Source of the DNA: a bacterium
Lineage (GTDB): Bacteria; UBP18; UBA7526
Length of the DNA stretch: 64,000 bases
Assembly: GCA_030615855.1 (NCBI GenBank)
Contig: JAUWYL010000001.1
Coordinates: 124,001-188,000 of the forward strand
Direction of reading: 5' to 3'
The position numbers were made by a program, and so were the translations under genes. The stretch's first letter is position 1. The number at the start of each line of letters is the position of its first letter. Positions 1 to 64,000 of this stretch are shown here, piece after piece. Below the pieces are notes generated by a model. That model made no database searches, was not told the origin of the DNA, and saw nothing but the letters and a program-made list of their open reading frames with translations.

Positions 1-2
1 CG

Positions 3-233
3 CTTGCTTTAGAGATAGAGAAGAGATTAGAAGAGACAACTGGGATTAAGGGCTACATCTCCACAGACGAACTCCCCAGGTATGGGATCTCGGCTGAAGA
101 GAGGGAAGAGATTGAAAAGGCCTTCGGAGTACAGAAGGGGGATATTGTCATCCTCATCGCCGAAGAGAAGAAGAAGGCCCAGAAGGCCCTGAAGATCGTC
201 GACGAAGAAATCGCCAAACATAGACACGGATAA
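3..233 (+). CDS. gatE: 3' end of a GAD-domain protein, probably Glu-tRNA(Gln) amidotransferase subunit E
   Basis: Only the last 76 codons are in the window. The reading frame shows a GAD-type segment with KGYISTDELPRYGIS followed by a valine/isoleucine-rich strand (GDIVILIAEE) and a closing helix. In archaeal GatE the same place reads like KGIIHTDELPxYGI, so GatE fits better than the GAD insert of bacterial AspRS. GatE works with GatD to amidate Glu-tRNA(Gln). The final HRHG and the stop codon come from an ATCCGTG-type repeat (inverse orientation) that begins inside the gene end. The 5' part is missing, so the assignment stays tentative. Confidence 0.5.
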   Translation, partial: LALEIEKRLEETTGIKGYISTDELPRYGISAEEREEIEKAFGVQKGDIVILIAEEKKKAQKALKIVDEEIAKHRHG

Positions 234-311
234 ACACGGATAACGACACGGATAAACACGGATTAAATCAGTGCTAATCCGTTTTAGTTAATCAGTGATA
301 ATCCGTGTAAC
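225..311. repeat. cluster of ATCCGTG / CACGGAT words
   Basis: The stretch consists almost only of CACGGATAA and its complement TTATCCGTG in both orientations. The same word recurs at about 2830-2960, 6860-6925, 16785-16830, 18880-18930, 27175-27225, 30530-30655 and 62170-62265. No promoter is visible in it, and the next gene has its own strong ribosome-binding site just downstream. Confidence 0.85.
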
Positions 312-326
312 AAGGAGGTGATAAGT

Positions 327-593
327 ATGCCCAAGGAACCAGAAGAGAAACTTCCGGTAAGTGAGACCCTAAAAGTACTGGGTTATCACACCTTAGAAAA
401 GAACCCCAAGTGGTGGAGTGCCGTGGCCTTAATTGATTCTTGGGGGAGGAAGCAAATCTGTTTCTACCTCTGGCAGAAGAAGGGAGAGAAGTGGGCCAGG
501 CAGCAGAAGTTTACCATCCAGGATGCCCAGACCTGGGAGAATGTCTCTTCTTATGTTGAGGAATTTCTACCGCAATTAGAAGCGGAGAAGTGA
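327..593 (+). CDS. hypothetical protein, 88 aa
   Basis: The start is set by AGGAGG eight bases upstream of ATG at 327. The protein is small, charged and tryptophan-rich (WWSAVALIDSWGRKQICFYLWQ, then WARQQKF), with no signal peptide or membrane segment. The middle looks like an antiparallel beta hairpin followed by a C-terminal helix ending EEFLPQLEAEK. Its stop overlaps the GTG start of the GDPD gene, so the two are probably co-translated. I do not recognise a family. Confidence 0.6.
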   Translation: MPKEPEEKLPVSETLKVLGYHTLEKNPKWWSAVALIDSWGRKQICFYLWQKKGEKWARQQKFTIQDAQTWENVSSYVEEFLPQLEAEK

Positions 594-1300
594 AGTCAGA
601 AATCTGGAAGGTTGCCCATCGGGGAGCAAGCGGAGAAGCGCCAGAGAATACCATAGCCTCTTTTAAAAGAGGCATTGCCCAGGGGGCAGAGATCATTGAA
701 ACCGATGCCCAGCTCTCCAAAGATAAGGAGATAGTCCTGCTCCACGACGAAACAGTAGAGCGCACCACGGATGGCAGAGGTAAGGTCTGTGAATTAACCT
801 TGAAAGAACTTAAGAGTCTGGACGCTGGATCGTGGTTTGGAAAAGAATTCTCTGGCGAAAGGATTCCCACCCTCTCGGAGGTAATTGCAATTGTTCGGAG
901 AAAGGCAAAATTAGACATCGAATTAAAGGGGAAAAACCCTCTTCTGCCCAAGGAAGTAGTAAACCTTTTAAAGAAAGAGGCTTTTATTAAAAAGGCGATT
1001 GTCTCCTCTTTCAACCACTTCTTCCTGAAAGAGGTTAAAAGGCTTAAACCCCCAATTATTACTGGGCTTTTATTCGCTACTCCTCTTCAGGAAAGGAAAT
1101 GGAAGTGGGCAGATCTCATCCTGCCTAGGTATAACCTGATTACTGAAGATTTGGTTGAGAAAGCCCATAGTAAGGGCCTGAAGATTATTGCCTGGACGGT
1201 AGATAACCCAGAAGAGATAAGAAGACTCATTGATCTGGAAGTGGATGGGATAGCCTCCAACTACCCAGCGTTACTCACTCAGATCCTAAGGCAGGAATAA
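590..1300 (+). CDS. glycerophosphodiester phosphodiesterase (GDPD family)
   Basis: This enzyme hydrolyses glycerophosphodiesters to sn-glycerol 3-phosphate and an alcohol. The 236-residue TIM-barrel protein shows HRGASG with His10 and Arg11, the metal-binding pair Glu37/Asp39 in IETDAQ, and His52 in LLHDETVERTT, which are the family's catalytic residues. There is no signal peptide, so a cytoplasmic UgpQ-like enzyme is more likely than periplasmic GlpQ. The GTG start overlaps the stop of the upstream small gene. Length is normal for short bacterial GDPDs. Confidence 0.88.
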   Translation: MKSEIWKVAHRGASGEAPENTIASFKRGIAQGAEIIETDAQLSKDKEIVLLHDETVERTTDGRGKVCELTLKELKSLDAGSWFGKEFSGERIPTLSEVIAIVRRKAKLDIELKGKNPLLPKEVVNLLKKEAFIKKAIVSSFNHFFLKEVKRLKPPIITGLLFATPLQERKWKWADLILPRYNLITEDLVEKAHSKGLKIIAWTVDNPEEIRRLIDLEVDGIASNYPALLTQILRQE

Positions 1301-1307
1301 ATAGCTT

Positions 1308-1396
1308 ATAGTTCGGAGTTAGGAGTTCGGAGTTGGGAGACAAAAGAATACACCGAACACCGAACTCAAGCCCGCAGGGCGTACTCCGAACTATTA
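1308..1396. repeat. TTCGGAGT word repeat, direct and inverted copies
   Basis: Copies of AGTTCGGAGTT occur tandemly on the left, and their complement (CACCGAACACCGAACTC, ACTCCGAACT) on the right, so the stretch can fold back on itself. The same word occurs again at 36617-36650, where it interrupts another repeat. Confidence 0.75.
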
Positions 1397-1408
1397 AGGG
1401 GAGGCAAA

Positions 1409-1540
1409 ATGGGAAGAGAAAAGATAAGAAGAGAAGGAGATGAGCTGGAAGAGGATCTGTTACTGCTGGAAAAGGAATTAAAAAGGGGCTATAAAAAAAG
1501 CAGAAAGAAGAGAAAGAAAAAGTGGCCTAAGGGGTGGTAG
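1409..1540 (+). CDS. small basic hypothetical protein, 43 aa
   Basis: GGGGAGG lies four bases upstream of the ATG. The peptide has an acidic helix (DELEEDLLLLEKELKRG) followed by a run of Lys/Arg (KKSRKKRKKKWPKGW). The stop is two bases from the start of the next gene, so the pair form a small operon. No family is recognised. Highly charged peptides of this size are common, so it could also be an untranslated leader. Confidence 0.45.
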   Translation: MGREKIRREGDELEEDLLLLEKELKRGYKKSRKKRKKKWPKGW

Positions 1541-1541
1541 C

Positions 1542-1775
1542 ATGTTTTACTTCATTACCAATCATCTAAACTCCATCTACATTGTAATTACAGTGCTCGT
1601 CTTCCTTCAGGGTCTGAGCGCCCTCATCTTTCCTGGCAGGGTTAAGAAAGCATTCGAAAGACGGCTCACCTTGGTTAACCTTCGCATCTATGGGGGATTA
1701 ATCATTCTCTTAGGAATATTACTTCTCTGGTTCTATCTCTCCACTCTGAGACCGCTTTTCATTGCGGTAAGATAA
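1542..1775 (+). CDS. small integral membrane protein, DUF2065-like
   Basis: The 77-residue protein has two hydrophobic segments (about residues 12-31 and 50-70) joined by a basic loop FPGRVKKAFERRLT. That arrangement, with the phrase GLSALIFPGRVKKA, resembles DUF2065 (YjeT) inner-membrane proteins of unknown role. It follows the 43-residue gene directly. Confidence 0.5.
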   Translation: MFYFITNHLNSIYIVITVLVFLQGLSALIFPGRVKKAFERRLTLVNLRIYGGLIILLGILLLWFYLSTLRPLFIAVR

Positions 1776-1912
1776 CGCAGAGACGCAGAAGAGGACAGTT
1801 AGACTGGTAAATTGGTTGGATTAATTGGAATAGTTGAATAAAAATCCACCTAATCCACCTAATATACTAATCCAACTCGTTTTGCGTTGCGGCGGTTACA
1901 AAGGAGAGTGAA

Positions 1913-2449
1913 GTGGAATACAAAGTAGGCAAAACCGTTATTAGGCTTTATCAAGGCGATATTACGGAACTGGATACCGAGGCCATCGTCAATGCGGCAA
2001 ATGCCTCTCTCATTCTTGGAGGAGGGGTAGCGGGAGCCATTAGAAGAAAAGGAGGACCCAGCATCCAGGAAGAATGTAATAAGATTGGCGGGACGATGGT
2101 TGGGGAAGCAGTGGTCACCAGTGCTGGAAATTTGAAGGCAAAGTATGTCATCCATGCTGTAGGACCGAGGTATGGGGAAGGGAATGAGGATGAGAAATTA
2201 GAGAATGCTACCTTAAACGCCCTGAAGAGAGCTCAGGAGAAGAGAGTGCGCTCCATTGCCCTTCCCGCAATATCAACTGGAATCTTTGGCTTTCCTCTGG
2301 AACGAGCAGCGAAGATTATGGTCGAAACGGTAAAGGATTTTCTGGTAATCCCATCCCCTGTAAGACTAATTGTTTTCGCCTTGTTTGATAAGGAAGCCTA
2401 CGATATCTTTGCCCAAGAATTAAAGAAGCAATTTGGAAAGGAGGTATAG
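1913..2449 (+). CDS. macro-domain protein (ADP-ribose binding / de-ADP-ribosylation)
   Basis: Macro domains bind ADP-ribose and often remove ADP-ribose or O-acetyl groups from it. The protein is one macro domain: GDIT at residues 15-18, NAAN at 27-30, the glycine loop LGGGVAGAIRRKGG and the second loop PAISTGIFGFP. AAGGAGAG precedes the GTG start. Length (178 aa) matches stand-alone bacterial macro proteins such as YmdB. It probably shares a transcript with the lamin-tail-like gene one base downstream. Confidence 0.92.
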   Translation: MEYKVGKTVIRLYQGDITELDTEAIVNAANASLILGGGVAGAIRRKGGPSIQEECNKIGGTMVGEAVVTSAGNLKAKYVIHAVGPRYGEGNEDEKLENATLNALKRAQEKRVRSIALPAISTGIFGFPLERAAKIMVETVKDFLVIPSPVRLIVFALFDKEAYDIFAQELKKQFGKEV

Positions 2450-2450
2450 T

Positions 2451-2804
2451 ATGGCAAAGGGAGTGAAGATTTTCAAGATCGGCAGCGATGTTCCAGCACC
2501 GAGAAAGAATCCTCAAACAGGGGAGTGGAAGAATATTGAGATGGAGTACATCCAAGTAATCAATTATGGCCCCTTGGCCAAGGGTCTAACTGGGTGGACG
2601 ATAAGGGACGATTCTGGAGTAAAGTTCACCTTTCCCCAGCATCAGATTAGGGTAGGCTACATTGTCAAGATAAGAACAGGAAAGAGAGCCGTTACCCAGG
2701 ATAACTTCTATATGGACTATGACTATCCTTTTTGGCAGCATCCAGGGAATATGGCCTATCTCTATGATGCTGAAGGGAATAAGGTTGACGAGAAGATGGT
2801 ATGA
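2451..2804 (+). CDS. lamin-tail-domain-like protein, 117 aa
   Basis: The ATG at 2451 follows GGAGG at a good distance and removes an upstream in-frame extension lying inside the macro gene. The sequence EYIQVINYGPLAKGLTGWTIRDDSGVKFTFP, then KIRTGKR and a final MAYLYDAEGNKVDEKMV, matches the usual LTD layout (EYVEI.N, L.GW.L.D..G..F.FP, LYD..G..VD). LTDs are Ig-like beta sandwiches, often in exported proteins, but no signal peptide is visible here. Function unknown. Confidence 0.65.
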   Translation: MAKGVKIFKIGSDVPAPRKNPQTGEWKNIEMEYIQVINYGPLAKGLTGWTIRDDSGVKFTFPQHQIRVGYIVKIRTGKRAVTQDNFYMDYDYPFWQHPGNMAYLYDAEGNKVDEKMV

Positions 2805-2824
2805 TGAGGTCTCTGAAAATATAA

Positions 2825-2965
2825 TCTTACGCGGATGGGCACAGATTAAAAGATACGGATTACACGATGCACTTCGTTGGAATCGTAGGGTGCTTGAATA
2901 AATCAGGCAATGCCACTGATTATCTGTGCCTATCCGTAAGAAATCTGTGATGATCCGTGTTCAAG
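2825..2965. repeat. ATCCGTG / CACGGAT-type word cluster
   Basis: Diverged copies of GGATTACACGGAT-like and CTATCCGTAAGAAATCTG-like words fill the intergenic space. A 30-base stretch with ATGCACTTCGTTGGAATCGT recurs in altered form at 62205-62235 (ATGCGCTTCGCTGGCATCCT), so larger units than the single word are also copied. Confidence 0.7.
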
Positions 2966-2973
2966 GAGGAGAA

Positions 2974-4296
2974 ATGGCGAAGGAATTAACGAGATGGAGT
3001 GTTGCCCCGAGAGAATTGATTAAAAAGGACTTTAAAAGATTAAGTAAGTTTGAACACCTGGCGACGACTGAAGAGATAGAGAACCTATTATTCGTTCAGT
3101 CTTTGGAGGGAAGGGCACATAATGGAGTAGGGGCCTTTAGGAAACGCCACTGGATGAATACCACCATAGACGATGTGGTCAAGGCCTTAGGGCTCGATCC
3201 GGGACTGATAAAGAAGAAGCGTCAAGCATTAATCGATGATATTGTTCAGTTTGCCCAGGATGCGATAAGAGGAGAGAAGCGCGATAGATTAATTAATAAA
3301 AAAGGAGAGCCTTTTTTAGGCATCCCCTTCCTGGGAACATTTACCGTCGATCCCTATGAAGTCCTAAGAGGACTATATATCGGGGGCCTGAGGGATAATA
3401 GCGATATTAGAAAAGAGGTTGAGGAGAAGTATAAGATCACTATTGGTGGAGGGACGTGCTATCTTGTCGATACTCGAATAATGCAGAAGATGGGATTGGA
3501 TGGTGAGATATTGGCCCATATGGGCAATGAGGATAAGATAGAAGAGTATAAGAGAAAAGGCCTGATTGTTACTCCGAAAGAAGGGGAAAGAATAGATGAG
3601 GAAGTGGTAAAGTACATGTATATCCGGGATCGCATAGGACCGGGACATAGCGATGATTCAGCAATCATCAGCGCTGGTCTACTCTTTAACCTCGATTTAG
3701 CCCTGGGGGTTTTCCTATCAGACGCCATAGATACTTTAGAGAAGTATACCCCTTCCTATAAAGATCAGGATGATGAGCTCGCTTTCTATATCAGGGACAA
3801 CTACCCCCAGTTAGGGGTGAGTATGGAGGATGTCTATGACATTACTTATTTAGCAACCATTATTGAAGAGAAAGAAGAGATCATTCCCGATTCTTCCTTG
3901 AGGTACCTCCTAAGTCTAAATCACAGAAGCAAGATGCCTGCCCTAGAAAACCATCTGAACTTTATCCAGGGAACGGCAGTAGTTCCTATGGAGCTGGGCC
4001 ATGCTCGGGTAGACTCTCGAAAGTTCTATGGCTACATCAAACAGCGGGTCTTTGAATTCAAGGCCAAGGCTGTTCCCTTGGTTGTTGCTGGACTGGAGAA
4101 GCCCATCGAGGAAATTATGGATAGGAGACTCACCTTTGTTGAACCCGGGACGCCATTGAAGAAGGCCATCGAGATCATGCTTCTCGCCAAGGCAGAGCTC
4201 TTAGTAGTGGCCGATAAGAATAAGAGGATCCTGGGAATTGTTGATGCCAAGGATCTCCTCCCCCAGATAGTAACCACAAAGCCAGAAGAAAAATGA
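2974..4296 (+). CDS. uncharacterised protein with a C-terminal CBS motif
   Basis: The start at 2974 follows AAGGAGGAGAA and drops 16 upstream codons that lie in repeat DNA. The 440-residue soluble protein has a long N-terminal part I cannot place (highlights: ENLLFVQSLEGRAHNGVGAF near residue 35, FLGIPFLGTFTVDPYEV, IRDRIGPGHSDDSAIISAG). The last 50 residues read like one CBS half-module (IMDRRLTFVEPGTPLKKAIEIM, then LLVVADKNKRILGIVDAKDLL). CBS motifs usually bind adenosyl ligands and come in pairs, so a dimer would be needed. Its stop overlaps the next gene. Confidence 0.6.
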   Translation: MAKELTRWSVAPRELIKKDFKRLSKFEHLATTEEIENLLFVQSLEGRAHNGVGAFRKRHWMNTTIDDVVKALGLDPGLIKKKRQALIDDIVQFAQDAIRGEKRDRLINKKGEPFLGIPFLGTFTVDPYEVLRGLYIGGLRDNSDIRKEVEEKYKITIGGGTCYLVDTRIMQKMGLDGEILAHMGNEDKIEEYKRKGLIVTPKEGERIDEEVVKYMYIRDRIGPGHSDDSAIISAGLLFNLDLALGVFLSDAIDTLEKYTPSYKDQDDELAFYIRDNYPQLGVSMEDVYDITYLATIIEEKEEIIPDSSLRYLLSLNHRSKMPALENHLNFIQGTAVVPMELGHARVDSRKFYGYIKQRVFEFKAKAVPLVVAGLEKPIEEIMDRRLTFVEPGTPLKKAIEIMLLAKAELLVVADKNKRILGIVDAKDLLPQIVTTKPEEK

Positions 4297-4955
4297 TTAA
4301 AGCCCGGGCCTTTATCTTTGATCTGGGCGGTACGCTCATCGATACCAAGATGCGTTTCTATTCCATCTTCAATAGAAACTTGGAGAAATTTGGTATTAAG
4401 CCCCTTCCCTGGAAAGAGTTTCGAGAGAAATATTCTCAGGGAAAGATAAACGATTGCATTCTTCCTAAAGGAAGCAAGAATAGAGAAGAGAGGTTGAATC
4501 AATTCTGGAAGAATCTCTCCCACGATTATAAGGGGGGGAATGACCCTCTCATGCCAGGAGCAAAGGAAGTCCTGAGGAAGATCTATCAGGCAAAGATACC
4601 CATTGCTGCCGCTACCTATGTCATGCTTCCAAAAGAAGAGACTAAGAAGGAGCTAATAAGATACGGGATTGCGAAATTTATCCCACACATTGTTACTGCT
4701 TTCCAGGGTGAAGAAAAACGTTACCTCCCTAAGAAGGAGATCATTCCTAGGGCAATAGCCAAACTCGGGATTCCTACGAAAGACTGTGTCGTAGTAGGGG
4801 ATACGGTGGAGGATGTAGAGGGAGGCAGAGAAGCAGGTGCCAAGACAGTTGCTGTTTTGAGCGGACTGGTGACCGAAAAGTATCTCAAGAAAGCAAGGCC
4901 AGACGCCATCATCGATTCTATCGCCCATCTTTTTGAGGTAGTCAAGATAAGATGA
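4293..4955 (+). CDS. HAD-superfamily hydrolase, first of a tandem pair
   Basis: A 220-residue HAD phosphatase with an all-helical cap. Motif I reads FDLGGTLID: the nucleophile Asp10 is present, but the second Asp, usually the acid/base, is Gly12. The acidic motif IV VVVGDTVEDVEGG is intact. It overlaps the upstream CBS gene by four bases and the downstream paralogue by four, so the three are probably translationally coupled. Substrate unknown. The D-to-G change could lower or alter phosphatase activity. Confidence 0.75.
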   Translation: MIKARAFIFDLGGTLIDTKMRFYSIFNRNLEKFGIKPLPWKEFREKYSQGKINDCILPKGSKNREERLNQFWKNLSHDYKGGNDPLMPGAKEVLRKIYQAKIPIAAATYVMLPKEETKKELIRYGIAKFIPHIVTAFQGEEKRYLPKKEIIPRAIAKLGIPTKDCVVVGDTVEDVEGGREAGAKTVAVLSGLVTEKYLKKARPDAIIDSIAHLFEVVKIR

Positions 4956-5641
4956 GACTTAAAGTAAAGGCTTTCATCTTTGATGTCGATCAAACGCTTT
5001 TAAACACCCTGAAGCGTTTCTATATTGTCTTCAACAGGAACCTGGAGAAGCTCGGGCTAAAACCTCTGGAATACCGGGATTTCGTCAAAAAATACTCTCA
5101 GGACATCCTGGATGAGGTAGTGGCATCGCTGAGGAGTAAAGAAAGAGAGGCGAAGCTCCATCGCTTCTGGCTCTCCTTTCTGAAAGAGTTCCGCTCCTTC
5201 CGTACAGGAGAAGACCATCTCATTCCTGGGGTGAAGAAGGCCTTAGAGAGAATCTACCAGGCAAAGATACCCATCGCTGCCAATACCAACTGCATCGCCC
5301 CCGTCTCTCAAGTAAAAGAGGAACTAATTGAATTTGGAATTGGGGAATATATTTCTGTAATTGCTACAGGATATGAGGCAAAGGATGAATTGGCAGATGG
5401 CCATCATTTTTCCAAAAAGATGATTATCAAGAAAGCAATTACTAAACTCAAGGTTCCCGCAAAGGATTGTGTGGTTGTCGGTGATTACTATAACGATATA
5501 AAGGCAGGCAAGGCCCTGGGGACAAAGACCATCGCTGTTCTCACTGGCCTAACGGGAAGGGATTATGCAAAGAAGTTAAGACCAGATGCCATTATCGATT
5601 CCCTGGCCCACCTCTTCGATGTAGTAAAATTAGGTGATTAA
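4952..5641 (+). CDS. HAD-superfamily hydrolase, second of a tandem pair
   Basis: Clearly a paralogue of the preceding gene (shared FNRNLEKxGxKPL, IYQAKIPIAA, IDSxAHLFxVVK). Motif I here is the canonical FDVDQTLLNT with Asp11 and Asp13, and motif IV is VVVGDYYNDIKAG. The pair therefore consists of one canonical and one altered copy, which could form a heterodimer or have split roles. A strong terminator follows about 20 bases after the stop. Confidence 0.78.
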   Translation: MRLKVKAFIFDVDQTLLNTLKRFYIVFNRNLEKLGLKPLEYRDFVKKYSQDILDEVVASLRSKEREAKLHRFWLSFLKEFRSFRTGEDHLIPGVKKALERIYQAKIPIAANTNCIAPVSQVKEELIEFGIGEYISVIATGYEAKDELADGHHFSKKMIIKKAITKLKVPAKDCVVVGDYYNDIKAGKALGTKTIAVLTGLTGRDYAKKLRPDAIIDSLAHLFDVVKLGD

Positions 5642-5663
5642 AGAGTTAGAAGATGGAACAAGC

Positions 5664-5693
5664 AAAAGCGAGGTTCGATACCTCGCTTTTTTA
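5664..5693 (+). terminator. rho-independent terminator after the HAD pair
   Basis: GCGAGGT and ACCTCGC pair around a TCGAT loop, with A-rich sequence before and a T run after. It separates the HAD operon from the sigma-factor operon. Confidence 0.9.
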
Positions 5694-5696
5694 TTA

Positions 5697-5723
5697 AACC
5701 TTTTTGGGTATTTATCTGTCTAA
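5697..5723 (+). promoter_or_regulatory. putative ECF-type promoter upstream of the sigma gene
   Basis: AACCTTTT, 13 bases, then GTCTAA, lying 22 bases before the sigma-factor ATG. The same two words with the same spacing recur upstream of the anti-sigma gene at 6299. AAC-type -35 and GTC-type -10 elements are typical of ECF sigma targets, so autoregulation is likely. Confidence 0.65.
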
Positions 5724-5744
5724 TTTGAAAGAAGGATAGAAGTA

Positions 5745-6299
5745 ATGAAGGATGAGGATAGCCTTTTAGTAGGCAGGTTCAAGAAGGGCGAGGAGAAAGC
5801 CTTCGATGAACTGATGAATAAGTACAAAAAGAGAATCTATTATCTTGCCTATTCATTGACCAGTAACCATGCCGATGCTTTAGATCTATCCCAGGAGGCG
5901 TTTATCAAAGCCTACCGGTCAATTCACAGGTTTAGAGGAAGATCAAGTTTCTATACCTGGCTCTATCGAATAACAGTCAATCTTTGCTTGAATCACCTTA
6001 AAAAAGAGGCAAAGAAGAAAGAGGTATCCTTTGACGAAAGGATAGAGGTGGCCCAGGTAGATTGGTGGAGCAATCCCAAGAAGGCCCTGAAGAATAAGGA
6101 ATTGCAGGAAGACCTGACAAGGGCCATCGATTCTCTACCTCCTCAGCAGAAGGCGGTCTTTACCCTGCGCCATCTGGAGGGACTATCCCATAAGGAGATT
6201 GCTTCTATATTGGGATGCTCTATTGGAAATATAAAGGCCAACCTCTTTCAGGCCCTGCAGAAATTAAGGGAGAGATTAAAAGGCTATGTCGAAGGTTAA
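5745..6299 (+). CDS. ECF-family RNA polymerase sigma factor
   Basis: A 184-residue group 4 sigma factor. Region 2 is visible in the first half (YLAYSLTSNHADALDLSQEAFIKAYRSI, then FYTWLYRITVNLCLNHL), and region 4 in the second (LPPQQKAVFTLRHLEGLSHKEIASILGCSIGNIKANLFQALQKL). There is no region 3. It is followed by a zinc-finger anti-sigma gene and, further on, an LTXXQ protein and a TolC/MacAB pump. An envelope- or peptide-stress regulon is therefore the natural reading. Confidence 0.93.
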   Translation: MKDEDSLLVGRFKKGEEKAFDELMNKYKKRIYYLAYSLTSNHADALDLSQEAFIKAYRSIHRFRGRSSFYTWLYRITVNLCLNHLKKEAKKKEVSFDERIEVAQVDWWSNPKKALKNKELQEDLTRAIDSLPPQQKAVFTLRHLEGLSHKEIASILGCSIGNIKANLFQALQKLRERLKGYVEG

Positions 6300-6325
6300 A
6301 CCTTTTAGGGGTGTTTATTGTCTAA
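6299..6325 (+). promoter_or_regulatory. second copy of the ECF-type promoter motif
   Basis: AACCTTTT-N13-GTCTAA again, overlapping the sigma stop codon and 17 bases before the anti-sigma start. A separate sigma-dependent promoter for the anti-sigma gene would give negative feedback. Confidence 0.6.
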
Positions 6326-6341
6326 TTTAGTGGAGGGGAAG

Positions 6342-6857
6342 ATGATTAGCTGTCGCAAAGTTAAAAAGTGGATGGTTGACTACCTGGAAGGAACCCTTTC
6401 CGAGAAGGAAAAGGCTCTCTTTGAAGAGCATTTGTCAAAATGCTCCCAGTGTGCCCAGGAGGTAAAGGCCTTGGTGAAGACTCAAAGGTTAGTAAGGCTG
6501 AAGGTAAGGGAAGAGATGCCCGAAGGCTTCTGGACCCATTATCTGCCTAGACTGAGAAGAAGGTTGGAAGAAAAACCACTCCCCAGGCTGGCGTGGCGAC
6601 CGGTTCCTGCCTTAGCCCTTGCCACGGCAACTGCCCTAGTTTTACTCGTAGTAGTAGCCATTAGTCTATTGAGAACTCCCAGCCTTAATCTGGAGAATCT
6701 TCCCAGAGAGGTTCTGGTAGAAGAAGTGATGGCCTCTAATTCTGAACTCGATTATTTCATTGCCGAATCCTTTGAACCAGAAGAGATTGCTCAGGCTCTG
6801 ATTCCTCAAGAGATGCTCAATTCTTTGATAGACAGTAACCAGGAATTATCATTATGA
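6342..6857 (+). CDS. anti-sigma factor, zf-HC2 type, membrane-anchored
   Basis: The ATG at 6342 follows GGAGGGGAAG and is preferred over an upstream TTG. The N-terminus carries the HxxxCxxC zinc site (HLSKCSQC around residues 33-40), with an upstream Cys in ISCRKVKKWM. It holds the cognate sigma factor in the cytoplasm. One hydrophobic segment (ALALATATALVLLVVVAISLL, around residues 90-110) anchors it in the inner membrane and leaves about 65 acidic residues outside. The gene is paired with the sigma factor directly upstream. Confidence 0.88.
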   Translation: MISCRKVKKWMVDYLEGTLSEKEKALFEEHLSKCSQCAQEVKALVKTQRLVRLKVREEMPEGFWTHYLPRLRRRLEEKPLPRLAWRPVPALALATATALVLLVVVAISLLRTPSLNLENLPREVLVEEVMASNSELDYFIAESFEPEEIAQALIPQEMLNSLIDSNQELSL

Positions 6858-6859
6858 AC

Positions 6860-6925
6860 TTTATCCGTGCTAATCCGTGTTTTTGAGCTAACACAATAAG
6901 CAGTAAAAAAGAATCCGTGTCTAAA
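6860..6925. repeat. ATCCGTG word cluster
   Basis: Three copies of AATCCGTGT-like words and a GAGCTAACACAATAAGCAGTA segment. A similar segment is seen in the opposite orientation at about 30540-30560 (TACTGCTTACTGCGTTAGCTTA), so the repeat unit is larger than the seven-base word. Confidence 0.7.
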
Positions 6926-6940
6926 AGGGAGGTGAGAAGT

Positions 6941-7528
6941 ATGAAACTCTCTAAGAAGTATCTGGCCGTTATTGGCGGAGTAGCCCTGATTGTCCTGCTG
7001 ACCGGTGTTACAGCTGGGGCCTCGGAGGAGGCTGCTGAAAAGAGAAGGCCTGCTCAGTCCCGTATCCCCGGGAGGGAAAGATCAAAGGAGATGCTTGAGA
7101 CCATTAGGACAGTGCGTACTATAGAGACTCTGAAACTGACTGAACAGCAGATTGCCCAGTTCCTTCCAAAGCAGCGGCAGATGAAAGAGATGAGGGAAAA
7201 CTATTTTAAGGTACGTAAGGTAAAGATGGAGAAATTGGCGAAACTCCTGGAAAGTAAAGCCTCTCCTCGGGTTTTAGAAAAAGCTTTGGCTGAGATAAAA
7301 GCCGATAAGGAAAAATTTCAAGCAGAGAATAAAGCCTTACGGGCTGAGATCGATAGCATCCTAACTCCAGAACAACGGGCAAGACTCATTATTTTTGAAA
7401 GGGACTTCCGCAAGGAGATGCGGAAGATGCTAAAGGGGCCTTCCAAAAGAGAAAAGTCATCAGAGAAAAGAAAGGGAACAAAAAGTCAGAGAGAAGGTTC
7501 CCCGAGGGGTAGCGAGCGCGGAAAGTAA
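6941..7528 (+). CDS. exported LTXXQ/Spy-CpxP-like protein
   Basis: GGGAGGTGAG precedes the ATG. Residues 1-30 form a signal peptide (AVIGGVALIVLLTGVTAGASE). The mature part is helical and contains LKLTEQQIAQFLP and ILTPEQRARLIIF, the paired LTxxQ-like motifs of Spy/CpxP periplasmic chaperones. The last 35 residues are extremely basic and low-complexity. Following an ECF sigma/anti-sigma pair, it is likely a stress-induced periplasmic sensor or chaperone. Confidence 0.72.
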   Translation: MKLSKKYLAVIGGVALIVLLTGVTAGASEEAAEKRRPAQSRIPGRERSKEMLETIRTVRTIETLKLTEQQIAQFLPKQRQMKEMRENYFKVRKVKMEKLAKLLESKASPRVLEKALAEIKADKEKFQAENKALRAEIDSILTPEQRARLIIFERDFRKEMRKMLKGPSKREKSSEKRKGTKSQREGSPRGSERGK

Positions 7529-7609
7529 GGTAAGGAAAGGCAGGGCAGAGTTTATCCGCGGTACCTGACCTGCCTCTTACCTCCTTTAATTTTAATAAGA
7601 AGAAAAAAG

Positions 7610-8893
7610 ATGGGTAATAGTTTAATGAAATATTCCAAATGGTTCAAGATTCCATTGCTTTTGCATTTATCTCTCATCTTCTCTATTAGCCTCCATGCTG
7701 AAGAGATATTTACCTGGGAAGAGTGCGTTAAGATAGCGAAAAAGAATCATCCGGATTTAGTTTCCGCCGAAGAGAAGTTAAATCAGGCCAAAGCGAATAA
7801 AGCGATTACTACCAGTAACCTCCTTCCTCAAATAGATAGCAGTTTGAGCGAGAAGACTTCAAAATCAGCTACTACTAAAGATAAGACCGATACCTATTCT
7901 TACGAGGTTACTGGAAAACAGTTATTATTTGACGGTTTAAAGACTCCCTATGATATAGCCCAGGCTAAGGAGGAGATCAAGTCTTCACAGTTTAATTACG
8001 AAGTCACCTCATCCAATGTGAGGTTAAGATTAAGAAAGGCCTTTGTTAAACTCTTAAGGGCCCAGGAACTTTTAAGTATTACAGAAGAGATTGCCCAGCG
8101 CCGGAAACAAAACGCAGAGTTAGTAAAATTGCGTTACAAGGCAGGAAGAGAACATAAAGGTTCACTCTTAACCGCAGAGGCAAATTTAGCCCAGGCAGAA
8201 TTTGAAGTATCTCAGGCAAGGCGTAATATTAGATTAGCCCAGAGGCGGTTGAATAAAGAATTAGGTCGCACAAAGTTCGTACCACTTAGAGTGAAAGGAG
8301 TTTTTGGGATTATTTATTCCGATAGAGAAAGGCTTAACTTTGAAGATTTGGCCGAGCATACTCCTTTTCTGCAGGATCTCATTGCCCAGAAAGAAGCAGC
8401 AAGGTTTGGTTTAAAGTCAGCCAAAGCAGATTTCTTTCCCCAAATCTACGCCAGCACCAGCTATGGGAAAACCGCCTCCGACTGGCCGCCTGACCGGGAA
8501 GCATGGTCGGTGGGGGCAACTATTTCCCTTCCTATCTTTGAAGGCGCGAAGCGCTGGGCCACAGTTTCTAAGTCCCGGGCAAAATTGGACCAGACACAGG
8601 CTGATGAACGAAGCGGTCGGGACAGTGTTATTTTTACTTTAGAGGAGACCTGGACAGAATTTCAGGATGCCATAGACAAAGCCCAGGTGCAGAAGAAGTT
8701 TTTAAACGCAGCCGAAGAACGAGCAAAGATTGCTCAAACCCAGTATTCCAGCGGCCTGATCACATTCAATGACTGGATTATCATTGAGGATAACTTAGTT
8801 AGCACCAAGAAATCTTTTTTGGATGCTCAAGCAGATGCTCTTATAACTGAGGCTAATTGGATTCAAGCCAAAGGAGGAACCCTGGATGATTAA
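7610..8893 (+). CDS. TolC-family outer-membrane efflux protein
   Basis: A signal peptide ends near residue 31 (SLIFSISLHAEE). The 427-residue protein shows two repeats of the OEP fold: long amphipathic helices (AEEKLNQAKANKAITTSNLLPQIDSS, AEANLAQAEFEVSQARR) and the strand FSVGATISLPIF-like segment SVGATISLPIFEGAKR. It forms the outer-membrane exit duct for the MacA/MacB genes, which overlap it in order. Length is close to TolC-type proteins. Confidence 0.9.
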   Translation: MGNSLMKYSKWFKIPLLLHLSLIFSISLHAEEIFTWEECVKIAKKNHPDLVSAEEKLNQAKANKAITTSNLLPQIDSSLSEKTSKSATTKDKTDTYSYEVTGKQLLFDGLKTPYDIAQAKEEIKSSQFNYEVTSSNVRLRLRKAFVKLLRAQELLSITEEIAQRRKQNAELVKLRYKAGREHKGSLLTAEANLAQAEFEVSQARRNIRLAQRRLNKELGRTKFVPLRVKGVFGIIYSDRERLNFEDLAEHTPFLQDLIAQKEAARFGLKSAKADFFPQIYASTSYGKTASDWPPDREAWSVGATISLPIFEGAKRWATVSKSRAKLDQTQADERSGRDSVIFTLEETWTEFQDAIDKAQVQKKFLNAAEERAKIAQTQYSSGLITFNDWIIIEDNLVSTKKSFLDAQADALITEANWIQAKGGTLDD

Positions 8894-9848
8894 AAGATGG
8901 AAAATTTATCTAAGTTTACTGATTGCCCTGACTATAGTTATCGTTTTAATAGTGAAGATAAGACAAGGTAAAACCACCAAGGAGATTATTAAAGAAATAA
9001 ATCCTACCTATGGAAAGATTGAGGTCTTTATTTCTACTACCGGCACTGTTCAACCCCAAAACAGATTAGAAATAAAGCCGTCTATTGATGGACGCATCGA
9101 GAGTATTTTGGTAAACGAAGGCGATAAAATTAGGAAGGGCCAGATTTTAGCCTGGATGAGTTCCACAGAAAGGGCCGCCCTCTTAGACGCCGCCCGGCCC
9201 CAGGGCGAAGAGGTTTTAAAATATTGGCGGGAGGCTTATAAGCCTACCCCTTTAATAGCCCCTATAAATGGTGAGGTAATTGTGCGGGCGGTTGAGCCGG
9301 GACAGACGGTGACCTCCACCACCCCGGTATTAGTATTATCAGACCGCCTCATAGTAAAAGCTCAGGTCGATGAGACCGACATCGGCAAGATAAAACTCGG
9401 ACAGAAAGCAATGGTTAGCTTAAATGCTTATCCAGAACATAAAGTAAAATCAAAAGTTGATCACATAGCCTATGAGTCAAAGGTGGTAAATAATGTTACC
9501 ATTTATGAAGTCGATGTACTTCCCCAAAAAATACCCGGGGTTTTCCGTTCAGGCATGAGTGCCAATGTAAAGATAACAGAGTTAAGCAAAGAGGATATTT
9601 TACTTATACCTGTGGAAGCTGTTAAAAGAGACCAAAAAGGCAGTTTTGTTCTCTTCAGTCCGGGGCCGGGTGAAGAACTTGTTAAACGTAGGGTCAAACC
9701 CGGTATTTCTGATGATGATAATATAGAAATTATTTCCGGGCTGAAGACAACAGACACCATAATAATAAAGACCCAAAAGTATGCTCTCCCCAAAAGTAAA
9801 AGTCAAAGCAGTCCTTTCATGCCTTCCAGGAAAAAGAAATCGAGATGA
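8886..9848 (+). CDS. macA: periplasmic adaptor of an ABC efflux pump (MacA/HlyD type)
   Basis: One N-terminal membrane anchor (residues 8-24), then the first half of a biotinyl-lipoyl domain (PSIDGRIESILVNEGDKIRKGQIL), its second half (APINGEVIVRAVEPGQTV) and a beta barrel (VKAQVDETDIGKIKLGQKAMVSL). The coiled-coil hairpin between the lipoyl halves is very short, about 30 residues. The protein is therefore shorter (320 aa) than E. coli MacA, and its contact with TolC may differ. Overlaps of eight and four bases tie it to tolC and macB. Confidence 0.85.
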   Translation: MIKRWKIYLSLLIALTIVIVLIVKIRQGKTTKEIIKEINPTYGKIEVFISTTGTVQPQNRLEIKPSIDGRIESILVNEGDKIRKGQILAWMSSTERAALLDAARPQGEEVLKYWREAYKPTPLIAPINGEVIVRAVEPGQTVTSTTPVLVLSDRLIVKAQVDETDIGKIKLGQKAMVSLNAYPEHKVKSKVDHIAYESKVVNNVTIYEVDVLPQKIPGVFRSGMSANVKITELSKEDILLIPVEAVKRDQKGSFVLFSPGPGEELVKRRVKPGISDDDNIEIISGLKTTDTIIIKTQKYALPKSKSQSSPFMPSRKKKSR

Positions 9849-11809
9849 TAGAATTAAAAAACGTAACCAAGACCTATCAGATGGGCAAGGTAGAAGTACA
9901 TGCCTTACGTGGCCTGTCCCTGAAGATTGCCCCCGGAGAGTTCATTGCCATTATTGGACCTTCTGGCTCAGGAAAGTCAACCCTTCTTCATATATTAGGT
10001 TTTTTAGACCGACCGGATTCCGGCACCTATCAATTAGGCAAAAGTGAAATAACTAAACTGGGAGACGAAGAATTAGCCATTTTAAGGAACCGCTTGGTCG
10101 GCTTTGTCTTTCAACAGTTTTACCTTCTTCCTCGAATAAATGCTTTGGAGAACGCAGAGCTTCCCCTAATCTATGCTGGCAAGCACCGCTTAAAGGAGAA
10201 AGCTCAAGATGCCATTGAAGAGGTTGGTCTTACGCCGCGGGCAACTCATCGGCCGAATGAACTATCCGGAGGCGAACAACAGCGAGTAACCATCGCCCGG
10301 GCTTTAGTGAATGAACCGTTGATTATCTTGGCCGATGAGCCAACCGGGAATCTGGATACCAGGAGTGAAGAGGAGATTATTTCAATTTTAAAAAGTTTGA
10401 ATGAGAAGGGTAAAACCATTGTTATGGTAACTCACGAAAAAGAAATTGCCGCCCATGCTAAAAGGATCATCCAGATGCGCGATGGTCAAATTGTCTCTGA
10501 CGAAAGAGTTGAAGGCGAAACCGAAAAACACCCCTTAACTGCCATGAGTATCTCCATAGATGACGTTTTATCTGAAACGCGCCTCTCTGTAGGGAGGGCC
10601 GAATTTGTAGATCATCTCCGTCAAGCGGTGCATGCTATTGTTTCACACAAGATGCGTTCTATTCTTTCTATTCTGGGCATCCTTATCGGTGTTGGGGCAG
10701 TAATTACTATGCTTGCCTTAGGGGAGGGAGCAAAGGAATCCATATCACAAAGATTAGCTTCCTTAGGGTCAAACCTCTTAATAGTAAGGCCTGGTTCACG
10801 GCGGGTGCATGGCGTGGCATTAGAAGCAGGCACTATTACTCGTTTTACCCTGCAGGATGCAGAGGCACTAGCCCGGCTTCCCCAGGTGAGGAGAGTTTCA
10901 CCCTCGGTTAGGGGCAGAGGCCAGATCGTCTATGCTAATAAGAACTGGAATACCCGGGTTTATGGCACGGGAGTGGATTATGCTCCCATGCGCGCTGCTA
11001 TTCCCATTGTGGGGAGGTTCTTTACAGAGAATGAATTAAGAATGCGGAAAAAGATAGTTCTGCTTGGCACCACCATAGTCAGAGAGCTCTTTGGAGATGA
11101 AAATCCAATTGGCGCCACCATTAAAATAAACCGCATAAATTTCCGGGTATTAGGAATTTTACCGGAAAAAGGCGCTTCTCACTGGCGTGATTCTGATGAT
11201 ATAGTCATTATCCCGGTTACTACTGCCATGTATAGACTTTTAGGAAAAGACTATGTAGATTCTATCGATGTAGAGGTAAGAGACCCGGCACTAATGGAAG
11301 AAGCGCAAGTATCAATACGTGAACTTATTGTTAAGCGTCATCATATTGCCAATCAAGAACAAGAGACCTTCCAGATACGCAATATGTCCGAGATCCAGGA
11401 GATGGTAGAAAGTACCACCAGGACTATGACCTGGCTCCTGGGCTCCATTGCCGCAGTCTCCCTCTTGGTGGGAGGAATTGGCATTATGAATATTATGCTG
11501 GTCTCGGTTACGGAACGTACCAGAGAGATTGGCCTGCGCAAGGCAGTCGGTGCCCGTCGCCAGGATATTATGACCCAGTTCCTTATCGAGTCTGTGGTCA
11601 TGACCTTTATCGGCGGATTAGCGGGTATCATCTTTGGCACAGGTATTGCCGCGCTCTTGACCACCTTCGCTGATTGGACCACTAAAGTCTCTCCCTTCTC
11701 TATAGTTCTGGCTACCGGCTTTTCTGTTGCGGCGGGGATAGGTTTTGGACTCTGGCCTGCTCGTCAGGCAGCCCGTCTGGACCCCATAGAGGCTTTGAGA
11801 TATGAGTAA
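9845..11809 (+). CDS. macB: MacB-type ABC transporter, fused ATPase and permease
   Basis: Residues 1-225 are the ATPase: Walker [10 protein letters not shown] at 38-46, signature LSGGEQQR, Walker B IILADEPT and the switch VTHE. A linker leads to the permease with one membrane segment ([21 protein letters not shown]), a long periplasmic part, and three C-terminal segments beginning [24 protein letters not shown], the FtsX/MacB signature. MacB drives TolC by mechanotransmission and exports peptides, lipoproteins or macrolides. The 654-residue length is normal. Confidence 0.93.
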
Positions 11810-11850
11810 TAGAGAAGTAAATATAATTGATAAAGAAAGGAGTGATGGAA

Positions 11851-12696
11851 ATGAATAATCTATGGAGAGCATTGGTATGTAGTATTGCAGGGACGATGCT
11901 TCTATCTTCAGTAGCCGTTGCCCAGCCTTTGGAGAGGAAGAGTGAGGTGCGGGAGGATATCCGTATCCTTAACCTCATCAATAACATCTACCTCACCAGG
12001 AACCAGATGCTGGCTCTGTTGACCAAGGCCCGGGAGGCCGAGATAAAGAAAAAAACCTTTACCACTCAGCTGGGAGAAATTACTGGTCATAGTGAACCCT
12101 CTCTTAAAGAGATGCGTGGAAAGTTAATGAGGACTGAGGAACTTCCCAAGTATCTCACCAGAGAGATAGGTTCCTCGCAGAAGAGACTTCACGATCTTAG
12201 AGATAAGTATGAAGAGGAAATGTTAAAGTTGGGCAAGGATGTTACTAAGATACTGAATGAGAATCAGCTGGTAATGGTCGATGCCTATAAGCCCTGCATC
12301 ATTCCCTATCGCGACCTTACTCATCCGGAAAGAGTGGGCCAGGCAGGAGCCGCGGTGGGAATGGAACGACTTCTGGAGAGAATACACGATATGCCTCAGA
12401 CCATTTACCAGCAGAGGAAAGAGGGAATTCTGATGGGTGCGGCTGCCCGCCTGGAGAAGCATACTCATAAGGAAGTAGACGTTGGAAAAGAAAAGAAGCG
12501 CTTAGCTAAGATATTCGATGAGGCCAGGGCCCTCTCCGATCTGGAGTTTGATTTGAAGAAAGCCGAATTGGCCCAGAAGATTCTGCCAGAGGAGAATAAA
12601 GTAAAGACGGAGAAACAGAGACTGAGGAAGGTCGCTCGCTTCTTCCTCTCTCCCAGAATCATTCCCGTTTTGGAAGAGAAGCTATCCCGAGAATAA
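11851..12696 (+). CDS. exported helical protein, function unknown
   Basis: AAAGGAG lies eight bases before ATG 11851. An alternative ATG six bases earlier is too close to it. A signal peptide ends near AVAQPLE. The mature protein is predicted all-helical and rich in Lys/Glu, with a Spy-like phrase (LTRNQMLALLTKAREAEI) and LNENQLVMVDAYKPCIIPYRDLTHPERVGQAG in the middle. It follows macB by about 40 bases and probably belongs to the same stress operon, but I recognise no family. Confidence 0.6.
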   Translation: MNNLWRALVCSIAGTMLLSSVAVAQPLERKSEVREDIRILNLINNIYLTRNQMLALLTKAREAEIKKKTFTTQLGEITGHSEPSLKEMRGKLMRTEELPKYLTREIGSSQKRLHDLRDKYEEEMLKLGKDVTKILNENQLVMVDAYKPCIIPYRDLTHPERVGQAGAAVGMERLLERIHDMPQTIYQQRKEGILMGAAARLEKHTHKEVDVGKEKKRLAKIFDEARALSDLEFDLKKAELAQKILPEENKVKTEKQRLRKVARFFLSPRIIPVLEEKLSRE

Positions 12697-12778
12697 CTAG
12701 AAATATTAACATCAAATTTTTTAACTTTTCCTAAGTTAAAACAAGTTTTACAAGGACAGATTTAAAGGATTGTAATCT

Positions 12779-14056
12779 ATGAAAGAGACTACGATGAAAA
12801 ATAAGAGAAATTTAATTGGGTTATTAATAATAGCTGTGCTGATTATCAGTATAGTCTTTATTAGTGGATGCAGGAAACAAGAACCACTAAACCCTACTGA
12901 AACCGGTTTTCTCCATGTGGAAGGTAAAAAAGTTGTTGACCAGGAGGGAAATGAAGTTTTTCTCAGGGGATTTAATGTTCATGCAGGACCTCTTATTTTT
13001 GCAAGCTATAAGGATCTTTCTGAACGCCACGATATAGAGACAATAGACGCATTCAATGACCAGAATTACAAGTACTATATGATCGAAGATGATATCAAGG
13101 ACATGAAAGCTATGGGTGCCAATGTAATAAGGGCTCATAGTTATTTCAGCTTCTGGACATTAGAAACCGAGCCTTATGAATACGATGATGGATTTATTAA
13201 AACTATGGATGACTTTATAGATATGGCGTATCGAAATGGTATTTATGTGATTATTGTTCTTACAGATGCGGGCGAAAGTGCCACAGGGATGAAACGAAAC
13301 ATAAAACACTATGGTGGTGATATATTGTGGTCTGATGAAGATTTTCGGCAAAGGGTTATTTCCGTATGGGGCTATCTTGCAAAGCATTATGCTGACAACC
13401 CTGGTGTTGCAGGCTATGACATCATCAACGAGCCCGGTCCGCCAACCAAAGAAGATTTTCATTCCTTTTACTCTGAGGTTATCAGTGAGATCAGAAAGGT
13501 AGATAAGAACCACACAATCATCTTGGATCATGGTTATTATAACCCAGATGTTGAGGTACGTTGGGGCGGAGAATACCAAGACAGCAATATAATGTTACAA
13601 GTTCATAAGTATGCTGATGCAAGTAGGAGAGGATACTATGATCCATCACAATACGAGAGCAGGGAAAAGTTGGAAGAAGAACTTAAGTTATTACTTTCTT
13701 ATGACGAGGTAAACAAGCGCCCAATATTTGTAGGTGAATTTTCTGCCTTGTGGAACTCTGGCGATAAAGGTCTTCAATGGACAAGAGATGTGATTAACCT
13801 TATGAACCAACATGGCATTCATTGGACATACTTCCCATACAAGAATGTTGGTGGTCGTAACAAACGTGGACTATATGTAGCAAAGGATTGGTGGCTGCGT
13901 GGTACCACAAAGCAGCAGAGAGAAAACCTCGAAATCACCAAACAACTGAGAGAAAGGCTTTTAACATCTAATTATAATACCTATCCTAAATTGAGACAGC
14001 TTTTAGAAGACGGATTTAGAAATAAAGGACATTCGGAAATCCGACAAACCCAATAA
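12779..14056 (+). CDS. glycoside hydrolase family 5-like lipoprotein
   Basis: A lipobox (VFISGC, Cys31) marks it as a lipoprotein. The catalytic domain begins with FLHVEGKKVVDQEGNEVFLRGFNVHAG. It has the GH5 acid/base in YDIINEPG (Glu218) and the nucleophile in FVGEFSA (Glu320), plus HKYAD and a late HWTYFPYKN. It likely cleaves a beta-linked glucan or mannan outside the inner membrane. Codon use is more AT-rich than in its neighbours and no good ribosome-binding site precedes it, which suggests transfer. A start at 12794 is possible. Confidence 0.78.
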   Translation: MKETTMKNKRNLIGLLIIAVLIISIVFISGCRKQEPLNPTETGFLHVEGKKVVDQEGNEVFLRGFNVHAGPLIFASYKDLSERHDIETIDAFNDQNYKYYMIEDDIKDMKAMGANVIRAHSYFSFWTLETEPYEYDDGFIKTMDDFIDMAYRNGIYVIIVLTDAGESATGMKRNIKHYGGDILWSDEDFRQRVISVWGYLAKHYADNPGVAGYDIINEPGPPTKEDFHSFYSEVISEIRKVDKNHTIILDHGYYNPDVEVRWGGEYQDSNIMLQVHKYADASRRGYYDPSQYESREKLEEELKLLLSYDEVNKRPIFVGEFSALWNSGDKGLQWTRDVINLMNQHGIHWTYFPYKNVGGRNKRGLYVAKDWWLRGTTKQQRENLEITKQLRERLLTSNYNTYPKLRQLLEDGFRNKGHSEIRQTQ

Positions 14057-14100
14057 CCGGATACCTTAATTTGCAAAACTTGAGCACAAACTTATGTTAA

Positions 14101-14130
14101 ACCCTCGTAAAATCTTACGGGGGTCTTTTT
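14101..14130 (+). terminator. rho-independent terminator after the GH5 gene
   Basis: ACCCTCGTAA and TTACGGGGGT pair (one mismatch) around AATC, followed by CTTTTT. Confidence 0.85.
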
Positions 14131-14195
14131 ATTTGTATTTTTTCCCTGAATATGATAAACTTAGTTTAGAAATTTGAATAAAGAAAGGAAAAGTT

Positions 14196-14282
14196 TTGAG
14201 GGAATTCAAAAAGGTCCTGAAGATTGAGCCTAGGATGCAAGAGGCGATGTTCGAACTTTTCAAAGAAGGAGTTGGGAAATGA
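14196..14282 (+). CDS. 28-codon open frame resembling the end of a TPR protein
   Basis: A TTG-started frame reads REFKKVLKIEPRMQEAMFELFKEG, like the last helix pair of a tetratricopeptide protein, and ends in ATGA overlapping the next start. It may be the remnant of a lost gene or a translational leader. Nothing upstream continues it. Confidence 0.3.
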   Translation: MREFKKVLKIEPRMQEAMFELFKEGVGK

Positions 14283-14989
14283 GAAAGAAAATATTCTTTG
14301 GTCTGCTTCTAATGGTGGTGACAGTCGGCTGCCAAGCTCAAGAGGAAGAATTTACAAAAGCCAGAGAAGCGATGGTCAGGACTCAGATTGAAGCTCGGGG
14401 AATAAAAGACAAGAGGGTCTTAAAAGTAATGAGAAGGGTTCCCAGGCATAAGTTCGTTCTTCCTCTCTATCGAAGAGCAGCCTATAGTGATAGACCTCTT
14501 CCTATCGGTTATGGTCAGACCATCTCTCAGCCTTACATCGTTGCCTTGATGACCGAATCTTTGAAACTAAAGGGGAACGAGAAAGTCCTTGAGATTGGAA
14601 CTGGCTCTGGTTATCAGGCAGCCATTTTGGCAGAACTTGCCAAAGAGGTCTATACCATCGAGATTATTCCTGGATTGACAAAGAGAGCAGAGAAGACCTT
14701 AAAGAAATTAGGCTATGAGAATATCAAGGTAAAGTGCGGTGACGGTTACTTGGGCTGGCCAAAATATGCTTCCTTTGACGCTATAATTGTTACCTGTGCC
14801 CCAGACCATATTCCTCAGCCCTTGATAGACCAATTGGCAGAAGAGGGAAGGATGGTCATTCCTATTGCTGATACCTATCCCCAAAGACTGACCCTTATTC
14901 AGAAAAAGAAGGGCAAAATCGTCCAAGAAATTATTACCGGCTGCATGTTCGTTCCCATGACCGGCAAAGAAATAAACACACACAAATAG
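14279..14989 (+). CDS. pcm: exported protein-L-isoaspartate O-methyltransferase
   Basis: It methylates isoaspartyl residues so that damaged proteins can be repaired. The N-terminus is a lipoprotein signal (VTVGC, Cys18), unlike cytoplasmic Pcm. The enzyme core is intact: VRTQIEARGIKDKRVLKVMRRVPRHKFV, YSDRPLPIGYGQTISQPYIVALM and the SAM loop VLEIGTGSGYQAAIL. It therefore appears placed on the outer side of the inner membrane, where the source of SAM is unclear. The start overlaps the small upstream frame. Confidence 0.88.
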   Translation: MRKKIFFGLLLMVVTVGCQAQEEEFTKAREAMVRTQIEARGIKDKRVLKVMRRVPRHKFVLPLYRRAAYSDRPLPIGYGQTISQPYIVALMTESLKLKGNEKVLEIGTGSGYQAAILAELAKEVYTIEIIPGLTKRAEKTLKKLGYENIKVKCGDGYLGWPKYASFDAIIVTCAPDHIPQPLIDQLAEEGRMVIPIADTYPQRLTLIQKKKGKIVQEIITGCMFVPMTGKEINTHK

Positions 14990-15014
14990 TCAATAAAAAT
15001 TGTTTGGGAAATTT

Positions 15015-15050
15015 GTTGCATTCATTGTCCGATCGGACACAAGTTGCAAC
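15015..15050. promoter_or_regulatory. nested perfect dyad (operator or attenuator)
   Basis: The palindrome TGTCCGATCGGACA sits in the middle. Five bases to either side lie GTTGCA and TGCAAC, which also pair. This two-step symmetry resembles a regulator binding site. A T-rich stretch follows, so it could also act as a terminator for pcm. Confidence 0.5.
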
Positions 15051-15156
15051 ATTTCTTTTAATTCCCTCTGTTCGTACTTAAATTTATCCGCAACAATCTG
15101 CGTTCATTATGCCCGGGCAGTATGCAATAAGAAAAAATCCGCGTCTAAAATTTTTC

Positions 15157-15185
15157 TTGACATTACTAATTTTTAGTGCTTTAAT
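15157..15185 (+). promoter_or_regulatory. sigma70-type promoter for the polyamine operon
   Basis: TTGACA, 17 bases, TTTAAT (extended by TGC). The predicted start, near 15192, puts the whole 15241-15332 structure in the transcript. Confidence 0.7.
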
Positions 15186-15240
15186 TATTCTGTAAAATTG
15201 ATTCTTTGACTTTTTTACTTTCCTACTTTCCTACTTTTTA

Positions 15241-15332
15241 CCCCGTTAGAGATGATAGGCAGTTTAAACAGAGGTAACAGAAATGCTTTTAATAGGATAA
15301 TCAGAAAGAAGCATTTCCTATCTCTAACGGGG
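15241..15332 (+). ncRNA. structured 5' leader of the arginine decarboxylase operon, possible riboswitch
   Basis: CCCCGTTAGAGA (15241-15252) pairs perfectly with TCTCTAACGGGG (15321-15332). After a three-base bulge TAGG pairs with CCTA (15317-15320), and inside it GAAATGCTT pairs with AAGCATTTC (15309-15317). The left arm also contains GTTTAAAC and GAGGTAACAG in a single-stranded position. The stem ends 12 bases before GGAGGTGG, the ribosome-binding site, so alternative folding could control translation. I cannot match it to a named riboswitch class. Confidence 0.65.
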
Positions 15333-15355
15333 TTTACTTCTACTGGAGGTGGGTG

Positions 15356-15991
15356 ATGTATGTTCCAACCAAAGTATGCCTGACCAAGGGAGTGGGGAAG
15401 CATAAGGAGAAACTGACCAGTTTCGAGCTTGCCCTGCGTAACGCTCAAATTGCAAAGTATAATATAGTAAATGTCTCGAGCATCATTCCTCCTGCCTGCC
15501 AGCTCATTCCCTTAGCAGAAGGACTGAAATATCTTGCTCCCGGACAGATCATCCACTGCGTAATGAGTAAGAACGCTACCAATGAGCCCCACCGTCTCAT
15601 CGCTGCCTCCATTGGGGTGGCCGTCCCCAAAGACCCTAACCAGTATGGCTATCTCTCAGAGCACCACTCTTGTGGAGAGACGGAACAGAAAGCCGGGGAT
15701 TATGCCGAAGATCTGGCGGCCTATATGCTGGCTACCATCTTAGGGGTAGAGTTTGAGATTGGGACGAGTTACGATGAGGAGAAGGAACTCTGGAAGATTA
15801 GTGGTCAGACAGTGAAGACTACTAACATTACCCAGTCTGCTATTGGAGACAAGGATGGGCTCTGGACTACGGTCTTAACCGCTGCCATCCTCATTCCTCT
15901 GATGAAGATACCCGAGATAAAACCAGCAGAAGCAAAGGAGGAAGCCAAGATAGAAGTACCAGAGGTAAAGAAGGAGCCGGTAAAAGTTTGA
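15356..15991 (+). CDS. pdaD: pyruvoyl-dependent arginine decarboxylase
   Basis: It converts arginine to agmatine, the first step of this route to putrescine. The proenzyme cleaves itself in NVSSIIPP, expected between Ser41 and Ser42, giving the pyruvoyl group on Ser42. Conserved features are SKNATNEPHRLIAASIGVAVP and EHHSCGETEQKAGDYAEDLA. The ATG at 15356 is six bases after GGAGG; a GTG three bases earlier is possible. The last 25 residues are an acidic/basic tail not typical of the family. It overlaps the agmatinase gene. Confidence 0.92.
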   Translation: MYVPTKVCLTKGVGKHKEKLTSFELALRNAQIAKYNIVNVSSIIPPACQLIPLAEGLKYLAPGQIIHCVMSKNATNEPHRLIAASIGVAVPKDPNQYGYLSEHHSCGETEQKAGDYAEDLAAYMLATILGVEFEIGTSYDEEKELWKISGQTVKTTNITQSAIGDKDGLWTTVLTAAILIPLMKIPEIKPAEAKEEAKIEVPEVKKEPVKV

Positions 15992-16878
15992 CTTCTAATA
16001 ACTTCGGAGATATCGAGAAGGAATTCTCTGATTTTGAAAAATCCAGAGTAATCATCCTTCCTGTTCCCTATGAAGCGACGACTACTTATCGGAAGGGGAC
16101 AAAAAGAGGACCAAAAGCAATCATTAAAGCTTCTCAGAATATGGAACTCTATGATGAGGAGACAGATTCTGAACCCTATAAGATAGGTATTCATACCCTA
16201 AAAGAATTTAAAGAAGGTTTTGATAATCCCCAAAAGATGATCAAGGCCCTGGCAGATAGAGTCCAGGGCCTTTTTTCTTCGGAGAAATTGGTCATCGCTT
16301 TAGGTGGAGAGCACACTATTGCCTTGGGAATGGTAGCGGGCTTAAGGAGAGAAGAAAGGAATTTCTCTCTCCTTATCTTAGATGCCCATGCTGACTTAAG
16401 GGATTCCTATGAGGAAACGAAGTATTCCCATGCCTGTGTGGCGCGGAGGCTAATAGAAGAAAACAGAATTTTTCAGGTGGGAATAAGAAGCCTCTGCCAG
16501 GAAGAAGCGGACTTTATCAAAAAGAAGAATTTGAAACTCTTCTATGCCAAGAATATTGTGGGCAGGGAAGACTGGATGAAAAAAGTCATCTCCCGCCTTT
16601 CGAACAAGATATATCTTTCTATTGATTTAGACTTCTTAGACCCTTCCATTATGCCTGCTGTAGGGACCCCGGAACCTGGCGGCCTAGGATGGTATGAAAC
16701 CCTAAAGTTCCTGCGCTTATTAACAAAAGAGAAGGAAATCCTAGGCATTGATGTCGTAGAACTCTGCCCTACCCCTCTTGACATATCCGTGCCCATCCGT
16801 GTTTCTAATTCGTGCCCATCCGTGTTTACTGCTGCAAAACTCATCTACAAACTCATCGCCTACCTCACCACTATCTAA
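15988..16878 (+). CDS. speB: agmatinase (ureohydrolase family) with a repeat-derived insertion
   Basis: It hydrolyses agmatine to putrescine and urea. Metal ligands are His109 (GGEHT), Asp132/His134/Asp136 (DAHAD) and Asp213/Asp215 (SIDLDFLDP). The TTG start overlaps the TGA of the decarboxylase gene, so the two are coupled. Near the C-terminus, after VVELCPTP, about 16 residues (around 264-279) are encoded by ATCCGTG-type repeat DNA. The normal helix FTAAKLIYKLIAYL then resumes, so the repeat has entered the gene in frame without breaking it. Confidence 0.9.
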   Translation: MTSNNFGDIEKEFSDFEKSRVIILPVPYEATTTYRKGTKRGPKAIIKASQNMELYDEETDSEPYKIGIHTLKEFKEGFDNPQKMIKALADRVQGLFSSEKLVIALGGEHTIALGMVAGLRREERNFSLLILDAHADLRDSYEETKYSHACVARRLIEENRIFQVGIRSLCQEEADFIKKKNLKLFYAKNIVGREDWMKKVISRLSNKIYLSIDLDFLDPSIMPAVGTPEPGGLGWYETLKFLRLLTKEKEILGIDVVELCPTPLDISVPIRVSNSCPSVFTAAKLIYKLIAYLTTI

Positions 16879-16883
16879 CCTCA

Positions 16884-17270
16884 GCACATCTAAAACATTC
16901 CAAGAAAATTCCGTTTTTATAACATTCCTCCTCGATTGGACCTTTCGCGCGAATGGGCGAACAGTTAAAGTAATACTTAACCCTGACTGTCTTCGTATCT
17001 TCGAAGATTGGAAGACGAAAGTAAAAGGTTCGAGGCGCAACTCTTTCTTTGCCCCGGTTTATTTAGAACCTCCTTTCTTTATTTTTTTCTCTTTCTATTT
17101 TCAAATTCTTAAGAATTTGGAAATATACAACAAAGTGTCTATTAAACCTATAGTAGGCATTCGCTCGGCTAAAGACCCGCAAAGGTCTTTAGTAGATGAG
17201 CAGAGCGAAGCGCTCATCGCCATGCGAAAGTGAAAAGTCGGAAGAAATTGGCAACGATTTTTTGTTTGCA
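16884..17270. repeat. gene-free stretch: composite interspersed repeat, copy A
   Basis: From about 16930 to 17130 this stretch is similar to 22255-22460: shared GGGC-AA-GTTAAAGTAA, ATCTTCGAAGATTGGAAGA, GTAAAAGGTTCGAG, CGCAACT, TAGAACCT and TTCTTAAGAATTTGGAAA. It also carries CGCGCGAA. A TAAAGACC-N-GGTCTTTA type dyad and a GAGC-AAGCGCTC stem near 17170-17220 look like later insertions. An open frame on the plus strand here is built from repeat DNA and is not called as a gene. Confidence 0.7.
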
Positions 17271-17292
17271 TCCTGATGAAATCAAAATTTGT

Positions 17293-17321
17293 TTGTTTTT
17301 CGGCTCTGAATGTGGTAAAAT
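17293..17321 (+). promoter_or_regulatory. promoter for the AmmeMemoRadiSam operon
   Basis: TTGTTT, 17 bases, TAAAAT with the extended -10 TGG immediately before it. A GGTGCGGG / CCCGCACC pair follows at about 17333-17356 and could form a stem in the leader. Confidence 0.55.
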
Positions 17322-17372
17322 TACTTGTGGAGGTGCGGGAATGAACCCCGCACCTTTAGACAGGGGTAAGAA

Positions 17373-18869
17373 ATGAATATAAAAAGGTGCGGGATAAAGA
17401 AGGCTTTGATTTTGGCCACACTTTCCATAACTCTTTTGGGTTCAGTTCTTCATGCTCGAGTTCAAAAGACCCAGGATACACCAAAGAAAGAGATCAGAAG
17501 ACCAGCGGTAGCTGGAGCCTTCTATCCCGGGAATAGACTCTTTCTTCAGAGACAGGTGGATGGATTCTTGGCAAAGGCAAAGAAGGTAGAGTTAGCAGGG
17601 GAGTTAATTGCTTTAATCTCTCCTCACGCTGGCTACATCTATTCCGGACCGGTAGCCGCCTATTCCTATAAACAGTTAAAAAGAGAAGATTTTGATACCG
17701 TGATCTTGATTGGTCCCAGCCATCGTGTTGGTTTTGCTGGGGCTTCTATTTATAATCAGGGCCCTTATCAAACGCCCTTGGGCTTGGTAGAAGTTGATTC
17801 TGATTTAGCAAATAAAATTATTGCTCAAGATAAGAACATTAGGTATATCCCTCAAGCGCATATCAGGGAACACTCCTTAGAGGTTCAACTGCCCTTTTTG
17901 CAGAGGACATTGAAGGATTTTAAAATCATTCCCATTCTCGTTTCTGATTCCTCTTTAAAGAACTGTCAGACTTTGGCAGACGCTATTTTTAAGAGTATAG
18001 AAGGAAAGAAGGTCTTAATCATTGCCAGTACCGACCTATCCCATTACCATCCTTATAAGGAAGCCTGCCGGCTGGATAAGATAACCTTAGATGCTATCAT
18101 GACCTTGAATCCAGAGGAGGTGGCTAAGAAGGGCGATATGTGTGGCAAGGCAGCGGTCTTAACCACCATCATGCTTGCTAAGAAATTGGAAGCAGATAAA
18201 GTAATTATTTTAAAGTATGCCAATAGCGGAGATACCGCTGGGCCAAAGGATGGAGTGGTGGGTTATGGCGCGGTTGCCATTGTAAAGAAAGGAGAAAAAA
18301 AGATGAAGGGAGTCTATTTTAAAGAAGAGAGAGAAGAGTTATTAAAGATTGCCCGGGATTCTATTAAAAGTTTTCTTACTACCAGAAAGCCGCCCAGGAT
18401 AGAGACCGAGAACCCGAAACTAAAGCAGAAGCGTGGAGCCTTCGTTACCCTGAGAAGGGGAGAGGTCTTGAGGGGCTGCATCGGTTTCATCGAACCCCTC
18501 TTCCCCCTTTATCACGCGATAAGCGAGTGCGCCATATCTGCGGCCACTAAGGATATCAGATTCCCGCCAGTAACTGTAGGGGAATTACCCAAGATCACTA
18601 TTGAAATCTCCGTTTTATCTCCAACAAAGAGAGTGGCCACTGTCGATGAGATTAAGATGGGGGTTCATGGGGTAGTGGTAAAGAAGGGATTAAATCAAGG
18701 GATATTCTTGCCTCAGGTGGCAACTGAGACTGGCTGGAGCAGGGAAGAATTCTTAAGCCACTTATGCAGCGGGAAGGCCGGGCTTCCTCCCGATGCTTGG
18801 AAAAATGAGGATATTGAAATCTATATCTTTACTGTAGAGAAATTTGAAGACGCGAATATCCGCGAATAA
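17373..18869 (+). CDS. exported Memo-AMMECR1 fusion (AmmeMemoRadiSam proteins B and A)
   Basis: Residues 1-28 are a signal peptide (KKALILATLSITLLGSVLHA). Residues about 40-305 are a Memo domain, related to extradiol dioxygenases: RRPAVAGAFYPGN, SPHAGYIYSGPVAAYSY, GPSHRVGF, REHSLEVQLPFL and STDLSHYHPY with the conserved histidines. Residues about 315-498 are AMMECR1: GCIGFIEP and the end GLPPDAWKNEDIEIYIFTVEKFED. The fusion occurs in other bacteria; the chemical role is unknown. The signal peptide points to an extracytoplasmic location. Confidence 0.88.
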   Translation: MNIKRCGIKKALILATLSITLLGSVLHARVQKTQDTPKKEIRRPAVAGAFYPGNRLFLQRQVDGFLAKAKKVELAGELIALISPHAGYIYSGPVAAYSYKQLKREDFDTVILIGPSHRVGFAGASIYNQGPYQTPLGLVEVDSDLANKIIAQDKNIRYIPQAHIREHSLEVQLPFLQRTLKDFKIIPILVSDSSLKNCQTLADAIFKSIEGKKVLIIASTDLSHYHPYKEACRLDKITLDAIMTLNPEEVAKKGDMCGKAAVLTTIMLAKKLEADKVIILKYANSGDTAGPKDGVVGYGAVAIVKKGEKKMKGVYFKEEREELLKIARDSIKSFLTTRKPPRIETENPKLKQKRGAFVTLRRGEVLRGCIGFIEPLFPLYHAISECAISAATKDIRFPPVTVGELPKITIEISVLSPTKRVATVDEIKMGVHGVVVKKGLNQGIFLPQVATETGWSREEFLSHLCSGKAGLPPDAWKNEDIEIYIFTVEKFEDANIRE

Positions 18870-18871
18870 TA

Positions 18872-18935
18872 ATTGCATTTTTAATCTGTGATCTGTGAGG
18901 ATCTGTAGTAAATCTGTGATTATCTGTGTATAAAA
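18872..18935. repeat. ATCTGTG/ATCCGTG word cluster
   Basis: Four or five diverged copies of GATCTGTGA / AATCTGTG between the fusion gene and the DUF1844 gene, a variant of the ATCCGTG word. Confidence 0.65.
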
Positions 18936-18945
18936 GGAGGCGGAG

Positions 18946-19275
18946 ATGGCTGAAGAGGAGAAGAAGGAAGAATTGAATTATCAGTTTGTGAGCCTCATCT
19001 TTTCCCTCCAACAAGCGGCCATGGCCCAAATGGGCAAGATAGCCAATCCGGCTACGGGCAAGATGGAGAAGAATCTCGTCCAGGCAAAGGCCACCATAGA
19101 CATGCTTGAGATGCTGAAAGAGAAGAGTGAAAGCAACCTCACTGATACTGAGCAGAAAATAATATTAAATACCCTGGACAATCTCTATCTTAACTATGCC
19201 GATGAAGTGGAGAAGGAGGGCAAGAAAGAAGAGAAGCCCAAGGAAGAAAAGGAGAAAGGAGGTGAGAAGAAATGA
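18946..19275 (+). CDS. DUF1844 family protein, 109 aa
   Basis: AAAAGGAGGCGGAG precedes the ATG. The conserved part is LNYQFVSLIFSLQQAAMAQMGKIANPATGKMEKNLVQAKATIDMLEMLKEKSESNLTDTEQKII, which is the DUF1844 pattern. The C-terminus is a Lys/Glu tail of about 30 residues. Function unknown. It overlaps the first SIMPL gene by four bases, so it is part of the operon. Confidence 0.82.
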   Translation: MAEEEKKEELNYQFVSLIFSLQQAAMAQMGKIANPATGKMEKNLVQAKATIDMLEMLKEKSESNLTDTEQKIILNTLDNLYLNYADEVEKEGKKEEKPKEEKEKGGEKK

Positions 19276-20045
19276 GACTAAGAATAGTCACTGCCTTGGT
19301 TTTGATTTCAGCCCTGGCTTTTATTCCCACCATAGCGAAGGCCCAGACCTCTGAGAGTAATGAAGAGGAACAGACTATCTCTGTAACCAGTGAAGGAAAG
19401 GTCAAGGTGACTCCAGACGTTGCCTATCTCCTGTTAGGGGTAAAAACCCAGGCCCTCTCTGTTCAAGAAGCCTTAAAAGAAAACAACCGCGTCATGACCT
19501 TGGTAACAAAGGAGTTAAAAGCGAAAGGGATTAAGAATGAGAACATAAGAGTAATCGGACCAGTAATGAGCCGAGCAGGAAGGATTTATTTCCAAAGGGA
19601 GGCCCCTACTGGATTTGAAGTATCTAAGAAGATCATCGTTACCTTGGATAAGATTGGCTCTGATCCGGATAAGATGGGAGAGAGGGTAGCGGAGATCATC
19701 GATGGAGCAACCAAAGCCGGAGCCAATATCTGGGGGAAAGAAAAAGGATATGATCCCAGGGAAAGGCCCTGTGTTCTCTTCTCTGTCAAGGAAGTAGAGA
19801 AATATAGGGAGCAGGCTTTAGAAAAGGCCCTTGCCGAAGCCCGACCTCAAGCAGAGAAGATTGCAGCCACCAAGGGATTGAAAATTAAGAAGATAAAGTC
19901 CATATCCAAGTGGAAACATGCCTCAGGACCTGATAGCTGGTGGGAAAGAGGATATGGAAAGGACTTACCTGAGGGACCGAAGGTTAATGCTCTGAAAGAT
20001 ATTGAGATCTCTGTCTCCATCAGGGTGAGTTATACTGTGGAGTGA
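19272..20045 (+). CDS. exported SIMPL-domain (DUF541) protein, first copy
   Basis: The signal peptide ends near residue 24 (FIPTIAKAQT). The mature protein opens with QTISVTSEGKVKVTPDVAYLLLGVKTQ and continues through the DUF541 pattern (AKGIKNENIRVIGPVM, KAGANIW, ALEKALAEARPQAEKIAATKGLKI). DUF541 proteins form periplasmic oligomers; the E. coli member YggE is linked to oxidative stress. A paralogue follows directly. Confidence 0.85.
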   Translation: MRLRIVTALVLISALAFIPTIAKAQTSESNEEEQTISVTSEGKVKVTPDVAYLLLGVKTQALSVQEALKENNRVMTLVTKELKAKGIKNENIRVIGPVMSRAGRIYFQREAPTGFEVSKKIIVTLDKIGSDPDKMGERVAEIIDGATKAGANIWGKEKGYDPRERPCVLFSVKEVEKYREQALEKALAEARPQAEKIAATKGLKIKKIKSISKWKHASGPDSWWERGYGKDLPEGPKVNALKDIEISVSIRVSYTVE

Positions 20046-20052
20046 GCGATAG

Positions 20053-20076
20053 GGGGCCAGGGAATTTCCTGGCCCC
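20053..20076 (+). other. intercistronic stem-loop between the SIMPL genes
   Basis: GGGGCCAGG pairs perfectly with CCTGGCCCC around GAATTT. There is no T run, so an RNA-stability or partial-attenuation role is more likely than termination. Confidence 0.7.
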
Positions 20077-20091
20077 TTCCAAAGTAAGAAG

Positions 20092-20826
20092 ATGAAAATA
20101 AAGATCGGTTTCGCATTTTTATTACTAATGGTGTCTTCTTTATCCCTTCTTGCTCAGGAGAAAACCATCTCCGTCATTGGTGAAGGAAGCATTAAAGTAA
20201 AGCCAGATGTTGCCTATCTTCTCTTGGGAGTGGAGAATCAGAACTCCTCTGCCCAAGATGCTTTAAGAGAGAATAGGGCTATAGTTGAGAGGGTAATAAG
20301 GAGATTGGGCGAAGCTGGAGTTCGGCAGGAGTCTATTGTTATCCATAATCACACCCTTTCTCCCTTCTTCAAGTTCCAGTATTTTCCGCCCAAGATATCC
20401 TTAGCCGGTTTCCAAACCTTTAGAAGAATAGTGATAACCTTAGATGGGTTCGAAGGGACAGAGAGATATATTGACATTGCTACTAAAGCCGGTGCCAATG
20501 TCTGGGGAAGGAAAGGGCTCTCCAGTTTCATCTTGGAAGGAGAGAATACCTGCATCCTCTATTCTGTAAAGGATTACAAGAGATACGAATCCCAAGCATT
20601 GAAAAAGGCCCTAAAAGAGGCAAGGAAGAAGGCAGAAGAAATTGCAGTTAGTTCAGGGAAGAAGATAAAAGGAATGAAATCCTTCTCTGAAGAGACCTAT
20701 GAATGGAGATCCGTTGACCTCTGGCTAAAGAAGTTCGAAGAAGGACTTCCTTCCGGGCCGAAGGTGGCAAACCTGAGAGATATTGAAATCTTAGTCACTG
20801 TAAGAGCCACCTATACTCTCGAGTAA
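20092..20826 (+). CDS. exported SIMPL-domain (DUF541) protein, second copy
   Basis: A signal peptide (LLLMVSSLSLLAQEKT) leads into TISVIGEGSIKVKPDVAYLLLGVENQNSSAQ, nearly the same opening as the first copy. The rest aligns along the whole length (KAGANVWG, ALKKALKEARKKAEEIA, GLPSGPKVANLRDIEILV). The pair is probably an old tandem duplication. It precedes the radical SAM gene by seven bases. Confidence 0.84.
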   Translation: MKIKIGFAFLLLMVSSLSLLAQEKTISVIGEGSIKVKPDVAYLLLGVENQNSSAQDALRENRAIVERVIRRLGEAGVRQESIVIHNHTLSPFFKFQYFPPKISLAGFQTFRRIVITLDGFEGTERYIDIATKAGANVWGRKGLSSFILEGENTCILYSVKDYKRYESQALKKALKEARKKAEEIAVSSGKKIKGMKSFSEETYEWRSVDLWLKKFEEGLPSGPKVANLRDIEILVTVRATYTLE

Positions 20827-20833
20827 ATTAATT

Positions 20834-21982
20834 ATGAGATTGGATAGAAGAATAGCAAGGACCTTGGGAGCAACCCTCCTCCTTGCTTTTTTTATCATTA
20901 TAGGAGCACTTATCATGAATACTAGAAAACCACACAACCCCAGAACTGGTGCTACGCCCAAGAAAGGGGAGGTTAGACTCCATCCTGCGATGTACTGGGA
21001 GAAGTTACCAGGGAAGAGAGTCAGGTGTAACCTATGTTTCAGGAAGTGCGTAACCAGGGATGGGGAGATCGGCTTCTGTAGGAACAAGATAAATAAGAAT
21101 GGAGAATACTATACCCTGGTCTATGCCATCCCCTGTGCCGTCCAGATAGACCCCATTGAGAAGGAACCCCAGCATCATATGCTTGCCGGAAGCAGGATAT
21201 TATGTATTGGAACCGCCAGCTGTAACTTCAGATGTAAGTTCTGCCACAACTGGCATATGTCCCAGAGGAATATCTACCAAACATTAAACTATGACCTTCC
21301 ACCAGAGAAAATTGTGGAACTGGCCATTGAGAATAAATGTCCCACCATCTCCTTTACCTATAACGAGCCCACCGTATTCTATGAGTATATGCTCGACATC
21401 GCAAAACTTGCTCAGAAGAAAGGAATAAAGATACTCTTCCACTCCAATGGCTCCATGTCTCCCGGACCATTAAGAGAACTTCTGAAATATAGCGATGCGG
21501 TGACCATCGACCTCAAGGGATTTACCAATAAATTTTATAGCGAGGCCTCATCAGCTAAACTGGAGCCGGTTCTTGAGACCCTAAAAATTATTAAGGAAGA
21601 GGGGAAGTGGCTTGAGGTCGTGAATCTCATCATTCCTACTCTGAATGATAATCCCAGAGATATCAGAAGGATGTGTGAATGGATAAAAGAGAACCTAGGG
21701 GATGGGGTTCCCATCCACTTCAACAGGTTCTCCCCTTCCTATAAACTGCAGAACCTTCCCCCCACGCCAATAAAGACCTTAGAAGGAGCAAGAGATATTG
21801 CTAAAGAGGTGGGCATAAAGTATATCTATATCGGGAACGTCCCGGGACACGAAGGGAACTCCACCTACTGCCCAAAATGCAAGAAGAGATTGGTGAGAAG
21901 GATCCACTTCGCCATCTTAGAGAATAAGATAAAAGAGGGAAGATGCTCCTTCTGCGGAGAAAAGATCCCTGGCCTTTGGTAA
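20834..21982 (+). CDS. amrS: AmmeMemoRadiSam-system radical SAM enzyme with N-terminal membrane anchor
   Basis: The radical SAM cluster motif is CNFRCKFC (Cys130, Cys134, Cys137). Upstream cysteines CNLC-CV (65, 68, 72) and Cys82 and the phrase AVQIDPIEKEPQHH are typical of AmrS (relative of pyruvate-formate-lyase activators). The C-terminus has a four-cysteine ribbon (CPKC, CSFC). Unlike most AmrS proteins it begins with a membrane segment (residues 11-28), about 40 residues ahead of the usual start. Together with the signal peptide on the Memo fusion this points to a membrane-associated system. Confidence 0.87.
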   Translation: MRLDRRIARTLGATLLLAFFIIIGALIMNTRKPHNPRTGATPKKGEVRLHPAMYWEKLPGKRVRCNLCFRKCVTRDGEIGFCRNKINKNGEYYTLVYAIPCAVQIDPIEKEPQHHMLAGSRILCIGTASCNFRCKFCHNWHMSQRNIYQTLNYDLPPEKIVELAIENKCPTISFTYNEPTVFYEYMLDIAKLAQKKGIKILFHSNGSMSPGPLRELLKYSDAVTIDLKGFTNKFYSEASSAKLEPVLETLKIIKEEGKWLEVVNLIIPTLNDNPRDIRRMCEWIKENLGDGVPIHFNRFSPSYKLQNLPPTPIKTLEGARDIAKEVGIKYIYIGNVPGHEGNSTYCPKCKKRLVRRIHFAILENKIKEGRCSFCGEKIPGLW

Positions 21983-22470
21983 AACGCAGATACTCAACGT
22001 ATTTCATTTGCCTTGAGGAATAGTCGCAGATATTGACGCAGACTGCCGCAGATATTTGAGACAGACGGGCACTAGTCAGTTTGGCGAAAATCTACATAGT
22101 TTTCCCTTCTCTTTCGTTTTTAAATTCCCGCCTTTTTGTCTAATTCCTTTGTTTCCCATTAAACCATTCGCGCGCCATGCCAGAGGCAGGTCCGCCAAAC
22201 TAACGGCGGACAGGCGCCTTTTGAGCCAGAGGCTCATCCGCCTCAGGCGGAGGCGGAAATGGGCAAGTGTTCGAAGTAACGCTTAACTCTAACTATCTTT
22301 GAATCTTCGAAGATTGGAAGATGAAAGTAAAAGGTTCGAGTCGCAACTTCTTTTCTCACCAACCTGTTTAGAACCTTCTTTCTTTATTTCCCCCATATTT
22401 TTAAATTCTTAAGCCCCGAAGGAGAACAGAGTTCCCTTCGGGGTAAAAATTTGGAAACATCAAAAATCAC
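21983..22470. repeat. gene-free stretch: composite interspersed repeat, copy B
   Basis: Starts with CGCAGATA words, then, from about 22255, resembles 16930-17130. It holds a TTCGCGCG start near 22168, GCCTGCC-like GC-rich palindromes at 22175-22255 (GGCAGGTCCGCC, CCGCCTCAGGCGGAGGCGG) and, inside the TTCTTAA-TTTGGAAA unit, an inserted hairpin (22414-22443). No gene is supported here. Confidence 0.7.
22414..22449 (+). terminator. hairpin inserted in the TTCTTAA/TTTGGAAA repeat
   Basis: CCCCGAAGG pairs with CCTTCGGGG around an 11-base loop, followed by TAAAAATTT. It could terminate transcription entering from the left. Confidence 0.6.
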
Positions 22471-22499
22471 TTGACAGATTCCAAAATATAGGATATAAT
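22471..22499 (+). promoter_or_regulatory. promoter of the toxin-antitoxin operon
   Basis: TTGACA, 17 bases, TATAAT: a consensus promoter. Confidence 0.85.
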
Positions 22500-22509
22500 C
22501 TATATTGAC

Positions 22510-22527
22510 TATAGTTTTTAAACTATA
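22510..22527. promoter_or_regulatory. operator palindrome overlapping the transcription start
   Basis: TATAGTTT-TT-AAACTATA is a perfect dyad 10 bases downstream of the -10, just before the ribosome-binding site. The HTH antitoxin of the same operon is the natural ligand. Confidence 0.6.
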
Positions 22528-22539
22528 AAGGGGTAAAAG

Positions 22540-23250
22540 ATGGATGTGAAAATTCGTGAGGCACAGTTAAAAATATTAAAGATATTTTCTCATCTTTCTA
22601 AAAGTTTTGCCTTATCGGGCGGCTCAGCATTAGAACTCTACTATTTGAAGCACAGATTTTCCCGCGACCTGGACTTTTTTTCACCAAGATACGATTTGGA
22701 AGAAATAAAAAACCTGATTTCGGCATTCAGTAAAGGTATTGGAAAATCCATAGAATTGGAGAATGAATTTATTGCCAACAATCGGGCAAGAGTCCAATTC
22801 TACGTTGCACCAATTAAAGGCTCTAGATTCCCATTAAAAATTGATTTTATTGAAGATGTATTTTTCACCAAGCCAACTATTAGAAAATTTAAGAGCATTC
22901 CGGTATATGATGTAAAGCATATCTATTTCCAAAAGATAGTTACTATTACTGGAACGCAACTTATAAAAGATAGCACTGGCCGGGAAGTGACTACTGGGAG
23001 AAGGGAAGTGCGGGATATGGTTGATATTTATTATCTTTCCCAAAAGGTAAAACCGCTGCATAGATTTTTGAGGACGCTTTCTAAGGAGCAACAGAGAGGG
23101 ATGGTTCAGTGGTACCGCAGTTTTTCCCGGCAGGAATTCAAATTAGGATTTTTAGACCTGGATATTTATGATAAAAAATTGGATGCTTCAAAGGCAATTA
23201 TCTATCTGGAAGACGAGATAAAGAAATTCGTAAGCGAGGTAGTGAAGTGA
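22540..23250 (+). CDS. AbiEii/AbiGii-like nucleotidyltransferase toxin
   Basis: The N-terminus shows the nucleotidyltransferase signature SGGSALELYYLKHRFSRDLDFF with the metal pair Asp43 and Asp45 in RDLD, and later LKIDFIED. AbiEii-type toxins transfer nucleotides to tRNA or other targets and cause growth arrest or phage exclusion. At 236 residues it is shorter than AbiEii and close to the compact group. It overlaps the HTH gene by four bases, with the toxin first. Confidence 0.8.
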   Translation: MDVKIREAQLKILKIFSHLSKSFALSGGSALELYYLKHRFSRDLDFFSPRYDLEEIKNLISAFSKGIGKSIELENEFIANNRARVQFYVAPIKGSRFPLKIDFIEDVFFTKPTIRKFKSIPVYDVKHIYFQKIVTITGTQLIKDSTGREVTTGRREVRDMVDIYYLSQKVKPLHRFLRTLSKEQQRGMVQWYRSFSRQEFKLGFLDLDIYDKKLDASKAIIYLEDEIKKFVSEVVK

Positions 23251-23753
23251 ACCTAAAAAAATATTACTGGGGATTAAGCGAGAAAGCCATTAAAGAGACC
23301 GAAGAAATAATCAGAAATCCCCAACATCCCAAATTTCTCTCACGGATTTTTACCTTACTTTCCAGGTGCGACAAGCCGGAGGAATTATTTTCCCTGATAA
23401 GCAGAAAACAATTTATAGAGGTATGGCCTAAAGTGCGGCGATACTGGATAAAAAGGTCTCAGGCAAAGGATTTTCGTTCCTGGTGGGAAACCATTTATGA
23501 GCAGCTTCTGGAAGAAGTTAAAGGGAGAAAGAGACCGAAAGGCGAACCAATGAAGATTTTTAAACATACTGGGGAAGTAATCAAAAAAGCAAGGATTGAA
23601 AAAGGTTGGAGTCAATCCGACTTTGCCCGAAGGGTGGGCATGAAACAGCCGGATATTTCAGCAATAGAGAAGGGTAAGAAAAATATTACTTTGGAAACCC
23701 TGGCTCGATTATGTAAGATATTGGACATCAAAAATATACCAGTAAAGGAATAA
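23247..23753 (+). CDS. HTH (XRE-type) antitoxin partner
   Basis: The first 100 residues are a helical region with tryptophans (IEVWPKVRRYWIKRSQAKDFRSWWETIYEQLLEE) that may bind the toxin. The last 60 are an XRE helix-turn-helix (IKKARIEKGWSQSDFARRVGMKQPDISAIEKGKKNITLETLARLCKIL). It probably neutralises the nucleotidyltransferase and binds the palindrome at 22510. Confidence 0.8.
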   Translation: MNLKKYYWGLSEKAIKETEEIIRNPQHPKFLSRIFTLLSRCDKPEELFSLISRKQFIEVWPKVRRYWIKRSQAKDFRSWWETIYEQLLEEVKGRKRPKGEPMKIFKHTGEVIKKARIEKGWSQSDFARRVGMKQPDISAIEKGKKNITLETLARLCKILDIKNIPVKE

Positions 23754-23816
23754 AACTTTACCCGCCTGCCCTTATTTTTGAGCGTTAGCGAAAAAAGAGA
23801 CAACTTGCTTGGCTCA

Positions 23817-23950
23817 TTTTTAAATGCCCGCCTCTTCGGCGGGTTTTTGCTTACAGCAAAAAACATAAGAATTTGGAAACAGTGGTAATGGGCTTGTTAT
23901 ACCTATAATAAGCATTCGCGCGAATGCGAAAGTGAAAAGTTGGAAGAAAT
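23817..23950. repeat. interspersed repeat with TTTTTAAAT...AAGAATTTGGAAA and CATTCGCGCGAATG
   Basis: The first part is nearly identical to 37686-37765. The second part, with the perfect palindrome CATTCGCGCGAATG (23914-23927) and GAAAGTGAAAAGTTGGAAGAAATTG, matches 17155-17250, where other DNA has been inserted in the palindrome. Confidence 0.75.
23827..23848 (+). terminator. terminator of the toxin-antitoxin operon
   Basis: CCCGCC pairs with GGCGGG around TCTTC, followed by TTTTT. The same hairpin, with a 20-base palindrome in its loop, recurs at 37696-37732. Confidence 0.85.
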
Positions 23951-23956
23951 TGAGGG

Positions 23957-26263
23957 TTATCTCGTTTTGGGGGTGGAGGAAAGGAGGAAGAAGGTGGAGA
24001 GGTTGAAGAGGGAGACGATGAGGCAGGTTTGAATGATGCCCAGGATGGGGATTAAGAGGATGCTGGCCAGCAAGGCCCCCAGACAGGAGCCGAATAAATC
24101 CACGCCATAGAGAAGTCCGGCGGTCTTTCCCACTTTCTGACCCTTTAGATAAATCTTGTTTGCTAAAGGGAATTCCAGGCCGACCAGAAGGCCGGTAAGG
24201 GCTACTAAAATAGGGAAGACTATCTGAGATAGGGGATAGAGGTAGACCCCTTTTACTTTAGAAAGAGCGATTAAGGAAAGGGGGAGAAGGAGAGCATAGA
24301 TTGCTACCGCTCCCTCCAATCGAGAAAGGACCAATAAATCTCTTTTTATTTTGGGCAGTTGCTTGATCATGAAGAGGGCACCAGCGGTCAGGCCCACCAT
24401 GAATAAAGCCACGATCAATCCAATCCGGGAGTAAAGATAGCCATATAATACCTGAAAGGCAAGGATTAAGACTACCTCTAAGGTGATCCCGGCAAAACCA
24501 GTAGTAGCAATGGCTAAGGGAGTAAAGCTCCTTCTCATCCTGGGAGATCTTCTACTTAAGAAGATGAGAATAAAGACGAGCACTGCCAGAATGGTGGCGA
24601 AGTGCCAGACATTTAGTTTAGTAAATGAAGCAAATAGTTTTCTGGAGGCGGGATAGAAATAACTTGCCCAGAGAACGATATCGTAGTAGTAAGAGATGGG
24701 CTGGAAGTCGAAGTTCTTCTTTGTTCCTTTTGCCTCATCTAAGGCGCCAAGGAGATAGGAGATTTTTCTAGGCGTGAACTGATAGGAGATGTGATAGGGG
24801 GTCAGGAAGTCGGTCTTTATCTTTCTTTCAGAGAACCTTTTATTCAAGATTTGGTCATCATAGGTGAGAATTTTTTCGCTGGGTGAGGCAAATAAGAGGA
24901 GATACTCTCCCGGAACGGCCACTATATTGGGGAAAATATCTTTCAGGGTATAGTAGATAGAGGCGTTGAAATCCCCCATCTCTTCCCCTAAGTAGGCCTC
25001 CTTGGAGGAGATTCCCAGAGAGATTATACCTTCGGGTTTTAAAATATCTCTTACTTCTTTAAAAAACTCTCTAGTATAGCATCTATTGAGCTGTGCGGTA
25101 CAGGGGTCGGGAAGGTTGACCATGACCAGGTCATACTTCTCTTTTACCCTCTTTACGAAGAGGCGGCCATCGAGATAATGGACCTTTACCCTTTCATCCA
25201 CTAAGGCCTTTCGATCACTTGGAGGAAGATACTTCTTTGCTAATCGGATGAGCTCAGGATCGAGTTCTACATAGTCCACAGAATCCGGGTTATGCTTTAG
25301 AATCTCCTGTAAGCCCCCACTCACCCCGCCTCCGATGAGAAGAATCTTTTTTGGCTTGGGATGCTCCAGCATAGTGAGATGAGTGACATACTCATTGAAC
25401 TCCCTATCAGAGGTGGTGAAGGATAGGAGGCCGTTCTCATAGAAACTATATTGATCAGTCCTCTTTGTGGTTACCAGATTTCCGTAGATGGAGTTTTTTT
25501 CTTCAACTAATTGATAACCCCTCCAACGCCACCTAGTAGATTGGTCCTGAAGATTATCTATCTTAGAGGAGCCGAAGAGATAGATACTTAAAGCAAGAAG
25601 AAGAGTTAGGATGGCAAGGGGCTTACGTGATGTGGGATGCCTGCCTGCTGGCGAGGCAGGTGGGATGTGGGATGTGGAACGTATTGTGGCAAGGAGGAAG
25701 GCGGCGAAGAGATTGAGGGAGCCGATTAAAAGGGCACAGTGGAAGGAATGGAGGAGATAGACCAAGAGGAAGGTGAAGATAATCCCCCCTGCCATATCCC
25801 CCAAGGCATCGTAGATATAGACCCTTCCAATGGCCTTGGGCGCCTCTCTGATTATCTGATTGTAGACCCGGCAGCCCAGGGCAAACTGGAAGCCGATTAC
25901 CAGACATAAGGGAGCAAGGACCAGAAAGGAGAAGTAGAGCATGGGGAAAGGTCCAATGATCTCTCCCAGACCAACACCGATAATACTCTTGCTCGTCCTT
26001 ACCAATAATATCTCTAAGGGCAAGAAAAGCCAGATCAGGAATTGGGTGAGAATGAAGACCTCTATCCCTCTTTTTATCCTATCCGCCCTTCTTCCTAAGA
26101 ACCAGCTTCCCATCCCCACCCAGAAGAGCCAGGAAGCAAGGATGAATCCGATGGAGAGCTCATTCCCATAGAAGGTAATGAGTAACTCCCTGACCAGAAC
26201 TACCTGGCTGACCACGCTGCTGAAGCCTACCAGGATTAGGGCAAAGATTAGAATCTTCTTCAT
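23957..26263 (-). CDS. polytopic membrane protein with an internal spermidine-synthase-like domain
   Basis: About 220 residues of membrane segments come first (GFSSVVSQVVLVRELLITFYGNELSIG), then a soluble spermidine-synthase-type domain. That domain has the SAM-binding loop ILLIGGGVSGGLQEILKH, VDYVELDPELIRLAKKYL, YLDGRLFVKRVKEKYDLVMVNLPDP. A second set of six or so membrane segments ends the protein. Such fused proteins are widespread in anaerobes and probably not classical spermidine synthases. Around residues 197-212 the sequence STSHIPPASPAGRHPTS is repeat-derived (25628-25680). Confidence 0.82.
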   Translation of the reverse strand: MKKILIFALILVGFSSVVSQVVLVRELLITFYGNELSIGFILASWLFWVGMGSWFLGRRADRIKRGIEVFILTQFLIWLFLPLEILLVRTSKSIIGVGLGEIIGPFPMLYFSFLVLAPLCLVIGFQFALGCRVYNQIIREAPKAIGRVYIYDALGDMAGGIIFTFLLVYLLHSFHCALLIGSLNLFAAFLLATIRSTSHIPPASPAGRHPTSRKPLAILTLLLALSIYLFGSSKIDNLQDQSTRWRWRGYQLVEEKNSIYGNLVTTKRTDQYSFYENGLLSFTTSDREFNEYVTHLTMLEHPKPKKILLIGGGVSGGLQEILKHNPDSVDYVELDPELIRLAKKYLPPSDRKALVDERVKVHYLDGRLFVKRVKEKYDLVMVNLPDPCTAQLNRCYTREFFKEVRDILKPEGIISLGISSKEAYLGEEMGDFNASIYYTLKDIFPNIVAVPGEYLLLFASPSEKILTYDDQILNKRFSERKIKTDFLTPYHISYQFTPRKISYLLGALDEAKGTKKNFDFQPISYYYDIVLWASYFYPASRKLFASFTKLNVWHFATILAVLVFILIFLSRRSPRMRRSFTPLAIATTGFAGITLEVVLILAFQVLYGYLYSRIGLIVALFMVGLTAGALFMIKQLPKIKRDLLVLSRLEGAVAIYALLLPLSLIALSKVKGVYLYPLSQIVFPILVALTGLLVGLEFPLANKIYLKGQKVGKTAGLLYGVDLFGSCLGALLASILLIPILGIIQTCLIVSLFNLSTFFLLSSTPKTR

Positions 26264-26305
26264 TCCTCCTCCTCACTTTCATCCTATCATACTAAGCCCA
26301 AGACT

Positions 26306-26430
26306 TCAACCCCGCACCTTTTATCCATTCAAAGTATTAAGATAAAAAATGAACCCCGCCCCTTCCTTGTCTGTGGTCGGGATTTGGGGAGAAGAAGGAG
26401 CGGGGTGAATATTGAGAAGGTGCGGGGTTA
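26306..26430. repeat. CCCCGC(C/A)CCT / AGG(T)GCGGGG inverted words
   Basis: AACCCCGCACCTTTT, AACCCCGCCCCTTCCTT, AGGAGCGGGGTGAATATTGAG and AGGTGCGGGGTTAAT lie within 125 bases and can pair. Single copies occur at 17352, 30755, 30848, 62922 and 63923. Confidence 0.7.
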
Positions 26431-26432
26431 AT

Positions 26433-26461
26433 TTGTTTCTAAGTAAAAGATGTGATACAAT
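26433..26461 (+). promoter_or_regulatory. promoter upstream of the uracil-DNA glycosylase gene
   Basis: TTGTTT, 17 bases, TACAAT with extended -10 TGA, 22 bases before the ATG. Confidence 0.6.
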
Positions 26462-26482
26462 TGAAATGAAAGAGAGGTAGAG

Positions 26483-27172
26483 ATGGAAGAGGAAAAAAAG
26501 GTCCTGGAAGATTTTGGGGAGGTTCTTTCTCTGACGAAGAAGTATATTAAGCAGGAGAAGGAGAAGGGACTAAGAGAAATTAGCTACAAGCCACAGGCTA
26601 CAAGCCACAAGCTACAAAAAGAAACTTTAGAAAAATTGAGGAAGGAAGTGGGGGGATGTAAGAAGTGTCCTTTATGGAGGGAGAGGAATAACGTTGTCTT
26701 TGGTGAAGGAAGCCCCAATGCCAAGCTAATTCTGGTGGGAGAGGCACCGGGAAGGAATGAGGACCTGCAGGGAAAGCCCTTTGTGGGAGCCGCCGGGCAG
26801 TTACTAACCAAGATATTAGCATCCATCGGTCTTAAAAGAGAGGATGTTTTTATCGGAAATATTTTGAAGTGCCGCCCACCGATGAATAGGAATCCCAAGC
26901 CAGAGGAGATTAAGGCCTGTTGGGGCTATCTGGATAGGCAGTTAAGAATAATAAGACCCAGGATCATTCTCGCTATGGGAACTTTTGCTGCCCAGACCCT
27001 GTTAAGAACAGATGAGAGGATAGGTAGATTGAGAGGAGAGTTCCATCCTTTCGCTAAGGGTGTAAAACTGCTCGCTACCTATCATCCAGCAGCCCTACTG
27101 CGTAACCCAGGCTACAAAAGAGCGGTCTGGGAAGACATGAAACTCCTCAAAAAAGAATACGAAAAATTATAG
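26483..27172 (+). CDS. udg: family 4 (iron-sulfur) uracil-DNA glycosylase
   Basis: It removes uracil from DNA. The iron-sulfur ligands begin with Cys59 and Cys62 (GGCKKCPLW) and end with the pair in KCRPP and ACWGYL. The active-site motif GEAPGRNEDLQGKPFVGAAGQLL is complete, and the C-terminal motif is ATYHPAALLRNPG. Residues about 34-47 (YKPQATSHKLQK) are encoded by a tandem CTACAAGCCACAAG-like word, an in-frame repeat insertion ahead of the catalytic domain. Confidence 0.92.
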   Translation: MEEEKKVLEDFGEVLSLTKKYIKQEKEKGLREISYKPQATSHKLQKETLEKLRKEVGGCKKCPLWRERNNVVFGEGSPNAKLILVGEAPGRNEDLQGKPFVGAAGQLLTKILASIGLKREDVFIGNILKCRPPMNRNPKPEEIKACWGYLDRQLRIIRPRIILAMGTFAAQTLLRTDERIGRLRGEFHPFAKGVKLLATYHPAALLRNPGYKRAVWEDMKLLKKEYEKL

Positions 27173-27177
27173 TAAGT

Positions 27178-27224
27178 TCAGTTATCCGTGATTATCCGTG
27201 AATAATCTGTGCCTATCCGTGTTT
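27178..27224. repeat. ATCCGTG word cluster before priA
   Basis: Four near-perfect copies (TTATCCGTGA, TTATCCGTGA, AATCTGTGC, CTATCCGTGT). An open frame runs through them into priA, but the real start lies after them. Confidence 0.85.
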
Positions 27225-27236
27225 CAGGAGAGAGAA

Positions 27237-29729
27237 GTGAGTAAATATATTGAGGTGGCGGTGGGATTGCCCATAGATAGACTCTTCCACTATGCCGTTC
27301 CCCCCCGTCTGGGAGAAGAGGCGGCCCTGGGGAAGAGGGTCCTCATCCCCTTTGGCTCTCGCCAGATAACAGGATACATTGTGGGATCTATCGAAGAATC
27401 CCCTATGGATAGAATAAGAGAGATCATAGACGTCATTGATCGCGAACCGGTTCTCTCTTTCAAGATGTTAAAACTTACTAAATGGATTTCAGACTATTAT
27501 CTTGCTCCCTGGGGACAGATGATTGAGGCCGCTCTGCCCATTGGGATGAAGATGGAGAGTAAGAGAGTCATCAAATTGAAAGAAATTGATTTAACTAAGG
27601 TTATTCCTGAGATAGAAAAGAGATCTCCTGACCAGGCACAGGTCTTGAGAATTCTGGAAGGGAAGAAGGAGATGAGCCTGGAAGGGATCATGCGCAAGAT
27701 GAAGAAGAAAGGGGTCTACTCTGCGGTGAATGCCCTGGAGAAGAAAGGTCTGGTAGAGAGCAGGCTGGTATTAAAGGAGAGACTGGTCAAGCCCAAGACA
27801 ATCCAAATTGTGAAGGCCGTGCCTGCCTTGTCGGCAGACAGGCCTACCGGCAGGCAGGCAAAAGAAATCTCAGAGGAAGTGCTTAAGAAATTAACGAAAG
27901 GGGCTCCTAAACAGGCCCAGGCTTTGAAGATATTAAGAGAAACCAGAGAAGAAATGACCCCCCTTCAATTGGCAAAGAAGGTCAGAACATCAACTTCTAC
28001 CATTAAGAGTCTAAAAGAAAAGGGGCTCTTGAATTATGTTCTTAGGGAAGTGAGGCGCAGGGTAAAAGAGATCAAAGAGTTAGAGAAAGAGATTGGGAAA
28101 TTAAAGTTGACTGAGGAGCAGAGGAAGGCCTTGGGAGCAATAGAGAGAAGCATTGACCAAAAGAAAGGTGAGGTCATTCTATTACAGGGGCCCAGAGAGA
28201 GCGGAAAGGAGAGAATCTACTTAGAGGCCGTTACCCACTCTCTTTCACAAGGCAAAGGAGCCATCTTGCTCTATCCTGAGATCATATTCGCCTCAAGGGC
28301 CTTTGCCTGTTTCACATCCTATTTTGGCGACCGGGTAGCCATACTCCATAGCGAGTTATCGCCCGGGGTGCGCTATGATGAATGGCGGAGGATAAAGGAG
28401 GGGATGGCGGATGTAGTTATTGGCACCCGCCTGGCTATCTTTGCCCCCTTAAAAAACTTGGGTCTGATCATTATTGATGGTGAAGAAGAAACTTCTTATA
28501 AACAGGAAGAGGTTCCCAGATATCATACTCGGGAAGTAGCCTTGAGAAGAGCAAAAGAGTCTGGGGCCACAGTAATCTTAGCAAGCGGTTCTCCTACCTT
28601 AGAGTCCTATTATGAGGTTAAGAATGAAGATTATGGATTAGTGAGGTTATCTCAAACACTCGATAAGAAGGGACTTCCCGAGGTAAGACTAATCGATATG
28701 CGCCTGGAGCTGGTTCAGAAGAAGAACCGCTCCATCTTCTCCTTAGAGCTTCAGGAGGCCATGAGAAGGAGATTGGAGAGAAAGGGTCAGATCATTCTAT
28801 TTCTGAATAAAAGGGGATTTGCCTCCTTCATCCTTTGCCGGGAGTGTGGACATGTTCTACGCTGCCCCAACTGTAACCTGACTCTGACCTATCACTTTCC
28901 GGATCGCATTCTGCGCTGCCATCACTGCAATTATTCTATAAGAACACCCAATATCTGCCCCAGATGTCGGGGATACTATATGAGGCCCTTCGGCATCGGG
29001 ACCCAGAGAGTGGAAGAGGCGGCGAGGAAATTATTTCCCAAAGCAAGAGTGATGCGCATGGATATCGATACTACTAAAAAGAAAGGCTCCTATGAGAGAA
29101 TAACCAAGGCTTTTGAAGAAGGAAGGGTGGATATTTTGGTGGGAACCCAGATGGTGCTTAAGGGAATAGAGTTTAAGGGCCGGGTTTTATTGGGAATGGT
29201 CTCTGCAGATACCGCCCTGAACCTTCCTGACTTCCGGGCAACGGAGAGGACCTTTGCCCTTCTTTCTCAGGTCGTGGGAAAGGCGGGAAGGGGGAGTCTC
29301 CCGGATGAGGTGATCATCCAGACCTATACCCCAGAACACTATGGCATAAGGGAGGTCTGTTTTGGAGACTACGACTCCTTCTATAACCGGGAGATAGAAT
29401 ATAGAAAGGAACTCTCCTATCCTCCCTTCAGCCATTTAATCAACATCTTGATAAGGAGCAATATAGAAAGCCAGGCCCAGAGGGTGGCCTCCAGCCTGGC
29501 GAGTGCTTTGATCAGAGCGAAGAAGAAAAAGCCCCTTCAGATACTTGGCCCCTCCCCTGCTCCTTTGACCCGGGTTAAGGGACAATACCGTTGGCAAGTG
29601 GCCCTGAAGGGGAAGGATATTGAAAACTTGAGGAGGGTCTTGCGCCCCATACTAAAGAGAGAAAAAACCCTCACACGCTATAGCAATGTCTTTATTAGCG
29701 TAGATGTCGATCCGGTAGCCTTACTTTAA
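27237..29729 (+). CDS. priA: PriA-like primosomal protein with altered helicase motifs
   Basis: The GTG at 27237 follows AGGAG at six bases; the longer frame starts inside repeats. The N-terminal DNA-binding part (YIEVAVGLPIDRLFHYAVP) and the zinc-binding eight cysteines (CRECGHVLRCPNC, CHHC, CPRC) are normal. The helicase motifs are not: Walker A is GPRESGKE (318-325) instead of GVTGSGKT, motif II is DGEE (414-417) instead of DEEH, and motif VI reads GKAGR (681-685). Residues about 196-209 come from a palindromic repeat. It probably works as a restart scaffold, not a helicase. Confidence 0.88.
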   Translation: MSKYIEVAVGLPIDRLFHYAVPPRLGEEAALGKRVLIPFGSRQITGYIVGSIEESPMDRIREIIDVIDREPVLSFKMLKLTKWISDYYLAPWGQMIEAALPIGMKMESKRVIKLKEIDLTKVIPEIEKRSPDQAQVLRILEGKKEMSLEGIMRKMKKKGVYSAVNALEKKGLVESRLVLKERLVKPKTIQIVKAVPALSADRPTGRQAKEISEEVLKKLTKGAPKQAQALKILRETREEMTPLQLAKKVRTSTSTIKSLKEKGLLNYVLREVRRRVKEIKELEKEIGKLKLTEEQRKALGAIERSIDQKKGEVILLQGPRESGKERIYLEAVTHSLSQGKGAILLYPEIIFASRAFACFTSYFGDRVAILHSELSPGVRYDEWRRIKEGMADVVIGTRLAIFAPLKNLGLIIIDGEEETSYKQEEVPRYHTREVALRRAKESGATVILASGSPTLESYYEVKNEDYGLVRLSQTLDKKGLPEVRLIDMRLELVQKKNRSIFSLELQEAMRRRLERKGQIILFLNKRGFASFILCRECGHVLRCPNCNLTLTYHFPDRILRCHHCNYSIRTPNICPRCRGYYMRPFGIGTQRVEEAARKLFPKARVMRMDIDTTKKKGSYERITKAFEEGRVDILVGTQMVLKGIEFKGRVLLGMVSADTALNLPDFRATERTFALLSQVVGKAGRGSLPDEVIIQTYTPEHYGIREVCFGDYDSFYNREIEYRKELSYPPFSHLINILIRSNIESQAQRVASSLASALIRAKKKKPLQILGPSPAPLTRVKGQYRWQVALKGKDIENLRRVLRPILKREKTLTRYSNVFISVDVDPVALL

Positions 29730-30514
29730 TCCCTGATTAAAGGTGGTAAAGGCGACAGTTTCTTTCTTTTCCTCTTTTCCCGTACCCTTTTTTTTAAATA
29801 CTTCTGGCACCTTTCTAAAAGATTATCCGGATATTTTTCAAAGGCTTCCCTTTCTATAATGTCTTTAAGTTCCTCAATCCAAGGGGTCCACTCTGTCTTC
29901 TTCGCTTCTTCATACATCTCTTCTGTAAATCCAAGGATCTCTCCCTTCCTGAAATCCATTACCTTGAAATGCTTAATGTCCAAGAGAGTGAAGACCGCCA
30001 TCCTCAACATATCCCCCCAATCCAACTCCCTCTTTGCCTTATACTTCTGATAAGGTGATGCTATTTTTCCTTTATAGACCGGGATTCTTTTATCCCACTT
30101 ACTACAGGTTCTTAGGGTGGTATATCCCTGTCTTTCCACAATCATGGGGTAACCCGGCTCTTCTTCAATGCTCTTTACAATTTTAAGCATCTTATTAAAG
30201 GGAAACCAGTCGTAGAAGAACTTAACATGGAAGGAATCGGGAACAGAAGAAAAAAGGTGGGCATCCCCTAATTTGTGCTTCTTTTGCAATTCCTTTACCT
30301 CTCTTTTTACTTGCTTGATATACATCCTGTCATAATCAATGAACAAGGGATGAAGGTTAGTTCCCGGAACCTTTGAGATGATTCCGCCAGTGAGCATCTG
30401 CTCATGGATGGGTCTGGTAGGATCCCTTCTTGCCCAGTAGAACTTCATCTGGATGGCGATTCCATCCCTCATATTTAGGGGTGGCAACTTGGCATGATAG
30501 ATTTTCTTCTTCAT
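29726..30514 (-). CDS. hypothetical protein, 262 aa
   Basis: The start has AGGAGGGG ahead of ATG. A soluble basic protein with the phrases MRDGIAIQMKFYWARRDPTRP, DAHLFSSVPDSFHVKFFYDWFPFNKMLKIVKSIEEEPG and RTCSKWDKRIPVYKGK. The C-terminus is very basic (KKRVREKRKRKKL). The aromatic/charged pattern could suit nucleic-acid binding, but I recognise no family. It is convergent with priA, overlapping by four bases. Confidence 0.6.
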   Translation of the reverse strand: MKKKIYHAKLPPLNMRDGIAIQMKFYWARRDPTRPIHEQMLTGGIISKVPGTNLHPLFIDYDRMYIKQVKREVKELQKKHKLGDAHLFSSVPDSFHVKFFYDWFPFNKMLKIVKSIEEEPGYPMIVERQGYTTLRTCSKWDKRIPVYKGKIASPYQKYKAKRELDWGDMLRMAVFTLLDIKHFKVMDFRKGEILGFTEEMYEEAKKTEWTPWIEELKDIIEREAFEKYPDNLLERCQKYLKKRVREKRKRKKLSPLPPLIRD

Positions 30515-30528
30515 TTTTCCCCTCCTGT

Positions 30529-30858
30529 GACACGGATTTCTTCTACTGCTTACTGCGTTAGCTTAAAAACACGGATAATCACGGATAAAATCTTGGACAC
30601 GGATTTCTTTTTGCTGCTTACTATTTGGGCCCAATAACACGGATGAGCACGGATAAAGCAACCATCTAAAGTATAGCAAAAGGTGAAAGAAAAGTCAACG
30701 ATAATTTGATTTTTTTGAAGAAATGTGCTAATTTAATAACCCTAGGAGATACGGATGAACCCCGCCCCTCATAGAATTGGTAATCTTGAGTCTGAAAAAC
30801 TTAGAGTGATGGAGTCTTTTTTATGAAAGTTATTTACTTAAATATGAAAGGAGGGGTG
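30529..30858. repeat. gene-free stretch: CACGGAT words and a CCCCGCCCC word
   Basis: Two copies of a unit of about 60 bases (GACACGGATTTCTT...TGCTTACT...AACACGGAT-A-CACGGATAAA) at 30529-30590 and 30595-30655. Then follow a promoter, and ATGAACCCCGCCCCTC at 30754. Nothing coding is seen. Confidence 0.7.
30706..30734 (+). promoter_or_regulatory. possible promoter upstream of fmt
   Basis: TTGATT, 17 bases, TAATTT with TGC before the -10. It lies 127 bases ahead of the fmt start. Confidence 0.4.
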
Positions 30859-30860
30859 GG

Positions 30861-31811
30861 GTGAAAATAATCTTTATGGGGACTCCAGAGTTTGCCTGCC
30901 TCCCTCTTTTAGCTTTAATTAAGAGTAAACATGATATCATAGGAGTAGTCACTCAGCCGGATCGGAAGAAGGGAAGAGGGATGAAGATTTCTTTCTCTCC
31001 AGTTAAGGAGTTGGCCTTAAGGAATAATCTGAATATCTATCAACCATCAAATATAAATAACCCAGAGTTTATTAGAACCTTAAAAGAAATCTCTCCCGAC
31101 CTAATTACCATTGTGGCCTTTGGCCAGATTTTATCTAAAGAGATTCTAAGATTACCAAAGTATGAATGTATCAACCTTCACCCTTCTTTACTTCCCAAAT
31201 ATAGAGGCGCCTCACCCATTCCTGCTGCTATTCTCACTGGGGAAGGGAAGACCGGGGTGACCACCTTCTATCTGAGCGAGGAGGTGGATAGCGGAGATAT
31301 CATATTGCAGAAAGAAGAAGGAATTAGGAAAGATGATACCACCGTCACATTAAGTAAGAGATTAGCCGAGACGGGAGCAAATTTATTGATAGAAACCATC
31401 GATAAGATTGAGAGGAAAGAGGTACCGAGGATTCTTCAGGATAAAGAAAAAGCTACCTCTGCCCCGAGATTGAGGAAAGAAAACGGGCTCATAGATTGGA
31501 AGAAGTCCGCCCCTCAGATAGAAAGGCTCGTTCGGGCTATGGACCCCTGGCCCGGAGCCTATACTCATTTTGCAGGAAAATTATTGAAGATTTGGAAGGC
31601 AGAAATCGCATATCGCATATCGCATATCGCATATCGCAAATTACAACCAGGAGAAGTGGCAGATATTACAAAGGAGGGAATGGTCGTGGCCTGCGGAGAA
31701 GGGTTCTTATTAGTTAAGGAGGTTCAGCCTCCAGGCAAGAAGAGGATGAGTGCCTCTTCTTTTGCTTCAGGATATAGAATAAAGACAGGCAGTATCCTAG
31801 GAGGTGAATGA
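30861..31811 (+). CDS. fmt: methionyl-tRNA formyltransferase
   Basis: It formylates initiator Met-tRNA. The formyl-binding core is intact (MGTPEFACLPL, TVAFGQIL-type IVAFGQILSKEIL, NLHPSLLPKYRGASPI, EVDSGDII). In the C-terminal domain, after HFAGKLLKIWKAE, the residues IAYRISHIAYRK (about 250-261) are encoded by a tandem ATCGCAT word. LQPGEVADITKEGMVVACGEG then continues normally. It overlaps the zinc peptidase gene, as in the common fmt cluster. Confidence 0.95.
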   Translation: MKIIFMGTPEFACLPLLALIKSKHDIIGVVTQPDRKKGRGMKISFSPVKELALRNNLNIYQPSNINNPEFIRTLKEISPDLITIVAFGQILSKEILRLPKYECINLHPSLLPKYRGASPIPAAILTGEGKTGVTTFYLSEEVDSGDIILQKEEGIRKDDTTVTLSKRLAETGANLLIETIDKIERKEVPRILQDKEKATSAPRLRKENGLIDWKKSAPQIERLVRAMDPWPGAYTHFAGKLLKIWKAEIAYRISHIAYRKLQPGEVADITKEGMVVACGEGFLLVKEVQPPGKKRMSASSFASGYRIKTGSILGGE

Positions 31812-32485
31812 TGGGTTTCTATAGTTCTTATCTCATTCTCCTTCCTGCTCTTATTTTAGCTCTCTATGCCCAGAATAAGGTGAGAAGCACCTATCAGAAG
31901 TATTCTAAAGTCGCTTCCCGAAGAGGATTGACCGGAGCCCAGACGGCAAGAAGTCTTTTGGATGAGAACGGATTGAACAACATCAAGATTGAAAAAATTC
32001 CAGGAAAGTTGACCGACCATTATGACCCAAGAAGTAAGGTTTTACGCCTTTCTGCTCCCATCCACGATAGTGCTTCTCTATCTGCCTTGGGAATTGCGGC
32101 CCATGAGACGGGCCATGCCATTCAGGATTCAAGGGATTATCTTCCTCTCAGGATTCGCCATGCCATCTTTCCTGCTACTGCCCTGGGAACAAATCTTGCC
32201 TTTCCTCTATTTTTCATCGGCTTCTTATTCGGTGGCCGTCTTTTGATGAACCTCGGTATTCTATTCTTTGCTGCTGCGGTTATCTTTCAGATTATCACCC
32301 TGCCCGTAGAGTTCAATGCCTCAAAGAGAGCATTAGTCTTGCTTGAAGAAGGGAACTATTTAGAAAAAGAGGAGATTTCTGGGGCGGACAAGGTCCTCTC
32401 TGCTGCTGCCTTAACTTACTTAGCTGCCACGGCTATGGCGGTAATGCAGCTCCTTCGCCTCTTGATTCTACGACAAAGCAGATGA
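31808..32485 (+). CDS. zinc metallopeptidase, YugP family (membrane)
   Basis: The zinc site HETGH is in LGIAAHETGHAIQ, followed by membrane segments (about residues 1-20, 118-165 and the C-terminal end). The N-terminal part TGAQTARSLLDENGL and the pattern LRLSAPIHDSASLSALGIAAHE are characteristic of YugP proteins (also called neutral zinc metallopeptidase). These genes often sit next to fmt, as here. Substrate unknown. Confidence 0.9.
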   Translation: MMGFYSSYLILLPALILALYAQNKVRSTYQKYSKVASRRGLTGAQTARSLLDENGLNNIKIEKIPGKLTDHYDPRSKVLRLSAPIHDSASLSALGIAAHETGHAIQDSRDYLPLRIRHAIFPATALGTNLAFPLFFIGFLFGGRLLMNLGILFFAAAVIFQIITLPVEFNASKRALVLLEEGNYLEKEEISGADKVLSAAALTYLAATAMAVMQLLRLLILRQSR

Positions 32486-33426
32486 AAATAAAGAAGATGC
32501 TCTTAAGGATAGCAGGAATAACCCTGGGGATTATACTATTTGTCTTCCTCCTCATGAGACTAATTACTGGGGGAAGGGAAGTTGCGGTACCGGATATCAG
32601 GGGAAAAGAAGTAACCTTTGCCCTGGAGGACTTGAGTAAAGCGGGATTGAATCTGAAACTCTTGGAGAGGCGCTTCGATGACTATATCCCAGAGGACCAT
32701 ATCATCTCTCAGGATCCCCGGCCGGGAATCGGGGTCAAGAAGGGGAAGGAGATCAAGGTCATCATCTCCAAGGGTTCTCAAAAAGTATTTGTTCCTGAGG
32801 TAAAAAGGAGAAGTCTTCGCTCTGCAGGGATCACCCTGCGCCAGAGAGGCCTAAAGATAGGGAAGGTTGCCAGAGCCCACTCTGATCTGATTGAAGAGGA
32901 CACCATTATGGCCCAGAGTCTGGAGTCGGAAGTGGAGGTGAGCAGGAACTCTGAGATAAACTTGCTGGTAAGCCTTGGCCCCTATCCTATCTATTTCTAT
33001 ATGCCAGATCTGATTGGAAAATCCTTAGAGAGAGCATCGAGAATCATGGAATCTCTAAGACTCCAAACAGGCAGTATTACTTATGAGGTGGATCCGGAGT
33101 TGAGGGAGGGGGTGGTCCTCAATCAGGCACCGAGCTTTGGTTTCTCAGTAAAGGAGAAATCCCTGGTTAACCTGGTGATAAGTGTCAAGAGCCAAACCCG
33201 ACCCACAGGTCTATTAAGATACTATATGCTCCATTACGTGGTCCCTTCCGGCCTATTTCCTAAGAGGATAAAGATTGTGGTCAGCGATGCTCAGGGTGAA
33301 AGAGAAGTCTATAACGCCCTCCTCTCCCCAGGCAAGGAGATCGATGAGGTCATCGCCATTATGGGAAGAGCGCGGGCCAAGATATATATTGATAGCGAAT
33401 TAGAAAGGGAGATGACCCTTAGATAG
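32482..33426 (+). CDS. membrane-anchored PASTA-domain protein
   Basis: One N-terminal membrane segment (IAGITLGIILFVFLLMRLI) is followed by three PASTA repeats (VAVPDIRGKEVTFALEDLSKAGL, VFVPEVKRRSLRSAGITLRQRGLKIG, FYMPDLIGKSLERASRIMESLRLQTG), about residues 32-230, and a C-terminal beta domain. PASTA domains bind peptidoglycan or muropeptides; here no kinase or transpeptidase domain is attached. It overlaps the peptidase gene by four bases. Confidence 0.88.
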   Translation: MKIKKMLLRIAGITLGIILFVFLLMRLITGGREVAVPDIRGKEVTFALEDLSKAGLNLKLLERRFDDYIPEDHIISQDPRPGIGVKKGKEIKVIISKGSQKVFVPEVKRRSLRSAGITLRQRGLKIGKVARAHSDLIEEDTIMAQSLESEVEVSRNSEINLLVSLGPYPIYFYMPDLIGKSLERASRIMESLRLQTGSITYEVDPELREGVVLNQAPSFGFSVKEKSLVNLVISVKSQTRPTGLLRYYMLHYVVPSGLFPKRIKIVVSDAQGEREVYNALLSPGKEIDEVIAIMGRARAKIYIDSELEREMTLR

Positions 33427-33690
33427 TAAATTGCAAAGTGCCTGCCTGTCGGCAGACAGGCAAAATTAGCAATGCAAAACGGGATAGTAAAATCAAAAAT
33501 CAAAAATGAAAATGTAAAATGACAAACCATAAAAAATCAAAGTGTAAAAATCAAAATGACAATGCAAAAATTAAAATCTTTGAATTTTGATACGTCGTTT
33601 TCATATTTAATATTTAATCTTTGATATTTTATTTTAGTATGATGTGTAATTTTAATATTTAATTTTTAATATTTGATTTTATAAGTGGAG
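33427..33690. repeat. AAATCAAAAATC words and a CCTGCCTGTCGGCAGACAGG palindrome
   Basis: The palindrome lies at 33441-33460. After it come AAATCAAAAATCAAAAATGAAAATG, TCAAAATGACAATGC and ATATTTAAT(C/T)TTTGATATTT words in both orientations. The stretch is otherwise empty. Confidence 0.8.
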
Positions 33691-33699
33691 GTTATTAAT

Positions 33700-34347
33700 A
33701 TGGTAAAGATAGCGCCTTCTATATTAGCAGCGAACCTCACTTCTTTGAGAGAAGAGATAAGGAGAGTAGAAGAGGCAGGAGCAGATCTGGTTCATATCGA
33801 TATTATGGATGGGGCTTTTGCCCCCAACATTACCTTTGGACCGGAGATGGTTCGGGCAATAAGAAAAATAACAGAACTTCCCCTGGATGTCCATCTCATG
33901 ATTAATAATCCCCAGAAGTTCATAAAGCCCTTTCTCCAGGCAGGAAGCGATCTATTGACAGTACATATCGAAGCCAGTGGTAATATAGAAGAGGCGATAG
34001 GGTTGATTAAAGAAGGAAAGAAGAAAGCCGGCATAGCTATCAATCCCAAAACCCCTCTTCTTGCCATCGAAGAGTTTCTGGAGAAGGTAGATATGATTAC
34101 TGTGATGAGCGTCCATCCTGGCTTTGCTGGTCAGATATTCATCCCGGCAGTAATCCCCAAGATAAAAGAGTTGAAGGATCTAATAATTAAAAGGAATCTG
34201 AAGATAGATATCGAGGTGGATGGAGGGATAAATACTACCACTGCCCCAGAAGTGATTAAAGCCGGGGCAGATATCTTAGCAAGCGGATTAGGAATCTTTG
34301 GTTCTAAAGATATCAAAAAGACGATTGAGAAATTGAAGGGAGGTTAA
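33700..34347 (+). CDS. rpe: ribulose-phosphate 3-epimerase
   Basis: Interconverts ribulose 5-phosphate and xylulose 5-phosphate. The start at 33700 follows GTGGAGGTT. The TIM barrel shows SILAANLTSL, the metal ligands HIDIMDGAFAPNITFG and LPLDVHLMI, MSVHPGFAGQ and the C-terminal VDGGIN. Length is 215 residues, normal. Confidence 0.96.
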   Translation: MVKIAPSILAANLTSLREEIRRVEEAGADLVHIDIMDGAFAPNITFGPEMVRAIRKITELPLDVHLMINNPQKFIKPFLQAGSDLLTVHIEASGNIEEAIGLIKEGKKKAGIAINPKTPLLAIEEFLEKVDMITVMSVHPGFAGQIFIPAVIPKIKELKDLIIKRNLKIDIEVDGGINTTTAPEVIKAGADILASGLGIFGSKDIKKTIEKLKGG

Positions 34348-34412
34348 AAAGCTCTAACTGAGAGAATCGAAATATGAGAATCTCATAAATTAGATGGGGC
34401 AGTGTTGATGGA

Positions 34413-34430
34413 ACCTTTCGCGCGAAAGGT
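34413..34430. repeat. perfect palindrome ACCTTTCGCGCGAAAGGT
   Basis: An 18-base perfect palindrome followed by AGAATAGTTATGGGAGAAAGGAGG. Related TTCGCGCGAA cores occur at 16943, 22168 and 23914. Confidence 0.75.
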
Positions 34431-34462
34431 AGAATAGTTATGGGAGAAAGGAGGAAAGTGAG

Positions 34463-35008
34463 ATGAAGAGAAGAGTTAAGATTACTTTGGTATCTGTTGT
34501 CTGTATTTACCTTGTTACCTTTACCTCGGTAAATATCGCTGATTTAAAGGTGGGCTTTGACTATGACGATACCCTGATCTTCTCCACCCCAGCCTTCCGG
34601 GCAGGGGAGGGGAGCGGGAATCCTTACTATTCCCCGGAATACTGGAGAGTAGTCAACAATAGCTTTAACTTAGAAAAAGTAAAACTGGTACCCATGACCA
34701 CTGCCTTACTTTATAAGGCTCTGGGCTTCGATGTGGTAATTATTACCGCTCGTCAAGGGTATGGGGAAGAGGAGCTTCAAGAACACTGGAAGTGGCTGGC
34801 CAAGGAGTTCTACTTTGAAAGAAATAAATCGTCTATCTTAGAAAAGGGAAGATTCGTCGCCTTCTTCGGGGATAGCGATTCAGACATCACCGAGGCCTTG
34901 GAAGCCGGGGTCAAGCCAATAAGGGTGAAGAGAAGCAAAGAGAGTGATTATAAAGGAAAATACCATCCCGGCCAGTATAAGGAATGCATCCTCCCCTTCT
35001 CCGATTAA
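34463..35008 (+). CDS. class B acid-phosphatase-like HAD protein (AphA family), exported
   Basis: An N-terminal hydrophobic segment (ITLVSVVCIYLVTFTSVNIA) precedes the HAD motif VGFDYDDTLIFSTPAF. IITARQGYG is motif II and FFGDSDSDITEALEAGVKPIRVKRSKESDYKG is motif IV with the AphA-type ending. AphA enzymes are periplasmic nonspecific phosphomonoesterases. At 181 residues it is shorter than AphA. A terminator follows. Confidence 0.8.
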   Translation: MKRRVKITLVSVVCIYLVTFTSVNIADLKVGFDYDDTLIFSTPAFRAGEGSGNPYYSPEYWRVVNNSFNLEKVKLVPMTTALLYKALGFDVVIITARQGYGEEELQEHWKWLAKEFYFERNKSSILEKGRFVAFFGDSDSDITEALEAGVKPIRVKRSKESDYKGKYHPGQYKECILPFSD

Positions 35009-35030
35009 AAATCTATTGCCAAAAATGCTT

Positions 35031-35073
35031 GCCCCGTTGATAGTGTAGCTTATCTACGGGGCTTGCCATTTTT
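35031..35073 (+). terminator. terminator after the acid phosphatase gene
   Basis: GCCCCGT-T-GATA pairs with TATC-T-ACGGGGC around GTGTAGCT, followed by TTGCCATTTTT. The tail overlaps the -35 of the next promoter. Confidence 0.8.
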
Positions 35074-35091
35074 CCCAGAATGTGCTAAGAT
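35063..35091 (+). promoter_or_regulatory. promoter of the OB-fold/nuclease gene
   Basis: TTGCCA, 17 bases, TAAGAT with TGC before the -10. The downstream TTTTAAGTAGAAA is also found after the promoter at 51371-51399. Confidence 0.6.
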
Positions 35092-35117
35092 TTTAAGTAG
35101 AAACTAGAGGAAAAAGC

Positions 35118-36566
35118 ATGACAATAAGAAATAATCCTGGTTTTAAAGGGTTTCTTATCAGGCTTGGGGCCACGGTGGTGGCGGTAGTTTTGGTGATGTA
35201 CCTGGCTAAGGTCTGGTTCATTGACCCGCGACTTGCTGTTTTAACTGCACAGAGGCCGGTGAGCGAACAAGTAGCCACGACCGTTAAGGCAGAGGAAAAA
35301 GCACTTAAGTCCGTTGTTAAAGTAGAAAAGAAAGAGATTAAACCCGTTTCCAAACCTCAACCACCGGCAGGCAAGGTAATCTCCTGGAAGGATGCTGCGA
35401 AGCACTATGGGAAGTATGCAACAGTAGAAGGCAAGATTGTCCAGGCCTCTATTTCGAAAACAGGAAAGGTATGCTTCCTTAATTTTGATCCAGATTGGAA
35501 GCATACCTTCACAGCCATTATCTTCTCTAAACATTTCAATAAATTTCCAGCGAATCTAACGGATTACTACCAGGGAAAAAAAGTTCGTGTGACCGGTTAC
35601 ATTAAAGAGTACCGGGGGAAGGGAGGAAAGTACCCACCAAAACCGGAGATTATTTTAGAGGATCCGAGTCAAATAGAAATCGTGAAAGGCAAAGCCACCG
35701 GTCCCCCGGTTACCTTCGCTCCCACTGCCCAGGCACCAACTGTTGCGGCTCCGGCTGCCGGAGTGGCTCCCATATCGAGCATCACCCAGGCCTCAGTTGG
35801 CCAGAAGGCGACCTTAAAAGGAACCATAACCCTTGTCCGGGTTTTCAAGGAGGCGAAGGGCCGCACCTTAAAGATTAGCGATGGGACGGGAACCATAGAT
35901 GTCTTAATCTGGAAGAAACTCTACGAACAAATCCCGCAGAGAGCGAGTCTTAATCCCGGAACGTCCCTCCAGGTGAGTGGGAAGATCAAAAGTTACCAGG
36001 ATAAGTTCCAGATAGAACCAGGGAATTCCTCAGATATCCAGATCGCGGCAAAACCAGTTTACAAAAAGATAGATACTGACGGGGATGGAGTCCCGGATAC
36101 TTTTATTCTCAAAGGAGAAGCTAAAGAGAGTTCCGTTTCTCCATCTACTCCAGAACCCAAGATACCATCCAATCTTCTTAAGGCCACCTGTACTCGTATA
36201 GCTGATGGCGATACTATCACAGTAGCACTCAGTGATGGCTCAATAAAGAAAGTGCGGCTGGTGGGAATAGATACCCCAGAATGTTGGAGGAAAGAAGGTG
36301 GGCGTTGGGTCTCCGATCCTGAACCAGGAGGAAAAGAGGCCAGTGATTTTACAGAAAAAGAAGTGCTGGGTAAGACAGTATATCTTGATGTGGATGATGA
36401 AGAACCCGCGGATCACTATGGGCGCACGCTGGCTTTAGTTTATACTAACCTGTCCGATGCAAAGAAAGGTCCTCGTTACTCACTGAACGCAAAACTTCTC
36501 CAGAAGGGCCTTGCCAAGGTACTGTTTATACCACCCTCGGAATTTGACCCCTATTCGTGGGAATAG
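35118..36566 (+). CDS. membrane-anchored protein with two OB folds and a thermonuclease domain
   Basis: Residues 13-33 form a membrane anchor. Two OB-fold domains follow (ISWKDAAKHYGKYATVEGKIV..., about 90-195; SVGQKATLKGTITLVRVFKEAKGRTLKISDGTGTIDVLIW, about 222-315), then the acidic DTDGDGVPDTF. A staphylococcal-nuclease-type domain (355-482) has IADGDTITV, VRLVGIDTPE and HYGRTLALVY. It likely cuts nucleic acid on the outer face of the inner membrane. A paralogue follows at 36763. Confidence 0.85.
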   Translation: MTIRNNPGFKGFLIRLGATVVAVVLVMYLAKVWFIDPRLAVLTAQRPVSEQVATTVKAEEKALKSVVKVEKKEIKPVSKPQPPAGKVISWKDAAKHYGKYATVEGKIVQASISKTGKVCFLNFDPDWKHTFTAIIFSKHFNKFPANLTDYYQGKKVRVTGYIKEYRGKGGKYPPKPEIILEDPSQIEIVKGKATGPPVTFAPTAQAPTVAAPAAGVAPISSITQASVGQKATLKGTITLVRVFKEAKGRTLKISDGTGTIDVLIWKKLYEQIPQRASLNPGTSLQVSGKIKSYQDKFQIEPGNSSDIQIAAKPVYKKIDTDGDGVPDTFILKGEAKESSVSPSTPEPKIPSNLLKATCTRIADGDTITVALSDGSIKKVRLVGIDTPECWRKEGGRWVSDPEPGGKEASDFTEKEVLGKTVYLDVDDEEPADHYGRTLALVYTNLSDAKKGPRYSLNAKLLQKGLAKVLFIPPSEFDPYSWE

Positions 36567-36584
36567 CATGATAAGGTTGAAAGA

Positions 36585-36735
36585 GTGGAATATCGAGTAA
36601 AGGCTACGTTATTATGAGTTCGGAGTTAACAGTTCGGGGTTCGGAGTTGTTGGGAGAGAAAAATAAATAACAAAAGCTACAATTCTTATCGCAGGAGTCT
36701 TAAAAAGCTCTTGTTTTTATTTTAGGGCAGGATAG
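36585..36735. repeat. boundary repeat R1, interrupted by TTCGGAGT words
   Basis: The left part GGAATATCGAGTAAAGGCTACGTTATTATG and the right part AGCTACAATTCTTATCGCAGGAGTC, then CTTAAAAAGCTCTTGTTTTTATTTTAG, correspond to the R repeats of the mobile element (49899, 51265, 55957). Between them lie four TTCGG(A/G)GTT words. The AGGAG/AGCTCTT hairpin with T run could terminate transcription. Confidence 0.7.
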
Positions 36736-36762
36736 AAGAGAGTAATAAGACTTTTTTGGAGT

Positions 36763-37548
36763 TTGACGATGCAATTCTTACGTGATCGATTCTTAATATT
36801 AGCCGTGGTAGTTACGGCAACTGTCATTTCGGGAATGTTTATACTCCATAGACAGGTAAACAGGGGAATACAGCCCGATACAACTTCGGAAAGTGCTCCA
36901 CCAGTGGCTCAGGTCCCTGCCCCTTCCCAAGAGCCGGTTCCCGTAAAATCTCCAGTAGTAGAAGAAAAATCGGTAGAGGTCGAGGTAGAGGAGATTGCTC
37001 CACCGTCCAAGACCCCCTCTTTGGTGATGGAGAAGATAGATACCGATGGGGATGGCATTCCCGATACCTTTGTTATTAAGGGAGAACCCAGAAAGAAACC
37101 TGTTTCTTTGACAAAGACTAAAACCAAAAAGCCCGATCTGCCTTCCAATCTGATAGAAGCCACCTGCATCAGGGTATCTGATGGGGATACCATTAAGGTG
37201 CGATTAGATGACGACTCAGTGGAGAGTGTAAGGCTCTATGGAGTAGACTGCCCTGAGAAGCGACAGCCTTTCGGAAGAAGGGCAACGCAATTTACTAAAG
37301 ATATGATCTTGGGAGAAACAGTTAATATTAGCCCGGTCACTACTGACAAATACGGTAGGACTATTGCCTGGGTTTATGTTGATGGAGAATGCCTGGACAA
37401 AGAACTTCTTAAAGCCGGTTTAGCCTGGCACTACAAGAAGTATTCCCAGGAGAAAGAATTGGCCATACTTGAAGAGGAAGCGAGAGCGAAAAAGATTGGG
37501 TTATGGCAAGAACCCAATCCAACTCCACCCTGGGAATGGAGACATTAA
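36763..37548 (+). CDS. membrane-anchored thermonuclease-like protein
   Basis: Membrane segment at residues 5-27, a Pro/Val/Glu-rich linker, the same acidic DTDGDGIPDTFVIKGE as the upstream gene, and a nuclease domain (SDGDTIKVRL, VRLYGVDCPEKRQPFGRRATQF, TDKYGRTIAWVYVDG, ELLKAGLAWHYKKYS). The Arg and Glu positions of staphylococcal nuclease appear present (VRLYGVDCPE, YGRT). It ends with PNPTPPWEWRH, the usual WxxxxPxPPW ending. Confidence 0.88.
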   Translation: MTMQFLRDRFLILAVVVTATVISGMFILHRQVNRGIQPDTTSESAPPVAQVPAPSQEPVPVKSPVVEEKSVEVEVEEIAPPSKTPSLVMEKIDTDGDGIPDTFVIKGEPRKKPVSLTKTKTKKPDLPSNLIEATCIRVSDGDTIKVRLDDDSVESVRLYGVDCPEKRQPFGRRATQFTKDMILGETVNISPVTTDKYGRTIAWVYVDGECLDKELLKAGLAWHYKKYSQEKELAILEEEARAKKIGLWQEPNPTPPWEWRH

Positions 37549-37619
37549 AGATAAAGAAGATAAAAGGCTCTTTCTTTGCCCCCTAAAATTTCTGAACCGA
37601 CTTATTTTCATTCTTCTTT

Positions 37620-37770
37620 TTATTACGTCCTAACCAAAGTTTTGCCCACAGAGTAACAAGGTTCTGCCCGTAGGGCAGGTTCTTATTTTTAAATGCCCGC
37701 CTCTTCGCCTGCCTGTCGGCAGACAGGGCGGGTTTTTGCTATAAGCAAAAAACATAAGAATTTGGAAATA
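37620..37770. repeat. interspersed repeat with nested palindrome
   Basis: The unit TTTTTAAATG-CCCGCC...GGCGGG-TTTTTGC-AAGCAAAAAACATAAGAATTTGGAAA matches 23815-23880. In this copy the hairpin loop carries CCTGCCTGTCGGCAGACAGG (37708-37727). Upstream, GTTCTGCCCGTAGGGCAGG makes another small hairpin. Confidence 0.8.
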
Positions 37771-37821
37771 TGATGTTGAAATTTGCTATAAGGAAATAAA
37801 AGGAATCAAACGTAATTTTCC

Positions 37822-37850
37822 TTGACTTTTAGAGAGAAGTAGATTATACT
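37822..37850 (+). promoter_or_regulatory. promoter of the ylxM-rpsP operon
   Basis: TTGACT, 17 bases, TATACT, 31 bases before the ylxM ATG. Confidence 0.75.
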
Positions 37851-37881
37851 GTAAAGTGAATTAACTTGACAGGGGAAAGAA

Positions 37882-38115
37882 ATGGAACTTTCTCAAAGGG
37901 TGAGGACAAATCTTTTATTCGATTTCTATGGATCGCTATTGACTGAGAGACAGAAGAAGTTTGTCAAATTATACTTCTGTGAAGACCTTTCTTTGGGTGA
38001 GATCGCCCAGAGGTTTAGGATCTCTCGTCAGGCGGTCTATGATACCCTAAAGAAGGCCAGAGAGTCTTTAGAGAAGTATGAGAAGAAGTTGCACTTAACC
38101 CAGGAGGTAAGATAA
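37882..38115 (+). CDS. ylxM: YlxM/p13-like HTH protein
   Basis: A 77-residue helix-turn-helix protein ([52 protein letters not shown]). YlxM proteins are usually encoded beside ffh and are thought to modulate the signal recognition particle. Here ffh is absent and rpsP follows with a one-base overlap, so only the second half of the usual ylxM-ffh-rpsP block is kept. Confidence 0.88.
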
Positions 38116-38423
38116 TGGCAACGGTAATTAGATTGAAGAGGATGGGAACCAAGAAGAAGCCCTTCTATAGATTGGTGGTCACCGATTCCCGGAAGGCGGT
38201 GGTTGGAAAGTACATCGAGGCCCTGGGATACTATGACCCCAGGAAAGAGCCGGCAATAGTCAATATCAATGAAGAGAAGGCATTGGAGTGGTTGAAGAAG
38301 GGAGCAAAACCCTCGGATACTGTGAGGAGTCTCTTTCAAAGAGAGGGGATCTTGCCACGGAGAAGAGGGGAAAGTGGGAAAGTGAGAAAGTGGGAAAAAG
38401 AGATCAATGCAAATGCAAAATAA
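38115..38423 (+). CDS. rpsP: 30S ribosomal protein S16
   Basis: Conserved N-terminus ([70 protein letters not shown]). The C-terminal 20 residues ([21 protein letters not shown]) come from a GTGGGAAAGTGAGAAAGTGGG-like tandem word, so the tail is repeat-derived. Confidence 0.96.
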
Positions 38424-38545
38424 AAAGAGTATCAGATTACCAGAATACCAGATGGAGAGGGTCAGTTATCAGAGGGTCAGATTGAATCTGAAATCTGATT
38501 TCTGAATTCTCATTCTGATACTCTGATGTTCTGATAATCTATGAT
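38424..38545. repeat. CAGAATACCAGAT / TCTGATATTCTGAT word cluster
   Basis: Words of the type TATCAGA, TACCAGA, ATCTGA, TTCTGAT and CTCTGAT in both orientations fill the space between rpsP and the KH gene. Confidence 0.75.
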
Positions 38546-38560
38546 TGAAGGAGGAGCGGG

Positions 38561-38794
38561 ATGAAGGAATTGATTGAGTATATTGCCAAGTCTTTGGTTG
38601 ATGAAAAGGATAAGGTAGAGGTGAGTGAGATAGAAGAGGAAGGGGGGGTAACTGTCTTAGAGCTGCGCACTGCGCCTGAGGAACTGGGGAAGGTGATTGG
38701 AAAAAGGGGAAAGATAGCAAATGCCCTGCGCATCCTCCTGAATGCTGCAGCAGCCAAAGCGGACAAGAGGGCCATTCTGAAGATTACAGAATGA
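38561..38794 (+). CDS. khpA: KhpA-type KH-domain RNA-binding protein
   Basis: A 77-residue KH protein with MKELIEYIAKSLVD at the start and the GxxG loop in LGKVIGKRGKIANALRILLNAAA. KhpA binds RNA broadly, often together with KhpB/Jag. Its place between rpsP and rimM is canonical. GAAGGAGGAG precedes the ATG. Confidence 0.94.
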   Translation: MKELIEYIAKSLVDEKDKVEVSEIEEEGGVTVLELRTAPEELGKVIGKRGKIANALRILLNAAAAKADKRAILKITE

Positions 38795-38885
38795 AAGCCT
38801 AAATCTCACGGGATTTAATTTCCAATACCCAATTTCTAATTTCCAATAAAAACTCAAATGTCAAATTAACAACCAGTGGGAAGGG

Positions 38886-39404
38886 ATGGTACAAAAAGAA
38901 AGTTTAGTAAATATTGGAAGGGTGGTTGCCACTCAGGGGAACAGGGGCGAGGTGAGGGTTATTTCCTTAACCGATTTTCCAGGTAGATTCCAAAATCTGA
39001 AGAAGGTCTATTTGATTCAAGAGGGGAAAGAACCCATTACCACAGAGGTAGAGAGGACCTGGCATCATAAGGGATTTATCATTTTAAAGATCAAAGGTTA
39101 TGATAGTATCAGCCTGGCAAAGGAACTAAAAGGTTCCTTCATTGCCATTCCCAAAGAAGAGAGAATAAAGCTAAAGAGGGACGAGTACTATATCGATGAT
39201 CTTATCGGCCTGGAGGTAGAGAGTGATAAGGGGAAGAGATTGGGAAAGATTATTGATGTCATAAAAAATCCAGGCAACGACATCTACGTTGTGAGGAATG
39301 ATAAGGAGCTATGGATTCCAGCAACAAAGGAAGTAATCAAAAGGATCGATTTAGAGAATAAGAAGATGACTATTCACATGATGGAGGGATTGGAGAGCCT
39401 GTGA
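38886..39404 (+). CDS. rimM: ribosome maturation factor RimM
   Basis: N-terminal RimM domain ([58 protein letters not shown]) and a PRC-barrel ([50 protein letters not shown]). It assists 30S maturation and interacts with S19. The stop overlaps trmD. Confidence 0.95.
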
Positions 39405-40171
39405 GAATCGACATCTTAACCCTCTTTCCCAACATGGTAAAAGGGCCTCTGAAAGAGAGCATATTGAAGAGGGCCCAGGAAAAGGGTTTGGTGAAGATAA
39501 ACGTTTTAGATATTCGCTCCTTTACTCATGATAGACATAGGACAGCAGACGATGCTCCCTATGGTGGGGGAGCGGGAATGGTTTTGAAGCCAGAGCCCAT
39601 ATTTGAGGCCATGGAATCCATTAAATCAAAAATCAAAAATCAAAAATCAAAAATCAAAGTGATACTGATGACTCCTCAGGGGAAGAGGTTTGATCAGGGG
39701 ATGGCAAAGGGATTAGCAAGAGAGAAACATCTGGTCTTTATCTGCGGCCACTATGAGGGAATAGACGAGAGAATAAAGAGAATGGTAACGGATGAGATAT
39801 CCATCGGCGATTATGTCCTCACTGGCGGGGAATTAGCCGCCTTAGTAGTCATCGATGCCTTGGTTCGTCTCATTCCCGGGGTCTTGGGGAAGGAAGAGTC
39901 TATAATCTGTGACTCTTTCTATTCTGGTCTCCTGGACTATCCCCACTATACTAGGCCAGGGAAGTATCGGGGAATGAGAGTTCCCAAGGTACTTTTGAGC
40001 GGGGATCATAAAAGAATCGCCAGATGGAGGAGAAAGGAAGCCCTGAGAAGGACACTAGAGAGGAGGCCGGACCTGTTAAAAGAAATCAAATTATCTAATG
40101 AGGATAAGAGGTTACTAAGAGAGATTAAAGGTCTCCGACCCAGAGGGGTCTCTGACCTGGAGGGAGAATAG
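39401..40171 (+). CDS. trmD: tRNA (guanine-N1)-methyltransferase with a repeat insertion
   Basis: It makes m1G37 in tRNA. The trefoil-knot sequence [28 protein letters not shown] and [21 protein letters not shown]-type [29 protein letters not shown] are intact. After EAMES the residues [13 protein letters not shown] (about 75-86) are encoded by four tandem AAATCAA words. KVILMTPQG then continues as usual, so a flexible loop has been lengthened in frame. Confidence 0.96.
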
Positions 40172-40175
40172 ATCT

Positions 40176-40439
40176 ATGGAGAAAGATTTCAGGCCTGGGG
40201 ATAAGATCAGGGTATATGTTAAGATTAAAGAGAAGGATAAAGAAAGGATCTCAGCCTTTGAGGGAGTAGTGATCAGGAAGAAGAGAGGGCTCCAGGGCTC
40301 TTTCACTGTGAGGAAGGTTTCCTACGGGATAGGGGTGGAGAGGACCTTTCCCCTCAATTCTCCGAGAATAGATAGGATCGAAGTTAAGAAAGAGGGCAAG
40401 GGGAGAAGGGCCCGGCTCTATTACCTGCGTAAAAAATAA
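40176..40439 (+). CDS. rplS: 50S ribosomal protein L19, compact form
   Basis: [57 protein letters not shown] and the end ARLYYLRKK identify L19. At 87 residues it lacks about 15 N-terminal and 10 C-terminal residues present in most bacteria. The reading frame begins right after trmD, so the short form looks genuine. Confidence 0.94.
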
Positions 40440-40442
40440 AAA

Positions 40443-41078
40443 ATGAGAAGAAAAAAATCTGTTTTAAAAGAATGGATAGAGGTAATCCTCACTGCCGTCT
40501 TCTTCTATCTGGTTATTGTGACCTTTGTCATTCAGAGTTTTCATATCCCTTCTTCCAGCATGGAGCCTACCCTGAAGATAAAGGACAGGCTATTTGCCTG
40601 TAAATTCAGTTATGGGCTCTCCCTTCCCCTTACGGATAAGAAGGTCTTCCAGCGCCATCCCAAAAGGGGAGATGTCATCGTCTTTCGCTTTCCTGGGGAT
40701 TCCTACCGCAGGCTCTCTATCAGGCTGATTGCTCCCGCCATTCGCATTCTGACCTTCAAGAGAATAAGCCCCGATCCTCACAAGGACTATATTAAAAGGG
40801 TCATCGGACTTCCTGGGGAAATACTTGAGATTCGGGAAGGAAAGGTCTATATTGACGATAGACCCTTGAACGAGCCCTATGCCTTCCATACGGTAGAAGA
40901 CCTCTCCTTAAATCATTATGGACCAGTAACAGTTCCTTTCGATTCCTACTTTATGATGGGAGATAATCGGGAACATTCAAGCGATTCTCGGGTCTGGGGA
41001 TCCTTGGAAAGAAAATATATCAAGGGAAAGGCCCTATTCATCTACTGGCCACCCAATAGGATGGGGATAATTAGATGA
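40443..41078 (+). CDS. lepB: signal peptidase I
   Basis: A membrane segment (IEVILTAVFFYLVIVTFVIQ) is followed by the catalytic Ser39 in IPSSSMEPTL and Lys118 in YIKRVIGLPGE, plus MMGDNREHSSDSRVWG. It removes signal peptides from exported proteins. It is the expected neighbour of rplS and rnhB. Confidence 0.95.
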   Translation: MRRKKSVLKEWIEVILTAVFFYLVIVTFVIQSFHIPSSSMEPTLKIKDRLFACKFSYGLSLPLTDKKVFQRHPKRGDVIVFRFPGDSYRRLSIRLIAPAIRILTFKRISPDPHKDYIKRVIGLPGEILEIREGKVYIDDRPLNEPYAFHTVEDLSLNHYGPVTVPFDSYFMMGDNREHSSDSRVWGSLERKYIKGKALFIYWPPNRMGIIR

Positions 41079-41674
41079 GAGACATGAGAAGATATGAGAG
41101 GAGGATGGGGAAGAAGGGCTATCGATTGATCGCTGGGGTGGATGAGGTAGGTCGGGGACCATTGGCTGGGCCAGTGGTGGCCTGTGTCCTCATTTTTCCT
41201 CCAGGATGCCAGATCAGGGGTCTGGATAGTTCGAAGAGATTGAGCCCCAAGAAGAGGGAGGAGCTCTATCCCATAATTAGAGAGAAGGCCCTGGCCATCG
41301 GATTAGGCAGGGTGGGGGAGAGAAAGGTAGACGGAATAAATATCCTGAAAGCAACCCATCTTGCCATGAAGAGGGCCATCTCCCATCTGGGAGTCAAGCC
41401 GGACCTATTACTGGTGGATGGGTTTGAAATTCCAGGAGTAAAGATTCCTCAAAAGGCAATAGTAAGAGGGGACGAGAAGAGCGCCTCCATCGCTGCTGCT
41501 TCAATTATTGCCAAAGTCACCAGAGATAAATTGCTGCTAAAATACCATGAGAGGCATCCAGAGTATGGCTTCCACCGTCACAAAGGCTATGGAACCAAAA
41601 GACACCTAAAAGCCCTGAAGGAGCATGGTCCTTCTCGAATCCATAGAAAGACCTTCGCAAGGGTAAAAGCGTGA
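41075..41674 (+). CDS. rnhB: ribonuclease HII
   Basis: It cuts RNA in RNA-DNA hybrids and single ribonucleotides. Motif GVDEVGRGPLAGPVVA contains Asp23 and Glu24. Later LLVDGFEIP and AAASIIAKVTRDKLLLKYHERHPEYGFHRHKGYGTKRHLKAL complete the family pattern. It overlaps lepB and yraN by four bases on each side. Confidence 0.95.
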   Translation: MRDMRRYERRMGKKGYRLIAGVDEVGRGPLAGPVVACVLIFPPGCQIRGLDSSKRLSPKKREELYPIIREKALAIGLGRVGERKVDGINILKATHLAMKRAISHLGVKPDLLLVDGFEIPGVKIPQKAIVRGDEKSASIAAASIIAKVTRDKLLLKYHERHPEYGFHRHKGYGTKRHLKALKEHGPSRIHRKTFARVKA

Positions 41675-42054
41675 CCAGAGAGAGACAAATACTTGGTGAG
41701 TTAGGGGAAGAGGCAGCCTTCGAGTTCTTAAGGAAGAAAGGATACCGTATATTAGAGAGAAATTACAAGACCCCTTTGGGTGAGATAGATATCATTGCCC
41801 AAGACAGGGAACAGTTGGTCTTTGTTGAGGTGAAGTCTCTATCCGACACCAGTTACATCCTTCCCCAGGAGATGGTGAATAAAAAAAAGCAGGAGCAGAT
41901 AATAAGAGTTGCCCTATCCTATCTCAAGGCAAAGGGCCTCAAGAGTGCCGACTGCCGGTTTGACTGCGTGGCGGTCGTCTTCTCATTAGGCAATGAGCCA
42001 GAGATAGAACTCATCAAGGATGCCTTTCAATCAGACGATAGATACCTCTATTGA
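41671..42054 (+). CDS. yraN: YraN/UPF0102 nuclease-fold protein
   Basis: LGELGEEAAFEFLRKKGYRILERNYKTPLGEIDIIAQDREQLVFVEVKSL matches UPF0102, with the PD-(D/E)xK-like pattern GEIDIIA...FVEVK. It commonly lies between rnhB and comM, as here. It may act in DNA processing during recombination. Confidence 0.92.
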   Translation: MTRERQILGELGEEAAFEFLRKKGYRILERNYKTPLGEIDIIAQDREQLVFVEVKSLSDTSYILPQEMVNKKKQEQIIRVALSYLKAKGLKSADCRFDCVAVVFSLGNEPEIELIKDAFQSDDRYLY

Positions 42055-42083
42055 GAATAGTAACCAGTATTCTGTGATAATTG

Positions 42084-42123
42084 GTTTACGGTTAACGGTG
42101 TACGGTGTACGGTAAACGGTCAA
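42084..42123. repeat. GGTGTACGGT word repeat
   Basis: TTTACGGTTAACGGTGTACGGTGTACGGTAAACGG: five ACGGT words in tandem directly before the comM ribosome-binding site. Confidence 0.8.
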
Positions 42124-42141
42124 CAACCGAAGGGAGGATAG

Positions 42142-43005
42142 ATGATGGGATTAGCCAAGGTCTATAGTAGTGCAGTACTGGGAATAGATGCCTATTCCGT
42201 AGAGGTGGAGGTAGATATTGCCAAAGGACTTCCCTCATTCAATACCGTGGGTCTCCCCGATGTGGCAGTGAAGGAGTCCAAAGACAGGGTGAAGGCAGCA
42301 ATAAAGAACTCAGACTTTAAATTCCCGACAAAGAGAATCACTGTCAACCTTGCTCCGGCGGATGTTAAGAAAGAAGGCTCTTTATTCGATCTACCCATTG
42401 CTTTGGGAATCTTAGCGGCCACTGGGCAGATTGAGAAGGCGGAATTCAAAAAATATGTTATCTTGGGAGAATTATCCCTGGATGGAGGGATACGCTCCAT
42501 CCCTGGTGCCCTGCCCATTGCTCTGGCCGGTCAAAAAGAAGGGAGAGAGGGAATTATTCTTCCTCTGGATAATAGGGCAGAGGCAGCGGTAGTAAAGGGT
42601 CTAAATGTCTATCCTGTGGAGAACCTCTCCCAGACAGTAGATTTCTTAGCGGGAAAGACAGAGATTGAACCCTTCTCCTTAGATTTAGAAGGAGTCTTTG
42701 AGAGAGGGAGAGAATATAAGGTGGATTTTACAGATGTCAAGGGACAGGAACATGCCAAGCGGGCCCTGGAGGTGGCGGCAGCCGGAGGGCACAATGTAAT
42801 CATGATCGGTCCTCCGGGCTCAGGGAAGACCATGCTTGCCCGGAGATTTCCTACCATTCTTCCTGATATGACTCTGGAAGAAGCCCTGGAGACAACAAAG
42901 ATTCATTCCATCGCTGGCCTTGTGCCTCCTCAGACAGCACTCATCGCCACCCGCCCCTTCAGGAGCCCCCATCATACGGCATCAGATATTGCACTGTTAC
43001 AATAG
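42142..43005 (+). pseudogene. comM: comM/YifB 5' part, interrupted by the integrative element
   Basis: Mg-chelatase-like AAA+ ATPase related to the ComM branch-migration helicase. Present are the N-terminal Lon-like fold (GIDAYSVEVEVDIAKGLPSFNTVGLPD) and the Walker A GPPGSGKTML. The gene is intact up to RPFRSPHHTASDI and then runs into element DNA (ALLQ, stop). Host sequence ends in the shared AGATATT at 42984-42990. The 3' part resumes at 61479. Joined, the halves give 1,542 bases, 513 residues plus stop, the normal family length. Start at 42142 or 42145. Confidence 0.92.
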
Positions 43006-43011
43006 GGGGTA
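42971..43011. other. attL: left junction of the element
   Basis: comM sequence runs into AGATATT and then into the element half-site TGCACTGTTACAATAGGGGG. When the element ends are joined, this half-site is the mirror of the half-site at 61448-61473, with CAATA-GA-TATTG in the centre. Confidence 0.75.
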
Positions 43012-43092
43012 AGGTAGAAAAGGTAGAATATCGCATAGAAGCTACATTCTGATGGCGCTTATTGTTACTATATGGTTAGTCAGCACAAAAAC
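43012..43092. repeat. partial boundary repeat R2 at the element's left end
   Basis: AGGTAGAATATCGCATAGAAGCTACATTCTGATGGCGCTTATTG matches the front half of the R repeats. It lacks the terminator hairpin. In the excised circle it would encode the end of the integrase (stop at 43050-43052). Confidence 0.65.
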
Positions 43093-43168
43093 TTGACAAA
43101 ATAGCAAAAGTGTATTATAATATAAATAACAAATAAAACTTGACAAAGTGTAAAAACCGTGATATGTT
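43093..43168 (+). promoter_or_regulatory. two tandem promoters for the prephenate dehydratase-like gene
   Basis: TTGACA-N17-TATAAT (43093-43121) and TTGACA-N17-TATGTT (43140-43168). The leader behind them contains ATAAAACAAGGATTGAAAC, which looks like one end of a CRISPR repeat but occurs only once. Confidence 0.7.
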
Positions 43169-43253
43169 ATAGGCCACGGGAGTAATTTCCAATAAAACAA
43201 GGATTGAAACTAGGAAAATCTACATTAATAATTATGGTAAGTAGAGGAAAAAC

Positions 43254-44111
43254 ATGAGGCGAGATATACTCTATTTTGGTGCCCCTGATAGTTTCACGCA
43301 TATAGCTGCACTGAAAAGATTTGGTCCAAAGTATGACTATAAATCTTACTGGGCTATAGAAAAACTATTTGATGTTATTTTGGCAAATCCTACTAATATA
43401 ATGGTAGTGCCTATTGAAAATAGTACTGGTGGAACAGTTCAACGTACTGCTGACGAATTAGTAAGTGATAAATTCGGAAATAGTGATTTGCGTATTCATG
43501 AACAACTGGAATCAAACATAGTTTTGAATTTAATAGGCCGCGAAAAGAATTTATCAAGTCTTAGAAAGATATACTCACATTCATATGCACTTAGATATTG
43601 TGAAGACTGGTTAAAGGAGACTTTGCCAAACGCAGAAATGATTTTAGTAAATAGTACTTCGGAAGCGGCTATACGTGCAAAAAATAACCGAAAATCTGGT
43701 GCAATTAGTAGCACAAAAGCAGCAAAAACGTATAATTTGAAAATAATAAAAAGGAATATTAGCAAAAACAAAGCAGTTAATGTTACAAAGTTTTATGTTA
43801 TAAAGAAAACAGGTAAGAATATTCTAAAACAAAGCAACAGGACTTCCGTTGCTTTTTCCTTGAAAGATAGAATTGGTGCCCTATGCGATGTCCTTGGGAT
43901 ATTGGCCAATAAAAAAATTAATTTAACTCGAATCATATCTTGTCTCAAATATGACAGTTCAAATAGGAATAAAAAATTAGATAAATATGCATTTCTTATA
44001 GAACTCGAAGGTAATATAGCCCAACAGAAAGTAAAAATAGCTCTTGATGAGTTACAAAGAGCTACCTTGGCTATGCATATTTTAGGTTCCTACCCCACAA
44101 GAAAACTTTAA
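43254..44111 (+). CDS. pheA: prephenate dehydratase-like protein with ACT-like domain
   Basis: Prephenate dehydratase makes phenylpyruvate. Recognisable are FGAPDSFTHIAALKRFG (normally GPxGTFTH), VPIENSTGGTV and STKAAKTYNL; the catalytic TRF motif reads TKF (NVTKFYVI). The C-terminal ACT domain has GALCDVLGILANKKINLTRI but lacks the ESRP phenylalanine-binding motif, so feedback inhibition may be lost. The gene is AT-rich cargo with its own promoters. It may serve a special pathway or be regulatory. Confidence 0.78.
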   Translation: MRRDILYFGAPDSFTHIAALKRFGPKYDYKSYWAIEKLFDVILANPTNIMVVPIENSTGGTVQRTADELVSDKFGNSDLRIHEQLESNIVLNLIGREKNLSSLRKIYSHSYALRYCEDWLKETLPNAEMILVNSTSEAAIRAKNNRKSGAISSTKAAKTYNLKIIKRNISKNKAVNVTKFYVIKKTGKNILKQSNRTSVAFSLKDRIGALCDVLGILANKKINLTRIISCLKYDSSNRNKKLDKYAFLIELEGNIAQQKVKIALDELQRATLAMHILGSYPTRKL

Positions 44112-44251
44112 CTGAAAAACAATAATGTAGATGTGGTTACATCTTGACAGCTTTGGCAAGAATATAAATTTTCTTAAAGATATACCTCTCCAAAAATCAG
44201 AAGCCCCTACTCTTCAGAGGGTTCTTTTTATGCCAAAAATCTTTAATAATC

Positions 44252-44280
44252 CCCGCCAACTCAGGTGGGTTATTTTTTTG
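44252..44280 (+). terminator. terminator after the prephenate dehydratase-like gene
   Basis: CCCGCC pairs with GGTGGG around AACTCA, followed by TTATTTTTTT. Confidence 0.8.
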
Positions 44281-44332
44281 TTGAAATGAAATCTTTTTCA
44301 ATTTACCGACGAAGAAGGCACAGAAAAAAGTC

Positions 44333-44361
44333 TTGACAAATCAAATATCGTAGTTTATACT
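44333..44361 (+). promoter_or_regulatory. promoter of the 44383 gene
   Basis: TTGACA, 17 bases, TATACT, 22 bases before the ATG; AAAGGAGG serves as ribosome-binding site. Confidence 0.85.
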
Positions 44362-44382
44362 ATAATCAAAAGGAGGCAAAAG

Positions 44383-44997
44383 ATGGCTAAGTTGCCGTTT
44401 CCACAATTTCTAAGTCGTTATGGAATCAAACTTCTCTTTACTGCTACTCCGGACGTGGTGCCGGGTACGATCATAGACAAGAGAAAGAAAGGGTTCTTCG
44501 GCATTGGAACCCTTAAACAAGTTCTGGGAGGAGGCCCGGCAAAGTGGGCGACCAAACTTCAACCGGGAAATTTGGTCTATGGCACAATAGAACGGGCTCT
44601 TAGTCTTAAAGGCAAAGCGAGCCTAAACGAGTTCGGTGTGGCAATCAGCGGTGGTCTCAGACGCGCACGGTCTGTTACTTTTGAAATCACGGGCGTCAAA
44701 GTTCGAACATTCAAAACGCAGAGTATGATTACGATATCACCTGCACTCCACAAGCTTCGCAAGTCGAACAAGCAACTTTGGAAAATGGTAAATAATAATT
44801 GGATTGCGGATTATGTTTATTATGCCAGCGAAGCAACGGTGAAGTTCTTCGTTAACGGGGGAGTGAACCTCAAAGCGGATATCCAGAATCGTTTGAAAGT
44901 GTCGGGAGAGGCAGGGGTTCAATGGAAATCCAATCGCAGCTTCACGATAACAAATAACCAAGAAGTACCTTTCGGTTTTAGCGGCTGGAAAGTTTAA
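44383..44997 (+). CDS. uncharacterised beta-rich protein, weakly gasdermin-like
   Basis: A 204-residue protein with no signal peptide. The layout recalls bacterial gasdermins. An N-terminal FLSRYGIKLLFTATPDVVPGTIID resembles their L..xGY.lvplP...v.P...l opening. GGLRRARSVTFEITGVKV resembles the a..l.F.f.dV strand. The end YVYYASEATVKFFVNGG...VPFGFSGWKV resembles l.VvTevL.s..l.v...plaFaf.a. Bacterial gasdermins form membrane pores after cleavage by an associated protease. No protease gene is next to it, so the reading is tentative. Confidence 0.35.
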   Translation: MAKLPFPQFLSRYGIKLLFTATPDVVPGTIIDKRKKGFFGIGTLKQVLGGGPAKWATKLQPGNLVYGTIERALSLKGKASLNEFGVAISGGLRRARSVTFEITGVKVRTFKTQSMITISPALHKLRKSNKQLWKMVNNNWIADYVYYASEATVKFFVNGGVNLKADIQNRLKVSGEAGVQWKSNRSFTITNNQEVPFGFSGWKV

Positions 44998-45023
44998 GGT
45001 TGGTTGCACACCTTATCGTCATT

Positions 45024-45068
45024 CGTTTGTCGGTTACGGTTTTTGACGAACTACGTAACCCCTAAACG
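45024..45068 (+). other. stem-loop after the gasdermin-like gene
   Basis: CGTTT/AAACG outside and GGTTACG/CGTAACC inside, with three-base internal loops on both sides. It lies 27 bases after the stop and ahead of the R3 terminator. Confidence 0.6.
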
Positions 45069-45091
45069 AAACGGGCGTCCTGACCGTATTG

Positions 45092-45160
45092 CGTATAACG
45101 AGCAATGCAGGAGCCTTTAATGGCTCCTCTTTTTTTGTTTTAGAAGCAGGGCGAAGGAGA
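45092..45160 (+). terminator. boundary repeat R3 with terminator
   Basis: AGGAGCC pairs perfectly with GGCTCCT (45109-45128), followed by CTTTTTTTGTTTTAGAAG. The hairpin and tail are the same as in R4 and R6; the front half is diverged (TATTGCGTATAACGAGCAATGC). Confidence 0.8.
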
Positions 45161-45170
45161 GATAAAAGGC

Positions 45171-45199
45171 TTGTTACACTTCCCTGAGTATGCTACAAT
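45171..45199 (+). promoter_or_regulatory. promoter of the SPL-like radical SAM gene
   Basis: TTGTTA, 17 bases, TACAAT with TGC before the -10. Confidence 0.65.
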
Positions 45200-45244
45200 G
45201 TAATTAACATCACGAACGAAAATCCACCTGAGAACGGAGGACTA

Positions 45245-45925
45245 ATGACTCGAGTAATGAACAAGCAAAAAAAGATCGATGCATATAATTTTCCTTATAC
45301 TTTTAATCCTTATACTGGATGCCCCTATTGCTGTCACTACTGCTACACCATTAAATCTGCTCTCTGGAGTGCACGATTGAAAAACTGGGGAATAAAACCT
45401 AATATAGCAAAACCGAAACTTGGTGTAGTTCAGAAACTGCAGCGTGATTTACAGGACCTAAAGAATATACAAACCAGATATAAAGAAGTCCAGATAGGAA
45501 ATTTCTTTGATCCCTATCCTCCAATAGAACCTAAATTAAAAATTACCAGACAATGTTTGGATGTATTTCGACAATATCCAGACTGGAAAGTCCATCTAGA
45601 AACCAAGTCTCCTCTCATCTTGAATGATATGGACATCATTAAGCAGATGCCGCGTTTTGAAGCGGAAATTACAATCACCACGCTCACACACGATAAGCAA
45701 TTTGAGCCGAATGCTCCATCTACAAAAGAACGATTCAACTTAATCAAAGAGCTAAATAATAATGGAATATTTACAAGGGTTATGATTATGCCTATCCTGG
45801 AAGGATATACCGATGTAAGGGCGATAATACAAAAAGCCACTAGATATGGAGCTAAATCATGGAAATCCAAAGAATTACATTACTTTACTATTAAAGATTT
45901 AAAAACTAGATATAATATTAAGTGA
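45245..45925 (+). CDS. SPL-family radical SAM protein, short
   Basis: The cluster motif CPYCCHYC gives Cys26, Cys30 and Cys33 (CX3CX2C), preceded by FNPYTGC as in spore-photoproduct-lyase-like proteins (SplB family). IGNFFDPYPPIEPKLKITRQCLDVF and LETKSPLILNDMDI also fit. At 226 residues it is 60-100 shorter than relatives and stops soon after MPILEGYTDVR, so the C-terminus may be lost. Its role in an element could be DNA repair, but these proteins are chemically undefined. Confidence 0.7.
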   Translation: MTRVMNKQKKIDAYNFPYTFNPYTGCPYCCHYCYTIKSALWSARLKNWGIKPNIAKPKLGVVQKLQRDLQDLKNIQTRYKEVQIGNFFDPYPPIEPKLKITRQCLDVFRQYPDWKVHLETKSPLILNDMDIIKQMPRFEAEITITTLTHDKQFEPNAPSTKERFNLIKELNNNGIFTRVMIMPILEGYTDVRAIIQKATRYGAKSWKSKELHYFTIKDLKTRYNIK

Positions 45926-45975
45926 TAAGAGTGACGAAGAAAAAAAGCTAAAGGAAATTACACCTGAAATAAATA

Positions 45976-46010
45976 AAAAAAGCAGGAGCTATTTTGCCCC
46001 TGCTTTTTTA
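45976..46010. terminator. bidirectional terminator between the convergent SPL and XRE genes
   Basis: AAAAAAGCAGG pairs with CCTGCTTTTTT around AGCTATTTTGCC; T runs on both strands. Confidence 0.85.
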
Positions 46011-46024
46011 TTGCCTGGATAAAT

Positions 46025-46333
46025 CTATTTGAAAATGATAGATACGATTTTAGAAAGCTTCTCTATATCTTTGGTTGATTTGTTCTTAAGAAGTTTGACT
46101 ATTTCATTTCTCGCTTGCTCTTTTTTATTCGTAAAAAGTTCACTGATATCAACCTTTAGACCTTTGGCTATTTTCTCAATATTCTTAAGAGAGGGATTAC
46201 ACTGCCCTCTTTCTATTAATCCAATATGAGTATAGTGTAAATTAGCCCTTTCCCCGAGTTCCTCCTGTGATAACTTTCGCTCCTTCCTTAAATCCCTTAC
46301 CCTATTCCCGAAAATACGATATAGATTACTCAT
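46025..46333 (-). CDS. XRE-family HTH regulator
   Basis: The first 70 residues are a cro/C1-type helix-turn-helix (FGNRVRDLRKERKLSQEELGERANLHYTHIGLIERGQCNPSLKNIEKIAKGLKVDISELF). A 30-residue helical tail follows. It is transcribed away from the 46467 gene, so it may control that promoter or its own. Confidence 0.88.
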   Translation of the reverse strand: MSNLYRIFGNRVRDLRKERKLSQEELGERANLHYTHIGLIERGQCNPSLKNIEKIAKGLKVDISELFTNKKEQARNEIVKLLKNKSTKDIEKLSKIVSIIFK

Positions 46334-46405
46334 TTTTCACCTTCCTTCAACATTATTTTAAAGGTAAAAGGCGAGAATAACCACAGAATAAATTATTTAT
46401 TTTTC

Positions 46406-46434
46406 TTGATTTTAATGAAGATACATAGTATAAT
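46406..46434 (+). promoter_or_regulatory. promoter of the repeat-protein module
   Basis: TTGATT, 17 bases, TATAAT, 32 bases before the ATG at 46467. Confidence 0.75.
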
Positions 46435-46466
46435 AAAAGTAATTGTATTATATGAGGAGGGACACA

Positions 46467-48005
46467 ATGAAAAAGACTATTCTTTTAATAACAGCGTTGA
46501 TTCTAATCTTCTCGTTATGCAGAACTGGCGACTCCTACGCAGTCAGCGATAAAAAATTGGCAAAACTTGCCAAGAAAGCAGGAGGGACAATTACTGAAGC
46601 ACAAGAATCTCTTACCCGATGGAAGACCGCTGACCTTATTGTACCTCCCGAAGCTGAGAAAATCCTGGAAAAAGCTCGTAAGGCCCATAAGGCGGGTAGC
46701 TACAAAGAGGCTCGTAAGCTGGCCGAAGAGTCTCTTAAAACTAGTAGCGATAAAGGAGCATGGAAACTTGCCCAGAAGACGAAAGAAATAATCACTCAGG
46801 CACAGGGCTACATTAACCTCTGGGAAAAGGAAGACCTTACTCCTCCACCCCAAGCCAAGGAAATTTTGAAGAAAGCCAAAGCAGCTTACCAGTCATACAA
46901 TAATGAAGAGGCTTGCCAGCTCGCCAGCCAATCCCTTAAAATAACCACCGATGAAGGACTGAAAAAAGAGGCCCGGAAAGCAAGGGGGGCAATTACTGAA
47001 GCAGAAGCCAGTATCACCAGATGTGAATCTGCAGGATACACTGTTCCTCAAGCCAAAGAGATCCTGAGAAAAGCTCGCCAAGCAAATGAAGCGTGTAATT
47101 ATAAAGAAGCACGTAAGTTAGCTAAAAACTCTCTCGAAGTAAGTAGCAAAAAAAAGATAGCCGGGCCCGCTGAAATTAAACCTAAAAAGGTAGAGAAAAC
47201 AATTAAAAAGGTAGAAAAAAAGATCTCCAAGTGGGAATCTGAAATACAAATTCCTATTCCCCAAGCAAAAAAATTTATAGAAGAAGCTAACACGTTCTAC
47301 CAGTCAGGTAATTATAAAGAGGCGCGCAATCTGGCCGGAAAAGCATATAATTCCTGGCAGCATGCGGTGATGGCAGAAAGGTATATCAAAGGAATGGAAG
47401 CCCACGCTACCAAATGGGAGTCTGCGGGCTACGATGTTCCCCTCACGAAGAAAATTCTTCGTGAGGCTCGCCAAGCACAAAAAGATGGAGAACAAGAAAA
47501 AGCCCACCATTTAGGTGCAACAGCTGTCATTGTACTAAAACGAGAAGTAGCAGGAAGCTTTGAACCAAAAATAGAATTTCAGATTAATCCCCAGCATGGC
47601 TTGACCAAGTACAAAAAAATCGTTGTTTTAAAGATTGGTGATGCACCTCAAACCTTAGGTTCCGGGGAAATAGTGACAAACCTCGTATCCCATACTCTGG
47701 CAAAAAGAAAATATCAGATAGTGCAAAATAAAGAAGAGGCTGATGCCATCATCTCTGGATCCCTAACCCGGTATGAGGCCCAAGAATCTAGTTATCGCCT
47801 GCATTCAAAAGCCTTCATTTACAAATCCCGCGTAGAATCCTACTTCCTCGCCACCGTAGAGTTAACACTTAATATGAAAGATGCTAAAACGAACACTACT
47901 GTTTGGCAAGTTAAGGGTAAACAAGAGATGGCTTCTAAAGAAATAAAACCCGTAGCCCAATCAGTCATTAACGCCATCTTAGACCAGGTTCCGCAGAGTA
48001 AGTAA
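46467..48005 (+). CDS. exported protein with five ~60-residue helical repeats and a CsgG/LptE-like C-terminal domain
   Basis: GAGGAGG and the ATG at 46467 define the start. A signal peptide ends near GDSYA. Five TPR-like repeats follow (consensus: ITEA...I..WE.A....P.AKEILEKAR.A...GNYKEARKLA..SL). The last 150 residues (YKKIVVLKIGDAPQTLGSGEIVTNLVSHTLAKRKYQIVQNKEEADAIISGSL, then LTLNMKDAKTNTTVWQVKGKQE) resemble the CsgG/LptE-type lipoprotein fold that finds or assembles outer-membrane components. A paralogue with one repeat follows. Confidence 0.7.
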   Translation: MKKTILLITALILIFSLCRTGDSYAVSDKKLAKLAKKAGGTITEAQESLTRWKTADLIVPPEAEKILEKARKAHKAGSYKEARKLAEESLKTSSDKGAWKLAQKTKEIITQAQGYINLWEKEDLTPPPQAKEILKKAKAAYQSYNNEEACQLASQSLKITTDEGLKKEARKARGAITEAEASITRCESAGYTVPQAKEILRKARQANEACNYKEARKLAKNSLEVSSKKKIAGPAEIKPKKVEKTIKKVEKKISKWESEIQIPIPQAKKFIEEANTFYQSGNYKEARNLAGKAYNSWQHAVMAERYIKGMEAHATKWESAGYDVPLTKKILREARQAQKDGEQEKAHHLGATAVIVLKREVAGSFEPKIEFQINPQHGLTKYKKIVVLKIGDAPQTLGSGEIVTNLVSHTLAKRKYQIVQNKEEADAIISGSLTRYEAQESSYRLHSKAFIYKSRVESYFLATVELTLNMKDAKTNTTVWQVKGKQEMASKEIKPVAQSVINAILDQVPQSK

Positions 48006-48021
48006 TAAGGAGGTAAGGGCA

Positions 48022-49041
48022 ATGAAAAAGGTTTCTTTTGTAATAGTAACGGGGCTAATGCTACTATTCTTGTTATATGGAACTAGCGAGTCCTGCACAG
48101 CTAACGCCCAGCAAGCATATCTAGAAATTACCGGAGCTCGGATGATGATTGCCAAGAAAGAATCTCAAGGGTATGCTGTTCCTGGAGCAAAGAAGATCCT
48201 GGAAAAAGCCCGACGGGCTTATCAAGACGGTAAATATAAAAAAACCCGAAAACTGGTAGAGAAAGCCCTTGACATACTACGCAAAGAAACAGCGCCTAAA
48301 AAATCTCTGGGCCGAAAGATAGCAGAAAAGACTATCACTGGCGATACTCACATAGGAATACTAACTCGAACACTTACTACCGGTTCTAAACATACTACGA
48401 TAAAAGACAAAATAGACGAGGTGAGAGTGAGGCATGAACCCTTAGTAGAAGTTCGCCAAGAAAAACCAGGGGTCAATCTGGCTGAATACCAAAAGATAGC
48501 TGTCTTAAAATTTAAGGACGCTCCTGGAACCCCGGGTTCGGGAAGCATAGTGGCTGATCTGGTAGCAAAAGAGTTAGCAGAAAGAAAGCATAATGTCGTT
48601 GGCCCAGAAGAGCTAGAGAGGGCAGCCAGGGAAGAGAAGGACAAAGAACCAGAAATAGGCAAAGAGGTCCCAGCCTTTACTATTAGCCGGTCCGATGTCG
48701 TTGTTTCGGGGAATTTACCGGATGAAATGGTTGATTCAATATTGGCCGAGATACAAGAAGACGCTAAGCGAAAAAAAGAACGGGTTGAGGACCTAAGCTA
48801 CTCCCAGATAAAGGAAGTGTTTGGCGCTGATGTTGTTATTACGGGAATTGTTTACAAGTATGCGTCTGCAGATACAGGAGGCGTAGTCAATGTAACGATT
48901 AAAATAATTGACATTAAAGCTGACGACATTATCTGGGAGGGCAATGGAGTATACACTCCTTCGGAGAAAGATGCTTCTTCTATAACCCAGGCGGTTGTCA
49001 AGGCCATTCTGGATGCAGTTTCACAGGAGGAGACTCAATAA
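48022..49041 (+). CDS. exported paralogue with one helical repeat and a CsgG-like domain
   Basis: AAGGAGG precedes the ATG; the signal peptide is VSFVIVTGLMLLFLLYGTSESC, possibly a lipoprotein. One copy of the repeat (IAKKESQGYAVPGAKKILEKARRAYQDGKYKKTRKLVEKAL) leads to YQKIAVLKFKDAPGTPGSGSIVADLVAKELAERKHNVVGPEELERA...VVITGIVYKY...DIIWEGNGVYTPSEKDASSITQAVVKAIL. This is a clear CsgG-like nucleotide-fold domain. It probably acts with its neighbour in the envelope. Confidence 0.72.
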   Translation: MKKVSFVIVTGLMLLFLLYGTSESCTANAQQAYLEITGARMMIAKKESQGYAVPGAKKILEKARRAYQDGKYKKTRKLVEKALDILRKETAPKKSLGRKIAEKTITGDTHIGILTRTLTTGSKHTTIKDKIDEVRVRHEPLVEVRQEKPGVNLAEYQKIAVLKFKDAPGTPGSGSIVADLVAKELAERKHNVVGPEELERAAREEKDKEPEIGKEVPAFTISRSDVVVSGNLPDEMVDSILAEIQEDAKRKKERVEDLSYSQIKEVFGADVVITGIVYKYASADTGGVVNVTIKIIDIKADDIIWEGNGVYTPSEKDASSITQAVVKAILDAVSQEETQ

Positions 49042-49153
49042 TAGAAACTCCCCTATAGTTTATCCCACCATCACGAACAAAGGTTCGGATAAAAAGAATT
49101 CAGGTCGCCTAAAAGAAAACGGCTAAATAAACTTTTGGAAGGAAGGAGGCAGT

Positions 49154-49870
49154 ATGAGAAAGATTCTTTTGTTAGTGGTTTGTTCGCTGGCTATCTTTTT
49201 AGTGGGATGCCAAACTTTCGACCGCTGGTTAGCTCCTTCAAAACCAGTGGTGAAAATAGTAAAAATTACTAGTAATCCTAGTGGGGCTACAATTTATATA
49301 GACAAAAAGTACAACGGAACTATGAAATGTGGAGTTACCCCATTAACATTTTATCTAAAGTTCGTTGGGGAACTTCGTGGGGGAGAATTTACAAAACCTG
49401 GCGTTTGGCTCAAAGACCAAGGAGACCAAAAGAACTTTGGATGGCTCAAAAGAACACATCCTCAGGGGTATGAGTTTGAGGTTACGGTAAAAAAAATAAG
49501 ATACAAAGAGGGGAAAATAAGAATAGACCTCGAACCACGCGACAAGACAGACTACCATATTGACCTAGAAGAAATAGAGACTATTTCTGTAGATGAGGTA
49601 GGTAAACATATAGGAGAGACGAAGATCGTAAGATGCCGGATAGTCTATACCGATAATGTAAGGGGGCGAGTATTTCTATTTACGGGCAAAGATTATAGGA
49701 AAGACTTTGCGGTAGAGATCTACTATCTGAGTAACTTTTCTTTCAACCCCGCTGCTTACTATCTGGGAAAGGAAATCGAGGTTCTGGGGCTTATACAAGG
49801 GGGCTGGCGCGAGGGCTTGCCCCCGTTTATCAGTGTTACCAGTCCCGACGAAATAAGAGTGATAGAGTAG
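49154..49870 (+). CDS. PEGA-domain lipoprotein with a C-terminal OB-like fold
   Basis: Lipobox FLVGC (Cys19). Residues 33-75 are a PEGA domain (VKIVKITSNPSGATIYIDKKYNGTMKCGVTPLTF), a surface-associated beta domain. The C-terminal half (VGKHIGETKIVRCRIVYTDNVRGRVFLFTGKDYRKDFAVEIYYL...GKEIEVLGLIQ...ISVTSPDEIRVIE) looks like the OB folds of the nuclease protein at 35118. It closes the three-gene envelope module. Surface attachment is likely; partners unknown. Confidence 0.68.
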   Translation: MRKILLLVVCSLAIFLVGCQTFDRWLAPSKPVVKIVKITSNPSGATIYIDKKYNGTMKCGVTPLTFYLKFVGELRGGEFTKPGVWLKDQGDQKNFGWLKRTHPQGYEFEVTVKKIRYKEGKIRIDLEPRDKTDYHIDLEEIETISVDEVGKHIGETKIVRCRIVYTDNVRGRVFLFTGKDYRKDFAVEIYYLSNFSFNPAAYYLGKEIEVLGLIQGGWREGLPPFISVTSPDEIRVIE

Positions 49871-49898
49871 AAAAGAAAAAGGGGGATTTTAGGAAAGA

Positions 49899-49975
49899 AT
49901 AGAATATCGGGTAGAAGTTATGTTATAATGTTCACCGCAGGAGTCTTAAAAGGCTCCTCTTTTTTTGTTTTAGAA
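49899..49975 (+). terminator. boundary repeat R4 with terminator
   Basis: ATAGAATATCGGGTAGAAGT, TATGTTATAATG, then AGGAGTC-TTAAAA-GGCTCCT (49939-49958) and CTTTTTTTGTTTTAG. It ends the lipoprotein module and is nearly identical to R6 at 55957. Confidence 0.85.
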
Positions 49976-49993
49976 GAGGGGAAGAGATATCTA
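49965..49993 (+). promoter_or_regulatory. promoter of the large structured RNA
   Basis: TTGTTT (the tail of R4), 17 bases, TATCTA. The predicted start is near 50000, exactly where the first strand of the closing stem begins. Confidence 0.55.
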
Positions 49994-49998
49994 AAAAC

Positions 49999-51260
49999 CG
50001 ATTCAGAATCAATCAAGGAGAAGCCAGGCCGTGCTCAATCTTTAAGTGCAAGTTTAATTCCTGCTCAACAATATCCATTTTGGAACCAATCCGAAAACCC
50101 CTCATGAATTTATTCAGGAAATGTGGGTTGCCTCATTCCCAGAATAAAAATCTAAAGTTCATCAGCGGTTTTCTCTTCCAAAATGAATTGACCAGGAATT
50201 AAACCCCCTTCTCTTCAAGATGACCGAGCTGAGAATTAGAACCAAGATATCTTAGTTCATTCCAGTCCAGAGATGTAGGGATGCCTCATCTCTTCCCTTC
50301 CACTCATAAGATAATACCCTTCTATCTTCCAGCGAGCCTGTTAGGGTCTTGGACCTAATTCTCACATTTTAAAGAGAAGGGTCATCATCTACCCCAGCGA
50401 GATAGATGATGTTTCCACTCAAAGATTACTGGCTTCTCCTCCTGAATCTATTATGGATGACCCCCAAATTCTGCCAGGCAAGAAAGATTGTGTGGGTGGT
50501 GGTGGACAGGCTCACTCCTCCTGGGGTGGTGGCAACCTTTCCCCTCGCATAGCATCGAAGCTGGGCGGGAAAGCCACGCCCTTCCCCTTTAGCGGGGAAT
50601 TGGGCAGATAATGCGCATTATCTGCCCTTGCTCACTATGGATGTTGGGTCGTCTTTTCGGGCTAAAACCTCAACATAAAATTTATTTTATGTTAACCTGC
50701 CACCACGCAAGAGGGATATGTCATTTGGCCCACCATCCCTTTCTGAGGGACGACCAATAAAGATGTTTCACCCTTAAGGTCGCCCTCATACTCCCACCCG
50801 TTATCCCACCAACAGGTTCTCATACCATTAACCACTACAGGAGAGGGCATCAGGCTTCATAAAAGGAGCATCTATCCTTTGGGGAGGGGCTATCAGCAGG
50901 AAGCATATATCTGGGGGAGCACCTATGGAATGGACAGAGAAGCTTCGAAGCAAAGCAGGAAGAAAGTAGCAGGCAGGAACGAACCGGGGGAGTCCGGGTA
51001 GATGTATCCTCCCAGCGGCTCTTTGCTCCCGTAGCAGACTATTCCGCATGTCCGGAACAGGCAAGAAGAATCTCTGAATTTTATGGAAAAAGTCTGTAAG
51101 CCCCCGTCGCTATTGAACTTAGGGGAATTTCGGGTATTCCGTCTGAACGGAACAGCCTTTAAGAAGCAGGGATCTATCACCCCACACTTTAAAAATGCGA
51201 TATAGGACGGATACGGAGCTCCCAGGGGCATTCCAGGGAAGTATCTAATGGCAAAAGGGT
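49999..51260 (+). ncRNA. large structured non-coding RNA candidate, ~1.3 kb
   Basis: No plausible gene occupies this stretch; the only frames are two short ones on the minus strand. Domain 1 is closed by GATTCAG + AGGAGAAGCCAG (50000-50006, 50016-50027) pairing perfectly with CTGGCTTCTCCT + CTGAATC (50429-50440, 50442-50448). Nested inside are 50052-50063/50193-50204 (12 bp), 50076-50085/50176-50185 (10 bp), 50206-50215/50372-50381 (10 bp), 50231-50247/50347-50363 (15 of 17) and hairpins at 50269, 50308 and 50383. Domain 2 is closed by 50499-50510/50696-50706 and holds hairpins at 50563, 50582 and a 26-base palindrome at 50602-50627. More hairpins lie at 50672, 50736, 51042 and 51137. A promoter precedes it and the R5 terminator follows. 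Function unknown. Confidence 0.7.
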
Positions 51261-51261
51261 G

Positions 51262-51345
51262 AAAGGATAAAATATCGGGGGGAAGCTACATTATAATGCT
51301 TACCGCAGGAGTCATAAAGTGAATCCTGTCTTTTTGTTTTAAAAC
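51262..51345 (+). terminator. boundary repeat R5 with weak terminator
   Basis: GGATAAAATATCGGGGGG, AAGCTACATTATAATGC, then CAGGA...TCCTG (51306-51328) and CTTTTTGTTTT. A diverged copy of R4/R6 that can end the RNA transcript. Confidence 0.65.
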
Positions 51346-51370
51346 AGAGTAAAGGAGAGTAAAAAAATGC

Positions 51371-51399
51371 TTGCAATTTCCACCGAAATATGATAAGAT
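51371..51399 (+). promoter_or_regulatory. promoter of the restriction-modification operon
   Basis: TTGCAA, 17 bases, TAAGAT with TGA before the -10; the following TTTTAAGTAGAAATTGAGG resembles 35092-35110. Confidence 0.6.
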
Positions 51400-51431
51400 T
51401 TTAAGTAGAAATTGAGGTAGAGAGAAAAATA

Positions 51432-52574
51432 ATGAAGAATGGCTACGTAAAGAAGGCAAGAACCAAAGCTCAGGTATGGATCAAGGAAAATCTTTCTGAT
51501 TATTTAGATGTAGTGTCCATCGGTCTACCAGAATATGATGACAGATACAATATTTGGAGAGTACCGTTAAATCTCGAAAATGGTAAGGATAGATTAGTCG
51601 GTGAAATCAAATACGATAAATCTATTGAAAAAATGGTAGGTCGTACAAAAACCAAGATTATAACAGAAAGAATTGAAAAGTATCGTAACGAAAAGCCAAA
51701 AAAAGCGAAACAGAAAAGTGGATTATTCTATCCTGCTCCTATCCCAAACAAAGTTATACTAGGAGATGCAATTAAAGTTCTTGAGGATTTTCCACCCGAT
51801 ACAGCACAACTTATGATTACATCCCCACCATATTTTAATGCCAAACCAGAATACTCTGAATATGTTGACTATCAAGAATATCTGGACTTTTTAAGGAAGG
51901 CTATTGCCAGAGTTCATAATGTCTTATCGGATGGGAGATTCTTGGTTATGAATGTCTCCCCCGTATTGATTAGGAGAACATCCCGTAAAACATCAAGTAA
52001 GCGCATACCAATACCGTTTGATGTACATAAAGTAATAGAGAGTGTTGGTTTTGAGTTTATGGATGACATAATATGGGTTAAACCGGAAGGAGCTGGATGG
52101 AATTTGGGTAGAGGTAGAAGATTTAGAGCGGATCGGCAACCTTTGCAGTACAAGCCAGTTCCAGTAACGGAACATGTTTTGGTCTATCGGAAGAAAACTG
52201 ATAAGCTGATTGACTGGAATATCCGAAGGCATTATGACCAAAAACTTGTAAAGAGATCAAAAATACGCGGAAAATATGAAGTTACAAATGTGTGGCACAT
52301 TCATCCGGCATTTAGCAAACACCACCCAGCAGTATTCCCGAGAGAACTTGTTCGCAGGATAATAAGATACTATTCATTCAAGGATGATCTCGTTTTAGAC
52401 CCATTTGCTGGTTCGGGTACAGTGGGTCATGTGGCTTATGAGATGGGCAGACGCTTTCTACTCATCGACAACGACCCCAAGTATTTCAAACTAATGAAGA
52501 GAGCGCTGAATGAGAGAATTAAAAATAAAATAAGAATCGATTACGAAATTCATGAAACATTTAAGGGGGTGTAA
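51432..52574 (+). CDS. DNA methyltransferase of a type II restriction-modification system
   Basis: Motif IV TSPPYF (residues 130-135) precedes motif I DPFAGSGT (323-330), the beta-class order of N4-cytosine and N6-adenine methyltransferases; TSPPY favours N4-cytosine. The N-terminal 100 residues may help recognise the site. It overlaps the downstream endonuclease gene by 23 bases. If the partner is CfrBI-like, the target would be of the CCWWGG kind; that is inference. Confidence 0.88.
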   Translation: MKNGYVKKARTKAQVWIKENLSDYLDVVSIGLPEYDDRYNIWRVPLNLENGKDRLVGEIKYDKSIEKMVGRTKTKIITERIEKYRNEKPKKAKQKSGLFYPAPIPNKVILGDAIKVLEDFPPDTAQLMITSPPYFNAKPEYSEYVDYQEYLDFLRKAIARVHNVLSDGRFLVMNVSPVLIRRTSRKTSSKRIPIPFDVHKVIESVGFEFMDDIIWVKPEGAGWNLGRGRRFRADRQPLQYKPVPVTEHVLVYRKKTDKLIDWNIRRHYDQKLVKRSKIRGKYEVTNVWHIHPAFSKHHPAVFPRELVRRIIRYYSFKDDLVLDPFAGSGTVGHVAYEMGRRFLLIDNDPKYFKLMKRALNERIKNKIRIDYEIHETFKGV

Positions 52575-53526
52575 GATAAATATTCAATTTGATGTAGATA
52601 AATATAGAGGGTGGCTGAGAAAGAACGTAACATTAAGTGATCCATTATCTCCTGAATCACTAAAGACTCTTGTTTATCATCTTCTTTTGGGTAAAAATTA
52701 TCGTCTTCTGACGGAGAGAAACACCAAAGAAAAACTGTTTGCTACCTATATATGGTTGACAGATGTATACAACAAAGCAAAAGAAGAATACGGCAATGAC
52801 TGGCGAGAAAAAATGCTTGGTGAACTTTTAGGTGAAGAAAGACCAAAAAAAGAGCAGAAGGATTTAACGTTTTGGTTGTTGGGACTTACACAAAAAGGAG
52901 CGGTAAATCTTGGCATAGCCAAAAATGACTATCCTACGGTACTAAATGAGGTGATTGGATATTGTAGAAAACTATTCTCAGAGATGGGTGTTGATGGAAG
53001 GGAGGATAATACTTGGCTCCTAATGATGGCTGGATCGGCCACTCTAAATATACGTGGTTCACAAAAAGCAAAGATAGGTAAAACCCTTGAGAAAGTTTTT
53101 TTGAGAGCTATGCTTACTATACTTGGTCTAGAAGAAAATGAAACCTTCTGGATGAATATTGGAAGAGACATAGAAGTTGAGAGAGAAGCTGATGCGGAAG
53201 TAAGAACGAGGAGGGGGAGGATTAGAATCGAAGTTGGGTTGATTGCCCCAGGGAACCAAGAAGTAATAGAGGATAAAATCTCAAGAGTAGGAAGGAATGG
53301 AATTGTTATATTTGATAAACTTGGTCCCCGTTCCAGAGTGTACGAAACAGCAGAACGCAATCATGTAAAATTAATCCAGATAAGAAACAATCAGCCTCTA
53401 ATCGAGATATATCGACATCTAAAACCATTAGTAGATATAGAACTAAGGAAGCCATCACAAACCGAAAAAGAACTCAAAAAATTAATAAACAAATTATCAG
53501 ATGAAACACTACGACCAGCCACTTAA
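52552..53526 (+). CDS. type II restriction endonuclease, possibly CfrBI family
   Basis: A 324-residue protein directly after a methyltransferase. The second half has a PD-(D/E)xK-like stretch (DIEVEREADAEVRTRRGRIRIEVGLIAPGNQEVIEDKISRVGRNGIVIFDKLGPRSRVYETAE) followed by QPLIEIYRHLKPLVD, a pattern I associate with CfrBI-type enzymes. The start inside the methyltransferase gene keeps restriction dependent on its translation. Assignment as endonuclease is strong from context; the family is less sure. Confidence 0.65.
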   Translation: MKHLRGCKINIQFDVDKYRGWLRKNVTLSDPLSPESLKTLVYHLLLGKNYRLLTERNTKEKLFATYIWLTDVYNKAKEEYGNDWREKMLGELLGEERPKKEQKDLTFWLLGLTQKGAVNLGIAKNDYPTVLNEVIGYCRKLFSEMGVDGREDNTWLLMMAGSATLNIRGSQKAKIGKTLEKVFLRAMLTILGLEENETFWMNIGRDIEVEREADAEVRTRRGRIRIEVGLIAPGNQEVIEDKISRVGRNGIVIFDKLGPRSRVYETAERNHVKLIQIRNNQPLIEIYRHLKPLVDIELRKPSQTEKELKKLINKLSDETLRPAT

Positions 53527-53680
53527 CGAAAAATTCTGTACGATTTGTATGCTACCGCTTTTGATTATGCTGGTAGTTGTGGAACACCCTGATATTGGGC
53601 TTTTCAAGACTATCCTCTGGGTGGTCTTTTTGGAGGCGGTTTGTTATGCTGGGCTGAAGTGGGGGTATAGAAAAAACTAA
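53501..53680 (+). CDS. small membrane protein, 59 aa
   Basis: The frame begins 26 bases before the end of the endonuclease gene. Two hydrophobic stretches (CMLPLLIMLVVV and FKTILWVVFLEAVCYAGL) and a basic end (KWGYRKN). The stop overlaps the next ATG (TAATG). No family recognised. Confidence 0.45.
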   Translation: MKHYDQPLNEKFCTICMLPLLIMLVVVEHPDIGLFKTILWVVFLEAVCYAGLKWGYRKN

Positions 53681-53859
53681 TGACCAAAACCTACCTTGAA
53701 AAAATATTAGCCCACTTGCGGATATGCCCAAATTGTCGCAAGGGCGTTATGTGGTATGATGTTATAGGAAACATTGAGAAGACAATGTTCCTTTTAGGTC
53801 TACTTCTTGGCGCAATATTATTTGTGCTGTATTTGATTGGGGCTTTTCAGAATATTTAG
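53680..53859 (+). CDS. small membrane protein with CxxC, 59 aa
   Basis: It opens MTKTYLEKI, has CPNC near residue 16-19, and one membrane segment (FLLGLLLGAILFVLYLIGAF). Its start region (TAATGACCAAAACCTAC) is nearly the same as that of the gene at 55643 (MTKTYFEEI), so the two starts share ancestry although the rest differs. Confidence 0.45.
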   Translation: MTKTYLEKILAHLRICPNCRKGVMWYDVIGNIEKTMFLLGLLLGAILFVLYLIGAFQNI

Positions 53860-53898
53860 GCCGTATAAGACATGTTAGGGTAAAAGAATAAATTAAAA

Positions 53899-55518
53899 AT
53901 GACAAAACACAAGAAGAAACGTTCACAGAAAAAAAGAAAAAATCAATTTACCCCCATCAACAAACACAAAAGAGATGGTTCAAAGCTGGCCTCAAAATTG
54001 TCTAGTCTGAATCTTCAAATGATAGATTGGGAAAGAGATTTAATTCCTGAGCATCTTTGGATAGATTTATTAGCTGAGGAATATAAAGATGTTCTTTGGT
54101 TTAAAATTTATAACGAATTTCTAGATAAGTTAGAAGAATGCTTGACAGAACAACCCAAAACTCCACTGTTTGGCTTTATTTCAGATTTTGCCATTCCTTC
54201 AGATGAAGAAAAAGAAAAATTTATAAATAACAATAAAGATTTAATCTTTAATGCTTTTTTTAAACCTATTGGTAAAATTTTATCTTTATATCCAGAAAGT
54301 CCAGCAAGTTGGTTGGTATTAAAAGAGTGGCTAGATAGCGAAAAGGTTGATTTTGAAGAAGAATTAAATAAACTTTCTCAATCTGTATCTCGCCTGATGA
54401 AAGCAAAAGATCTATATGCAGGGCACATACGCGCCTTGCCTTTAAATAGGCTATTTAAGCACAATAAAATCTTTTTAGCACAGGGAAAAATGGATGAATT
54501 AGCTGAGCTACTTCCAAAATATCCTGAAAAATGTACTAAAGAAGAAAAATATCATGTTCAATCATTTGCCAGAACAACAATAAATCAGAATTTTATGACA
54601 GAAGAAAGATATAAGGATATGGTTTGGTCAAAATATTTTTGGCGACACAATTATGATTTAGTACCATGCGCTCCCCTTAATGAATCTCTTGAAGATGGCG
54701 ACATTGAAATGCATGATGAAAAAGTAAAAGAAATACAAAAAAAGACCTGGGAAAATTCTATCAAGTTAATGAAATATCTTGATAAAATTGCAATGCAATA
54801 TAAATACGATTTATACAATCCTATGATAGATCAGATAAAACTAGGACTATTCTCAAGGATTGTTAGATTATATATTTCATTTGTATCAAATCCATTTTTA
54901 TGGACTAGGGATCTTTCCTGCATAATGCTAAGATGCTTAGGTGAAACGACTATTATATTTCACTATTTAATACTTCATGGAACAAATGAAGATTTTAAAA
55001 ACTTCCATGACTATGCGGTTGGGAAGGAAAAATTATTAATGTTGCACATCCAGGACACCTACCAAGAGTTTCTTTCTTTAGAAGGTAAAGACACAGAAAA
55101 GATTGCCAAAGATATTGGTGGTGATTTTCACGCAGAAATAACAGCTGTAGAATTAAAGGGCTGGATAAAAAAAGATATCCGCACAATGGCTGATAACACA
55201 GGATTACAGAAAATTTATAAAATCATAGTTGATCCGTCTAATGCAGATATTCATGGATCATGGTCCAGTATTCGTAAGTCAAATTTAGTAATTTGCCGTC
55301 AGATTCTACATAGATTCCATAGAATACCGAAATTTTATGAGCCTCCTGTTTATTTAGGAGCTTTGGTAGCAGCAGATTCAATTTATTTAACGGCAAAAGA
55401 AATAGCCGTTCAAAAGTTAGGATTTCCTGAACCTGATGAAACTTTATCAGAAATATCAGAGGTGAAAAAGGCAATTCAAGAAAGATCGAAAGAAATAATT
55501 AAGAAATTTAAACCCTAA
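53899..55518 (+). CDS. DUF5677-like protein, cargo of an integron-type cassette
   Basis: A 539-residue helical soluble protein with a basic start (KHKKKRSQKKRKN). The C-terminal third (ETTIIFHYLILHGTNEDFKNFHDYAVGKEKLLMLHIQD, then YKIIVDPSNADIHGSWSSI) resembles DUF5677, a family of unknown function often seen in mobile DNA. It is strongly AT-rich. The stop codon lies inside an attC-like site, as in integron gene cassettes. Confidence 0.6.
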   Translation: MTKHKKKRSQKKRKNQFTPINKHKRDGSKLASKLSSLNLQMIDWERDLIPEHLWIDLLAEEYKDVLWFKIYNEFLDKLEECLTEQPKTPLFGFISDFAIPSDEEKEKFINNNKDLIFNAFFKPIGKILSLYPESPASWLVLKEWLDSEKVDFEEELNKLSQSVSRLMKAKDLYAGHIRALPLNRLFKHNKIFLAQGKMDELAELLPKYPEKCTKEEKYHVQSFARTTINQNFMTEERYKDMVWSKYFWRHNYDLVPCAPLNESLEDGDIEMHDEKVKEIQKKTWENSIKLMKYLDKIAMQYKYDLYNPMIDQIKLGLFSRIVRLYISFVSNPFLWTRDLSCIMLRCLGETTIIFHYLILHGTNEDFKNFHDYAVGKEKLLMLHIQDTYQEFLSLEGKDTEKIAKDIGGDFHAEITAVELKGWIKKDIRTMADNTGLQKIYKIIVDPSNADIHGSWSSIRKSNLVICRQILHRFHRIPKFYEPPVYLGALVAADSIYLTAKEIAVQKLGFPEPDETLSEISEVKKAIQERSKEIIKKFKP

Positions 55519-55577
55519 CAAGGCATTGCAGCGGACAAAAAACGCAGTTTTTTGCCGCTGAATTTCAATGTTATGTA
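55515..55577. other. attC-like recombination site
   Basis: TAACA (55516-55520) pairs with TGTTA (55569-55573). Inside, TTGCAGCGG pairs with CCGCTGAA, leaving one G unpaired, as in folded attC sites. The loop is a short AT-rich segment with its own AAAAAACG/CAGTTTTTT symmetry. A G/TT crossover point at 55570-55571 has a matching ATG/TTAGGG at 53874-53875, which would bound a 1,696-base cassette. Confidence 0.6.
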
Positions 55578-55642
55578 GAGCCTTCAGAAGAAGCAGAAAA
55601 TCTTGGTTTTCGTCGTGCTTGGAGATGGCACGGGGAGAAATA

Positions 55643-55960
55643 ATGACTAAAACCTACTTTGAAGAAATCTCAACTCAAACTATGGAGCATATCAAGAAGG
55701 CCATATTAGAATACCGACAAGGCAAATATAGCGACCCTATGGTACTGCCTAACGCTATTGCCGCAATTCTGGAGACAGAGATAGAGGATCCGGAATATCA
55801 GAAATTTGCGGTAGAAAATTATAGTCAAATTGTCGGAATTGTCATTAATAAAAATCCAAAGTATTTAGCCATTAAGAGTAATATTGAAAGAGATTTTTAC
55901 TTTCAGGTCGATGACGAAATAGTAGAGGCTTATCAAAAAGGAGTAAGGTTAAAAGGATAG
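55643..55960 (+). CDS. hypothetical protein, 105 aa
   Basis: ATG at 55643 with GGGGAGAAATA before it; the longer upstream frame lies in cassette-end DNA. A helical, acidic protein (MTKTYFEEISTQTMEHIKKAILEYRQGKYSDPMVLPNAIAAILETEIEDPEYQ...), no membrane segment. Same opening as the 53680 gene. A terminator (R6) follows. Family not recognised. Confidence 0.55.
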   Translation: MTKTYFEEISTQTMEHIKKAILEYRQGKYSDPMVLPNAIAAILETEIEDPEYQKFAVENYSQIVGIVINKNPKYLAIKSNIERDFYFQVDDEIVEAYQKGVRLKG

Positions 55961-56031
55961 AATATCGGGTAGAAGTTATGTTATAGCGCTTCTCGCAGGA
56001 GTCTTAAAAGGCTCCTCTTTTTTTGTTTTGG
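55957..56031 (+). terminator. boundary repeat R6 with terminator
   Basis: ATAGAATATCGGGTAGAAGT, TATGTTATAGCG, AGGAGTC-TTAAAA-GGCTCCT (55997-56016), CTTTTTTTGTTTTG: almost the same as R4. Confidence 0.85.
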
Positions 56032-56059
56032 AGCAAAATAAAGAAGGATAAAAGAGGCG

Positions 56060-56206
56060 ATAAAAAATATTTTTCGGGAGCAAACCAAAAAAGGACTTGA
56101 CTTTTTCTATAAAATATGGTATATTATAAGTAGTAGTGGTTGAGGGGTTAACTTTAATTTTCAGGAGGGAATAGACGGGGGGCAACTTCTTTAAAATCTG
56201 ATGGGG
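56060..56206 (+). repeat. diverged duplicate of the MerR promoter and start region
   Basis: It aligns along its length with 56499-56647: AAATATTTTTCGGGAGCAAA, ACTTGACTTTTTC, TATGGTAT, TAACTTTAAT, TCAGGAGGGAA and AACTTCTTTAA. The promoter (TTGACT-N17-TATATT, 56097-56125) is kept. The start codon has become ACG and the frame meets TGA after eight codons, so only a broken gene start remains. Confidence 0.8.
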
Positions 56207-56229
56207 CTGGATGAGATGGGAGATGAGAA

Positions 56230-56445
56230 ATGAAGAATCATGATCCTTGCCTGCGTTCTCTCTTCCAGTGCTTCCTTGAAAAACTGGGGAATATGGAAAA
56301 GGAAGATTTCTTTGCCGTTGTTCGGGAACATTACCCCGGCGAGGAGGCCTTTGAAGAATTCATTAGCTACTTCAAAAGCGAAGAGGGAATTGACAGGTTT
56401 ACAACCATTCTGTCCGAAGAAGCAAGAAAAATAAGAATTGACTGA
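56230..56445 (+). CDS. small hypothetical protein, 71 aa
   Basis: Acidic helical protein (MEKEDFFAVVREHYPGEEAFEEFISYFKSEEGIDRFTTILSEEARKI) behind the duplicated MerR-type promoter. No family recognised. It sits between the two copies of that promoter region, which suggests it was captured when the region duplicated. Confidence 0.5.
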   Translation: MKNHDPCLRSLFQCFLEKLGNMEKEDFFAVVREHYPGEEAFEEFISYFKSEEGIDRFTTILSEEARKIRID

Positions 56446-56534
56446 AAAGAAAGTAGGGATGGGGAGGAAACCGGCCAAGAAGAGGAGAAGGGGGGCAATA
56501 AAAAATATTTTTCGGGAGCAAACCAAAAAAGTAC

Positions 56535-56563
56535 TTGACTTTTTCAGTAAGATATGGTATAAT
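56535..56563 (+). promoter_or_regulatory. promoter of the MerR-like gene
   Basis: TTGACT, 17 bases, TATAAT with TGG before the -10, nearly the same as the promoters at 56097 and 59894. Confidence 0.85.
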
Positions 56564-56613
56564 ATAAAGTAAGGTGGTAGAAAGACTAACTTTAATCTTT
56601 CAGGAGGGAACAG

Positions 56614-57408
56614 ATGGAGAATAACTTCTTTAAGATCGGTGAAGCTGTCCGTATCCTTAAAAAGGAGTATGAAAACTTGACAGCGAGCATGCTGAGATAC
56701 TGGGACCAGAAAGGAGTCGTCGAGGCTTCAGAGAAGACAGAAGGGGGGCAGAGAGTATATAGAGTCGAGGATCTGGACTTAATCAGATATGCCAGGGAAT
56801 TGTCAATATCCGGTTGTTCGCTCGGTATAATCAGAAAGGCAATCAAGGAAACTAAACTCGTTGCGAAAACTCCCAAATACTCTGCCGAATCATTCAGAAA
56901 GGCCCTTATCAAACTAATCCGGGCTCTGCGAGCATTTAATAAACTCGAAAGACGACTAGAGGTACACAATCAGCAATCTCTTGGGGAACGATTTGAACCG
57001 ATATACGACAGAGAGGCACTGGTAAAATTATCAGGGGATCCGGCCTCTGAAAAGATTATAGATAAAGCAGAGAAATATAACTTAATATTTCCTGGAAAAT
57101 CGGGTAAAAAGAAGAGATACAGCCGGGCTGACGAAGTGATCTTAAGATATTTGTTACTGATGGGAATATCTGAAATCAAAAAATTCAAAAACCTTTATGA
57201 TATTATTAAGTACTTAGAAGAAGAGGTGGGCGTTACTGTAACAGTTAAGCCAGGAAAGAACTTTGCATATTTTCTGCTCCCTGGAGTTCGTTCACAATCC
57301 TTTACAGAGCGCATTGCGACACCTCAAGATCGTCTATTTCAGTTGCTGCACGATCATTACGATTATATTTACGGAGCTGTGAAGATGCTGGCGGAGCCCC
57401 ATGTCTAA
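56614..57408 (+). CDS. MerR-type regulator with a second HTH-like half
   Basis: Residues 3-85 are a MerR winged helix (FFKIGEAVRILKKEYENLTASMLRYWDQKGVVEASEKTEGGQRVYRVEDLDLIRYARELSISGCSLGIIRKAI). Residues about 130-200 look like a second, diverged MerR or helix-turn-helix unit (YDREALVKLSGDPASEKIIDKAEKYNLIF...RYSRADEVILRYLLLMGIS). The rest is unassigned. It has a strong promoter and probably regulates the element, perhaps the similar promoter of the integrase. Confidence 0.72.
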   Translation: MENNFFKIGEAVRILKKEYENLTASMLRYWDQKGVVEASEKTEGGQRVYRVEDLDLIRYARELSISGCSLGIIRKAIKETKLVAKTPKYSAESFRKALIKLIRALRAFNKLERRLEVHNQQSLGERFEPIYDREALVKLSGDPASEKIIDKAEKYNLIFPGKSGKKKRYSRADEVILRYLLLMGISEIKKFKNLYDIIKYLEEEVGVTVTVKPGKNFAYFLLPGVRSQSFTERIATPQDRLFQLLHDHYDYIYGAVKMLAEPHV

Positions 57409-57521
57409 AATAAGGCAACAAAAATACCGTGATTATGGGAGTAAATTTTTTCCCAATAACTCAATATCAATACTTCAGCCACTTTCACTATTTTTCTTAA
57501 GAAAAGTGGAAGGCCCGGTGA

Positions 57522-57677
57522 ATGATGTCTGACATCCGGATTACCTCCGTTAAGTGCGTACCGACTCCTGATGCCAAGGAGCGTTTCAAAAAAATCGTCG
57601 TGATGCTGTTTTCGAAAGCAAAATATCAACAGGGCCGGAAGGAGGTGAGGAAAAATGAAGGAAAAAGAACTAACTGA
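57522..57677 (+). CDS. small hypothetical protein, 51 aa
   Basis: MSDIRITSVKCVPTPDAKERFKKIVVMLFSKAKYQQG..., with GGCCCGGTGA ahead of two ATGs. It overlaps the start of the next gene in another frame, which carries the ribosome-binding site GGAGGTGAGG inside this frame. The amino-acid pattern looks protein-like, but support is modest. Confidence 0.4.
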   Translation: MMSDIRITSVKCVPTPDAKERFKKIVVMLFSKAKYQQGRKEVRKNEGKRTN

Positions 57678-57864
57678 TAAGGAGATAAGGAAGATACTTG
57701 AATATAACCGAAGATTACTTAAAGAAATGCGTAAGGAGTTTTTAAGAAATCAAGAGGAGTATAGAGAAATAGCGATTCTGTTTAGTGAAGAAACGGAAAT
57801 GATAGAAGCAAAGAAAAAAACTATAGAATCAATCAAAAAACTTATAAGTATGCTTCCCAAATAG
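57655..57864 (+). CDS. small coiled-coil protein, 69 aa
   Basis: GGAGGTGAGG precedes the ATG. The protein is a single charged helix (LTDKEIRKILEYNRRLLKEMRKEFLRNQEEYREIAILFSEETEMIEAKKKTIESIKKL), suited to a coiled coil. No family recognised. Confidence 0.55.
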   Translation: MKEKELTDKEIRKILEYNRRLLKEMRKEFLRNQEEYREIAILFSEETEMIEAKKKTIESIKKLISMLPK

Positions 57865-58000
57865 ATAAAAAAATAGAGAGGAAACTAGAGAAACCGGGAA
57901 AGAAGGAGGAAAAAAGACACCGTCCGAAAGTTTAAGGACCATTAAAAAACAGGGAATCAAAACTGAAACTCCGATTCCTAACCTGTCAAGGAGGCGAAAT

Positions 58001-58987
58001 ATGGAGAGGTGTAAGATGAAACGTTTACCCAGTGTATCAGTCAAGCTCGCTAGTATAATCTGTATAGCAGGTTTCATCCTTCTGTGGTATGTTTTAATTG
58101 CGGCCCACACTACAGGACTTGTTAAGAGTTGTTTTATCATCTATAGCATAGGTTTGATGGTGGTTACTTCTTATTGGAGCTATAGAATTGCAGAATGGGT
58201 CCGAATAAGGAATACGCAATCTGTAAAAAACATATTTGCTTTTTTCTTCGGCAAATTATTTAGCCCTCGCGCACTTAAAATATTCGAGAAGATAAGGACT
58301 GAGCACCAGGATACCATCGACAAAATCCGGGGTTCTCTATTCCGTGAAGCTTCTCCGGAAGACGAACTTGTTATATCCTTGATAAATCGTCTCTTATCTG
58401 CTCTTTTTGATTTACCCGATTTTAAATACGGACAGAAGAGTCTTTTTTCCTACTCTTTACTGGTAGCCGTTCACTCCTTAGAAGATTTTGAAACGAGAGT
58501 CTGGCGGATGGAGACCCCGGAAGGAACGCGCGACGGCGTTAAAACAATTATGATGAGGGATAAATGGAAGTTAGGAGTTTGTATCTCTGCCCTGGCGAGT
58601 AACCTAGGCAGGGTTTACGAAGCGGAAGTATCTAGCCGTAAAGCATCTGCAGAAGTTTGGAACCCAGGGCGTGAAGAACTTTATACCTTCGCCCTTCGCC
58701 ATAAGGAGTATGGTATTAAGTTGAAACCTACTCAAGAAAATTTCCACAAAATCCCCACCAATTATCTCCTTCATTATATTGTGAATAGCGATGTGGCTGA
58801 AGAATTGGGAGAAGAAGTGTTCTTTGAGGTGCTGGATTCCCTGTCTCCTGCTCCTAATTCCAAGAATCGTATCTTCCCTGTGGTGGAAGAAGGAAACAAG
58901 CTAACTGTTGAAGAAATCTCTAAATCCAAAGAGGCAGTGAGAGGAGGTCGGTATTGTCCACCAGAGAAGAAAACAAAAGAAAACTAA
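58001..58987 (+). CDS. membrane-anchored protein of the element core, 328 aa
   Basis: AAGGAGG is eight bases before the ATG. Two adjacent membrane segments (residues 17-34 and 42-62) are followed by a cytoplasmic part of about 260 residues with LLVAVHSLEDFETRVWRM, LGVCISALASNLGRV and PTNYLLHYIVNSDVAEELGEE. The His and Asp positions could hint at a hydrolase-like helical bundle, but no motif is complete. It overlaps the replication-relaxation-like gene by 34 bases, so the two probably act together in transfer or replication. Confidence 0.5.
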   Translation: MERCKMKRLPSVSVKLASIICIAGFILLWYVLIAAHTTGLVKSCFIIYSIGLMVVTSYWSYRIAEWVRIRNTQSVKNIFAFFFGKLFSPRALKIFEKIRTEHQDTIDKIRGSLFREASPEDELVISLINRLLSALFDLPDFKYGQKSLFSYSLLVAVHSLEDFETRVWRMETPEGTRDGVKTIMMRDKWKLGVCISALASNLGRVYEAEVSSRKASAEVWNPGREELYTFALRHKEYGIKLKPTQENFHKIPTNYLLHYIVNSDVAEELGEEVFFEVLDSLSPAPNSKNRIFPVVEEGNKLTVEEISKSKEAVRGGRYCPPEKKTKEN

Positions 58988-59886
58988 TTCAGGCAGTTGC
59001 AAAACGTGAATCTTTAATGCGTGTGCTTTTTGTTCTAGACTGGTTTGGTTGGGCTACCATCAGACAAGCAGCAGGATACCTGCATCTGTCAACGCGACGG
59101 GTGAACTGCATCTTAGACGAATTATTTGAATCCAGGATGGTGAAGTACAAACGGACACACGCTCTCTTCGGAAAAGGACGACGATATTGGTATCTGCTCC
59201 GTAAAGGAATATCTGTCCTTAGGGTTAGAGACCCTCATGTTTTTTCCTCGCCAATCCGCAGGGGCCAAATCCCGGATACCCCCTTTAGCCATCATCATGG
59301 TGTTGTAGATGCCATTATTGAATTACGGGAAAAAGGATTCAAATGCACTTCTTGCCGTCACTCTTTATGGCCTAGTTTAATGCAGCAATATGGCAAGCAA
59401 TACCATAATATACCCGATTTCTGGGTAAAGAAGGAAAAAGAAACCTTTATAGCCGCCGAGGTGGAGCGAACGGTCCGTGGTAAGAGGTATTATGCCCCTA
59501 AAATGAATAACCAGCAAAAAAGATATTTTGAACGGTTTATCCCCACTCTCTACATTCCCATGACTAAAAAAGTAGAAAAAAATCTTCATAAGATAATCAA
59601 ACAGATAAAACAAACTGGTGAATACACTATGAAGAAGGGAAAGCCGGATCACCTGAAGACTATGGCAGAATTTGACTATAGATACCGGAGTGGGGAAAAA
59701 GTAGGCGCCGTGGATGGCGGAATCGGATTTATGTTCAGCAATACAGAAATGACTAAATTTACTGCCCCGATTGCTTCAACCGGTGAGTGGATCGAGAGTC
59801 CTTTTACAGAGTTGGCGGATAAGGCTAAAAAGATATCTGAGACGCTCTTCAAGAGAGAGGAGGGCGAAGTTCTGAAAAGATTTTGA
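58954..59886 (+). CDS. replication-relaxation-family-like protein
   Basis: The TTG start follows GAGGAGG at six bases. A winged-helix domain comes first (MRVLFVLDWFGWATIRQAAGYLHLSTRRVNCILDELFESRMVKY). Then comes the pattern FSHHHGVVDAIIEL ... IPDFWVKKEKETFIAAEVERTVRGKRYYAPKMNNQQKRYF, matching the H...D, PD and E-x-(D/E) blocks of replication-relaxation proteins of plasmids and conjugative elements. It likely takes part in initiating replication or transfer of the element. Confidence 0.62.
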   Translation: MSTREENKRKLIQAVAKRESLMRVLFVLDWFGWATIRQAAGYLHLSTRRVNCILDELFESRMVKYKRTHALFGKGRRYWYLLRKGISVLRVRDPHVFSSPIRRGQIPDTPFSHHHGVVDAIIELREKGFKCTSCRHSLWPSLMQQYGKQYHNIPDFWVKKEKETFIAAEVERTVRGKRYYAPKMNNQQKRYFERFIPTLYIPMTKKVEKNLHKIIKQIKQTGEYTMKKGKPDHLKTMAEFDYRYRSGEKVGAVDGGIGFMFSNTEMTKFTAPIASTGEWIESPFTELADKAKKISETLFKREEGEVLKRF

Positions 59887-59893
59887 AAAGTCC

Positions 59894-59922
59894 TTGTCTT
59901 TTTCGTAGAGAGGGTTTATAAT
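59894..59922 (+). promoter_or_regulatory. promoter of the integrase gene
   Basis: TTGTCT, 17 bases, TATAAT. It shares the CTTG-CTTTTTC start with the MerR promoters. Confidence 0.75.
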
Positions 59923-59950
59923 TAATAAAACTAGAAGTCAGGAGGTCAAA

Positions 59951-61555
59951 ATGAAGTGTGCTATTTATATCCGGGTATCAACTACTGAACAGGCAGAAAA
60001 AGGAACGAGTTTAAAAACCCAAGAAGAAGCCTTGAAGAAGTATTGCCAAGAGAACAATTATCAGATTTATAACATCTACAAAGATGATGGTTATAGTGGT
60101 GGCACTCTTGACAGGCCAGGGATTCAAAGGCTGTTAGAAGATATTAAGGAAGGCAAATTTCAGGCTGTTATAGTTTATAAGACAGACCGCTTGAGCAGAT
60201 CTATTAGAAACATAGTTAATCTCGTGCTTGGTGATTTTGAAAAATATGGCATAATCTTTAAGTCTATTACTGAGCCTTATGATACTTCTATGCCTGCCGG
60301 CAGGATGTTCTTTGTTCAATTAAGTAGTTTCGCAGAATTTGAAAGAGAGACGATCAAAGAAAGAAGTAAAGAAGGCAAGTTAAGAAGGACCTTAGAAGGC
60401 AAATATATGCTGAGCGTTCCACCTTTTGGCTATAGAAAAGATAAAAACAAAAGGCTAATTATAGACCGAGAAGAAAAGAAAGTTTATCTCCAAATAGTAA
60501 GATGGTGTTTAGATGGTGTAGGTAGTAATACTATTGCCCGGAGGCTCAATGAGCGAAACATCCCAACTAAAAAGGCTAAACTCTATAATAAACCATATAG
60601 ATGGAAGCAGGGAACAGTCCTTGATTTTTTAAAACACCCTCGTTATAAAGGAGAGTTTATCTATAAAGGACATAAAGTAAAGATTCCAGCTCTGATTACA
60701 GAGGGGCGGTGGGAGCAAGTCCAGAGGCAATTAGAGAGCAACTATAACAATGCTTTAAGACATACAAGGCGGTTTTATCTTTTGAGGAATCTCTTATACT
60801 GCAAGAAATGTGGAAGAAGGCTCTTTGGTTTGATAAAGCCCAAGAAGGGGATGAGACTCTATTGTTGTCTCAGTAAAAGGCCAGACCCAGAACCCAGATT
60901 TTGTGGCCTCAAAAATGTTAATATAGATAAAACGAATATTATTGTCTGGAATAAAATCAAAGAGATAGTCAAGAACTCTCAAAAATTAAAAGAGGCCATA
61001 GAGGAGCAAAAGGGTAGCCATTATGTTAAAGGTTACATATCCGAAATAGAGGTAAAGAATATTAACCAAATTATTCAAAGCAAAGAGAGGGAAATTGATA
61101 GGATTTTAGAACTTTATAGTCGGTCAAAAGCATTATCTATCGCAGAGTTAGATAGAAAAGTAGATGGCATTAAAAAACAAAAAGATAACTTAGTGCAGGA
61201 AAGAGAGAAAATATCAGAGGAAATAAATCGGGCCAGACAGGCAAAAGAGACTTTAAAACATCTTGAAAACTATATGGCAAAGATAAGCAAAAGAATAGAT
61301 AATTTTACTAATGAAGAAAAGTATGAATTTATCCATTTGATTGTAAGTAAGATTATAGTTGATTATGACAGAGATTTAAGGTATCATAGTATAGAGATAG
61401 AGGGAGCAATACCAATATTTAGAGAGGAAGACAGGATTCCTAAATATACCCCCCTATTACAACAAGACAATAGATATTTCCCTAATAGGGGGAGGGAGAA
61501 TCCCCCGTCCAGGCGAGGTGAGCCTCTCTCACCATGGGGTTTTATTCTTAGATGA
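59951..61555 (+). CDS. large serine integrase, reading across the right junction
   Basis: Catalytic domain at residues 1-150 with Ser10 in IYIRVST and Arg-rich TDRLSRS. The recombinase domain includes [19 protein letters not shown] and [23 protein letters not shown], then a zinc ribbon ([14 protein letters not shown]...YCC...FCG) and a coiled coil (around 380-450). TCAGGAGGT is the ribosome-binding site. Codons after 509 lie in comM DNA in another frame, ending after 534 residues. In the excised circle the same frame continues CTVTIGGKVEKVEYRIEATF and stops at 43050, giving 529 residues. Confidence 0.93.
61448..61500. other. attR: right junction of the element
   Basis: The element half-site TACCCCCCTATTACAAC and AAGACAATAG lead into AGATATT (61472-61478) and comM sequence. 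With the left half-site it forms a dyad whose arms match at about 18 of 23 positions. Confidence 0.75.
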
Positions 61556-62171
61556 ACTACCAGAGTTTAAGAGGAACGTCTTAGAAGTCCTGCGCCAGCC
61601 TTTAGAGGATGGGGGGGTCACCATATCAAGGGCGGTCACTTCTTTATCCTATCCCGCACGGTTCATGCTCACTGCGGCCATGAACCCCTGTCCCTGTGGC
61701 TTCTTCGGTGATCCAGTAAATGAGTGCACCTGTACTCCTCCCAAGATCCAGAAGTATAGATCGAGGATATCCGGACCTTTGCTTGACAGGATCGATCTCC
61801 ACTTAGAGGTTCCCCGGGTGAAGTATAAGGAGCTCGCCTCTCAGGAGACGGGAGAGAGATCAGAGGTGATAAGGAAGAGGGTGAACAAGGCAAGGATCAT
61901 TCAGCAGAAGAGGTTCCAAGGCCGGAAGGGAATCTTCTGCAATGCCCATATGGAGGCCAAAGAGATTAAGGAATTCTGTAAGATTGGTGAAGAGTCTCAG
62001 GATCTCATTAAGTTGGCCATTACCCAGTTAGGTCTATCTGCCCGGGCTTACGATAGGATACTGAAAGTCTCCCGAACCATCGCAGATTTAGAGGAAAAAC
62101 CTGATATCGAACCGGCCCATGTCTCAGAGGCCATTGGCTATCGGAGCCTGGACCGCACTCTCTGGATGTGA
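61479..62171 (+). pseudogene. comM: comM/YifB 3' part
   Basis: In frame with the 5' part the junction reads [36 protein letters not shown], the expected ComM sequence with Walker B (VLFLDE). The rest ([60 protein letters not shown]) is complete to the C-terminus. By itself it could only be made from the GTG at 61518, without Walker A, so the host currently lacks a full ComM. Confidence 0.92.
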
Positions 62172-62265
62172 ATACACGGATGAGCACAGATTTTAATAAC
62201 GGATTACAGGATGCGCTTCGCTGGCATCCTAGAGAGCATAAATAATTAAGCATTGGCACGGATAA
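62170..62265. repeat. CACGGAT-type words
   Basis: AATACACGGATGAGCACAGATT, ACGGATTACAGGATGCGC and GGCACGGATAAAAC; the middle part resembles 2855-2890. Confidence 0.65.
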
Positions 62266-62268
62266 AAC

Positions 62269-62922
62269 ATGGTAAGAAAAGGTTTAGTTACATCTTTTTT
62301 AGTAGTACTGGTTACTGGTTACTGGTTACTGGTTACCATTGGTAATGCTTGGGCAGGAATCTATGTCTATACAGATGAGAAGGGACAGATCTATGCTATC
62401 TACCAAGAGGAGGGATTGGCGATTGAGACTAAGGAGGATGGCTTTGACTTATTTATAAAAAGATTAGCTGAGAAACATAACCTTGATCCCTTACTGGTTA
62501 AGGCGGTCATCAAGGTGGAGAGTGACTTTGAAGTTGAAGCTCTTTCCCGAAAGGGAGCACAAGGCTTAATGCAACTTATGCCCCAGACCGCAGCCCACTT
62601 AGGAGTAAAGGATGTCTGGGACCCCCATCACAACATTGAGGGGGGAGTGAAGTATCTACGCAAAATGCTCAATAAGTTTAACAACAATTTGTCTTTGGCT
62701 TTGGCAGCCTACAATGCTGGCCCCAATAAGGTTAAGCAGTATGGAAGGATGCCACCCTATCCTGAAACACAACGATTTGTCTGGAAGGTAATAAAGTATT
62801 ATCAATACTATAAGGCTCAAAGTAATGCCCTCTATGTTTATACTGATGAAGGTGGGGATCGCTGTTATACCAATATCTTTTCTAATATCCCCAAAGGAGT
62901 ATCCTGGAAAAGAATTGATTGA
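62269..62922 (+). CDS. exported lytic transglycosylase (SLT family)
   Basis: It cleaves peptidoglycan. The SLT domain has the catalytic Glu in VIKVESDFEVEALSRKGAQGLMQLMPQTA and AAYNAGPNKVKQYGRMPPYPET. Short YVYTDE stretches before and after the domain resemble DUF4124 pieces. The signal peptide contains VTGYWLLVTIGNA, encoded by tandem TTACTGG words, so even the export signal carries a repeat. No clear ribosome-binding site. It overlaps the next frame region. Confidence 0.9.
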   Translation: MVRKGLVTSFLVVLVTGYWLLVTIGNAWAGIYVYTDEKGQIYAIYQEEGLAIETKEDGFDLFIKRLAEKHNLDPLLVKAVIKVESDFEVEALSRKGAQGLMQLMPQTAAHLGVKDVWDPHHNIEGGVKYLRKMLNKFNNNLSLALAAYNAGPNKVKQYGRMPPYPETQRFVWKVIKYYQYYKAQSNALYVYTDEGGDRCYTNIFSNIPKGVSWKRID

Positions 62923-62933
62923 GGAGGGGCGGG

Positions 62934-63464
62934 GTGAATATCGGTATATGTGGAAAAGCCGGGACGGGAAAGACAGCGGTCGCTGACCATTTAGTCAACA
63001 AGTATGGCTATAAGAGGTATTCCATTGCGGACGAGGTAAAAAGGATTGCCGTAAGGCTTTTCAAAATGAAGGAAAAGGATAGGAAACTTTTACAAGATAT
63101 TGGGTTTAAGATGAGGGAAATCAGGCCCAGCGTCTGGATCGATTTTCTTATTGCCCAGATAAAAGGAAAGGACAAGGTCGTGGTAGATGATATACGCTAT
63201 CCCAATGAATATGAAGCACTAAAGAAGGAGGATCTTAAGATAATAAAGGTGGTTGCTAATAGGGAAATCTGCATCAAGAGACTAACTGAAAGGGATGGGA
63301 CGGCCGCCATTGAGAGATTGGATGACGAGAGCGAGACGGCCATGGATGATGTTAAGATAGAGAATATCCTGGATGGCAATCTTCCCTTAGAAAAGATGCT
63401 TAATCAGCTCGATAAGCTCCTGAAATCTCTAAACGCAGATGACCGCAGATCAAAACGCAGATGA
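62934..63464 (+). CDS. deoxynucleotide-monophosphate-kinase-like P-loop protein
   Basis: GTG at 62934 after GAGGAGGGG; a TTG 15 bases earlier would overlap the previous stop. P-loop GICGKAGTGKTAVADHL and VVDDIRYPNEYEALKK (Asp-Asp-x-Arg) follow the dNMP kinase (T4 gp1-like) pattern. It would phosphorylate a nucleoside monophosphate or a similar small molecule. The last residues (NADDRRSKRR) are encoded by ACGCAGATGACCGCAGATC words. Confidence 0.75.
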   Translation: MNIGICGKAGTGKTAVADHLVNKYGYKRYSIADEVKRIAVRLFKMKEKDRKLLQDIGFKMREIRPSVWIDFLIAQIKGKDKVVVDDIRYPNEYEALKKEDLKIIKVVANREICIKRLTERDGTAAIERLDDESETAMDDVKIENILDGNLPLEKMLNQLDKLLKSLNADDRRSKRR

Positions 63465-63500
63465 CCGCAGATCATCAGCGATAATCGGCGTAATATATCA
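63436..63500. repeat. CGCAGATGACCGCAGATC words
   Basis: Two copies of AACGCAGATGACCGCAGATCA span the end of the kinase gene and its stop, then TCAGCGATAATCGGCG follows. A related CGCAGATA series lies at 21986-22050. Confidence 0.8.
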
Positions 63501-63561
63501 GCGGCTAACGCCTCAAGGTAAACGAAGTGCGTTGAGTGCCAGCGTTTAAAGGAGGAATGAG

Positions 63562-63915
63562 ATGGCTTTGACCAGTGAAGAGAAGGAGAGAATCTTAGAG
63601 GAGGAGAGGATAAGGCGCTCCCTCAAGGACCCGGGACTGGCCGGTATTTACTCTTTTCTATGGACCGGACTGGGTCAGATTTATAATGGCCAGATAAATA
63701 AAGGGCTAATCCAGATGACTCTCTCCGCTTTGGGAATGATCCTGGTCATCCTGGGTGCTATCCTCATTTACTTTAGCTGCCTGGAGGCAAGGGTCTCTAT
63801 TCCAGGGATTATCCTATTAGTGGTGGGCATCCTGGGGATTGCTCTTCTAGGAATTCATTCCATCAGGGATGCCAAGGAGAATGCTCAGAGAATCAATGTT
63901 AAAAGAATAGAGTGA
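63562..63915 (+). CDS. small membrane protein, TM2-like
   Basis: AAAGGAGGAATGAG precedes the ATG. After a charged start (EEKERILEEERIRR), DPGLAGIYSFLWTGLGQIYNGQINKGL matches the TM2-domain opening, and two to three hydrophobic segments follow (residues 52-70 and 76-97). Role unknown. Confidence 0.75.
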   Translation: MALTSEEKERILEEERIRRSLKDPGLAGIYSFLWTGLGQIYNGQINKGLIQMTLSALGMILVILGAILIYFSCLEARVSIPGIILLVVGILGIALLGIHSIRDAKENAQRINVKRIE

Positions 63916-63948
63916 GATTGGCTCCGCCCCTTTCAAGAAGGAACGGGG

Positions 63949-63977
63949 TTGACTTCTTTCGGGGGATGTGGTATAAA
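63949..63977 (+). promoter_or_regulatory. promoter at the right edge
   Basis: TTGACT, 17 bases, TATAAA with TGG before the -10; the transcribed gene lies beyond the window. Confidence 0.65.
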
Positions 63978-64000
63978 AGGAAAAGGGGATTTAAGATGAG

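Follow-up and report, generated by a model that had tools for sequence, protein, structure and literature searches.

On balance, the best explanation for a gene-free segment of a mobile element is a large structured non-coding RNA, 460-800 nt long and encoded on the minus strand. That a functional RNA is specified by this strand we consider probable. The segment was analyzed within a 64-kb stretch of bacterial DNA (the window, to which all coordinates refer), where it stands as a module of its own, surrounded by the defence-type genes of a mobile island, in a sparsely sampled phylum (6 genomes searched). It represents a candidate new RNA class, known from one sequence and with no relative in the collections searched.

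The module is located between two genes of the plus strand:

49154-49870 (+), gene of a PEGA-domain, lipoprotein-like protein, left flank
49871-51431, gene-free stretch, between the PEGA-domain gene and the methyltransferase gene
51432-52574 (+), N6/N4 DNA methyltransferase gene, right flank

Only short ORFs, without family matches, are present in 49871-51431, and no convincing ORF, coding signal or Pfam match was detected there, which bears out the description of this stretch as gene-free in an earlier note on the same DNA. Comparison of read-through frames with Pfam revealed no protein remnant in the three minus-strand frames of 50450-51270 or in the three plus-strand frames of 50926-51270, so the check for a protein homologue was negative in the frames searched; one plus-strand frame of the stretch had no relative among 60 genomes. 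A zf-HIT match (E 0.12) in these read-through frames was considered to be due to chance.

The stretch contains long arms, 73-100% complementary:

50016-50027/50429-50440, complementary arms
50037-50051/50413-50427, complementary arms
50052-50068/50188-50204, complementary arms
50073-50085/50176-50188, complementary arms
50093-50111/50155-50173, complementary arms
50109-50126/50131-50148, complementary arms
50206-50222/50365-50381, complementary arms
50230-50247/50347-50364, complementary arms
50516-50534/50698-50716, complementary arms

The nested stems reported in the earlier note were found in the places given there, together with additional ones. When long inverted arms were counted per 500-nt bin, the bin at 50001 ranked highest, sharing this place with just one AT-rich region around 33.5 kb. 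Folding energies, checked against shuffled sequences, were far better for both 49999-50450 and 50498-50790. The former folds with -154.2 kcal/mol as plus strand (shuffles -98.1, sd 6; z -9.34) and with -194.1 kcal/mol as minus strand (shuffles -125.2, sd 5.7; z -12.12); the z values of the latter are -7.54 (minus) and -5.34 (plus). The best value among 49 sampled 450-nt stretches of the 64-kb window was -4.2. The nested stems are thus real and far beyond chance. The segment 50801-51260, in contrast, folds like shuffled sequence (z 0.03; 43 of 100 shuffles equally good), and the structure is therefore real for approximately 49996-50790 and not for the 1.3 kb originally proposed.

A minus-strand RNA of the full 1.3 kb, starting from a TATAAT in the right flanking repeat near 51290 and including this less structured 5′ part, is improbable. 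The TATAAT itself is present on the minus strand within CATTATAATG (51289-51298), and the main support for the longer molecule is a predicted helix, 51286-51276/50800-50790 (probability 0.80). Two similar minus-strand hairpins of the form CTGTTCCG-N6-CGGAATA (51040-51060 and 51135-51155), separated by 95 nt within a segment that is otherwise unstructured, also speak for it (chance expectation 0.07). Against it stand the shuffle-like folding of 50801-51260 and the consensus scan, which recognised no -35 sequence for the TATAAT near 51290.

The minus strand, which folds better than the plus strand, is predicted to form two domains, B and A, with the following components:

49996-50452 (-), domain B (predicted): a long closing helix (P1) leading to a junction that bears a 13-bp hairpin and the long arms H2 and H3; z -12.12
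50429-50452 (-), 5′ side of P1, pairs with 49996-50027
49996-50027 (-), 3′ side of P1, pairs with 50429-50452
50452-50442/50006-49996, 50441-50429/50027-50015 and 50428-50414/50050-50036 (-), three segments of P1
50383-50411 (-), hairpin H1, 13 bp with a 3-nt loop, probability 0.98
50206-50381 (-), branched arm H2, helix probabilities 0.50 to 0.98
50051-50205 (-), arm H3, one long imperfect hairpin, helix probabilities 0.92 to 0.99
50498-50790 (-), domain A (predicted): a hairpin and a branched block
50788-50744 (-), hairpin of domain A
50738-50728/50507-50498 and 50714-50697/50535-50517 (-), closing helices of the branched block of domain A
49992-49998 (-), GGUUUUU following P1, candidate transcript end, read from the sequence and absent from the consensus-scan list
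50450-50477 (-), promoter-like CTGGCA-N16-CATAAT from the consensus scan, would start domain B near P1

Most helices of domain B have a pairing probability of at least 0.9; lower values were obtained for the outermost segment of P1 (0.69) and for three helices inside H2 (0.50-0.80). Few bases are left unpaired at the predicted junction. Domain A contains perfect hairpins, e.g. 50627-50617/50612-50602. The tips of two domain B arms (50125-50136 and 50278-50289, minus strand) have AUGAGGCANCCC in common. Their layout recalls the coat-protein operators of RNA phages; this likeness may be due to chance, and no claim is made from it.

The earlier note had assigned the RNA to the plus strand. Our comparison of the two strands makes the minus strand more likely. 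The minus-strand fold of domain B contains 15 G-U pairs versus 3 in the plus-strand fold, and on the minus strand G (0.247) exceeds C (0.166). The difference in folding energy between the strands was compared with a simulation of neutral decay, based on this one sequence and its predicted structures, in which inverted repeats with the same arms decayed at random to the same count of non-Watson-Crick opposites and both strands were refolded. The difference observed for domain B (-39.9 kcal/mol, against a mean of -2 and an sd of 9.5 to 11 in the simulations) was reached in 0 of 300 and 0 of 200 runs, and in 0 of 200 runs when the plus-strand structure was taken as the ancestor. The strands of four other, unrelated palindromes of the window differ by only 0.1 to 2.5 kcal/mol. 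The asymmetry of domain B fits selection on a minus-strand RNA, and the modelling indicates that domain B is most likely such an RNA. For domain A the outcome hinges on the structure assumed (3 of 200 runs with the minus-strand structure versus 174 of 200 with the plus-strand structure), and this domain may be regarded as compatible with the minus-strand reading. In this way the strand of an orphan RNA can be inferred even where only one sequence is known, both strands being set against simulations of neutral decay.

The leading alternative is a feature of the DNA itself that has no function as RNA: a cluster of imperfect inverted repeats, derived from inverted duplications or short palindromic repeats, that is now decaying. 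The arms are indeed long and highly complementary, the lack of a homologue is what unconstrained sequence would lead one to expect, and when arms are chosen regardless of strand the excess of G-U opposites is modest (7 G-U versus 3 A-C). Neutral decay, however, did not generate the strand difference of domain B in any of the three sets of runs, other palindromes of the window lack such a difference, and several arms nest in one compact fold with mostly high pairing probabilities. The strand asymmetry, which rests on one sequence, argues against a functionless cluster, and we consider this explanation unlikely.

The original proposal of a plus-strand structured RNA starting at about 50000 is very improbable. 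Such an RNA would run in the same direction as the neighbouring genes, and the plus-strand fold of 49999-50450 is also far beyond that of shuffled sequences; the strand comparisons of domain B nevertheless favour the minus strand. The promoter suggested for it (TTGTTT-N17-TATCTA) is absent from the output of the consensus scan, and its -35 sequence falls within the T-run of the terminator that follows the upstream gene on the plus strand (49939-49958, then CTTTTTTTG). On the minus strand, the presumed start at 50000 coincides with the end of helix P1, after which GGUUUUU follows.

As a minus-strand gene, the RNA would converge with the lipoprotein-like gene on the left and diverge from the methyltransferase gene on the right. 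It would comprise domain B (~460 nt), probably preceded by domain A (~800 nt in total), and would end at the U-run 49998-49992 after P1. No strong minus-strand promoter was found in the consensus scan, and promoter-like sites such as 50450-50477 are weak, being equally frequent in shuffled sequence. That the region is transcribed, where transcription starts, and that A and B belong to one molecule are all points that we infer.

A direct repeat of ~100 bp flanks the RNA module on either side, and further copies of it were identified in the window:

49889-49988 (+), left direct repeat, carries the plus-strand terminator 49939-49958
51255-51358 (+), right direct repeat
55946-56046, third full copy
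43013, 45094, 36574 and 36676, partial copies

This lineage-specific, intergenic repeat combines two parts, one with a TATAAT (GAATATCGGGTAGAAGYTAY...) and one resembling a terminator (GCAGGAGTCTTAAAAGGCTCCTCTTTTTTTG). These parts are separable, since they lie ~115 bp apart in L052. Copies are situated at the borders of cargo modules and were also seen in L004, L007 and L052-L055. Parts of the repeat recur in four further genomes of this family, which indicates that it is native to the lineage. It could permit the exchange of modules by homologous recombination.

The host of the module is a serine-recombinase element of ~18.5 kb inserted in comM, with the following components and cargo:

42142-43005 and 61518-62171 (+), comM, split
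59951-61555, serine recombinase, right end of the element
44383-44997 (+), match to bacterial gasdermin (PADLOC bGSDM, E 5.7e-10)
51432-53526, methyltransferase and CfrBI-type restriction enzyme
53899-55518 (+), DUF5677 protein matching PADLOC DitA (E 1e-31)

Both junctions of the element share AATAGGGGG, the junction core. The comM gene is uninterrupted (frames of 489-517 aa) in four genomes of the same family, and the insertion is therefore specific to this lineage. DitA is a component of the Aditi system. Given the gasdermin match, the methyltransferase with its CfrBI-type enzyme and the DitA/DUF5677 protein, the RNA is placed in a defence-type island. The plus-strand gene next to the gasdermin-like one encodes a radical SAM protein, and no protease was found adjoining. 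The DitA/DUF5677 gene is followed by an ORF of 130 aa (55568-55960). A weak TraI_2 match (58001-58987, plus strand; E 0.0044, below the family cut-off) suggests that the element may be mobilizable.

A search for relatives was performed at several levels. The whole 64-kb window gave no match in Rfam at gathering scores, and the stretch itself gave, at permissive E-values, only unrelated weak matches below the family cut-offs. DNA searches revealed no relative elsewhere in the same genome, in the 6 genomes of the phylum or in sets of 98 and 386 spread genomes; they yielded only self-matches, matches of the flanking repeats and two weak matches of 34-38 nt, which were taken as chance. Phages and plasmids contained no relative. 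Single-sequence covariance models of the core of domain A (R1) and of arm H3 (R2), which are weak and find close relatives only, recovered nothing beyond the locus itself (290 and 193 genomes searched). Pattern scans of GTDB and IMG/VR (read-through pseudo-proteins and one 20-base pattern), patchy and likewise confined to close relatives, gave none. Relatives of the integrase, sought as a route to sister elements, are no more than ~42% identical to it, and this over only part of its length. Genome searches around two other centres took in just 7 and 5 genomes and carry little weight.

The long paired arms around a junction, together with the placement as a stand-alone module, suggest that the RNA is a scaffold acting in trans or assembles with itself. 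From the anatomy alone, the RNA would act in trans, with nearly fully paired arms radiating from a multi-way junction and forming a scaffold or an assembly, with itself or with protein, and it would be carried as a stand-alone cargo module of the mobile element. This would be its most likely mode of action, although at a low probability. Still less probable is the specific notion of a new class of large RNA (~0.5-0.8 kb, with long arms and a multi-way junction) that would contribute the RNA to an anti-phage or mobile-element function of the defence-type island and have neither a reverse transcriptase nor a Cas-like protein as its partner. To our knowledge, only a handful of bacterial RNA classes reach such a size, and the functions of most of them are poorly understood. 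A further class, if true, would provide a testable case for the role of large structured RNAs in mobile DNA.

The earlier note could not place the RNA with OLE, GOLLD, ROOL or group II introns, and the lack of an Rfam match supports this view. OLE is also a large structured RNA, of ~600 nt (PMC12286853, PMC9723947). It differs from the present RNA in that no Rfam match was obtained here and none of the neighbours examined carries the annotation of an OLE partner protein. Another kind of large structured RNA in mobile DNA is the group II intron, which also occurs in circularly permuted form (PMC8637638). No intron domain was matched here in Rfam, even at permissive E-values. No reverse transcriptase was found among the neighbours (43254-61555, Pfam) or in five read-through frames of 50450-51270; some group II introns lack an intron-encoded reverse transcriptase. 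GOLLD is large (often >800 nt), strongly structured, present in mobile DNA and of unknown function, and it is frequently, not universally, found near tRNA islands (PMC12286853). In contrast, the present stretch has no Rfam match, even at permissive E-values, the 64-kb window contains neither a tRNA nor a tmRNA, and the host, a recombinase element carrying genes of the defence type, is not an evident prophage. ROOL, a further large structured RNA of mobile DNA whose function is unknown, forms an RNA-only nanocage in a 659-nt example (PMC12286853). It is set apart by the same absence of an Rfam match and of a tRNA in the window, and by the fold predicted here, in which long arms with almost complete pairing predominate. 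As a possible scaffold or self-assembling RNA, the minus-strand RNA would be of a kind with GOLLD and ROOL (PMC12286853), although by the Rfam test it belongs to neither family.
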